Below, in pieces: positions 1 to 37,216 of a stretch of 37,216 nucleotides of DNA (positions are counted from its first letter, which is position 1; the number at the start of each line of letters is the position of its first letter). The translations under genes were made by a program, and so were the position numbers. Under the pieces are notes generated by a model, which saw only the letters and a program-made list of their open reading frames with translations, had not been told where the DNA came from and did not search any database. The DNA is from Oligoflexia bacterium (lineage in GTDB: Bacteria; Bdellovibrionota; UBA1018; CAIMNF01): assembly GCA_903845155.1 (NCBI GenBank), contig CAIMWN010000207.1, forward strand, positions 1-37,216, written 5' to 3'.

Positions 1-2577
1 CTCTATTCCTATCAAGAGAATGACTCTCGTCCAGTGTATGCGGTAGATACTCCGCCGCCTACTGTTTCGGGCTCACTGCATGTCGGCCATATTTTTAGTT
101 ATACTCAAACCGATATTCTTGCGCGCTACAATCGCATGAAGGGTAAGAATGTTTTTTATCCGATGGGTTGGGATGATAACGGGCTTCCTACTGAACGCCG
201 CGTTCAAAACTTTTTTCACATTCGCTGTGAGCCGAACTCGCCTTACGAGCCTGGTCTGGATCTTCCTCCCATCCTGTCGACGATGACGGACAAAGAGCTT
301 CAAGAGAAAAAAATTCCTCAGCGGAATATGTCTCGTAAAAACTTTATTGAGCATTGTAATAAACTCACCATTGAAGACGAAAAGCTGTTTAAAGAACTCT
401 TCAGTAAAATTGGTTTGTCGGTGGACTGGAAATTGGAATACGCGACCATTGGTGATCATTCTCGTAAAATCGCTCAATTGAGTTTTCTTGATCTTTACGA
501 AAAGAAAGAAATGTACCAAGTAGAGGCACCGACCCTTTGGGATACGGACTTTCAAACTGCAGTGGCACAAGCAGAGCTTGAAGATCGTGAGTTGCCGGGC
601 GCTTTTCATGATGTTGAGTTTCTAGTGGATGGTGCAAGGCATGGAAGTGCCGACGGAAGTTTTGTGATTTCAACCACACGCCCCGAAATGCTTCCCGCAT
701 GCGTAGGAATCGCCACTCATCCCACCGATCCTCGTTATAAAGACTTGATTGGCAAATTCGCCGTGAGCCCACTTTTTCACGTAAAAGTACCTATTTTCGC
801 AAGTGAGCTTGTGAATCCAGAAAAAGGTACTGGGATTTTGATGGTCTGTACCTTCGGAGATCAAACCGATGTTCAGTGGTGGCGCGATGAAAAGTTACCA
901 CTCAGGCAAATTGTGGGTCGAGAAGGCCGTTTGCAAATGGTCGATTTCACTTCAGCCCATTTTCCTTCGCTCAGGCCAGCCGAGGCAGCAGAAAATTACA
1001 CAAAAGTTCTGGGTAAAACGGTGAAGCAAGCACAGAAACTGATGGTAGAGATGCTTCAAGCGTCGGGGGCGATGAAAACTCCTCCGAAGCCGATACAGCA
1101 TGCGGTGAAGTTTTATGAAAAAGGGGATCGCCCAGTTGAAATTCTCACTACCCGCCAGTGGTTTGTAAAGCTAGTGGATAAAAAAGAGAAAATGATTGAG
1201 TTCGGATCCAAAATCAAATGGCATCCTGAATACATGTTCGCACGTTATAAAAATTGGACTGAGAATTTAAGTATCGATTGGTGTATTTCACGCCAACGGT
1301 TTTTCGGAGTGAGTATACCGGTTTGGTATCCGCTCGATGAACATGGTCGCATTATTCATGACCAGCCGATGTTGCCTACTCGTGAGCAACTTCCAGTTGA
1401 TCCGATGTTTGATCTACCTAAAGGATTTCAAGAATCTCAGCGTGGAAAAGCAAATGGGTTTATCGGTGAAGCAGATGTATTTGATACCTGGTTCACGAGC
1501 TCACTAACGCCACAACTTGCGTCCCATTGGGAACTCAATCCTGCACGTCATGCAAAACTTTTTCCAATGGACATGCGCCCGCAAGCGCACGAAATTATCC
1601 GTACCTGGGCATTCTATACCATTGCGAAATCAATGCTCCATGAAGCTAAAATTCCTTGGAAACACATTGTGATTTCGGGCTGGGTGCTTGACCCGGACCG
1701 CAAAAAAATGTCTAAATCTAAGGGTAATGTGGTCACTCCGATGCAACACATTGACGAGTTTGGTTCTGATTCCGTTCGCTATTGGTCAGGACTAGCTCGC
1801 TGCGGAGTGGATACTGCCTTTGATACGGGCATTATGAAAATTGGTCGTCGTTTGGTAACGAAGATCTTCAATGCCGGCAAGTTTGTACTTTCACAAACTG
1901 CTGAAAGTGGCGAAATTTATGAACCACTCGATTTGGCATTCTTGGCGAAGTTAAAGGCGCATTGTGAGCTTGCTTCAAAATCGTTTGATGACTATGAACC
2001 GGCCCAGGCACTCCAAGAAACCGAAAAGTTTTTTTGGTCTCACTACACGGATTCTTATTTGGAATTGGTGAAGGGGAGAACGTGGCTAAATAAAAAAGAG
2101 GGCGAACAGATTACCGAAGCAGAACTACGTGCGAAAGCATCTGCGGTGCACTCCTTGAGGCTCGGGCTAAAAACGCTGCTTAAGCTTTTTGCTCCCTTTG
2201 TGCCGTTCACTGCAGACGAAGTTTGGCGTTGGGCTTTTACAAATGAAGCACCGAGTGTGCATGTGTCTTCGTTTCCAAGTGCGAAAGATTTTGATGGTAT
2301 CCCGGCAGGTGATCCTGCAATTTTTGATGCTGTCCTTGCAGCTCAGAGTATTGTCAATCAACAGAAGACGCTGTCTAAAGTTTCGATTGCTCGCCCAGTA
2401 GCTCAAATCAAGCTCAAAGCAAATGCAGAGGCAATCAAGAATTTGACGCCTGCTTTGCATGATCTTTGTGGTGCAACGAAAATAGAGAAGTGTGAGACCG
2501 TCATTGATCCATCACTCGAGAGAAATGTGTTTGTCGTTGAGCATATTGAATACGGCCCTGAGCCAATAAAACAGTAA
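1..2577 (+). CDS. valS: Valine--tRNA ligase, 5'-truncated by window edge
   Basis: Charges tRNA-Val with valine in the cytoplasm and edits mischarged threonine. The reading frame is open back to base 1, so the listed ORF start (a GTG at 34) is internal; the true start lies upstream of the window. About 858 residues are visible. The class I signature HVGH follows PPPTVSGSL near the N-terminus, and KMSKSKGNV lies near base 1710. The segment GWDDNGLPTERRVQNFF replaces the GTDHAGIATQ seen in E. coli-type enzymes. This places it in the archaeal/rickettsial-like type 2 ValRS group (family knowledge). The end agrees with that type, which lacks a long C-terminal coiled-coil arm. The product call is very secure; the subtype is moderately secure. 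Confidence 0.97.
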   Translation, partial: LYSYQENDSRPVYAVDTPPPTVSGSLHVGHIFSYTQTDILARYNRMKGKNVFYPMGWDDNGLPTERRVQNFFHIRCEPNSPYEPGLDLPPILSTMTDKELQEKKIPQRNMSRKNFIEHCNKLTIEDEKLFKELFSKIGLSVDWKLEYATIGDHSRKIAQLSFLDLYEKKEMYQVEAPTLWDTDFQTAVAQAELEDRELPGAFHDVEFLVDGARHGSADGSFVISTTRPEMLPACVGIATHPTDPRYKDLIGKFAVSPLFHVKVPIFASELVNPEKGTGILMVCTFGDQTDVQWWRDEKLPLRQIVGREGRLQMVDFTSAHFPSLRPAEAAENYTKVLGKTVKQAQKLMVEMLQASGAMKTPPKPIQHAVKFYEKGDRPVEILTTRQWFVKLVDKKEKMIEFGSKIKWHPEYMFARYKNWTENLSIDWCISRQRFFGVSIPVWYPLDEHGRIIHDQPMLPTREQLPVDPMFDLPKGFQESQRGKANGFIGEADVFDTWFTSSLTPQLASHWELNPARHAKLFPMDMRPQAHEIIRTWAFYTIAKSMLHEAKIPWKHIVISGWVLDPDRKKMSKSKGNVVTPMQHIDEFGSDSVRYWSGLARCGVDTAFDTGIMKIGRRLVTKIFNAGKFVLSQTAESGEIYEPLDLAFLAKLKAHCELASKSFDDYEPAQALQETEKFFWSHYTDSYLELVKGRTWLNKKEGEQITEAELRAKASAVHSLRLGLKTLLKLFAPFVPFTADEVWRWAFTNEAPSVHVSSFPSAKDFDGIPAGDPAIFDAVLAAQSIVNQQKTLSKVSIARPVAQIKLKANAEAIKNLTPALHDLCGATKIEKCETVIDPSLERNVFVVEHIEYGPEPIKQ

Positions 2578-2666
2578 GAATTTTCCTGCTTATGATATTC
2601 TGGATTTGGCCGGAATTTGGCCGTTCTTAAGTTAATCACGTTGAAAACCATGGAGGGTTTTTTTCG

Positions 2667-4145
2667 ATGTTGTTTCGGGTTTATATTTTATTCGCATTGT
2701 TTTTATTGCCAGCAGCAATGTCGGCATTTGCTAAAGATGATGGGAAGAAGTTTTGCGGTTACAATTGCGAAACAAAGGATGCACTCGCCGCAATTACCAA
2801 TATTCAAAAAGTGGGCGTTGCACCTGCAGTTGGATGCAACCCATCAGATGTATTTCAAGTAAAAGACATGGCCTCGGGAGCGCGAGCCACGATGGCGCTC
2901 GTCTATGGTAGTTGCGATGTTTTGAAGTTACCCATTCGCCCTTTGATTAAGAATAATAAAATCCCAAAGGGTGCGGTCTCTTTTCATGATAAAGGACGGA
3001 GATATATTAATGGAACGAAAGGTCTAGAATTAGTTCGTCAAAACCATCCTTACTTAAGTCAGCGCTATCGAGCTCCCTGTGACGACGTTGAAGAATGCGC
3101 CAAAGAATCGGTCTCACCTCCCGTTTCTTGCAAACAAATATCCTGTTTCACATTGAAATACCCGGCACTTTATCAATATGGTTCTAAACCCAAAGTAGAT
3201 GCAGCAAAAAATGCCAACTCAGTTTTTGTCACCACCGGTTCGGGAATTTCAGAATCATCAGGGATTGATTGCTCAGGCTACTTATTCGAGTCCATGAGCA
3301 TTTCTGGTCTGCGCGCAAAACCAAATGAGAAACTGATCGACTCTGGAACTTCGTATTTATGGAGTCTGGGTGCAGAAACTAAAGATCACCATTACGCGGA
3401 TTGTTTCGAGCGGATCATGGGTGAGCCGGGGATCAAATCGGGTGATGTTATTGTTGCTGCTAATCTCCATTCGGTGATCATTGATACGGTTGGGAATGAT
3501 CCATTCGGAATTGATGCACTTCTGGCGCTCCCCAATTCCAAATTGGTGAATACCTTTAAGCAAATTCAAAAGGAACGTCCTGCCGTTCAAATGCAACTCG
3601 ATAAACTGGATTTAGATAAAGTGTTGGCTGGCAAAGAAGCAGCGACTGCGGCACTTCAAGCTTTATATCTGGACAACATGGCCGACATCGCTTGCGACCA
3701 ATTGTTGCTTGACCCTGAGCAGTTTAGAGTGACGATTGCAGACAGTTCGCCAGGAGGTGGCAATGTCGGGGTACAAAGAACCAAGGCCTATCCCTCGCTT
3801 CAATTCATGCCGGAAAGTCTGACCATCAAAGCACATCTCGATTGTGTTCACTCTTTGAAATCAAAATGGATCACTTCGGTTAAAACAACTAACCCTGATT
3901 TTGCCGCAAGAATTACTCTTGATACTCCGTACACCCTCAGTATGAAGCAGCGAGAAAATGACTCGAGGGGTACCCGAATCATCCGACATGAGGCTTCAAG
4001 GCCCGGTTGCACTGAAGATAAGAAGCCTGATATTAAGGGTTTGAATTGCATGAGTTGCTGCTCACTTAACTCCAGTTATTCAGAGCAAGTTCCCACTGAA
4101 GTAAAAAATGGTGAATTTGATGACCAGATGGGCGGTGAGTGGTGA
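2667..4145 (+). CDS. Secreted NlpC/P60-like protein
   Basis: 492 residues. An N-terminal signal peptide (LFRVYILFALFLLPAAMSAFA) is visible, so the protein is exported. The ATG is chosen because GGAGGG lies nine bases upstream and the signal peptide starts there. Around residues 195-270 the pattern SSGIDCSGYLFESM, then KSGDVIVA and NLHSVIID, matches the Cys and His blocks of NlpC/P60 cysteine peptidases that cut peptidoglycan stem peptides or amide bonds. I assign this from the motif alone. The rest is Cys-rich (CDDVEEC, CKQISCF, CMSCC near the end) and unrecognised. The stop overlaps the next gene's start (TGATG), so the two are probably translated together. Function is inferred; the call of a secreted protein is firm. 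Confidence 0.7.
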   Translation: MLFRVYILFALFLLPAAMSAFAKDDGKKFCGYNCETKDALAAITNIQKVGVAPAVGCNPSDVFQVKDMASGARATMALVYGSCDVLKLPIRPLIKNNKIPKGAVSFHDKGRRYINGTKGLELVRQNHPYLSQRYRAPCDDVEECAKESVSPPVSCKQISCFTLKYPALYQYGSKPKVDAAKNANSVFVTTGSGISESSGIDCSGYLFESMSISGLRAKPNEKLIDSGTSYLWSLGAETKDHHYADCFERIMGEPGIKSGDVIVAANLHSVIIDTVGNDPFGIDALLALPNSKLVNTFKQIQKERPAVQMQLDKLDLDKVLAGKEAATAALQALYLDNMADIACDQLLLDPEQFRVTIADSSPGGGNVGVQRTKAYPSLQFMPESLTIKAHLDCVHSLKSKWITSVKTTNPDFAARITLDTPYTLSMKQRENDSRGTRIIRHEASRPGCTEDKKPDIKGLNCMSCCSLNSSYSEQVPTEVKNGEFDDQMGGEW

Positions 4146-4624
4146 TGAACGCATATGTGTTTCTCATGGCCTTACTGATTCAAAATATTTCCGGAGCGCA
4201 GGCTTTGGACTTTTCAGCCGAAACCTGTAAGGACTTTCACCGCATTACACGAGAGTTGATTGATCTAGAACTCTCAGGGCAAACTTGGCAGGGTGGGGAT
4301 TCACCATGTCTAAAGCAAGAGCGGTTCAAAACAGTACTTGCGAAAAAAGCCGATCTTGGGGATCCCTATCTGCTGGAACCTGAATATATTCTGCCTAAGA
4401 ATAGAACGGTCATGGTGACGAGCGAAAAAATTGAAGACACCGGCTACATTCAAAATGTTCATGTAAAGATCGCTTATCGGGGAAAAAAGGCCAAAAAAGA
4501 CGAAGATATTGAAGATGGATTTAGTTACCAAATTAATTACGGAAAAAATCGAGCGCGCGGTTGCGCTACCGTAATTGAGTCCATGCAAAAATTTGTGATG
4601 AAAGCGGAGTGCCACTATCAATAA
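4145..4624 (+). CDS. Secreted hypothetical protein, coupled to upstream gene
   Basis: 159 residues beginning with a signal peptide (AYVFLMALLIQNISGAQA). The ORF track starts at a GTG at 4139. The ATG at 4145 is preferred because it overlaps the upstream stop as TGATG, a classic coupling arrangement, and leads straight into the signal peptide. The mature part has three or four cysteines (ETCKDF, SPCLKQ, RGCATV, AECHYQ), consistent with periplasmic disulphides. I recognise no family. The tight coupling suggests it works with, or modulates, the NlpC/P60-like partner, for example as an inhibitor or chaperone; this is inference. Confidence 0.75.
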   Translation: MNAYVFLMALLIQNISGAQALDFSAETCKDFHRITRELIDLELSGQTWQGGDSPCLKQERFKTVLAKKADLGDPYLLEPEYILPKNRTVMVTSEKIEDTGYIQNVHVKIAYRGKKAKKDEDIEDGFSYQINYGKNRARGCATVIESMQKFVMKAECHYQ

Positions 4625-4652
4625 GTAATGCTCACGGAAACTGGCAAGTGAG

Positions 4653-5132
4653 TTATTGAATCATGGTATCGATATCGCTCGTTTTTAATTCCATGATGAT
4701 CGCGGTGTCACCGTTCGAATAAAAACTTTTTCTGGCACCCGTTTTCTTAAATCCAATTTTTTCGTACATTGAAAGTGCATCAAGATTGCCTTCTCGCACT
4801 TCGAGAATGATCCTGGGGATTTCCTCGCGGACCGCTTCATTGATCATCACGGACATGAGTTTTTTCGCAAACCCGAGACCGCGCCATTTTGGATTGACCG
4901 CTACATTGAGCAAGGAAACACCTTCTGCTTGAACCCAATAAATAATATAAGCAGAAACCACGGTGTCCGTTTCGTCATCAGTCAATACTAAGACGCGTGC
5001 ATAGGTTTTTTGCATTTCTTCGATGAAATGATCTGAACTCCAGGGTTCAGGGTAACTCAATTTCTCAATGCTCAGTATTTGCTCTAGATCGTCACTTGCA
5101 GCGGGCCTGGGGCTCATCGATAAGGAATTCAT
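4653..5132 (-). CDS. rimI: Ribosomal-protein-alanine N-acetyltransferase (RimI-like GNAT)
   Basis: 159 residues. GNAT-fold enzyme that transfers acetyl from acetyl-CoA to a protein N-terminus, in RimI's case ribosomal protein S18. N-terminal RPAASDDLEQILSIEKLSYPEPWSSDHF is the typical RimI substrate-loop region. The acetyl-CoA loop is NVAVNPKWRGLGFAKKLM, and the C-terminal block LEVREGNLDALSMYEKIGF is the hallmark RimI motif. The length matches the family (about 150). A GAGG lies upstream of the ATG on the minus strand. It diverges from the HD-domain gene and converges on the 4145 gene. RimI is the best call, though bacterial GNATs of this type can have other targets. Confidence 0.88.
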   Translation of the reverse strand: MNSLSMSPRPAASDDLEQILSIEKLSYPEPWSSDHFIEEMQKTYARVLVLTDDETDTVVSAYIIYWVQAEGVSLLNVAVNPKWRGLGFAKKLMSVMINEAVREEIPRIILEVREGNLDALSMYEKIGFKKTGARKSFYSNGDTAIIMELKTSDIDTMIQ

Positions 5133-5194
5133 GCGCTTTCTACCTCAATCTCAGTGTTGTAAACCAAGGAACGGAATCGGGCCAGGATATTTTT

Positions 5195-5223
5195 TTTGCG
5201 ACAGGCTCCCTTTTAAGCTATCC
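5195..5223 (+). promoter_or_regulatory. Sigma70-like promoter for the HD-domain gene
   Basis: TTGCGA (5195-5200), 17-base spacer, TATCCT (5218-5223). The predicted start near 5230 gives a leader of about 58 bases ending in AAAAGGAG and the GTG start. Seen by eye, not scored. Confidence 0.5.
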
Positions 5224-5251
5224 TGAAGGTCAGGGCTTTAGATTTAAGCAA

Positions 5252-5269
5252 CGTGCGCTTCAATGCGCA
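5252..5269 (+). promoter_or_regulatory. Leader hairpin before the GTG start of the HD gene
   Basis: GTGCGC-TTCAAT-GCGCAC is a perfect six-base stem with a six-base loop, placed just before the ribosome binding site AAAAGGAG. It could protect the mRNA 5' end or modulate initiation. It has no U-tract, so it is not a terminator. Confidence 0.35.
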
Positions 5270-5287
5270 CTCTCAAAAGGAGTATGA

Positions 5288-6706
5288 GTGAAACGCGGCG
5301 TTCTTTACGATGTTTTATACGGATTTATTCCGGTGACTGAATGGGAACAGAAGATCATTAATTCTCCTTATTTCCAACGGCTTCGTTGGATTAAGCAACT
5401 CAGTTTCGCCAATTACATTTTTCCGGGTGCTGAGCACAATCGTTTTGCTCATACCATCGGAGTGATGCATTCCATGGATCAAATGCTCCGGGCTCTGGGG
5501 CTTGCGGTACCGGACCACGAACTCTTTGATCCGAAATCGACATCACCTCAAGCGATGCTGCATAAGAGTTTGCGTATTTCTGCCCTGATGCATGATATTG
5601 GCACTTTTCCGTTTTCTCATGTGATCGAATACGCCTACATGAGGCACGGTAATGATACCAGGAGACTTCCAAAACGTGCAAAGGAGCTCACCAACACGCA
5701 CGAGCATCTGGGGGCATTCATCATCAAAAACACTCCGCACGCCGGAGGAATTACGCGAATTCTCGAAGATTATGGTTTTGATGTGCAGATGATTTCTAAA
5801 ATCATCAAAGGTGAATCTCCCTACGCGGTTGCAAATCAATTGATGCATTCAGATTTGGATGCCGATCGCATGGATTACCTTTTGCGCGATTCATATTATA
5901 CCGGCATTAAGTACGGTCTCTTTGACCGCGATTATATTTTAGCAAACTTAGAAACCTTCAATTTCGGCAAGGGCCAGGTAGGTTTCGGAGTGCGAGAAAA
6001 CGCAATGCGCGCGGTTGAAGATTTTTTAATCGCTCGGTTTAATTGGTATTCACAAGTAGTAAAAAATCCGGGTTCTGCAAAATTTGACGTAATTGCAACC
6101 CGCATTGCTGAGAAATTTCTAGAAGAAGATCTCATTCATCAGTTTCATGATTTGCTGACGATGATTGAAGAACAAGATGAGCGCTTTTACTGGTGGAATG
6201 ATGTTTACTTCATCAATCGCTGCCAAGAAGTTCGTCATCTCGGACTGATCGACGATCCGCACACCAACGAGCTCATTCAAATGCTCCTGTTTCGTCAGGC
6301 GCCGAAAACTGTTCATCACCCTGAATTTGAGCATCGAATTTTAGAGAGTAAGGGGAGTGTGACGGAGCGGGAAAGGCGAATCAAACGGATCAAAGCCATT
6401 GTCGGTGATTTTGATTCGGTCATTGATCAATACGGTACTGGCAAAGAATGGATACTGGCCGATATTCCTAGCAAAGACATTTCATTTGCAGACTCAATTG
6501 AGAAACTCAATAAAAAGACCCGGAAAGGGCCGCTTTATTTAGAACAAGAGCCCATCAAGATTATTACCAAAAGGGCAGGCGTGAAGCTTTTGGTTGAAGT
6601 GGAGAATTCAATCGTGAGACGTCTTTCTCATTATATTAACTTCGTTCCTAGTGTTTATGCGAATGAGGCAGCGCTGAAGTTGCTCATCTCAAAAAAACTG
6701 ATTTAG
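5288..6706 (+). CDS. HD superfamily phosphohydrolase (YdhJ/dNTPase-like, COG1078)
   Basis: 472 residues. Metal-dependent phosphohydrolase of the HD fold related to SAMHD1/dGTPase-type enzymes. The H...HD...D ligand set is visible: HNRFAHTIGVMHS (about residues 50-60), LMHDIGTFPFSHVIE (about 100-114) and HSDLDADRMDYLLRDSYYTG (about 187-206). The start is a GTG with AAAAGGAG five bases upstream. An in-frame TGA sits immediately before it, so no longer protein is possible. The substrate cannot be read from the sequence; dNTPs or nucleotide signals are candidates from family knowledge. It is cytoplasmic and monocistronic, with its own promoter at 5195. Confidence 0.88.
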   Translation: MKRGVLYDVLYGFIPVTEWEQKIINSPYFQRLRWIKQLSFANYIFPGAEHNRFAHTIGVMHSMDQMLRALGLAVPDHELFDPKSTSPQAMLHKSLRISALMHDIGTFPFSHVIEYAYMRHGNDTRRLPKRAKELTNTHEHLGAFIIKNTPHAGGITRILEDYGFDVQMISKIIKGESPYAVANQLMHSDLDADRMDYLLRDSYYTGIKYGLFDRDYILANLETFNFGKGQVGFGVRENAMRAVEDFLIARFNWYSQVVKNPGSAKFDVIATRIAEKFLEEDLIHQFHDLLTMIEEQDERFYWWNDVYFINRCQEVRHLGLIDDPHTNELIQMLLFRQAPKTVHHPEFEHRILESKGSVTERERRIKRIKAIVGDFDSVIDQYGTGKEWILADIPSKDISFADSIEKLNKKTRKGPLYLEQEPIKIITKRAGVKLLVEVENSIVRRLSHYINFVPSVYANEAALKLLISKKLI

Positions 6707-6832
6707 CCTGAAGCAGCACAGCGGTTTCACGGAGCGTGCTTAATCACTGGTACGAGTCAAGTGACTCTATGAAACAGTATCTGTAACGGCAAGTGCTTGT
6801 ATCACTGATGAAGGTATTTTTTGTCTTGTATA

Positions 6833-6859
6833 AAAGTGATATCAGACTGATATCACTTT
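6833..6859. repeat. 27-bp perfect palindrome, operator-like
   Basis: AAAGTGATATCAG and its exact reverse complement CTGATATCACTTT flank a single A (6846). The arms are 13 bases with no mismatch. Neither strand has a following U-tract, so it is a poor intrinsic terminator. It lies in the 243-bp convergent gap between the HD gene and the minus-strand lipoprotein. The remainder of that gap (6707-6832 and 6860-6949) shows only a short GAGTCA-AG-TGACTC inverted repeat and no gene. Confidence 0.6.
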
Positions 6860-6949
6860 CATACATCAAGAAAATTACGCTTACGAGAGGGACGCTGAAA
6901 ACTTCAATGATTTTGATTACGCATTATGCTGAAGCTTACCGTACGGCAA

Positions 6950-8272
6950 CTATTTCGCTTCCGCCTTGCAGTTCACCACTAACTCTTCCGTTTGTTCCGG
7001 GTCGCTTGGTTGAACTTTCGGTAACAAACGTTGAGCCATGAATCGGAACTGGCTACCGTGGCTGCTGGGAAGAGTGATGCTAGCATCCCATGATTTTCCA
7101 TCATTTAAATCTGCGATCGCACCGCGATTTTCCATCAGGCCGAGTTCGGCTACATTCATTTTTCCGGCTTTGACTGGCGCTTTGATGTTAAATATCCATT
7201 CGTTCTTCAAAGTAATATCTTTATAGATGCTGGCCATGATTGCAGGCTTGCCGACCTGAACCACTGATGAGGTTTTGAATACAGCGCGGTCGCTACCGAG
7301 ATCACGAGTTCCTTCGCAGCTGATTTCGTAATGAGTAGGAAGTACTTCGTGAATGATCGTAGTTTTGGCAGGGCCGCAAGAACCAACGACATTGCTGAAA
7401 TTAGTATTGCCTGCTTCGCCTTTCATGTGAATCGTTGAGGTTGAGTTTGAGCCAGTTACAATGTTGAGTGCATCCATTCCAGGTTTGTCGGTCTTCACTG
7501 AAGTGAATAATTCATATGCTTTTCCGTAAAGTGGGTTAGCCGGGTTTGTAATGGTCGCGATTTCCCCGCGAACTCCAGCTGGACGGTGATTTGGATTTCC
7601 AAACAAAGGATGCTCATGAACTTGTTCACTCATGTTGATCACTCTGTCATCGCTAAAAAGGACGATGGGGCCAGATTGAGTTTTTTGCTGTGAAGCTTCA
7701 AAATTACAGCGTAAATCAAATGCGAACGGGGGCGGTACTGGAGTGGGAGTGGGAGCGCTGGGCGATGGGCTGGGAATCGTTGCTGCAGTGGTGGTACCTG
7801 TTCCGGTACTCGTTCCAGTTGCAGTGACGGTGATAGTAATGGTGTTCGCGCCCGTTGATGTTGTCGTTCCGGTCGTCATCGACGTGCTCGTTGTTGTTCC
7901 AGTTGCAGAATACTGATTACGGGTAATAATTACATTCCGTCTCGCATATCCGGAATTGGCGCAGCTTTGGTCGAAAGTTTTTTCACGTTGTAATAGCGCG
8001 CAGTTATTGTTTCGAGCAGCATCCATCAGCATCGAGCAGTAGTCGCTCATGGAATAAGCAACTTTATTGCCGGTACTGCAGGTCTCGCCTGGGTCGCCCG
8101 CAAACGAATATTGCAGAGAGGTAACTTTTTTGTTCTTCGTTGCGGCAAGCCCGTTGGAGGTGTTGCTACTGTCGCTGCCGCCACAAGCTACGACGCTGGT
8201 TGAAACCAGGGTGAGTGAGAGCAGGGCTTGAAGGATCGAAGCGGCTTTAGTGCTGTTCATATTTAATTTCAT
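6950..8272 (-). CDS. Lipoprotein with Thr/Ser-rich linker, function unknown
   Basis: 440 residues from the chosen ATG. The ORF-track start is a GTG 16 codons further up that would precede the signal peptide. From this ATG a signal peptide runs into VSTSVVAC, a lipobox, so the Cys is probably lipidated and the protein membrane-anchored. Residues about 120-190 are low-complexity Thr/Ser/Gly/Ala (TTTSTSMTTGTTTSTG...) followed by a Pro-rich stretch (SPSPSAPTPTPVPPP), a typical flexible stalk. The C-terminal 240 residues have Cys at several places (LRCNFE, GSCGPA, ISCEGT, VNCKAE) and look like a beta-rich globular domain I do not recognise. Divergent from queC with about 100 bases between the starts. 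Confidence 0.85.
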   Translation of the reverse strand: MKLNMNSTKAASILQALLSLTLVSTSVVACGGSDSSNTSNGLAATKNKKVTSLQYSFAGDPGETCSTGNKVAYSMSDYCSMLMDAARNNNCALLQREKTFDQSCANSGYARRNVIITRNQYSATGTTTSTSMTTGTTTSTGANTITITVTATGTSTGTGTTTAATIPSPSPSAPTPTPVPPPFAFDLRCNFEASQQKTQSGPIVLFSDDRVINMSEQVHEHPLFGNPNHRPAGVRGEIATITNPANPLYGKAYELFTSVKTDKPGMDALNIVTGSNSTSTIHMKGEAGNTNFSNVVGSCGPAKTTIIHEVLPTHYEISCEGTRDLGSDRAVFKTSSVVQVGKPAIMASIYKDITLKNEWIFNIKAPVKAGKMNVAELGLMENRGAIADLNDGKSWDASITLPSSHGSQFRFMAQRLLPKVQPSDPEQTEELVVNCKAEAK

Positions 8273-8333
8273 GCCGCATACGTATTGCACCGCGTCACTT
8301 AAGTCAACCCCTTTATGCACTTTTTCAAATAGG

Positions 8334-8362
8334 TTGCGATCATCTCAAAGGCCAATTAAAAT
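8334..8362 (+). promoter_or_regulatory. Promoter of queC, start predicted at the ATG
   Basis: TTGCGA (8334-8339), exactly 17 bases, TAAAAT (8357-8362). The expected transcription start, about seven bases on, falls at 8369-8370, next to the ATG. There is no Shine-Dalgarno sequence at the usual distance, so the mRNA would be leaderless. Confidence 0.6.
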
Positions 8363-8369
8363 AGATGGA

Positions 8370-9035
8370 ATGGAGACTCCACGTCGTAAATCCGTAATTT
8401 TGCTCTCGGGTGGGTTAGATAGTAGTGCAAATCTTGCATTCACTGACTATTTTGATACACCAACCCTTGCCCTGACGGTTGATTACGGTCAAAGAGCAGC
8501 GAAAAGTGAAGTGAAGGCGTCGGCAGCGTTTGCAAAATATTACAATGTTCCGCATCGGGTCTTGGATTTGAAGTGGTTGGGGGAGCTCGGGGGGAGTGCT
8601 CTGACGAGCTCCTCAATCGACGTGCCCAAGATCGCAAGCCATTTACTCGATGATCAAAAAACTACTGAATCTACGGCAAAACAAGTGTGGGTGCCCAATC
8701 GCAATGGCGTCTTGATTAATGTGGCAGCAGCCATTGCCGAGAGCATGCTTGCTCAGCAGATCGTGGTTGGATTTAACAAAGAAGAAGCAGCCACCTTTCC
8801 AGATAATTCGTCTCCGTTTTTGGGAGTCTCTACCTTGGCATTAAATTATTCCACCAGTACTAAAGTGAAGGTCGCTTGTTACACCGATATGATGGTGAAA
8901 ACAGAGATTGTCCAGGCGCTGAGAAATCTTCCTAAAAAATTTCCGTTTGAATTGGTGTGGAGCTGTTACCATGGTGGTGAAAAGATGTGCGGTGAGTGCG
9001 AGTCTTGCAGGCGTTTTATCCGTGCAACTGCATGA
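8370..9035 (+). CDS. queC: 7-cyano-7-deazaguanine (preQ0) synthase
   Basis: 221 residues. ATP-dependent conversion of 7-carboxy-7-deazaguanine to preQ0 in the queuosine tRNA-modification pathway. The PP-loop LLSGGLDSSANLAF is at about residues 10-23. The C-terminal zinc site CYHGGEKMCGECESC carries the four Cys (C-x8-C-x2-C-x2-C). The ORF-track start at 8250 adds 40 residues that overlap the divergent lipoprotein gene and resemble no QueC N-terminus; the ATG at 8370 gives the usual family length. No other queuosine gene (queD, queE, queF) is visible here. The following DUF366-like gene is on the same strand. Confidence 0.95.
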   Translation: METPRRKSVILLSGGLDSSANLAFTDYFDTPTLALTVDYGQRAAKSEVKASAAFAKYYNVPHRVLDLKWLGELGGSALTSSSIDVPKIASHLLDDQKTTESTAKQVWVPNRNGVLINVAAAIAESMLAQQIVVGFNKEEAATFPDNSSPFLGVSTLALNYSTSTKVKVACYTDMMVKTEIVQALRNLPKKFPFELVWSCYHGGEKMCGECESCRRFIRATA

Positions 9036-9106
9036 TATTAAGCTGCAAAACACACGCTAATCTACATCGACAGATTCTGCAAGATATGATGGAATGAGGC
9101 ACACAC

Positions 9107-9661
9107 ATGTTACAAACTTATATTCATCCTGAAGAACTTGCTTATAACGGAGTCGAACTCCGTCCCCATTTTATTTTATCTCAATTCAAACAAGAGGGAT
9201 CCACTCTCGCTTCGTTTACGGGTCCATGCTTAGTGCTTACCGAGCATTTAGTGGATTGGGAGGATCGTCTCGTCAATGATCACATCAAAGCAAAAACCAT
9301 GGTGCACTTTTTAGGTGAGTTTTTTGGGGCGACTCTGAAAGAAGGACTCTGGATGCAGCGTTTGCTGGTGAGCCTTGCACAAGGCTGGATTCAGCGTCAC
9401 GGCGTGAATGTCACGCGTTCGGGCGATGATCTTTATTTCGTTGCAAAGAAGTTAAGTGTTTCGGTCGTCACGATATCACCCGTGTCTGTTCTTCTGCATT
9501 TTGGAGTGAACGTAGATCCCGAAGGTGCTCCCGTGAATGCAGGGGGATTATTAGAGCTAGGCATTGATCCTAAAGAATTAGTCAAAGACTTGCTTACTGA
9601 ATTTCAACAAGAATATAAGAGTATTTCAAAAGCCTCAGTGAAAGTGCGAGCGGTGATTTAA
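9107..9661 (+). CDS. DUF366 family protein
   Basis: 184 residues, no signal peptide, cytoplasmic. The pattern YIHPEELAYNGVELRPHFI, FTGPCLVLTEHLVDWEDRL, MVHFLGEFF and GDDLYFVAKKLSVSVVTISPVSVLLHFGVNV matches my memory of DUF366, a conserved family of unknown function found in archaea and scattered bacteria. Recognition is by memory, not by a search. The upstream ATGAGG can serve as ribosome binding site. It sits 71 bases after queC and overlaps hisC by one base (TAATG), so it is at least translated with hisC. The conserved charged and aromatic residues suggest an enzyme or nucleotide-binding protein, but no reaction can be assigned. Confidence 0.75.
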   Translation: MLQTYIHPEELAYNGVELRPHFILSQFKQEGSTLASFTGPCLVLTEHLVDWEDRLVNDHIKAKTMVHFLGEFFGATLKEGLWMQRLLVSLAQGWIQRHGVNVTRSGDDLYFVAKKLSVSVVTISPVSVLLHFGVNVDPEGAPVNAGGLLELGIDPKELVKDLLTEFQQEYKSISKASVKVRAVI

Positions 9662-10797
9662 TGTCTCAACAATTCCCCATCTATATCGAAGAACTGAAAC
9701 CTTACATTGCCGGGAAACCGATTGAAGAAACTCAGCGTGAATACGGAATCAAGCACGTCATTAAGCTCGCTTCCAACGAGAACCCGCTCGGATCTTCGCC
9801 CAAAGCATTAAAGGCAATTCAGAAAGCAATGTCCCAGCTTCAGCTTTACCCTGATGCAAGTGGTTTTCATCTTCGCACCGCGCTTGCTAAGCTTGAGAAA
9901 GTAAGTTTCGATGAAATTGTTTTGGGCAATGGCTCGAACGAAGTGATTGAATTGCTGATTCGCACATTCTGTGTACCTGGTGACTTCATGGTGGCGAGTG
10001 ATGGAGTGTTTGCCGCTTATCCTATTTCTGCACGCATTCAAGGTGTCGACACTTTGTTCACACGGATGACCCAAGACTATTGTTTTGATTTAAAAGCAAT
10101 GCTCGAACTCATCAAAAAGAATGAACGCGTAAAACTAGTAGCTATTCCCAATCCCAATAATCCCACCGGTACCTACGTTCGGGAAAAAGAGTTGCTTCCT
10201 TTTCTGAAGGAGGTAGAGAAAATCCGCGACGGCAGTGTGCATGTGATCCTCGATTATGCGTATTGGGATTATGTCACCGCTAAGGATCTGCCAGATCCAA
10301 TTAAGCTTTATCGCAAGTTTTCAAATATTTCAGTTCTGAAAACTTTTTCTAAAATTTATGGTTTGGGTGGTCTTCGCGTGGGTTATGGCGTAATTAGGCC
10401 TGCGCTCGCGAAATATGTTCAAAAAGTGAGAATGCCGTTCAACGTTTCAAATCTTGCACTGGAAGGTGCGCGAGCTGCGATTACTGATACCGCCTTTGTG
10501 AAGAAATCCATTCGCGTCAATCAAGTTGGAATGAAGTTCATGAGAAAAGCGTTTGATGAATTAAAAATTCCCTATCTTCCTTCCCAAGGAAATTTTTTAT
10601 TGATCAATGCAAGGCTCGGTTTTGGAATGTCGGGCATGGAAGTATTTAATGAGTGCCTGAAACTGGGTGTGATTTTTAGACCGGTAGCGAATTACGGCAT
10701 GCCGGATTGGCTGCGTGTCACTATTGGTACTGAAGCTCAAAATAAAGTAGCCCTGAAAGCATTCAAAACTATTTTAAAGGGAGCAAAACCACAATGA
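9661..10797 (+). CDS. hisC: Histidinol-phosphate aminotransferase
   Basis: 378 residues. PLP-dependent aminotransferase that converts imidazole acetol phosphate and glutamate to histidinol phosphate in histidine synthesis. Visible marks: IKLASNENPLGSSPKAL near the N-terminus, LGNGSNEVIELL, IPNPNNPTGTYV, DYAYWDYV, and the PLP-lysine block KTFSKIYGLGGLRVGYG around residue 230. The start overlaps the DUF366 stop (TAATG) and the stop overlaps the cmk start (ATGA). No other his genes are nearby, so it is an isolated hisC. Some HisC-like enzymes also act on aromatic amino acids, which cannot be excluded. Confidence 0.93.
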   Translation: MSQQFPIYIEELKPYIAGKPIEETQREYGIKHVIKLASNENPLGSSPKALKAIQKAMSQLQLYPDASGFHLRTALAKLEKVSFDEIVLGNGSNEVIELLIRTFCVPGDFMVASDGVFAAYPISARIQGVDTLFTRMTQDYCFDLKAMLELIKKNERVKLVAIPNPNNPTGTYVREKELLPFLKEVEKIRDGSVHVILDYAYWDYVTAKDLPDPIKLYRKFSNISVLKTFSKIYGLGGLRVGYGVIRPALAKYVQKVRMPFNVSNLALEGARAAITDTAFVKKSIRVNQVGMKFMRKAFDELKIPYLPSQGNFLLINARLGFGMSGMEVFNECLKLGVIFRPVANYGMPDWLRVTIGTEAQNKVALKAFKTILKGAKPQ

Positions 10798-11504
10798 GTG
10801 ATCAACCCTTTGTTGTTGCAGTAGATGGACCAGCGGGTACAGGTAAAAGTTCTGCTACAAAACGAATCGCCGATCTTTTGGGTTTGATTCACGTGGATAC
10901 CGGGGCCTTGTACCGTGGGGTTGCTTTTCAGTGTTTTGAGGTGGGCTTTACGCTTGATTTTGACGAAAGCGATCACGATGCCATCACTAAAATTGCACAG
11001 AAGGCCCAGTTTGAATTTAAGCGTATTAAAAGTAAGAATCCTTCCAATCGTTTATTTCTGAACGGCAAAGACGTGACCAGTATGATTCGAACTCCTGATA
11101 TGAGCATGATGGCCTCACGCGTATCGGCGATTCCAGGAGTCCGAGCTGCGCTCAAGGGTTTGCAACGAAATTTAGGCATGTCTGCGCCCTCCATCTTAGA
11201 AGGTCGCGATATAGGTACGGTCATTTTTCCAGACGCAAATATTAAATTTTTTCTTACTGCCAGTATTGATGAACGCGCCAAGCGTCGTCTCTCTGAGCTT
11301 GAAGCACAAGGTGGCGATTCCCCGTCCTTTGAAGAGTTACGCGAACAAATTTTAAAACGAGATGAAGGTGACTCTACTCGTGCCATTGCTCCTTTGAAAA
11401 AGGCGAGTGATGCGATTGAAATTGATACCACAGCATCGACTTTAGATCAGGTAGTGATTGAAATGGCAAAGCTCATCCGAGCAAAAATGAACAAAGCAGG
11501 ATAA
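10794..11504 (+). CDS. cmk: Cytidylate kinase
   Basis: 236 residues. Phosphorylates CMP and dCMP with ATP. N-terminal VVAVDGPAGTGKSSATKRIA is the Walker A loop, followed by IHVDTGALYRGVAF, the CMP-kinase signature. LEGRDIGTVIFPDANIKFFLTAS and RDEGDSTRAIAPLKKASDAIEIDT are the other family blocks. Length fits (about 225-230). It overlaps hisC by four bases and the next glycosyltransferase by one, so it sits inside one translationally coupled operon. Pairing of hisC-like aminotransferases with cmk is seen in other bacteria near aroA/rpsA (established), but neither of those genes is visible here. Confidence 0.96.
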   Translation: MSDQPFVVAVDGPAGTGKSSATKRIADLLGLIHVDTGALYRGVAFQCFEVGFTLDFDESDHDAITKIAQKAQFEFKRIKSKNPSNRLFLNGKDVTSMIRTPDMSMMASRVSAIPGVRAALKGLQRNLGMSAPSILEGRDIGTVIFPDANIKFFLTASIDERAKRRLSELEAQGGDSPSFEELREQILKRDEGDSTRAIAPLKKASDAIEIDTTASTLDQVVIEMAKLIRAKMNKAG

Positions 11505-12589
11505 TGAAGAAGAAGTTCTTTCAGCATGCAAAAATTTTAGTGACGAGAACCGATAAGTTGGGCGATGTCCTGCTTGCTACTCCGGTACTCAAGAAAATTC
11601 GGGAAGCTTATCCGCAAGCGAAACTGTCGTTTTTGGTTCAAAAAGCGTGGATGCCGCTGCTTCAGTTCGGAGATGAAGTTGAACTCATCGAGTACCAACC
11701 GCAGATGACCGAAAAGGAACTCACGCGCTTACTGAAGTCTAAGAGATTTGATGTGGCCATTGTGATTCGCGATGAAAAGAAAGTGACCTGGGCGGTAAAG
11801 GCTGCAAAAATTCCAGTGCGAGTAGGGCCGTATTCTACGGTAAGGTCATTGCTTGGATTTAACTTTGGATTATTGCAAAAGCGCTCTCGTTGTCTTATGC
11901 ATGAGGCGGAATATAATTTACAGCTGCTGACTCGAATTGGAATTGAATTTGAGGGCCCAGCCCAGCACCCTGATACTCTCCCTCGATCTTGGGTCAGCAT
12001 TGAAGAGGGCGCTAAAGAAAGAGCTAAAGAAAGAGCGCTTTCTTTTTTAACTCAACACGGACTGATCTCCCAAAAGTTTATCTGTGTTCATCCCGGTTCT
12101 GGTGGGTCTTCTCGTTACCTCTCGTTTGAAAAGATGGTCGAAATGATCAAAATAATTCAAAAAGAAGGCGATCAAAATCATGAAAAGGTGGTGATTACGG
12201 GCGGCCCTGAGGAGTCTAAGTTATTACAGAAATACGAAAATGCTATTCCCGGTGTCATTGTTTTTGGCGGTGCTTCTAGCACTTCTGTTGCAGAACTTGC
12301 AGAGCTGTTTTCGCAAGCAAAGGGAGTGATTGCTCATGGTACAGGGCCTTTGCATTTGGCCGCTGCGATGAATGTGCCTGTTTTTGCGATTTTCCCACCC
12401 CTTTTTGTTCTTTCAGAAAAACGCTGGGGCCCACTGACATCACTCCGGTACACATGGACGCCAAGCGGTTTAAAATGTCCTGAAAAATTCCGCTGCAGAG
12501 GTGTAAAATGCAGGTATTATGATTGTATGGATCAATTTGAACCGAATGCAGACGCGCTCAAAGGAAAAATGACATGGAAAAAAAGCTAG
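11504..12589 (+). CDS. Glycosyltransferase family 9 (LPS heptosyltransferase-like)
   Basis: 361 residues. Probably transfers ADP-heptose to the LPS inner core at the inner membrane. Visible: ILVTRTDKLGDVLLATPVLKKIREAYP (N-terminal GT9 block), FICVHPGSGGSSRYLSFEKMVEMI (central donor-site block), VVITGGPEES, and GVIAHGTGPLHLAAAMNVPVFAIF (C-terminal signature). The C-terminal CPEKFRCRGVKCRYYDCMD is a Cys-rich segment also typical of many GT9 proteins. It overlaps cmk by one base and the heptose kinase by 16 bases; that pairing supports a heptose role. Whether it is WaaC-, WaaF- or WaaQ-like is not resolved. Confidence 0.9.
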   Translation: MKKKFFQHAKILVTRTDKLGDVLLATPVLKKIREAYPQAKLSFLVQKAWMPLLQFGDEVELIEYQPQMTEKELTRLLKSKRFDVAIVIRDEKKVTWAVKAAKIPVRVGPYSTVRSLLGFNFGLLQKRSRCLMHEAEYNLQLLTRIGIEFEGPAQHPDTLPRSWVSIEEGAKERAKERALSFLTQHGLISQKFICVHPGSGGSSRYLSFEKMVEMIKIIQKEGDQNHEKVVITGGPEESKLLQKYENAIPGVIVFGGASSTSVAELAELFSQAKGVIAHGTGPLHLAAAMNVPVFAIFPPLFVLSEKRWGPLTSLRYTWTPSGLKCPEKFRCRGVKCRYYDCMDQFEPNADALKGKMTWKKS

Positions 12590-13602
12590 GCGTTTCGGTT
12601 ACGATTAAGAATGATGTTTTAGTGAACCTGCTGTCCCAATTCAAGGGAAAGCGAATTGCGGTTCTTGGTGACGTGGGCATAGATCGCTATACGCAGGGGA
12701 GTGTGGAGCGCATTTCGCCCGAAGCACCCGTACCGATCGTTTTTGTACAAAGTGAGTATTTGAAATTAGGACTTGCTGCCAACGTTGCGGATAACATTAT
12801 CGCGCTCGGAGGGATTGCGGAACTGAGTGGGGTGATTGGCAAGGATGAAGATGCGGAAAGTCTGAGTCATTTGTTAGGCGCGAAGAAACTCTCGGTGAAG
12901 TCGCTCGTGACGGACGCAACGCGAAGGACTATTCTCAAGGAAAGAATTGTTGCAGAGACGCAACAGATGCTCCGAGTAGATTATGAAAGCAATCATCCGC
13001 TGAGTCAGGTGATAAGAAAAAAAGTAACTCAATCGATTATCGCAAACATCAAGAACGCTGATGCACTGATCATTGAGGATTATGCAAAGGGGCTGCTGAG
13101 CGAAGACATGATCGCCTCCGCTATTCGTGAAGCGAAAAAAAAGAAAATTCCAGTACTCATTGATCCACACGTTAAGACACCGGTGGCTTGGTATCAAGGT
13201 GCAACATTGCTTACCCCAAATAAGCGTGAAGCAGAGGGGCTTGCGAATCTTAAAATTACAGATAAGAAATCTTTGCTTGAAGCCGGAAAACGAATCATGA
13301 AAAGTACTCAGGCTCAGAGTTTGGTCATCACGCTCGGAAAAGAAGGAATGGTGATTTTCACCCACGAAATGCTCGGGAAGAAAGATCCTCTCATGCATAT
13401 TCCAACCTTTGCGCGAGAAGTTTATGATGTTTCTGGAGCAGGGGATACGGTGATTTCAGTATTGGCGCTAGCGCTCTCTGCAGGCACAAGGCTTGATCAT
13501 GCAGCCTATGCTTCGAATTTGGCTGCAGGGGTAGAGGTAAGCAAGCGTGGAACCGCTACCGTGTCACCTGATGAAATTATGAAGGCATTTCACAGTCATT
13601 GA
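12574..13602 (+). CDS. rfaE1: D-glycero-beta-D-manno-heptose-7-phosphate kinase (HldE/RfaE domain I)
   Basis: 342 residues. PfkB/ribokinase-fold kinase that makes heptose-1,7-bisphosphate on the way to ADP-heptose for LPS. Visible: RIAVLGDVGIDRYTQGSVERISPEAPVPIV (RfaE signature), GLAANVADNIIALGG, RVDYESNHPLS, LLTPNKREAEGL and the catalytic/anion-hole block YDVSGAGDTVISVLALALSAG near residue 284. It ends after the kinase domain with no nucleotidyltransferase domain, so the adenylyltransferase (RfaE2) must be encoded elsewhere. AAAGGA lies before the ATG, inside the end of the glycosyltransferase gene. Last gene of the overlapping operon. Confidence 0.92.
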   Translation: MEKKLGVSVTIKNDVLVNLLSQFKGKRIAVLGDVGIDRYTQGSVERISPEAPVPIVFVQSEYLKLGLAANVADNIIALGGIAELSGVIGKDEDAESLSHLLGAKKLSVKSLVTDATRRTILKERIVAETQQMLRVDYESNHPLSQVIRKKVTQSIIANIKNADALIIEDYAKGLLSEDMIASAIREAKKKKIPVLIDPHVKTPVAWYQGATLLTPNKREAEGLANLKITDKKSLLEAGKRIMKSTQAQSLVITLGKEGMVIFTHEMLGKKDPLMHIPTFAREVYDVSGAGDTVISVLALALSAGTRLDHAAYASNLAAGVEVSKRGTATVSPDEIMKAFHSH

Positions 13603-13614
13603 GTCTTCTTTGAG

Positions 13615-13643
13615 TTTCAGCTGTAACTGCGCGTCAATAGAAT
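13615..13643 (+). promoter_or_regulatory. Possible promoter of the deacetylase lipoprotein
   Basis: TTTCAG (13615-13620), 17 bases, TAGAAT (13638-13643), about 57 bases before the ATG. The -35 is weak. Seen by eye. Confidence 0.35.
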
Positions 13644-13700
13644 AACACTCTTCAGTTTTAGGCAAGTGAATCCGAGAAGAACCATCGGAGTAACAAAACC

Positions 13701-15317
13701 ATGAGTAATAAAAAATTGACCGTCCTATTCAATCCCCATTCTCTCGTTCTCTTCTTGTTGGCATTCGCCCTGCTCCCGGGTTGTAGTCACCCCGGCGTGA
13801 AGGTTGAACCAGTAAATGCAAAATACGAGTTTTCAAAATATCACTCTTCTGATGCTGAGCGGACACCCGCTTCTTTTTGCAAGCCAAACGATGCAGATAA
13901 AGCTGCAATAAAAAAGATGCTCACCGAAAGTCCTGAGGCTATTTCGAACGAAAGAAAAAAATACATGAAAGCGATGGTGCAAGCATATTTACTTGGAACC
14001 GAACTCATCAATACTTACGATGCCATGCTGGACCGCGAAGATCTCAATGTGAATGACATGAAGGATATTCGCTCTAGTGAAACTTATTCAAAACTTCTTG
14101 CACTCCATTTAGTGAAGAAAGACATTCGCCATTCTCTTGAGCAATTCTTCGCCACAAAAATCGCACTCGACGTTGAAGTGAGTAAAGGTGAAGCGCGAAA
14201 TGACATCATCGTCAGAAATACCAAAGAAGTCGAAAAGGAAATGCAGGAGATCATCAAATCCGGACCCGATGATCTTTATGCTGAAATTGCTCTCGACGAA
14301 ATTAAAGAAGACTTCACTGACCTTCAAGATTATTACGTGAATTGCGATTACAACGTGTTTTATACCAACATGAAAAAACGAATTGCAAAACATAAGGCTG
14401 ATCTCAATCGTCTCAGTAAATTGGTGAAGCCTAAGAAAGATGCCTATAAAGCGTGGGCTCCTCAGGGTTCAGAAGAGGGGATTGATGTGGGTGCTAAAGT
14501 AGATGTAATCGCACAAGACCTGATACACGATCAACAAGAACTCGCTGACCGTATGCCTTCAAGCCAAGAGATTTACCAAGCATCTACGGCGAGAAATGGA
14601 AATATTACCGGAAACGAATTTCCAAAAGGAACCTGGGCACTCACCTTTGATGATGGCCCCGCCTCGTACACGCCAAAAGTGCTCAAACATTTAAGTGAAC
14701 ATAAAATGAAAGCAACTTTCTTCATGTTGACCGAGCAATTGAATGAAAAAACTTATTTGGGTTATGCAAAACAAATGCAAAAAGAGGGACAAGCGATTGC
14801 TTCCCACTCCTACACCCATCCTCAAATGCCGACCTTGAGTCATGATGATCGCCAACATGAAATTATCGACGCTTCAAACGAGTTCGGAACTCTCCTGAAT
14901 GAGAAGGCAGAGTTTTTCAGGCTTCCTTATGGAGCAGGGGTCAGTGTTCCTGAGATTCGTGAAATGATTGCGAGCCAAAATATGATTCATGTATTTTGGA
15001 ATGTGGATACCTTGGATTGGCAGGATAAAAATCCGAAAACCATTTATACGCGTGCCCTGAAGCAAATGAACGCCTTAGGTCGAGGTGTAATTCTGTTTCA
15101 TGACATTCATCCCCAATCGGTGATCGCATCTGAAATGGTAATGGGGTATTTGAAAGACCCAGCAAACAACATTCGTACGGTGACGTTGCCTGAAATCATT
15201 AAAGAAATGAATGATAAAATTAAAGTGAATGACAAGACTCCAGTAGATGCTAAACCAGTAGCTAAGCCAGGAATCCCCGCGAACGCAATTGAACATGCAG
15301 GCGACCGTCGCCAATAA
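13701..15317 (+). CDS. Polysaccharide deacetylase lipoprotein (NodB domain, CE4)
   Basis: 538 residues. Signal peptide ending in ALLPGC, a lipobox, so probably a lipoprotein. Residues about 40-290 are a helical, charged, coiled-coil-like region with no family I recognise. The NodB domain follows: WALTFDDGPASYTPKVLKHL (motif 1 with the metal Asp, about 314), ASHSYTHPQMP (metal His pair, about 368), FFRLPYGAGVS (motif 3), VFWNVDTLDWQDK and VILFHDIHPQSV (catalytic His). CE4 enzymes deacetylate N-acetyl sugars in peptidoglycan or chitin-like polymers (known). The export signal and organism type suggest action on its own or another cell's wall (inference). The C-terminal tail is Lys/Pro-rich. GGAG lies upstream of the ATG. 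Confidence 0.92.
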   Translation: MSNKKLTVLFNPHSLVLFLLAFALLPGCSHPGVKVEPVNAKYEFSKYHSSDAERTPASFCKPNDADKAAIKKMLTESPEAISNERKKYMKAMVQAYLLGTELINTYDAMLDREDLNVNDMKDIRSSETYSKLLALHLVKKDIRHSLEQFFATKIALDVEVSKGEARNDIIVRNTKEVEKEMQEIIKSGPDDLYAEIALDEIKEDFTDLQDYYVNCDYNVFYTNMKKRIAKHKADLNRLSKLVKPKKDAYKAWAPQGSEEGIDVGAKVDVIAQDLIHDQQELADRMPSSQEIYQASTARNGNITGNEFPKGTWALTFDDGPASYTPKVLKHLSEHKMKATFFMLTEQLNEKTYLGYAKQMQKEGQAIASHSYTHPQMPTLSHDDRQHEIIDASNEFGTLLNEKAEFFRLPYGAGVSVPEIREMIASQNMIHVFWNVDTLDWQDKNPKTIYTRALKQMNALGRGVILFHDIHPQSVIASEMVMGYLKDPANNIRTVTLPEIIKEMNDKIKVNDKTPVDAKPVAKPGIPANAIEHAGDRRQ

Positions 15318-15320
15318 CTG

Positions 15321-15812
15321 TTAGAAGTTTTTAGCTTCAGCCCTCAGTTGTTTCAGGAGTGAGCTTGAGCAAAACCAAGTTGCGGTGCTGGCGCAAGCAT
15401 GTGCTTGGTTGTTGGTTAACTTACTCGCCTTCAGTTTAGCTGCTTTGAGTGCGTGCTTCATTTCAAGTTTGGTCTCGAGTGTGCTTGCTTCATATAAGTC
15501 GGAATATAATCCGCAGTGACAGTCGGCTTCACAAGTATCGATGGCCTTAACGTTAGGGAACTCGGTTTTGGTGGCAGCAGCCAAGTATGATTTCTTGTTG
15601 GTGTCTAAATCTGCATTGATGACATTGGGGAGTTTTGAAATATCAGATGGCGAAAACTTACAATTCGGTAGTTTCTTTCCGTCTATAATGACTCTCAAAA
15701 CGGTCGCCGCCGTGTCGAGCGCTTCAAGCGAGGCGAGCGTCGGGAGGTCGTTTGCCTTGCTGTGTGCAGGATTGAGGAAGCCGAAGAGGATGAAAAGAGA
15801 TAATAGTTTCAT
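15321..15812 (-). CDS. Small secreted hypothetical protein
   Basis: 163 residues from the ATG at 15812. The ORF track begins at a TTG 12 codons up, but the signal peptide (KLLSLFILFGFLNPAHSKA) begins here. The mature part has Cys in LPNCKF, IDTCEADCHCGLY, HACAST and WFCSSS, about six to seven in total, suggesting a disulphide-bonded periplasmic or extracellular protein. The C-terminal half is helix-forming (Lys/Ala/Leu-rich). I do not recognise the family. It converges on the deacetylase with only three bases between stop codons. Confidence 0.75.
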   Translation of the reverse strand: MKLLSLFILFGFLNPAHSKANDLPTLASLEALDTAATVLRVIIDGKKLPNCKFSPSDISKLPNVINADLDTNKKSYLAAATKTEFPNVKAIDTCEADCHCGLYSDLYEASTLETKLEMKHALKAAKLKASKLTNNQAHACASTATWFCSSSLLKQLRAEAKNF

Positions 15813-15870
15813 GGTTTTATTGTAGTTGGATTTTAGATGAGTGGTCAAGCGCTAGCGTGCTGTTAGGCAT

Positions 15871-15899
15871 TTGACGGGACAGGCGTTCACTGTTAATTC
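15871..15899 (+). promoter_or_regulatory. Promoter of the secreted histidine phosphatase
   Basis: TTGACG (15871-15876), 17 bases, TAATTC (15894-15899). The leader is short and carries AAGGGAG before the ATG at 15921. Confidence 0.5.
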
Positions 15900-15904
15900 A
15901 CTGT
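15886..15904 (+). repeat. Direct repeat TTCACTGT x2 overlapping the -10
   Basis: TTCACTGT-TAA-TTCACTGT: two exact eight-base copies with an 11-base period, one helical turn, spanning the -10 element. Placement suits a regulator that binds as a direct-repeat dimer. Confidence 0.4.
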
Positions 15905-15920
15905 AAGGGAGATTCTGAAC

Positions 15921-16490
15921 ATGTTGAGGCACTTTTATCTTTGTTTTTTGTTACTCGCTTCGATTCAAGCTTGGGCAACTCCCGCTCAAGTAGTCATCAT
16001 TCGGCACGCGGAAAAGCCTGCAGTGGGAAATGATCTCAATGATCAAGGTTGGAAAAGAGCGAAAGCGCTTCCTGACTTTTTCAAAACTAATGCGGTCGTG
16101 AATCAATTTGGTCCGCTCGTTGCTATTTACTCCATGGCCCCCAGTAGGGCAGATGGTTCAGTTCGCGCAATCCATACGATGGAGGCAACTGCTCAGTCGC
16201 TTTCACTCACGATTCATCAAGCGCTCACTAAAAATGAAATCGGAGCTTTAGTCAGTGAAATTAATACGACTCATGCTTTCGATAGTAAGACAGTAGTGAT
16301 CTGTTGGGAGCATAAGATGATTCCCGTAATTGCCAACACCTTTGGCTTAAGGGATGGACCTGACTCTTGGGATCGGGATGCGAGCGGAAACTCTTCTTTT
16401 GATCGTGCGTGGATTCTGACTTTTCGAAAAGACGGCATGATTGCATTTCAAGATATCGCAGAGCATGTGCTTCCTGGCGATAGCGACTAA
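15921..16490 (+). CDS. Secreted histidine phosphatase family protein
   Basis: 189 residues. Signal peptide LRHFYLCFLLLASIQAWA, then VVIIRHAEKPAVGNDLNDQGWKRAKAL: RHAEK is the RHG catalytic motif and the first His is the phospho-acceptor. The second catalytic-site His is in VVICWEHKMIPVIANTFG near residue 130. The fold is phosphoglycerate-mutase-like, and export makes it a periplasmic or extracellular phosphatase rather than a glycolytic mutase. Substrate unknown. AAGGGAG lies ten bases before the ATG. Its stop overlaps the stop of the convergent surface-protein gene within the four bases CTAA. Confidence 0.88.
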   Translation: MLRHFYLCFLLLASIQAWATPAQVVIIRHAEKPAVGNDLNDQGWKRAKALPDFFKTNAVVNQFGPLVAIYSMAPSRADGSVRAIHTMEATAQSLSLTIHQALTKNEIGALVSEINTTHAFDSKTVVICWEHKMIPVIANTFGLRDGPDSWDRDASGNSSFDRAWILTFRKDGMIAFQDIAEHVLPGDSD

Positions 16491-18121
16491 GTTTGATTCA
16501 CTCTCTGCGTGCAAGCTATCTTTTTCTGAAGCACGACAAAAACTCCGCAAAGCGTGAGCCAGAAAAAGAACTCAAATGGCGAGTTCTTTTTCCGCTTTTC
16601 AGGATCTTGCACAAATAAGCACGAGCCTCCGTCAGAGCTTCCGGGAGCAACCGTCACGGCTGTGCTGCTGTACTTAATGACCACGCCCGCGCTACTCGCG
16701 CTCGAAGCTCTCGGATTTCCATAAGTGTCGATGTAAGAGAAGGTGGTGCTATAGGTTCCGGCTGGAATGGAGGTTAAGCTCGCAGATAAAATATTACTGT
16801 TACTCGTAAGAGCTGCAGTGAGATCAAGATTAAAACTCGTTTGAGCGGAATCTTGGAGCGTGAGAACAATGGGTGCAGTAGTAAGGATCGAATTGAATAG
16901 AGTGAATTGCATGGAGCCAGACTGAGGGGTTTCGGGCGTTGAAAATTGGATAGGCAGAGTATCGGTATAGGTGGTGGAGGAGGCTGGGGCGATCAACGTA
17001 GGGGCGCCAGTGGACGTAATGGTATGAATGCTAATCGCCGCGTTGCTAGCGTGGGCGGATGGATTGTTGTAAATGTCTTGATAGGAAAATGTTGCGGTAT
17101 AGGTTCCATCAGGAATAGCCGTGGAGGATGCGGCTTGAATATTGCTGTTGTTGACGTGAGTGATGGGCTGAGAGAGGTCGAGGTTAAAGCTGCTGAGGCC
17201 TGAATCACTCAATTGGAGTGTAATGGTTTGCCCAGTGCCGCTTAAGAGACTTAAGGTCTTGGTGCCGGAGGTAGCCATTTCGGGAGCTGTAAAGTTGATG
17301 GGGAGGATATTGGTGTAGCTCGTGCTTGCAGCCGGATAGGTGAGGGTGGGTGTGAGCGTATTGTACTTGACCACCACTCCTGAATTGGTGGTTGTCGCAG
17401 CGGGATTCCCTAGAGAGTCACTATAAGTAAGTGAAACGGTGTAGGGTCCATCAGGAATGGAGTTTGCACTCGCACTGGCGAAATTCGCATTCGAGCCTAA
17501 ATTTGCGTTTGGATCGAGCATGAAGTCAGTCGAGGCACTGGGACTGAGCACGAAAGAATATGTTTGATTGGTGGAGGTATTGAGAAACGATAATTGCCGA
17601 CCTGATGATACGGCATCTGGAAAGTTATATTTGATGCGTATCGGATTGGAAGTAGTATAGGTGCCACTGCTTGAAGCAGGGTAGTTGAGAGTAGCCGGAT
17701 TGGTAGAGGTTTTAATGACTACGCCACCCAAGGTAGGTGTAGAGGTGGTGGTACCCAGGTGTTGGTAAGAGAGCTTCACGGTATAGGTGCCGTCTGGGAT
17801 ACTGGTGACCCCCTCCAGTACAGAACCAATTTGATTCCCGAGAAGGGGGCTCAAATTACCCGGAGCGATGGTAAAACTCTGAGAAAGTGAATTGTTTAAA
17901 ATCAAGGTACGAGTGACCGCGCCTGTAAATAGCAAGGTTACGGTCCCGCTCGTCGGGGTTTCAGAAATCGTATAGTTCACAGCTATGTTTGAATAATAGG
18001 TTGAGGCAGTAGGACTGGTCATAGTGACGGAAGCAAAAGTTGGTTCCGAGAATCCGATGAACAATAGGATTGCAATTCCGCTCTGAACTAATGACTTAAA
18101 TAGGAGAGAAGTTCTTTTCAT
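16487..18121 (-). CDS. Four-repeat surface protein with C-terminal anchor
   Basis: 544 residues. A signal peptide is followed by four tandem repeats of about 115 residues, each opening like TYPAASTSYTNILPINF and closing like SIPDGTYTVSLTYSDSLGNPAA. They are Ser/Thr-rich and beta-strand-like, resembling Ig-like or adhesin repeats. The C-terminus, SDGGSCLFVQDPEKRKKNSPFEFFFWLTLCGVFVVLQKKIACTQ, has a Gly/Cys motif, a hydrophobic helix and a basic end. This layout resembles the Cys-containing C-terminal sorting signals of other Gram-negatives, but the precise class is not recognised. A cell-surface anchored or exported adhesin is likely (inference). Stops of this gene and the phosphatase overlap. 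Confidence 0.8.
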   Translation of the reverse strand: MKRTSLLFKSLVQSGIAILLFIGFSEPTFASVTMTSPTASTYYSNIAVNYTISETPTSGTVTLLFTGAVTRTLILNNSLSQSFTIAPGNLSPLLGNQIGSVLEGVTSIPDGTYTVKLSYQHLGTTTSTPTLGGVVIKTSTNPATLNYPASSSGTYTTSNPIRIKYNFPDAVSSGRQLSFLNTSTNQTYSFVLSPSASTDFMLDPNANLGSNANFASASANSIPDGPYTVSLTYSDSLGNPAATTTNSGVVVKYNTLTPTLTYPAASTSYTNILPINFTAPEMATSGTKTLSLLSGTGQTITLQLSDSGLSSFNLDLSQPITHVNNSNIQAASSTAIPDGTYTATFSYQDIYNNPSAHASNAAISIHTITSTGAPTLIAPASSTTYTDTLPIQFSTPETPQSGSMQFTLFNSILTTAPIVLTLQDSAQTSFNLDLTAALTSNSNILSASLTSIPAGTYSTTFSYIDTYGNPRASSASSAGVVIKYSSTAVTVAPGSSDGGSCLFVQDPEKRKKNSPFEFFFWLTLCGVFVVLQKKIACTQRVNQT

Positions 18122-18180
18122 CTTTTAATGGTAGCAGCTGAGAAAGTGAAATCAAGGAAGAAGATGTCAGTTCTTTCCTA

Positions 18181-18209
18181 CAACTCCCTGTGGGTATGCT
18201 AGGGAGTTG
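18181..18209. promoter_or_regulatory. Inverted repeat in divergent intergenic region
   Basis: CAACTCCCT ... AGGGAGTTG, a perfect nine-base stem with an 11-base loop. No U-tract on either side. Just downstream TGCGGC...GCCGCA (about 18223-18242) forms a second stem. The 235-bp gap 18122-18356 holds the starts of two divergent secreted-protein genes and no coding region. Confidence 0.45.
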
Positions 18210-18246
18210 ACGGTCCAAAGAGTGCGGCAAAAGAGCGCCGCAGATA

Positions 18247-18299
18247 TTGACTTTATACACAAGCATTGTGTTGTAATTATCCTCTGAATCCCCTATTTT
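18247..18299 (+). promoter_or_regulatory. Promoter region of the 18357 gene with operator-like palindrome
   Basis: TTGACT (18247), then ACACAA-GCA-TTGTGT (18257-18271), a perfect 6+3+6 palindrome, then TTGTAA (18271-18276) with 17 bases to TATTTT (18294-18299). The second pair gives the better spacing. The palindrome would abut or overlap its -35 and could be an operator. Confidence 0.4.
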
Positions 18300-18356
18300 A
18301 CATTTCGTCGCCATAAGGGCGAAGCACTCAATAAAACGAAAGTAGGAAAAATTAAA

Positions 18357-19214
18357 ATGAAAAGTACCTTATTCTTATCCCTGACCTTACTCGCGCTTCT
18401 TGCGATTCAACCCCGCACCTATGCAAGTAGCCTGATTAGTCACGATGATATTATGGCAATTGAAGATCAGACCGATGTTCAAAGTGATGAAGTGAAAACC
18501 AGCCCAGAAACACTGTCTGTTGAAGAGGTGGTTGCTTCTACTGAAACTGGAAAGACAGCGATGAACTCAGACCACAAAAAATCCATATTCGCGATCCTGA
18601 AGTCATATCACCAATATAAAATCCACAATCGTGCGTTGGTTAAAAACTTTAAGCACAATTATCGTGCACTGAAAGCCGAGCTTCGTGATTCAAATTCAGA
18701 GCTTTCTCAGGCTATGGTTTTAGCGAAAAAAACTTGCGATTCTACTCCTGAGAGTTGTCGCCAAGCTTTCAATCAGTTGGTGAGAGCTCGCTTTGAAGCG
18801 AAAATGAATCCGCAATCAATTTCTTGGATTAACTATTTTCTGCCAAGTGCTCAGGCTGAAAGTAGCGGTTTCCTATTTCAAACTTGTACTTCAGGTAGTC
18901 TCAATGATAATGGACAGCAAAACGACCTTAATTTCCATGCTCTCTTTTTTGGAGCGCTCGACTACACTTGCGAATCGCGTGACTTTAAAATGAAAATATA
19001 TGGTCCAGGCTTATCCTATGAAGGATTAGGCATGTTCGGCATGGCATGTAGTTCTGATCAAGGTGGCAACAATGTTGGCTTGATCGCAGGCGCGAGCTTA
19101 GGTATTGGAGTAAAAACGGCGCTCACCATTGGTGACAGCGGCATTTGTACTTTGGTTGGTTTATCAGCCGGAGTTGGAGCGTACGCAGGCGTTGCCGTAA
19201 TGAAAATGAAATAA
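18357..19214 (+). CDS. Secreted hypothetical protein, Gly-rich C-terminus
   Basis: 285 residues. Signal peptide KSTLFLSLTLLALLAIQPRTYA. Residues about 60-160 are helical and charged (IFAILKSYHQYKIHNRALVKNFKHNYRALKAELRD), with Cys in KKTCDSTPESCRQAF. The C-terminal 100 residues are Gly-rich and hydrophobic (GLSYEGLGMFGMACSSDQGGNNVGLIAGASLGIGVKTAL...GVGAYAGVAV), which could be a beta-rich or membrane-associated domain. Family not recognised. AGGAAAA precedes the ATG, and a hairpin follows the stop. Confidence 0.78.
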   Translation: MKSTLFLSLTLLALLAIQPRTYASSLISHDDIMAIEDQTDVQSDEVKTSPETLSVEEVVASTETGKTAMNSDHKKSIFAILKSYHQYKIHNRALVKNFKHNYRALKAELRDSNSELSQAMVLAKKTCDSTPESCRQAFNQLVRARFEAKMNPQSISWINYFLPSAQAESSGFLFQTCTSGSLNDNGQQNDLNFHALFFGALDYTCESRDFKMKIYGPGLSYEGLGMFGMACSSDQGGNNVGLIAGASLGIGVKTALTIGDSGICTLVGLSAGVGAYAGVAVMKMK

Positions 19215-19232
19215 AAGCATATATTTTCTTTT

Positions 19233-19271
19233 ACTTGGGGAGTATCAATATTGATTGAATATTCCCCAAGT
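19233..19271 (+). terminator. Hairpin downstream of the 18357 gene
   Basis: ACTTGGGGAGTAT pairs with ATATTCCCCAAGT (13 pairs with one G-U). The following bases are only moderately T-rich (ATTGATTTCC), so termination may be weak. It lies between the 18357 gene and the regulator at 19408. The rest of 19215-19407 holds the regulator's promoter. Confidence 0.5.
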
Positions 19272-19369
19272 ATTGATTTCCATTCTGTTCAATTGATTCT
19301 GTTTATCCCGCCGAGCCGAATGAATCATTTGGATGTGGCAAAAAACGCCGCACACTGTTTACAAAAGCA

Positions 19370-19398
19370 TTGCACCGCGTTATCGCTTCTGTTATCAT
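19370..19398 (+). promoter_or_regulatory. Promoter of the TIGR02147 regulator, start predicted at the ATG
   Basis: TTGCAC (19370-19375), 17 bases, TATCAT (19393-19398). The expected start at about 19405-19408 coincides with the ATG at 19408; no Shine-Dalgarno sequence is present. An overlapping TTTACA-17-TATCGC is a poorer alternative. Confidence 0.5.
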
Positions 19399-19407
19399 GC
19401 CTTACCC

Positions 19408-20196
19408 ATGCAAGAAACTCCTTTCCACATTCAAGTGATCCGTGAGGCTCTCAGCAAGAGACAGAGATCTAATCCAGCGTACTCACTTCGTGCCTATAGC
19501 CGGGATATTGGCATGGACTCCTCAACCTTAAGTCAGGTCCTGAATGGTAAGCGATCCATTCCTGCAAAGAACTGTGAAGCAGTCACCAAAACACTTCGCC
19601 TTTCGCCAATACAAAAATTGAAGTTTCTAGAGAGCATCTCTAAAAAGAGAACGCTCCTCGATTCAATCTCCATCGCAAAACGTGAAGACCAGTTTCTCCT
19701 CAATGAAAGTCATTACCGAGTCATTGCTGAGTGGGAACATTACACAGCGCTCGCTTTTGCTGATCTCAAAGATGCAGTCATTAATATCAAGACCCTTTCC
19801 GAGCGGCTGGGAATTACCGCGCTTCGGGCGGAATCGGTGGTTCAAAACCTACTGAATTGTGGACTGCTTCGAGAAACTAAATCCGGAACTTATGAAAAAA
19901 CACATGAGTCTCTTCAAACCACGGAGGATGTTGCGTCCCCGGCCCTTCGTGAAGCCCATCTGGAAGCACTTGAGTTAGGTAAGCAAAAATTAGAATCGAT
20001 TGATCTTGAGCTACGCGATTATTCCTCCATTTGTTTTGCCGCAGATCCCGATCAATTGCCTGAGATAAAAATGATGATTCGTGAATTTCGAAAAAAAGTT
20101 TACGCCCTTACTAAAGCCGGCAAGAAAAAACGTGAAATTTATCAATTGGCTCTTCAGCTCTATCCGCTGACTAAAAAGAAAGCCCTGGGAAAATAA
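19408..20196 (+). CDS. TIGR02147 family protein with N-terminal HTH
   Basis: 262 residues from the ATG at 19408. The ORF track starts 25 codons earlier, inside the promoter. N-terminal PFHIQVIREALSKRQRSNPAYSLRAYSRDIGMDSSTLSQVLNGKRSIP is a Xre-like helix-turn-helix. It is followed by LRLSPIQKLKFLESISKKR and the C-terminal regulatory part (YRVIAEWEHYTALAFADLK, ITALRAESVVQNLLNCGLLRE, winged-helix-like; then SICFAADPDQLPEIKMMIREFRKKVYAL). This is the TIGR02147 pattern, frequent in Fibrobacter and Bdellovibrio relatives (memory-based). It ends two bases before the next ATG, so it probably controls or is co-expressed with that secreted protein. Ligand and targets are unknown. Confidence 0.88.
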   Translation: MQETPFHIQVIREALSKRQRSNPAYSLRAYSRDIGMDSSTLSQVLNGKRSIPAKNCEAVTKTLRLSPIQKLKFLESISKKRTLLDSISIAKREDQFLLNESHYRVIAEWEHYTALAFADLKDAVINIKTLSERLGITALRAESVVQNLLNCGLLRETKSGTYEKTHESLQTTEDVASPALREAHLEALELGKQKLESIDLELRDYSSICFAADPDQLPEIKMMIREFRKKVYALTKAGKKKREIYQLALQLYPLTKKKALGK

Positions 20197-20198
20197 AT

Positions 20199-21218
20199 AT
20201 GAAAGTAGCAAATCAACCACTTCCACGTGTCACTCGAATCACTGCTTTTGCGACAATCCTCTTTTTAGTGGTCTTCAATAGTTCAGAGGCCCGCGCCCAA
20301 GGGGATCGAGGAAACGGCGGCGACATCTATGCTCAGGAATATGCTGCAATTGCCGAGAAGATCTATAAGGCCGGATGCGAGACCACCAAGATCTTTGAAA
20401 GCATTCTTGATTGTAAAGTTTTTAAAGAGATGACGAGTGGTCTCACTCAGAAGCCAAATTATATCAAAGTGACGAGCGCGAAGATGGTTTATGGCCCTGA
20501 CAACAAGCCACGGGATGCAATTAATAATCCGGACGAACATAAAATCACCATCAGTCGTCTCAGTTGGCGAGATATGGTTGAGGTGAGTGCGCGCGTGGGT
20601 AATATTTCTCATGAATATGCCACGCTCTTGGGAATTGACTCTTCTGATGATTACCGCGGTTCAAATCAAATGATCGAAGCATTGAAAATTTCAAAGATCG
20701 ATTTAACTGCTCTTGCAACCGTCAAAGTGTTAGACACTACCCGTATTGATCTCTTTAATGCCGGTAAGGGCGCGATTGTTTGCGATTCTGAAACCAAGGA
20801 TGACTTTGGAAATGTTCGATATATTCGGTTTAATAATCAATCGTGGTCTTTCTATGGGGCGGTAATGGCGGGCTCAACATTCCTGGATGGTAACTCATGG
20901 GAACGACCTATAAATCAAATACAAGCAATTCAATATTATTACGATATTGAAGACGGTATTGTTAAGTTTCATACCTCCGGTGTCCAAACTGACAAAAGCG
21001 CAGGAAATTTCATTACCCTTGCTAATAAGAAAATGATGGCATTTGGAATAGAAGACGATAAATGGCAGGTGGTGATCGATTATAAAACACGGCTCTATCA
21101 GCACCGGTTCTCACCTGAAACCAAAGAAGTCATTAAGGCCCTTAATATTAATGGCAATGTAAAAACATCTGAAAATGGATATACAAAACTCCACTTTCGT
21201 AATTGTCATCTCGACTAA
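20199..21218 (+). CDS. Secreted GDRGNGGD-motif protein, coupled to regulator
   Basis: 339 residues. Signal peptide followed directly by RAQGDRGNGGDIYAQEYAAIAEKIYKAGC. A later segment VGNISHEYATLLGIDSSDDYRGS has an HE-x(n)-G-x-D-x-Y arrangement that the paralogue at 21479 shares as VLHELIGAAGI...DDHFFIS. The HE pair recalls metallopeptidase helices, but the usual HExxH is absent, so enzymatic function is unproven. Starts two bases after the TIGR02147 stop, with GGGA upstream. Such secreted partners next to TIGR02147 genes are typical of the group (memory). Likely periplasmic or extracellular. Confidence 0.8.
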   Translation: MKVANQPLPRVTRITAFATILFLVVFNSSEARAQGDRGNGGDIYAQEYAAIAEKIYKAGCETTKIFESILDCKVFKEMTSGLTQKPNYIKVTSAKMVYGPDNKPRDAINNPDEHKITISRLSWRDMVEVSARVGNISHEYATLLGIDSSDDYRGSNQMIEALKISKIDLTALATVKVLDTTRIDLFNAGKGAIVCDSETKDDFGNVRYIRFNNQSWSFYGAVMAGSTFLDGNSWERPINQIQAIQYYYDIEDGIVKFHTSGVQTDKSAGNFITLANKKMMAFGIEDDKWQVVIDYKTRLYQHRFSPETKEVIKALNINGNVKTSENGYTKLHFRNCHLD

Positions 21219-21478
21219 GAATGCATGGCTAACTGAGGCATCGTCGTTCATTGATATCAAACTGTACGACATCCATATGCGCTAATATGTGTAAATGGAA
21301 ATAATTTAATATTAGCTTCTAGCTAAGGCCTTGATGCTATCGTCGTTCTGTTTGTGGCGGCGTTCCGAGATTTGAGCTTGTTTGCTAACCTAACTCATTT
21401 ACACGATGTTTGTGTAAGAATCGCTATGCAAAGCCGAGTAACTGTTATAAGGTTCAGTGTCTAAACGGTAATTCGTAA
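21219..21478. other. Intergenic region between the two paralogues
   Basis: No credible ORF. Contains GTGTAAATG near 21289 and its complement CATTTACAC near 21398, a compact TTAGCT-TCT-AGCTAA hairpin near 21313, and two copies of ATCGTCGTTC about 100 bases apart. These suggest folding or binding sites but could be chance. No promoter stands out; TATAAG at 21446 is a possible -10. Confidence 0.3.
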
Positions 21479-22651
21479 ATGAAAAAAATATTGCTCAATA
21501 TCACCCGAATTCTTTTTGGCCTCAGTGTTTGCATTGCGATCAGCAGTAATGCAAATGCGCAGGGGAATGCAGGCGACCGTGGCGGAGGTGATCCGTATGC
21601 CGCCGAGATTTATCATTTAAGTACAGGAATTGGCAAGAAGTTAAGGACCTGGACTACGGCCGGAATCCTCAAGCTCACCGAAAATCAATTGGCAAACATT
21701 GAAAAACTGGTGGGCTTGAATCGTTTATCAAGGGTTCAAAGGGGAACACTCACTGTTTACAGTTTTGATCATGTCTACCGGTATCCAGAGTTGTTGCCGT
21801 CACCTGAAGCAGATGAGGTTACGTTGGTGAACGTGTATCGGCATCATCCGCCCCGCATTGAAGTGGGAAGAGTCCGCTGGGATGCCTTGAAGGGTGAGAA
21901 TATCGAAAAGGAAATGATGGTCTTGCATGAACTCATTGGAGCGGCGGGAATTCTTAAGCATGGAAGACGCTTGGATGATCACTTTTTTATTTCTTATGAA
22001 TTGAAGTTAAAATCCCAGCGCGAGTGGATTGATTTCAAAAAACAATTGAAGTCTGATTTAATAGCGATTCATTCGTTTAACAATCATGAGTTATCTTTTA
22101 CTAGTAGTGAAAAATTTAAATTTTTCGGACAAGCAATTGAATCTTCACCAGATTATGACCTGGTGTTGAATCCCCCATCTCAAAAAGAGCGAATGGAGTC
22201 TTATCATCGGGTGCAAAATTGGGTCAAAAAAAGTTTCAAAGGTTTCTTAGGCGAAGAAGCAGACCCGCTCACTTCAGCTGATCAAGCCAAGCTTCAATCC
22301 TTCGCCGACGATTTAAGCAAGCTTGCTTTACTAAGTCACCCAACTTGGAATTCTTGGGCGCAAACAATATACGATTCATATTCTAGAAAGTTTGGGCTGC
22401 TTAAGATCAGGCACTTCTTTCAGACAACGAAAATTAATGGCGGAAGTGCATGGCTTTATGATTTGCAACTTGCCTGTGATAATGCGGGGGATTTGGATGT
22501 GATTCTGAAGTGCTATGTTCGCAAACTGCAAGATGGAATGACCATGGTAACTCGGGTCGGATTGGACGATTCTAATGGTGAGTTGGACCGAGAGCTTTAT
22601 AACATCCTAGACCAAATAGCACTTAAAGTTTCTCCTGATGATTTGAATTAG
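21479..22651 (+). CDS. Secreted GDRGGGD-motif paralogue
   Basis: 390 residues. Signal peptide, then NANAQGNAGDRGGGDPYAAEIYHLSTGIGKKLRTW, the same mature N-terminus as the 20199 protein. Shared later motif MVLHELIGAAGILKHGRRLDDHFFISYELKL, in which the HE pair sits in a predicted helix followed by D-D-x-F/Y. The C-terminal half is longer than in the paralogue and has one Cys pair (LACDNAGDLDVILKCY). No clear ribosome binding site precedes the ATG, whose choice rests on the signal peptide. It has its own 260-bp upstream region rather than being fused to the regulator operon. Function unknown. Confidence 0.8.
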   Translation: MKKILLNITRILFGLSVCIAISSNANAQGNAGDRGGGDPYAAEIYHLSTGIGKKLRTWTTAGILKLTENQLANIEKLVGLNRLSRVQRGTLTVYSFDHVYRYPELLPSPEADEVTLVNVYRHHPPRIEVGRVRWDALKGENIEKEMMVLHELIGAAGILKHGRRLDDHFFISYELKLKSQREWIDFKKQLKSDLIAIHSFNNHELSFTSSEKFKFFGQAIESSPDYDLVLNPPSQKERMESYHRVQNWVKKSFKGFLGEEADPLTSADQAKLQSFADDLSKLALLSHPTWNSWAQTIYDSYSRKFGLLKIRHFFQTTKINGGSAWLYDLQLACDNAGDLDVILKCYVRKLQDGMTMVTRVGLDDSNGELDRELYNILDQIALKVSPDDLN

Positions 22652-22758
22652 CCTAGATTCACGTATAAATTCCTTCAATGATTACATGATGTGTCGTCTT
22701 TGACCTGCAATTTACCCAAGCCCAAAGCGAAAGATGTGGTATTTACACAATGTTAGAA

Positions 22759-22777
22759 TATAATATTTCAAAGGGGG
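22759..22777 (+). promoter_or_regulatory. -10 element and ribosome binding site of the NHL lipoprotein
   Basis: A consensus TATAAT (22759-22764) and AAAGGGGG (22770-22777) precede a TTG start at 22783. No good -35 is visible. The upstream region 22652-22758 is otherwise featureless. Intact expression signals in front of an interrupted gene suggest recent damage. Confidence 0.45.
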
Positions 22778-22782
22778 CTCAT

Positions 22783-23970
22783 TTGAGAAAAAATGTTTTT
22801 ACTTTTATTAAATTCAATGGCTCTCTTGTCTATTTATTATGTTTGGCAAGCATGCTTCCCTCTTGCAGCCGTATTAAAATATTTGGCTCAAATAACACTG
22901 GAGGCGGCGCTCCTACGTGATCACCTGAAGTAACAATTAGCTCAGATTTTTTACTCATTGCTGATACTAGAAATAATGTGGTCCGGAAATTGGTTTATTC
23001 CACAGGAGTCATTACTACCTTTGCAGGAACAGGTGCCGCGTCTTATAGCGGGGATGGCGGGCTTGCCACTCAAGCGACATTTACTACGCCTTCATCTATC
23101 GTCACGGACAGTTCTGGTAATACCTATATTGAAGACAGTGATAATCAAGTGATTCGAAAAATTGATTCAAATGGTATCATCACTACTATTGCAGGCGTGG
23201 CGGGCAATGGTGACTGGTCAGGGGATGGTGGGCTTGCCACTGCTGCCCATATTGGAAACCCCACTCAACTCGCTTTGGACAATTCAGGTAATTTACTCTT
23301 TGTTGACTACAACAACTGCGTACTCAGAAGCATAAACCTGAGTACAAGCATAATCTCCACACTTGCAGGTGATCACAATTGCCAAATAGCAAACTCAGGC
23401 GATGGTGGCCTAGCGACGGCGGCCAGTTTTTACGACCCGCATGGTGTGGTAGTAGATACTTTAGGAAATATTTATATTGCCGATGTAGGGAGTCTCATTA
23501 GAAAAATTGACGCCAATACAGGAATAATTAGCACCTATGCAGGTACCTACAACAATCCTGGATACACAGGTGACGGAGGACTTGCCAGTGCGGCACTCCT
23601 TAATGCGCCCGTTTGGTTGGCTGTTGATCGATATAATAATCTTTACATTGCAGACAGCGGAAATAGCTCGATTCGAAAAGTTGATTACAATACCAAAATT
23701 ATCACTACGGTCGCAGGTACAGGAGTTTCGGGGTACGCCGGTGATGGCGGCCTTGCTGTAAATGCACAACTCAGTGGTCCTTTTGGAGTCGTCTTTAATC
23801 AGGCAGGTGATCTGATTATTGCAGACACTTCAAATAATGTGGTTAGAAAAGTGGATAGTTCAACCGGTATCATCAACACCATTGCAGGGAACGGCATTCT
23901 TGGCTACACCGGTGATCATGGCCAGGCAACGAGCGCAGAACTTAACCAACCTTGGGGTGGCCCTATTTAA
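22783..23970 (+). pseudogene. NHL-repeat beta-propeller lipoprotein interrupted by in-frame TGA
   Basis: From the TTG at 22783 the frame encodes a lipoprotein signal peptide (SLVYLLCLASMLPSC), a GSNNTGGGAPT linker, then a TGA at 22918-22920. The same frame continues as SPEVTISSDFLLIADTRNNVVRKL and six copies of a repeat with GDGGLAT and YIAD-GN--IRK motifs, the NHL/propeller pattern. The ORF-track start (GTG, 22978) is the Val-Val inside a repeat motif, not a start, and the body has no ATG codon. The C-terminus stops at LNQPWG, which could complete the first blade by velcro closure, so the 3' end may be natural. A nonsense mutation or a sequencing error are the main readings; readthrough is possible but unsupported. 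Confidence 0.8.
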
Positions 23971-25399
23971 AACTGATCCGATTCATTCGATTAGGGATCA
24001 GTTGCCGTTCGCGGCCATTTTGAACTTTAGTAATCCAACCTTGATTTACCCAGTGGGTGCATAAGGTATGAGTCTGTGTCCGTTTTAGGTGATAAAAGTT
24101 TTGCACCTCTCTGAGCGTTGTTTTCTCTTGAAGATCAAAGATGCTCGGGCGAGGTTCTTGGTTAAGCACTTCAACCGAAATTTGGTTCGCGTCCTCTTGA
24201 GTTAAATAAAGATTCTCTTTTTCAATACTGACTTTTAATTGGTAGTGCTGGCGAAGGCGTTTCGCTAATTGCTGAATTCGGTTTTCTAGAAACAAATAGC
24301 TACCCATATCGTCAGGCCACAGCAAAGTCGCTGCTCGATTCAATGGTAGTCCCTGGCCCTGCGATGCCACGATGTAGCCCAGTAGCTCCAATTCTTTAGG
24401 TAAATAGGCTTGATGAATTTTTCCCGTTCGATGTTCCTTTCGAAAATTTGAAATCCAAAGAGACTCATTTTGCGATAGTAGGGTAAAGGTGTGGGGGCAT
24501 ACATAGCGTTCAGTAAATCCCGGCATGAGGCCTGGATAGGAGTAGAGGAGCGAGTCATCTTTCGATTCCATGCCAACTTTCTTCATCCAATAAATACAGT
24601 CAAGCCATACTTCTGGCCGGTTTTCTGGTTTTTTGAGAATCTGAATGGCCTGTTGAAAAAACTGGGAAGCCTCGTTTTTTTTACCCTTGATCTCAGCATG
24701 GGCCACGCCGAGCCACTTCATAATAAAGCCATGGTCGAAAGAACGGTCGCTTTTTGAGAAATAGGGTAGCCCCTGATTGAGCGCTTTAATTGCGGGCGTC
24801 TTATTCCCCATGCGCGCATGATATTCACCTTCCACTTGAAACAAAATGCCTTGAAGTAAGGACTCGTCTTTTTTAGCGCTAATTTTTTTTAGACGACGAA
24901 AAGCTTCCTCATGGTCGCCCATGCCGCTTAGGGCATCGCAGGTAGCAATTCTTCCTAAACGAGCGGCGTAGGTTTCGGGGCTGGGATCACACTTTTCGGC
25001 TTTCAAGAATAGCGGGAGTGCGCGAGCGCTGTTAAAATTAGAAAGATAAATATTCCCGAGCACGCGCAAGTCTTCAGAACTATTAAGTTCGGGAAGCGAT
25101 TCGCAAATTTTTAAAGCATAGTGGGGCGCGCCCATGAGGTTGAGTATTCTAGCGGTCCAAAGGTGTTGACGTAAGTCGTTTTGATTTGAGTTTGAGTATA
25201 TCACTAACTTTTTTGGAGCGATCACTCGATAGGCGCGTTTAAAGTCGCCTAATCTCCTGTACCAATCACAAGCTTGAATCAAGGCGCTCGGTTTTTTGTG
25301 CTGCTTTTTGAGCCAGAGCTGAATGGCGCTTACTGCTTGGGGCTGGCGTCGGTTTTGAACTAAGGATTCAATGAAAAGGGTTGATGGTGGGTTCTTCAT
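23963..25399 (-). CDS. TPR protein with C-terminal winged-helix domains, putative regulator
   Basis: 478 residues from the ATG at 25399 (the ORF-track start is a GTG seven codons up). Residues about 1-290 are TPR-like helical pairs (LRVLGNIYLSNFNSARALPLFLKAEKCDPSPETY, KTPAIKALNQGLPYF, KNEASQFFQQAIQIL). About 335-400 (AYLPKELELLGYIVASQGQGLPLNRAATLLWPDD...LENRIQQLAKRLRQHYQLKVSIEKENLYL) matches an OmpR/SARP-type winged helix. A second winged helix follows (TTLREVQNFYHLKRTQTHTLCTHWVNQGWITK...RERQLIP). No signal peptide, so cytoplasmic. The order is the reverse of AfsR-like proteins, which carry the DNA-binding domain first. The 3' end overlaps the NHL gene by eight bases. Targets unknown. Confidence 0.75.
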   Translation of the reverse strand: MKNPPSTLFIESLVQNRRQPQAVSAIQLWLKKQHKKPSALIQACDWYRRLGDFKRAYRVIAPKKLVIYSNSNQNDLRQHLWTARILNLMGAPHYALKICESLPELNSSEDLRVLGNIYLSNFNSARALPLFLKAEKCDPSPETYAARLGRIATCDALSGMGDHEEAFRRLKKISAKKDESLLQGILFQVEGEYHARMGNKTPAIKALNQGLPYFSKSDRSFDHGFIMKWLGVAHAEIKGKKNEASQFFQQAIQILKKPENRPEVWLDCIYWMKKVGMESKDDSLLYSYPGLMPGFTERYVCPHTFTLLSQNESLWISNFRKEHRTGKIHQAYLPKELELLGYIVASQGQGLPLNRAATLLWPDDMGSYLFLENRIQQLAKRLRQHYQLKVSIEKENLYLTQEDANQISVEVLNQEPRPSIFDLQEKTTLREVQNFYHLKRTQTHTLCTHWVNQGWITKVQNGRERQLIPNRMNRISFK

Positions 25400-25611
25400 T
25401 TCTAGGATGATATCGCACACGTTCAGTATTTCACAGTATAATTTTTATCGGGGTGCATGTATTTTATAAATCATTCTTGTTTAAATAACAAGTTCATCAA
25501 TTGATGGATCGGGTAAAGTGAATGAAGTCCAACTTTGCTCGGGATTATAAAGGATTTCGAAACGCGATTCTGAAATGAATCAATCATTCACTGTTTAAAG
25601 GGTAAGAGTTT

Positions 25612-26169
25612 ATGCTCTTTAAGTTGACAGTGCTTATATGGGAAGAAGCCACTATTGTGTATAAGACAATATCATTGCTAGTATTTATTTTTTCTCCTCT
25701 CGCATTATCTCAAACCCAATCTTACCAGTCAGCTTTGGTGTGTGTAGGTGGCGACAGTAAAAGATTTGGAATTGAAGAAAAACCTAATGGAATTTGTGCT
25801 AATGCTGTGTTGCGATCATCTAAGGAAAGAGAGCTTTCAAATTTCGATCTAAAATTTAATCATGATAATCCGCACTTTGATAAAAATGACTTTACTCCTT
25901 ATGATGCAAGCACATTAGAAAAAAGCTTTCTTCCAAAACGATTTGGTGGCTATACGCCGAAACAGTTATGTAAAATTATTGGGCCAATCGTCCAACCTGG
26001 CTTTAGTTTTTATGGTGTAAAATCAAAAAAGGGAATCGAGCTAAAAATTATACGTTCGCATAATCGCTACTCAGAGTTAATTAATAAGTCTAAATACTTG
26101 GATACGGTTCATTGTGAAGCGAAAGAGCTTGTGCAGGATGAATACGTTAAAAATGCTATTAACTTCTAA
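25612..26169 (+). CDS. Secreted hypothetical protein, possibly truncated by an in-frame stop
   Basis: 185 residues. AAAGGG lies nine bases before the ATG. A hydrophobic segment (YKTISLLVFIFSPLALSQ) acts as the signal peptide after an unusual charged extension (MLFKLTVLIWEEATIV); a GTG at 25657 is an alternative start. The mature part has Cys in LVCVGGDSK, NGICANAV, KQLCKI and VHCEAK. It ends at TAA 26167-26169. The same frame stays open for 75 more codons (NIKLMVESEYGVICKDPAI...LGVPPDFLRR) with further Cys. That suggests one original gene of about 260 codons. Family not recognised. Confidence 0.6.
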   Translation: MLFKLTVLIWEEATIVYKTISLLVFIFSPLALSQTQSYQSALVCVGGDSKRFGIEEKPNGICANAVLRSSKERELSNFDLKFNHDNPHFDKNDFTPYDASTLEKSFLPKRFGGYTPKQLCKIIGPIVQPGFSFYGVKSKKGIELKIIRSHNRYSELINKSKYLDTVHCEAKELVQDEYVKNAINF

Positions 26170-26181
26170 AATATCAAACTT

Positions 26182-26394
26182 ATGGTCGAAAGTGAATATG
26201 GTGTAATATGCAAAGATCCAGCGATCATCAAGCAAGATCTTTCATATCATTCTTCAAAAAATATTAACCTAGAATCACAATGTTGGGATCCCATAGTAAA
26301 ATCCTACGTCATTATTCGCAGTTCAATGAATAATGAGGCTGGGAACGCAACATTTATGGTTTTAGGTGTTCCACCTGATTTTCTAAGAAGGTAG
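26182..26394 (+). pseudogene. Probable 3' remnant of the 25612 gene
   Basis: 70 codons in the same frame as the 25612 gene, separated from it only by one TAA and four codons. The ATG has no ribosome binding site. The composition (VICKDPAI, ESQCWDPIVKSYVIIRSS) looks like the C-terminal part of a secreted Cys-containing protein. A separate small gene is the alternative. Confidence 0.4.
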
Positions 26395-26483
26395 AACTAC
26401 TAAATTTGCGTTGAAAATAAAGCGATGAATTAAAGACCTGCAGTAGTTTTAAAGAATGGAAAATGAATGTGCGAGGATAAAGA

Positions 26484-26600
26484 ATGCAAATTTTGAATGA
26501 AATAATATCACCTATTCAAGAAATAAGGATCGAGATGTCAAGTTCATGGTTTCAGCCTATTAACCCTGATGAAGCGACATTCTCATACCTATTTAAATGA
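26484..26600 (+). CDS. Possible 38-residue small protein
   Basis: Too short for the ORF track. ATG with GAGG seven bases upstream, then MQILNEIISPIQEIRIEM and SSSWFQPINPDEATFSYLFK. The rest of 26395-26721 holds no other gene; the GGAGAAG of the next gene is at its end. The small size gives little coding evidence, and it may be a remnant. Confidence 0.25.
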   Translation: MQILNEIISPIQEIRIEMSSSWFQPINPDEATFSYLFK

Positions 26601-26721
26601 AAGATTCATGATCTTAGTCTAGGTCAACCCAGATATGCCGCGTTAGAAATAAAATGAATTTCACATCACTACATCAAAGCAAGATGAGTGATCGGGTAAG
26701 GAAATATTGAACGGAGAAGTA

Positions 26722-27975
26722 ATGATCATCAAAATTTTGTTAAGTAGCATCATGCTCTGCTTAGGTCGGGGCGAGTTTGCCTTTGCACTTACTGATCCTC
26801 CGCCCATCAAAGCAAAAAGGGTAATTAACCGCGCTTTACACGAGTGGGAGTCTCAGCAAGTTGAAGAACCGTGTGTGCTGGTTAATCCTAAGAATCCAAA
26901 TCAGTTAATTATGTTTTATTCTGGTGTTCCCGCTTCAAATCAGTCGAAGGCCTATATCGGTAAGGCATGGGCTTCAGTAGACGCTCCTTTGGATTGGCAT
27001 GAAGATAAACAAAATCCGATTTTTAAACCAAGTGAGGATGGCTGGGATTCAGGTTCGATTCGCCTTGATTCTGTAGTGTATGTTGCAGAAGAAGATTCTT
27101 ATTATATTTATTATTCGGGTACCCAAGGTGCGATTCAAGATCGGATCGGTTTAGCGATCGTTCCGGCAGGTGCAGATGGATATTCCGGCATTACGCCGAG
27201 AAAAATACTGCGCTATGATTCAAAACCCGTTCTCGTGCCTGAAAATTATTCTCCCTTCAACGAAACTATGGTGTCACAAGGGGCAGTGATGCGCGAGTGG
27301 AATGTAAGTACTTCTAAGTGGGAATGGTACATGTATTATTCTTACCGCGGCACGGATGGCGTTTTGCCTGGAATTAGGCTTGCGTTTTCTCGTGATGGGA
27401 AACGTTGGTCTAAGCGGTATAATTTTGCTGATCCACAAGGGATGGGGCAAATTTTTACTTCTACCTCCGGCGCCTATTATGAATGGCATCAAATTTTTAA
27501 AGTAGGTTCAACCTATGTCCTCAGTATAGAAGTGGGTCCACATCATGGTGAGCGATGGCGCGCAGTCTTTGCTGCGAGTTTAACCCCAACAAAGGGTTGG
27601 CAGCAATTAGAGATCGATACCGCTTTGCAAACTAAATGGGCCGGTCTCTATAGTGATCAATATTTTTATCATGTAGCAACGCCCGCGCTTTATCAGGTCA
27701 AGGGTAAGTGGTATCTGTTTGTTCAAGCAGCTGCTCGCCCTGATTCAGGCAATTATATTGATGGGCGTTGGGATCTATGGGTAATTGAAAGCAGTCAGGC
27801 CGTTTCAAGCATCCCCGGTGGCGATACTCTCTTTATACCAGAAGGGAGAGATTCTGAATCTGTGCCTAGTGAAGTAGTCGCTCCACCCATGAGGAAGGTT
27901 TATCGTTCCGAGCCTGAGCCCGTAAAACGCAAAAAATTTTTTGAAAAAATATTTGGTTCTAAAAATGAGCCATAA
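26722..27975 (+). CDS. Secreted five-bladed propeller, GH43/GH32-like
   Basis: 417 residues. The ATG at 26722 has GGAGAAG just upstream; the ORF-track TTG precedes it by five codons. Signal peptide IIKILLSSIMLCLGRGEFAFA. Blade-like repeats: NQLIMFYSGVPASN, DSYYIYYSGTQGA, WEWYMYYSYRGTD, GIRLAFSRDGKRWSKR and GKWYLFVQAAARPD, the YYSG/AxSxDGxxW pattern of the five-bladed glycoside hydrolases and their relatives. NPIFKPSEDGWDSGSIRLDS resembles a substrate-side loop. I cannot confirm the catalytic carboxylates, so it may bind rather than cleave glycans. The C-terminus is basic (PVKRKKFFEKIFGSK). It is the first gene of a cassette with a tectonin-like lectin and a second propeller. Confidence 0.75.
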   Translation: MIIKILLSSIMLCLGRGEFAFALTDPPPIKAKRVINRALHEWESQQVEEPCVLVNPKNPNQLIMFYSGVPASNQSKAYIGKAWASVDAPLDWHEDKQNPIFKPSEDGWDSGSIRLDSVVYVAEEDSYYIYYSGTQGAIQDRIGLAIVPAGADGYSGITPRKILRYDSKPVLVPENYSPFNETMVSQGAVMREWNVSTSKWEWYMYYSYRGTDGVLPGIRLAFSRDGKRWSKRYNFADPQGMGQIFTSTSGAYYEWHQIFKVGSTYVLSIEVGPHHGERWRAVFAASLTPTKGWQQLEIDTALQTKWAGLYSDQYFYHVATPALYQVKGKWYLFVQAAARPDSGNYIDGRWDLWVIESSQAVSSIPGGDTLFIPEGRDSESVPSEVVAPPMRKVYRSEPEPVKRKKFFEKIFGSKNEP

Positions 27976-28071
27976 AATAAAACATGCCTCTGATAGAGCC
28001 CTTGTGCTGCACTGGCCCTGTTAGAAAAAAATATCAAATAACCATTAATAAATAAAAAAGGAATAAAGAAA

Positions 28072-28818
28072 ATGAAGAAGATAATGTTAATCGTAAGTTT
28101 AAGTTTAGGTGTGGTGGGTTTAAATCCCTCTGTTTCTCACGCTCAGAGTTTGCCGGGTAAAGTTGCTGCGCGAATTTCAATCGATGGAGCAAATAGTTAT
28201 CAGATATCGGGCGGCCAGGTATTGAAAAATGGGACTCAAATCACTATAGGTGGCTCTGTTTCTGAAATTGTGGTCAAGGAGGGTTATGTTTATGGCCTGG
28301 GTGATGATGGTGCGGTTTATGGAATGATGGATGGTAATGACTGGAGCAGGCTAACGTCAGGTGACGGAGCGGTATCTCAATTTTCAGTGACTCCAGATCA
28401 TAAAATTTGGGGTATTGGCTTTGATGGAAATCTCTATGTAGCCTCAGCAAGCTCTGAATGGGCAAGAGCAGATAATTCTTCTTCTGCAGTGCCCGGTTTG
28501 CCTGGGAAAGCCGCACGCCAAGTCGTAAAAGAAGGTGCATACGTTTATAGAGTCCATGAGGGGCAAGTGTTCTTGAATGATCGGCAAGTATCGATTGGTG
28601 GTTTCGTTACCGAGATAACAGTAAGAGAGAATACGATTTATGGCCTAGGCACGGACGGTTCTATCTATTCGATGACCCCAAACGCAAACTGGAATAATAT
28701 TACACCTACCGGCGCAGTCACTCATTTTTCAGTAGATCAAGAAGGTCAATTGTGGGGAACTGGTTTTGATGGAAACTTATACTCTGCTTATCCATACAAT
28801 GCATGGGTGATGCATTAA
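28072..28818 (+). CDS. Secreted tectonin-like beta-propeller protein (lectin-like)
   Basis: 248 residues, signal peptide KKIMLIVSLSLGVVGLNPSVSHA. Two tandem copies of about 115 residues: LPGKVAARISIDGANSYQIS...ITIGGSVSEIVVKEGYVYGLGDDGAVYGM...KIWGIGFDGNLYVA and LPGKAARQVVKEGAYVYRVH...VSIGGFVTEITVRENTIYGLGTDGSIYSM...QLWGTGFDGNLYSA. The IWGIGFDGNLY blocks match tectonin/tachylectin-type blades, which bind sugars such as GlcNAc or LPS (family knowledge). AAAGGA precedes the ATG and a strong hairpin follows. Position between two propeller hydrolase-like genes suggests a shared glycan target (inference). Confidence 0.72.
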   Translation: MKKIMLIVSLSLGVVGLNPSVSHAQSLPGKVAARISIDGANSYQISGGQVLKNGTQITIGGSVSEIVVKEGYVYGLGDDGAVYGMMDGNDWSRLTSGDGAVSQFSVTPDHKIWGIGFDGNLYVASASSEWARADNSSSAVPGLPGKAARQVVKEGAYVYRVHEGQVFLNDRQVSIGGFVTEITVRENTIYGLGTDGSIYSMTPNANWNNITPTGAVTHFSVDQEGQLWGTGFDGNLYSAYPYNAWVMH

Positions 28819-28846
28819 TTCGGTACTGGCTTTAAATTTAGTGAAT

Positions 28847-28887
28847 GCCTCGATTTCACGACGTGGAATCGGGGCAATTGTTTTCTT
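28847..28887 (+). terminator. Intrinsic terminator after the tectonin-like gene
   Basis: GCCTCGATTTCAC-GAC-GTGGAATCGGGGC folds as a 13-base stem (two G-U pairs) with a three-base loop, then AATTGTTTTCTT. It separates the tectonin-like gene from the second propeller gene. The rest of 28888-29105 holds no gene; TTGAAT (29028) with TAAAAA (29051) is a weak promoter. Confidence 0.75.
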
Positions 28888-29105
28888 AGGGCCCGATTAT
28901 TTAACGCCCACCTCATTCAGCTATCGCACTTTATTAATCTAGAATGAATTCGAGTCATACTAAAAAGATGCTCAATGAGATTCATGGAATAGTCGAAAAC
29001 CACCTTAGATTTAGATTAGTGCACTACTTGAATTCATAATTATTAATACATAAAAACTATTTAGCAATGGAAACTCCAGCCAAAATCGAGTATCATCAAC
29101 GAATT

Positions 29106-30152
29106 ATGAATTCACCCTTGAGTTTAGTGTTCATAATGTTTTCCATGGTAACGCCCGGGCTTGCCATTGCCCAAAATACTTCTATCACTGCATTTAGTCA
29201 GTGGAGCAAACACACCGGCGGTCCTGTGCTCGAAGCATCTCAAGAGTGGGAGCACAATAATATTGAAGATGGCAGCACCATCAAGGTGAATGATACTTAC
29301 TACCGTTTCTATTGTGCCGGGCTCACTTACAATAACAGCATTTGGGGTATCGGTTATGCAACTGCCACTGCTGAAGGTTTTCCAAAAGTCTGGAAAAAAT
29401 ATGCTAGAAATCCACTGTTTGGAAATAATGGCGCCGACGAACAAGCTCCGGCTGCACCAAGGGTAATTCAAATGCCCAACGGTAGTTTTCGCATGTATTA
29501 CCATAGCTGGAACGGCAAAACTGATATTGGACGAATGGCGGTTGCAAGTAAAGCTGGTTTTCCTAACACCTGGACTCGCACCAAAAAAATAATCTTAGCC
29601 CCAGATCCAATGAGCTGGGATAACGAGCAAATTCAAACACAAGACTTTATCCCACCGTGGGCGCCCACACCTGACGGGCTTTGGCACATGTTTTATGGCG
29701 GCTACAACGGGAAAAACTGGCGGGGGGGACATGCTACTTCCGTGGACGGAATTAATTGGAACAAGGATTCTGCGAATCCAATCCTGCCTTTAGGAAATCA
29801 CTCTTGGGATGAGCAGGGCGCGCTTCCACTGGGATGGACTTTGATAGATGGAACTTATTACATTACTTATCAAGGTTACGATGGTGATAAGTGGCGAATC
29901 GGGTTCATGACCACGCGAGATTTTAAACACTTTGACAGGAAAGCTACGCCCATTTTAGAGGAGGGCTTTAGTGGTAGTTGGGATTCCTCTGGAATTGAAG
30001 GGGTGGACATTTATAACGAACCATCTTTAGGACGACTCATAATGTTTTATGTCGCCGCACATGCCGTAAACTCCTCACAAGTGGGTAACGATCAATACCG
30101 AATGGGGTTCGCAACATTTCCGATTGCAAACAGTATAAGCAAACATCCTTAA
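29106..30152 (+). CDS. Secreted five-bladed propeller, GH43/GH32-like (second)
   Basis: 348 residues from the ATG at 29106, chosen because the signal peptide NSPLSLVFIMFSMVTPGLAIA starts there; the ATG at 29067 would add 13 residues. Blades: TYYRFYCAGLTYNNSIWGIGYATA, FRMYYHSWNGKTDIGRMAVASK, LWHMFYGGYNGKNWRGGHATSVDGINWNKD, TYYITYQGYDGDKWRIGFMTTRDFKHF and RLIMFYVAAHA. The repeating NPI/NPL-WD elements (RNPLFGNNGADEQAP, NPILPLGNHSWDEQGA) are the substrate-side Asp/Glu-containing loops of this fold. Enzyme or lectin-like binder is open. No good ribosome binding site. Distantly similar in pattern to the 26722 protein. Confidence 0.75.
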   Translation: MNSPLSLVFIMFSMVTPGLAIAQNTSITAFSQWSKHTGGPVLEASQEWEHNNIEDGSTIKVNDTYYRFYCAGLTYNNSIWGIGYATATAEGFPKVWKKYARNPLFGNNGADEQAPAAPRVIQMPNGSFRMYYHSWNGKTDIGRMAVASKAGFPNTWTRTKKIILAPDPMSWDNEQIQTQDFIPPWAPTPDGLWHMFYGGYNGKNWRGGHATSVDGINWNKDSANPILPLGNHSWDEQGALPLGWTLIDGTYYITYQGYDGDKWRIGFMTTRDFKHFDRKATPILEEGFSGSWDSSGIEGVDIYNEPSLGRLIMFYVAAHAVNSSQVGNDQYRMGFATFPIANSISKHP

Positions 30153-30264
30153 AGAATGGGTTGGAGAGGTGTGGTCGTACAGCTCATTTACTTTCGGTTG
30201 CCATCTCTATTAAGGCAGTTTGACGCATGAATGGATCGCCTCCGCTCATCACTCATCAACGCGC

Positions 30265-31068
30265 CTATTTCACTCCCACCACATAAGCAATAAACGACTG
30301 ACTGTGGTTGGCGGCTTCTGCAGGCAAGTATTCCCCTTGCCACTTTCCTTTTTCATCGGTCTTTTCCCAGAGGACGAGCGTTTTTTTGAAGCCCGCGTCC
30401 ACTAGGATTTCACGGAGCTCCCTGATCTCCCAAATTCGCCAATGGTAAGTGAAGGCATCATTGATGATGAGTTGGCCTGGGAGTTTGAAGTGAATCGAAA
30501 AATCGCTCACCTGGGTGATGGGGTCGTATTGGTGTTGTTCCCATACTTGTTCGACTTTTCCGATCCCGGGTGCTTGAAGTGTTTTTGATTCGTAGCAGGC
30601 TTCCTTAAATCCTTCGCCACCTGCGATTTCAAGAAAAAAGGTTCCGTGATTTTTTAAGGATTGACATGCCGCCTTCGCATACTTCAGAAGTTGCTTTCGT
30701 TCATGAAAAATAAAGTAGGAGAAATTGTAAGCTCCAATAAAATCAAACTTTTCGCGCGTAGGTTTCAGGACATCTTGCTTGATGAAGGTCACGCGTTTCT
30801 TTTCACTGGCAGAAAGGGCATCCTGATTTACATTTTTTGCGTAGGCGAGTACTTCAGGGTCCAGATCCAGTCCTACTGCTTTGTTCTTTGGAGAGCGCTT
30901 CACCCATTCGCACGAAATTCTACCCGTGCCGCAAAAGTCCTCGCGCATGAGAGTAGGGGGCTTGCCAATGAGCCAGGTATGAAACTGAGGAAGATAGTCG
31001 ACTTGCCAGTTTGGGCTTTGGACGGCGAGTTCATAAAGCTTAAATTTTGAAATAGGTGATTTGGCCAT
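30265..31068 (-). CDS. Class I SAM-dependent methyltransferase
   Basis: 267 residues, cytoplasmic. Motif I is LMREDFCGTGRISCEWVK (about 40-57), the acidic residue binding SAM ribose is in AVGLDLDPEVLAYAK, and VTFIKQDVLKP and FDFIGAYNFSYFIF form the following strands. The C-terminal half has HWRIWEIRELREILVDAGFKKTLVLWEKTDE, typical of small-molecule methyltransferases. Substrate unknown. It is read from the minus strand; the protease upstream has a terminator, and this ATG has no Shine-Dalgarno sequence, with a TAACAA-like -10 close upstream. The region 30153-30264 holds no gene. Confidence 0.85.
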   Translation of the reverse strand: MAKSPISKFKLYELAVQSPNWQVDYLPQFHTWLIGKPPTLMREDFCGTGRISCEWVKRSPKNKAVGLDLDPEVLAYAKNVNQDALSASEKKRVTFIKQDVLKPTREKFDFIGAYNFSYFIFHERKQLLKYAKAACQSLKNHGTFFLEIAGGEGFKEACYESKTLQAPGIGKVEQVWEQHQYDPITQVSDFSIHFKLPGQLIINDAFTYHWRIWEIRELREILVDAGFKKTLVLWEKTDEKGKWQGEYLPAEAANHSQSFIAYVVGVK

Positions 31069-31099
31069 ACATCATCATTGTTACCATCGATGAGTGCAT

Positions 31100-31134
31100 A
31101 AAAAAAGCCCCGGAAGAAGTCTTCCGAGGCTTTT
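31100..31134 (-). terminator. Intrinsic terminator of the trypsin-like protease
   Basis: On the minus strand, AAAAGCCTCGGAAGA-CT-TCTTCCGGGGCTTTT followed by further T residues (at least seven in a row). A 15-base stem with one G-U and a U-tract, just after the protease stop at 31159. It lies between the protease and the methyltransferase start, so the two are separate transcripts. Confidence 0.9.
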
Positions 31135-31158
31135 GAAGTTTGATGAGTTGATCGAAGC

Positions 31159-32040
31159 TTAGTTGCGAACAACTTTGCTAGGTAAGTGAGCGATCACTGA
31201 AGAAACTTTGGTGATGTCCTCACCGCGTCCTTCATTTTCACCTACTACGTTAGAAACGTAACAGCCGTTTCTTGCTACGTAGTCGGTTTCGCCACGAACT
31301 AGTACACCTTCGATTTCGCCAGTTGCTTGATTGAATACTGCTGAACCTGAGTTCCCGCCGTATGAATCAGTGTTTGCAACGAAGAAACCTGTTTTAGAAG
31401 AGTCACGTACTTTTCCGCCGTCTTCTACTTTAGTAGGAAGGCCGGCAGGGTGGCCAATCATGACGAGTTTCGTTCCTTTTGGAATGTCACTGTTTTTGCG
31501 TGAAGTAGCAAGCTTAAGAGGTGCGTGGTTGGTGATTGCACGATCAAGCTCGATGAGTGCGAAGTCAGCACCATTACCGTTTTGTTCACGGTAAATAATG
31601 TTTTTACAGCCCACGACATCTGATTGTGGAACATTTTTAGGATATTGTGATTTCGCATTTACAGCATAACCGAATACGAAGTTCACGCCCTGACAACCTG
31701 ACATGCTGGTCACGCAATGGCCGGCAGTAAGGATGATGTTTTTAGCAATGAGTGATCCTGAGCAAAATCCGCCTGATGGTTGATCAGCGAATCTTTCAGA
31801 CGAACATACATTGAGCGTTCGTTGAAACGTTTGAGCTCTAATGGTCATCGTTCCTGTCGAAGATTGCTGAACATCAGCTTTCTTTACGAGAACTACAGTA
31901 GAGTCTGCAAGTTTTCTGTAGAGTGGATTAGTTACTTCGTAAAGGTCTTTACGGTCGTCGTTACCATAAATTACTTTTTCGCCTGCCATAGCCGAACCGG
32001 TCATGATCGCCATAATAGCGATTACAAATGATAGTTTCAT
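31159..32040 (-). CDS. Secreted trypsin-like serine protease (S1 family)
   Basis: 293 residues. Signal peptide KLSFVIAIMAIMTGSAMAG. The catalytic triad is visible: IILTAGHCVTS (His, about 109), GADFALIELDRAI (Asp, about 160) and DSYGGNSGSAVFN (Ser, about 235). SGGFCSGSLIAKNI is the strand before the His. Cys in CSSERF, FCSGS, GHC, SGCQG, GCKNI and NGCYVS suggest disulphides. A pro-segment of about 70 residues lies before the domain. AGGGGG, a strong ribosome binding site, precedes the ATG on the minus strand. Extracellular protein degradation is likely. Related to glutamyl endopeptidase/trypsin-like enzymes; specificity is not readable. Confidence 0.92.
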   Translation of the reverse strand: MKLSFVIAIMAIMTGSAMAGEKVIYGNDDRKDLYEVTNPLYRKLADSTVVLVKKADVQQSSTGTMTIRAQTFQRTLNVCSSERFADQPSGGFCSGSLIAKNIILTAGHCVTSMSGCQGVNFVFGYAVNAKSQYPKNVPQSDVVGCKNIIYREQNGNGADFALIELDRAITNHAPLKLATSRKNSDIPKGTKLVMIGHPAGLPTKVEDGGKVRDSSKTGFFVANTDSYGGNSGSAVFNQATGEIEGVLVRGETDYVARNGCYVSNVVGENEGRGEDITKVSSVIAHLPSKVVRN

Positions 32041-32186
32041 TGAGTTGTCCCCCTCCCATCCCTGGGAATTTATTTTTAAATACCTTAAAATTGTGTCAGG
32101 GGTTTTTTGAAACTACAACGGGTAATCAAAAATAATTTTTTCAATTAATCAGTTAAACTAATGACGCTTTTGAGAATGTTGTTTAA

Positions 32187-33419
32187 TTAAGCAAAAGACT
32201 TTGTTTCTCGTTTGATCCAAACCAGGGCAAGAATGAAGACAGTAATGGCACCAATATAAAATGGAAGTTGTACTTTAAGTCCAAAAGCTAAGAGCCCGCA
32301 AAATGGACCGAATATCCGAGCAAGACTTCCCATGCCTTCTTTCACTCCAATGACTGCGCCTTGCTCGTGGTCAGCAGCACGTTTTGAGGTCAACGCTGCA
32401 AGGGAAGGGTTAATGAGCCCCGAGCCAAATGCGAGCGGAATTGCAGCTAAAAAGAAAGCGCCATAAGTAGGGCTATGCGAAAAAAGGATCATCGCAAGAC
32501 CTTGAGTGAAGAGTCCGACGATGACTAATTTCACTTCACCGTATTTGGGCACTAGTTTTCGAATCAATCCACCTTGTACAACAGCACCTAAAATGCCAGA
32601 CCACATCAGCACCATTCCGCTTTTGAGGCCCGCTTGCTCGGTAGAAAGGGCGAATTTACTTTGAATCAGAAGTGAGAAAACTTGTTCAAGATTTGAGAAT
32701 GCAAAAGTTGCGAAGAAAGTTGAAACGACCGGAAGAACAAGAGAGCGATCTTTTGCAATTCGTTTAAAGGTTTCAAACTGGGCAAGGCGGGCGCTCTTGC
32801 CATGCTCTTTGTTCGCGAGGTTCTTCTCTCTAATTGCAGGCGAGAGGCTTTCGTCTAAGCGAAAGTACGCAAGAATTAAGTTCAGAGCACAAAAACTACC
32901 CGCAATGATTCCAGGTGCTGCTAAGCCCAGCTTTGCTGCAGAAATTCCACCGAGCGGGGGCCCAAGGGTAAAGCCAATTCCGAAGGCCGCACCAATGAGG
33001 CCCATGCCCTTGGCGCGATCCTTTGCTTCGGTGACATCAGCAATATAAGCCTGAGCCGTAGAGATATTAGCCGCAAAAATACCCGCTAATGCCCTAGAGA
33101 AGATCAGGAGTGGGATATTGTCGGCAAAGGCGAACAAAAAATAAGAAAAGACTGAACCCGCAAGCGACATTAAAATAATGGGTCTGCGGCCCACGCGATC
33201 AGATAAGCGACCCCAGATCGGCGAGAAGAAAAATTGCATGAGTGAATATATCGAACCGAGCACCGCAAGTTGGAGAATGGAAGCACCATAATGGCGGCCA
33301 TAGATACCCACCAAAGGGATAATAATCCCAAAACCAATGAGGTCAAAGAACACGGTCGTGAAGATCACGAGGAGGTGGGATTTTTTAGCTTTTGGCTTTG
33401 GATTAGTCTCAGTTTGCAT
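32187..33419 (-). CDS. MFS transporter, tetracycline-efflux-like (TCR/Tet family)
   Basis: 410 residues from the ATG at 33419; a TTG seven codons up is less likely. About 12 hydrophobic segments. N-terminal VIFTTVFFDLIGFGIIIPLVGIYGRHYGA is the Tet-type first helix with its conserved Asp. SPIWGRLSDRVGRRPIILMSLAGS is the MFS loop 2-3 motif A. IADVTEAKDRAKGMGLIGAAFGIGFTLGPPLGG is motif C/antiporter-like, and a central loop is charged. Probably a proton-coupled inner-membrane exporter of small molecules; the substrate is unknown. Divergent from srkA with 62 bases between starts. No terminator with a clear U-tract after the stop; 32041-32186 is AT-rich with weak inverted repeats. Confidence 0.88.
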   Translation of the reverse strand: MQTETNPKPKAKKSHLLVIFTTVFFDLIGFGIIIPLVGIYGRHYGASILQLAVLGSIYSLMQFFFSPIWGRLSDRVGRRPIILMSLAGSVFSYFLFAFADNIPLLIFSRALAGIFAANISTAQAYIADVTEAKDRAKGMGLIGAAFGIGFTLGPPLGGISAAKLGLAAPGIIAGSFCALNLILAYFRLDESLSPAIREKNLANKEHGKSARLAQFETFKRIAKDRSLVLPVVSTFFATFAFSNLEQVFSLLIQSKFALSTEQAGLKSGMVLMWSGILGAVVQGGLIRKLVPKYGEVKLVIVGLFTQGLAMILFSHSPTYGAFFLAAIPLAFGSGLINPSLAALTSKRAADHEQGAVIGVKEGMGSLARIFGPFCGLLAFGLKVQLPFYIGAITVFILALVWIKRETKSFA

Positions 33420-33481
33420 TTGTAATTTAGCTTCTAACAAACTTAGGCGTGACCAGCAATTTTAATGTACGCTTCTTCTTA

Positions 33482-34501
33482 ATGGCAAATTTAAGTTGGG
33501 GAGACGGGCCAACCCAGTATTTCTTTAATCTCACACCCGATAAAGTGATGAGCGCAATTGAGCAACACCCTGTCTTGGGTGAAAAGCGTTTCTGTACCGG
33601 CTATTGCCAGCCCTTGGCGAGCTTTGAAAATCGAGTCTATGAAATTGAGTTCGAGGAGCCCCTGATTGCCTCTGAGGCCAATAAAACGGTCAGTGCGAAG
33701 AGGGCGGTCACCAAGTTCTATCGGCCAGGCCGTTGGAATGAGGCCCAGATTTTAGAAGAGCATGAATTCATGAGCGATATTCTGGCCGCTGAAGTGCCGG
33801 TGGTCGTGCCTTATTCTTTTGAAAATGAGGGCACCACCCTCAAGCAATCGGATGAAGGCTTGTTCTTTTGTCTCTATCCCAAAGTGGGCGGACGGCAACC
33901 AGAGGATTTAACGACCCCTCAGCTTCAACAATTAGGGCGCCTGATTGCAAGAATGCATATCGTGGGCAAGCAAAAAACGGCAAAGCACCGGGTGAGCCTT
34001 ACTCCATCGACCTATGGAACTTCGTCCCTCGATTTTTTACTGCAAGATCAAATTATTCCTGCGAACTCAGAACAGCGTTTTGAGTCCGTGGTGAGAGCAA
34101 TTATCAGCATCAGTGAAGAGCTATTTCGGGGGCAGCCTTTGCAAAGAATTCATGGTGATTGCCATGCCGGAAATATTTTGTGGAATGAGAAACTAGGTCC
34201 TTTTTTCATTGATTTCGATGACATGGTGGTGGGGCCGCCCGTCCAAGATTTGTGGCTGCTTGCTCCCGACCCTGATCATTTGCGAGATCTCATGGATGGC
34301 TATCATATGATGATGGATCTCCCGCAAGGGAGTTTGAAGTTGGTGGAGTCACTCCGAGCACTCCGGATGATTCATTATGCGACGTGGATCGCAAAGCGCT
34401 ATGAAGACCCTGCTTTTCAACTTGCCTTTCCACAGTTTGAATCCCCTAAGTATTGGGATGAATTGACTTATGACTTAGAGAGACAGCTCGAGCGCATCTG
34501 A
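33482..34501 (+). CDS. srkA: Stress response serine/threonine kinase SrkA (RdoA/YihE)
   Basis: 339 residues from the ATG at 33482; the ORF-track GTG at 33449 lies near the divergent MFS promoter. Cytoplasmic kinase of the aminoglycoside-phosphotransferase-like fold. Visible: the N-terminal YFFNLTPDKVMSAIEQHPVLGEKRFCTGYCQPLASFENRVYEIEFEE, KRAVTKFYRPGRWNEAQILEEHEFM with the ATP-binding Lys, FFCLYPKVGGRQPED, then IHGDCHAGNILW (catalytic loop, about 222) and FFIDFDDMVVGPPVQDLWLL (metal Asp, about 241). In E. coli SrkA protects against envelope and oxidative stress death (known). No clear ribosome binding site. A M28 peptidase gene follows on the same strand. Confidence 0.92.
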   Translation: MANLSWGDGPTQYFFNLTPDKVMSAIEQHPVLGEKRFCTGYCQPLASFENRVYEIEFEEPLIASEANKTVSAKRAVTKFYRPGRWNEAQILEEHEFMSDILAAEVPVVVPYSFENEGTTLKQSDEGLFFCLYPKVGGRQPEDLTTPQLQQLGRLIARMHIVGKQKTAKHRVSLTPSTYGTSSLDFLLQDQIIPANSEQRFESVVRAIISISEELFRGQPLQRIHGDCHAGNILWNEKLGPFFIDFDDMVVGPPVQDLWLLAPDPDHLRDLMDGYHMMMDLPQGSLKLVESLRALRMIHYATWIAKRYEDPAFQLAFPQFESPKYWDELTYDLERQLERI

Positions 34502-34548
34502 GTGGTTTTTTCTTGACGGGGTTTCTCATACTTAGATACCAATTGAGT

Positions 34549-35592
34549 ATGAAAAATGTAGCACTCATCCTGATCGGTATGTCACTCAGTCTGTTTACTT
34601 CCAATGCGCAAGCTTCAGATGTTTATCAGCAAATTTTCAATAACGTTAACCAAGGCCAACTCATTCAAGTTTTAAAAGACATGACTGGCTCAAATACGGT
34701 CAAAGTAGGGTCGGATGCTTTCAGAATTACCAATCGCTACTCCGCAACTGCAAAAGCTGAGTACCGCAAATATTGGACTAACTATTTCCAATCGCTCGGC
34801 ATGGCCGTGCAAGAATTCACCTATAATGCAAATTATTCACATACCGGCGAGTCAGTAGGACACAATTTAGAAGCCGTACTTCCAGGTCTTTCTCCTGATT
34901 CAATCGTCATTATTGTTCACTACGACAGTATCGGGCCTTCTGGTCGCGAAACTGGTAATCCAGGCGTAGACGATGATATGACTGGAATGGCAGTGAGCTT
35001 AGAAACTGCTCGCTTGCTTGCGCCTTTCGCCAATCGTTTGAAGTACACCATCCGTTTCGTTGCAGCTGACCACGAAGAGCTCGGCGGTCTTAAAGGTGCT
35101 CGCGAATACGCAAAATATATTTCTGCACTTTCTAAGTCACAAAATTTTAAAATCGTGACTGCGATTGATAATGAGCAATCGGGTTGGAACTGCGGTAGTG
35201 ATCGCAAGTGCGGCGCCAGCGATGCCGGCAAAATTTTCGACGTATTTAGCTGTGCATCTGCATCACGCTATAACTATTCAAAATTAGGTGATGCGTTGGC
35301 CAGTGTTGCTTCTCAATATTCAACTTTAAAAGTAAAACGCGCTTGCATGGGCAATAACAGTGACCACTATGCGATGTGGGAGATTGGTGTTCCTGCAGTC
35401 GTTTATTCAGAACATAATCCTTTTGATAATCCCCACTTTGATCAAAACGGCAACGACACTTTTGAGCGCATCGATCAAGACTACTTCTTCCGTATCGCTC
35501 AAATTGGTGTGACCTTTGCTGCAAAGATTGCAGGTTTGCCTGAGTCTTTTGAAGGCACAGCGCCTTTGAATTTGATGGCTTTCTTTCAATAA
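34549..35592 (+). CDS. Secreted M28-family zinc metallopeptidase
   Basis: 347 residues from the ATG at 34549; the ORF-track TTG is 12 codons earlier. Signal peptide KNVALILIGMSLSLFTSNAQA. The two-zinc site is visible: VIIVHYDSIG (His and Asp), NPGVDDDMTGMAVSLETARLL (bridging Asp), VAADHEELGGLKGAREYA (catalytic Glu and metal Glu), TAIDNEQSGWNCG (metal Asp) and the His in VVYSEHNPFDNPHF. These are marks of M28 aminopeptidases/carboxypeptidases. The N-terminal about 80 residues are the usual lead-in. Secretion suggests peptide scavenging or prey digestion. A terminator follows. TTGACG at 34513 may be its -35. Confidence 0.93.
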   Translation: MKNVALILIGMSLSLFTSNAQASDVYQQIFNNVNQGQLIQVLKDMTGSNTVKVGSDAFRITNRYSATAKAEYRKYWTNYFQSLGMAVQEFTYNANYSHTGESVGHNLEAVLPGLSPDSIVIIVHYDSIGPSGRETGNPGVDDDMTGMAVSLETARLLAPFANRLKYTIRFVAADHEELGGLKGAREYAKYISALSKSQNFKIVTAIDNEQSGWNCGSDRKCGASDAGKIFDVFSCASASRYNYSKLGDALASVASQYSTLKVKRACMGNNSDHYAMWEIGVPAVVYSEHNPFDNPHFDQNGNDTFERIDQDYFFRIAQIGVTFAAKIAGLPESFEGTAPLNLMAFFQ

Positions 35593-35639
35593 AGGTCGTC
35601 CCGATCTTTATGTTGAGATCTGCGTCAATAATCTTAAGG

Positions 35640-35684
35640 TTGGTGCTAAATTCTTTTAGAGTTTAGCACCAATTTGATTTCTTC
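35640..35684 (+). terminator. Intrinsic terminator after the M28 peptidase
   Basis: TTGGTGCTAAA and TTTAGCACCAA are an exact 11-base inverted repeat with an 11-base loop, followed by TTTGATTTCTTC. It ends the peptidase transcript. Confidence 0.75.
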
Positions 35685-36165
35685 ATTTGCCGCAAGATAA
35701 TAATGTTCAGGCGAATTTAAAAGTGAAGAATAAAGTAAATCCTCAAAAATTCACCATTCAATACGACAATACTGAGAACCAAAATCAATTCGGCTCTTGC
35801 GAGCTTGAAGCGTTTACGAAATACGTAGAAGCCTACATGAGGATAGCAAACGCCAAGATTTTCTGAGTAAAGTACATGTTGTCGAAGTAAGTTTTCAATC
35901 CGCCACGAAAGAGATCAGCGTAGATCAAACTGGAGGCGTCAGTCATCAGTTGATCCAAGAACAAAAGAATGATTTTTTAATACAGAATGATGCTGCCACC
36001 AATATTAAACTTTTTAAAGAAGGATGCTCCGTGTGGAATGTTAACCCTGGCGTTGCCACTCATAAACAAGCGATGGATTTGTATGCACGATCATCATTCC
36101 GATTACGAGGATTAGGTTTTTCATTTTTCTCTCTTTTCTTTTTAATTTGGTCTCACTTTTTGTGA
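35678..36165 (+). pseudogene. Frameshifted remnant of a secreted protein gene
   Basis: Frame a (35678-35866) reads LPQDNNVQANLKVKNKVN and FTIQYDNTENQNQFGSCELEAFTKYVEAYM, then TGA. Frame b, open from about 35809 to 36165, reads EDSKRQDFLSKVHVVEVSFQ, ISVDQTGGVSHQLIQEQKNDFLIQND and FKEGCSVWNVNPG. Both look like real protein and join smoothly near 35835, implying an indel. No signal peptide or start remains, and the C-terminus ends in an unnatural aromatic stretch (FSFFSLFFLIWSHFL). A damaged hypothetical protein is the simplest reading. The ORF-track entry at 35950 is only part of frame b. The gap from 36166 to the FKBP promoter holds nothing else. Confidence 0.55.
36041..36124 (-). pseudogene. 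Orphan signal-peptide-like fragment
   Basis: 27 codons on the minus strand: MKNLILVIGMMIVHTNPSLVYEWQRQG then TAA, with AAAGAGAG just upstream. It looks like the start of a secreted protein that has lost its body. It overlaps frame b of the plus-strand remnant, so one of the two readings is a leftover. Confidence 0.3.
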
Positions 36166-36340
36166 GGACGTTGTCTTGATGAACGAGGGTTTAGCGAAAA
36201 TTTTATAAAAGTTGAAATTATTACTTTGGCATAGTTGTAAGTAGTTTAACTAATGTGTTGAAAATTTAAATTCCACCTATTCTATTTTTAACTGGGTCGG
36301 CGATTCATTTTTGATGCTTTTTCAAACTTCGATGAACCGA

Positions 36341-36368
36341 TTGACTTGCTCATCATTCGCGATAGTCT
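36341..36368 (+). promoter_or_regulatory. Promoter of the FKBP gene, start predicted at the ATG
   Basis: TTGACT (36341-36346), 16 bases, TAGTCT (36363-36368). The expected start at about 36374-36375 is the ATG itself, and no Shine-Dalgarno sequence is present. Confidence 0.45.
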
Positions 36369-36374
36369 TTGCCC

Positions 36375-36722
36375 ATGACTACCTTATCATCAGAATTAAA
36401 AATCACTGACACTGTGCTCGGCACCGGCAAAGAAGCGGTGAAGGGTGCACTCATAAAAGTGCACTACGATGGCTTCCTTGAAAACGGAACGAAGTTTGAT
36501 TCCTCTGTCGACCGCGGTCGTCAGTTCGAGTTCGTACTCGGCGTGGGTAAGGTGATTAAAGGCTGGGATCAGGGAATGCTTGGGATGAAAGTGGGCGGAA
36601 AACGCACTTTGTTTATTCCTTCAAACTTGGGATATGGAGATCGTGCTGTAGGGTCGATCCCGCCCGGCTCAAATCTGACTTTTAATATCGACCTTTTCGA
36701 AGTGCTCACCCGCGATGAGTAA
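36375..36722 (+). CDS. FKBP-type peptidyl-prolyl cis-trans isomerase
   Basis: 115 residues from the ATG at 36375 (a TTG two codons up is the ORF-track start). Single FKBP domain: ITDTVLGTGKEAVKGALIKVHYDGFLENGTKFDSSVDRGRQFEFVLGVGKVIKGWDQGMLGMKVGGKRTLFIPSNLGYGDRA and SIPPGSNLTFNIDLFEVL. The aromatic active-site residues (Y in VHYDGF, F in KFDSS, W in KGWDQG, Y in GYGDRA, F in NIDLFEV) are all present, so it should be active. No signal peptide, hence cytoplasmic. The ferredoxin gene begins 12 bases after its stop and is probably co-transcribed. Confidence 0.95.
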   Translation: MTTLSSELKITDTVLGTGKEAVKGALIKVHYDGFLENGTKFDSSVDRGRQFEFVLGVGKVIKGWDQGMLGMKVGGKRTLFIPSNLGYGDRAVGSIPPGSNLTFNIDLFEVLTRDE

Positions 36723-36734
36723 AAAGAATCAACT

Positions 36735-37046
36735 ATGAAAACCGACTCACAAAAACAATTCGATCTTCATGTCTTCATTTGCACCAATCAGCGTGAGAAT
36801 GGTGATGACTGCTGCCAAAAAGGGGCCGAGGCCATCCAGCAAGAGCTGAAGAAATGGTCCAAAACCAAAGAATGCTCCGAACAGTTAAAGGGCAAGAGGA
36901 TCCGCATCAATAAGGCGGGTTGCCTCGACCGTTGTAAGGATGGGGTAGCGTGCGTGGTTTATCCACAGGGCGAATGGATTTTAAATGCAACGCCAGATGA
37001 CGTTGACGCAATTAAAGCCAATATAATTGCAATCGCTCGGCTTTAA
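36735..37046 (+). CDS. Thioredoxin-like [2Fe-2S] ferredoxin
   Basis: 103 residues. LHVFICTNQRENGDDCCQKGAEAIQQELK holds the first Cys pair and INKAGCLDRCKDGVACVVYPQGEWILNATPDDVDAI the second. This is the (2Fe-2S) ferredoxin pattern of the thioredoxin-like family (similar to the Azotobacter/Aquifex Shethna-type and NuoE-like domain; family knowledge). It carries electrons in the cytoplasm; partner unknown. Starts 12 bases after the FKBP stop, with a weak AAAAGAA upstream. Confidence 0.88.
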   Translation: MKTDSQKQFDLHVFICTNQRENGDDCCQKGAEAIQQELKKWSKTKECSEQLKGKRIRINKAGCLDRCKDGVACVVYPQGEWILNATPDDVDAIKANIIAIARL

Positions 37047-37096
37047 TTGGAAATCATTACTAATGGTCCCCTCTCGCTGCTGCTCGTAATCCGCAA

Positions 37097-37216
37097 TGGC
37101 CGCAATCTCCCTACTTTTAAAGCATTTTTTTGGGGATATGAACCGCGGATGGGATCGTAAGATAGCCAGGAAGGCGACCCCAAGAAAATGCTTTAAAAGT
37201 AGGGAGATTGCGGCCA
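37097..37216. repeat. Long inverted repeat ending at the window edge
   Basis: 37097-37135 (TGGCCGCAATCTCCC...TTTTTTTGGGG) and the reverse complement of 37178-37216 match in 38 of 39 positions, the only difference being one base in the T-run. The loop is 42 bases. As RNA this is a very stable hairpin. Possibilities are a terminator of the ferredoxin operon, a MITE-like or REP-like element, or an assembly fold-back, because the right arm ends exactly at the last base. No ORF occurs in 37047-37216. Confidence 0.75.

Follow-up and report, generated by a model that had tools for sequence, protein, structure and literature searches.

In the GH117 anhydro-galactosidases a histidine serves as the acid. 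The GH43/clan GH-F glycosidases (arabinanases, xylosidases) use a catalytic set of Asp, Asp and Glu (PMC9278983), and a GH43-like enzyme with an altered third residue is still active (PMC11022575). GH130 has one invariant aspartate, which is D142 in BT3780 and is required for the activity of that enzyme (PMC4599007). Animal tectonin domains bind LPS (PMC2707011), and Bdellovibrio recognises prey glycans with other folds, which is a loose parallel only to the locus described here (PMC10769870).

We analyzed three consecutive genes within a stretch of 37,216 nt from an Oligoflexia bacterium of the phylum Bdellovibrionota (referred to as the window). The models of the first and the third gene product (genes 1 and 3) share their fold with the GH43/clan GH-F glycosidases (E around 1e-10). 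However, the identity of gene 1 over the structurally matched region is only 9–16%, Pfam gives no GH43 match for it, and it carries Glu, Gln and His at the inferred catalytic positions instead of Asp, Asp and Glu. Gene 3 resembles GH130 in that it passes the cut-off of PF04041 and its profile matches beta-1,2-mannobiose phosphorylase, but the match covers only part of the Pfam model and D142 of BT3780 has no acidic counterpart in the alignments obtained. Regarding GH117, a match to 4ak6 (1.9e-21) was obtained with the profile that includes gene 3, and gene 1 has an inner-strand His as well as a QEPC motif that resembles HDPC of 3p2n, although gene 1 and 3p2n do not match significantly (E 0.069) and the ring residues differ. 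Gene 2 is similar to the six-bladed lectins of the tectonin/tachylectin-1 type, being above the Pfam cut-off, and the other tectonin of this genome, from a second locus, reaches 69.7 bits with six similar blades; unlike those lectins, gene 2 has a diverged two-times-three-blade form and is bacterial and putatively secreted. An earlier note on this DNA had combined the three genes into one secreted cassette. According to our analysis, the pair of gene 1 and tectonin is better supported than this three-gene arrangement.

Genomic organization of the locus

Genes 1, 2 and 3 are consecutive open reading frames on the plus strand, located at 26722–27975 (417 aa), 28072–28818 (248 aa) and 29067–30152 (361 aa), and no transporter or regulator is located between them; both points agree with the earlier note. 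Gene 1 starts with the ATG at 26722, upstream of which a GGAG ribosome site is present, and for gene 3 we found an alternative start just before the signal peptide (ATG at 29106, M14; 348 aa). The N-terminal signal peptide that had been noted for all three proteins was seen by eye in genes 1, 2 and 3 alike, and all of them are probably exported. In gene 1 it comprises MIIKILLSSIMLCLGRGEFAFA (26722–26790, judged by eye), with a helix at residues 2–15 of the model. The gap between genes 1 and 2 (27976–28071) has a length of 96 bases and contains a hairpin of -15 kcal/mol, which is no plus-strand terminator because A and not T comes after it. The gap between genes 2 and 3 has a length of 248 bases, and here, 3' of gene 2, a hairpin with a stem of 14 pairs (28846–28876, -21.2 kcal/mol, z -2.65) is followed by a T-rich tail. 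From this terminator-like hairpin it follows that gene 3 is probably a separate transcription unit.

All three genes belong to an accessory stretch (13701–31068) between rfaE and the trypsin/MFS genes, which further contains genes for a polysaccharide deacetylase, Ig-like, TIGR02147, NHL and other exported-looking proteins. The TIGR02147 protein agrees with the Bdellovibrionota affiliation that the earlier note had guessed. In eight genomes of the genus with both genes in view, rfaE and the MFS gene lie no more than about 3 kb apart, in some of them with the trypsin gene in between. In the window, rfaE (12574–13602) and the MFS gene (32187–33440) are 18.6 kb apart, and the stretch of about 18 kb is absent at that site in the eight genus relatives. 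Contamination of the contig was rejected, as rfaE, the MFS gene, the APH-like and aaRS genes and the gene at 36735 match genus relatives at about 45–76% in a conserved order. A plasmid origin was rejected as well, with no match of genes 1 or 2 in plasmids and only 24%-identical glycosylases matching gene 3, and so was a phage origin, with no match of genes 1 and 3 in viral contigs and no PHROG or PADLOC match. Two further genes of this stretch were recorded. The NHL-repeat propeller gene at 22756–23970 has a frame upstream of its GTG start (22978) that heads to a signal-like N-terminus and is cut by an in-frame stop, and this gene is possibly decayed or interrupted. The region 25612–26169 encodes an exported-looking protein of 185 aa that could be assigned to no family, with a G+C content of 35% compared to 43–48% in the neighbours. 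The size of the window genome is 4.3 Mb, compared to 2.1–3.4 Mb in eleven genus relatives.

Gene 2 encodes a tectonin-type protein

The description of gene 2 as a two-repeat tectonin-like protein was borne out: it reaches 31.3 bits with the Pfam model Tectonin (PF19193, cut-off 30), and its two halves of ~110 residues each align to each other with a score of 255. Each half shows three blade-like repeats of ~35 residues by eye, adding up to six, where the count is based on the sequence and not on a folded protein. Within the phylum, tectonins at an E-value of 1e-6 are found in 5 of 291 genomes, the window genome included. Synteny across Bdellovibrionota, which the earlier note had proposed as a check, was not observed, since the tectonins of the other phylum genomes stand alone and none of them has a gene 1-like propeller beside it.

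Gene 1 encodes an uncharacterised five-bladed propeller

For gene 1 no family match was obtained in Pfam and NCBIfam at E-values up to 1, and none in PHROG and PADLOC. The AlphaFold2 model, calculated from an alignment of 22 rows, is a five-bladed propeller with a mean pLDDT of 80.4. Using Foldseek we observed structural matches to GH43, GH62, GH32 and GH130 enzymes (best E 6.5e-11), and the top matches are GH43 with a target-normalised TM of about 0.6–0.7. Gene 1 thus shows the fold of GH43, but not a sequence match to its family models. One polar residue is located near the start of each inner strand, resulting in a ring of E49, D116, Q186, H256 and T320, and these five positions are invariant in all 20–21 informative sequences, across phyla, consistent with a conserved active or ligand site. 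By blade order the catalytic set of clan GH-F maps to E49, Q186 and H256, in a register inferred from the model strands and the sequence and not from a residue-level superposition. In this inferred register the Asp base, the Glu acid and the third Asp of GH43 were not found on the inner strands, and Gln and His stand where GH43 has Asp and Glu. Where GH117 has its catalytic set of Asp, Asp and His, gene 1 carries E49, Q186 and H256, at the inferred blades I, III and IV.

Gene 3 encodes a GH130-like propeller

Gene 3 matches the Pfam model Glyco_hydro_130 (PF04041) with 35 bits at a cut-off of 26, and the best stretch comprises profile positions 70–140 of 320. Against the NCBIfam model of beta-1,2-mannobiose phosphorylase gene 3 itself is far under the cut-off, whereas a profile of gene 3 and distant relatives matches this phosphorylase at 5.4e-27. 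The model of gene 3 is five-bladed as well, but weaker than that of gene 1 (mean pLDDT 65.7, with higher values in the core), and its best structural matches in Foldseek are BT_0996, BT_4094 and BACOVA_03624 (E around 1e-10). Both genes had been described as five-bladed and GH43/GH32-like, of which the fold stood; a family match is missing for gene 1, and gene 3 has its match in GH130 and not in GH43 or GH32. The invariant Asp of GH130 (EDPR-type motif) has no acidic counterpart in gene 3 in either register considered, that is, GALPLG in the Pfam/phmmer register or AAPRV with the blades in order (by eye), where the propeller repeats leave some doubt about the register. Of the catalytic Asp/Glu residues, for which structure prediction had been suggested, the GH43 set was not seen in gene 1 and the GH130 Asp was not seen in gene 3, in the registers considered. 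The earlier idea that a lectin and two glycosidase-like propellers trim a glycan holds insofar as the proteins belong to carbohydrate-related superfamilies, but as the propellers do not keep the usual catalytic residues, trimming itself is unproven.

A comparison of the gene 1 and gene 3 profiles with hhalign shows homology (98.8%, E 4.5e-17), and gene 3 matches relatives of gene 1 at 25–31% in 25 of the 26 loci described below. As judged from these sequence comparisons, the two genes are distantly related to each other by descent. A circularly permuted GH43/GH130 as the origin of gene 3 was suggested by a two-blade shift between separate local hits, but was rejected, as the rotated blades score no better against five sets of relatives. 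Two other propellers of this kind were recorded. In another genome of the phylum (G145), the region L011:1273-3645 encodes a large protein whose N-terminal half is rich in repeats and whose C-terminal part is a propeller similar to GH130 and gene 3, and a second GH130-like fragment on contig C293 of the window genome has ordinary neighbours and no link to the locus.

Gene 1 and tectonin are paired twice in the same genome

Only two loci of the gene 1 type and two of the tectonin type are present in the window genome, and both times a gene 1 and a tectonin are neighbours. At the second locus the tectonin, which has six regular repeats, directly adjoins the gene 1 copy and is transcribed divergently from it, so that the orientation of gene 1 relative to the tectonin differs between the two loci. 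If about 4,000 genes were placed at random, the second adjacency would have a chance near 2 in 4,000. On the tree, both gene 1 copies are located on long branches and group as sisters (97/95). As these sister copies are only 65% identical, the pairing appears to have persisted through a long divergence, during which the orientation changed. The second gene 1 copy is split, with its N-terminal part on contig C174 and its C-terminal part on contig C23. At the break we observed the 9-base target repeat TTTGAAGAT on both sides, imperfect inverted ends, and end sequences that are each present in about ten genomic copies, from which we conclude that the element is an insertion sequence. Its ends are located at L013:1-122 and L014:4754-4852 (contigs C23 and C174, respectively), and C174 is bounded by the insertion sequence on both sides. 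Being interrupted by a multicopy insertion sequence, the second gene 1 copy is dispensable. No gene 3 was found on C174 or C23. Of the proposed linkage, the neighbourhood of gene 1 and tectonin is hence retained and the membership of gene 3 is not. The three-gene cassette could not be upheld, given the terminator-like hairpin between genes 2 and 3, the absence of gene 3 at the second locus and the lack of the trio in the other genomes searched, and including gene 3 as a third member is over-extended.

Relatives of gene 1 in other genomes

We scanned 84,980 species genomes for conserved peptides and found 26 gene 1 loci at 54–67% identity, nearly all of them in Verrucomicrobiota, with one in Hydrogenedentota and one in a genome labelled Proteobacteria. 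The peptides were those conserved between gene 1 and the paralogue from its own genome, and as only members with the exact peptides are detected, the distribution of the family may be wider. The closest relatives found are single genes, mostly from Verrucomicrobiota. Within the phylum of the window genome, 2 of 369 genomes matched, the second one with 35% over 78 residues, and close copies are present in the window genome only. At none of the 26 loci in other bacteria was a tectonin found nearby, where at least 1.5 kb were visible on both sides in 17 cases. Unlinked genes elsewhere had been named beforehand as evidence against the arrangement; outside the window genome the genes are indeed unlinked, since these 26 loci lack a tectonin and the phylum tectonins lack the propeller. 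The sampled neighbours of the verrucomicrobial homologues are ordinary genes (GH77, URO-D, MFS, GGT, GlnD, M24, BipA and CysRS). A polysaccharide utilisation locus around them was rejected, as these neighbours show no sign of one.

Possible explanations for the pairing

The explanation that we tentatively prefer is that a secreted six-bladed tectonin-type lectin (gene 2) and a five-bladed GH43/GH130-like propeller (gene 1) form a linked pair acting on one glycan, next to gene 3 as an independent neighbour. The tectonin would most likely bind a glycan on other cells or an exopolysaccharide, gene 1 would bind or cleave the same glycan in a central funnel lined by E49, D116, Q186, H256 and T320, and the two proteins would cooperate outside the cell. 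Gene 3 may have joined the pair by accretion in the accessory gene stretch, and it would be transcribed separately and act independently. Against the coupling it counts that the pairing is seen in one genome only, where the duplication of an ancestral pair would amount to a single event. It is also possible, if somewhat doubtful, that accretion explains the whole locus, with three unrelated genes for exported proteins that gathered here and each act alone, and with the second pair as a leftover of duplication. The hairpin setting gene 3 apart is consistent with this, as are the lack of a gene 1–tectonin pair in every other genome searched, the absence from eight genus genomes of a region that holds other exported-looking proteins, and the broken member of the second pair. 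Accretion accounts less well for a pair that was kept in two orientations despite the divergence of its copies, and for the adjacency of two families that are both rare in the phylum at the thresholds used.

Another reading, which we regard as unlikely, takes genes 1 and 3 for propellers without catalytic activity that would bind sugars like gene 2 and serve as adhesins or envelope lectins. The replacement of Asp and Glu of GH43 by Gln and His in gene 1 (register inferred) and the missing acid in gene 3 at the invariant GH130 Asp of BT3780 argue for it, but gene 1 keeps an invariant polar ring that includes Glu, Asp and His, and His is known as an acid from GH117. The activity of the GH43-like enzyme in which the third residue differs (PMC11022575) points in the same direction. 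It is very improbable that the three genes encode a single glycan-degrading system in one operon. They are adjacent on the same strand, all are exported as judged by eye, and genes 1 and 3 have related folds; however, a terminator-like hairpin and a gap of 248 bases precede gene 3, the second locus lacks gene 3, uptake genes are missing, and the trio is absent from every other genome searched. Returning to the linked pair of genes 1 and 2, a more far-reaching version seems rather improbable to us: the gene 1 family would comprise undescribed secreted five-bladed glycosidases whose active site is an E/D/Q/H/T ring, found mainly in Verrucomicrobiota and coupled in this lineage to a secreted tectonin lectin, the two proteins forming a unit directed at a glycan of other cells.

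Implications

We know of no described bind-and-cut pair made of two secreted propellers, and a narrow literature search (Bdellovibrio with tectonin) yielded no described case of such a pair. The pairing of a lectin with an uncharacterised exported propeller family, seen twice in one genome, is suggestive, and genes 1 and 2 may act jointly on extracellular sugars. Should the lectin and gene 1 indeed cooperate, they would constitute a simple secreted bind-and-cut pair of two propellers. The gene 1 family is strongly conserved and apparently exported and has no name in Pfam or NCBIfam, so that an assay on any verrucomicrobial member could provide a functional assignment for many genomes.
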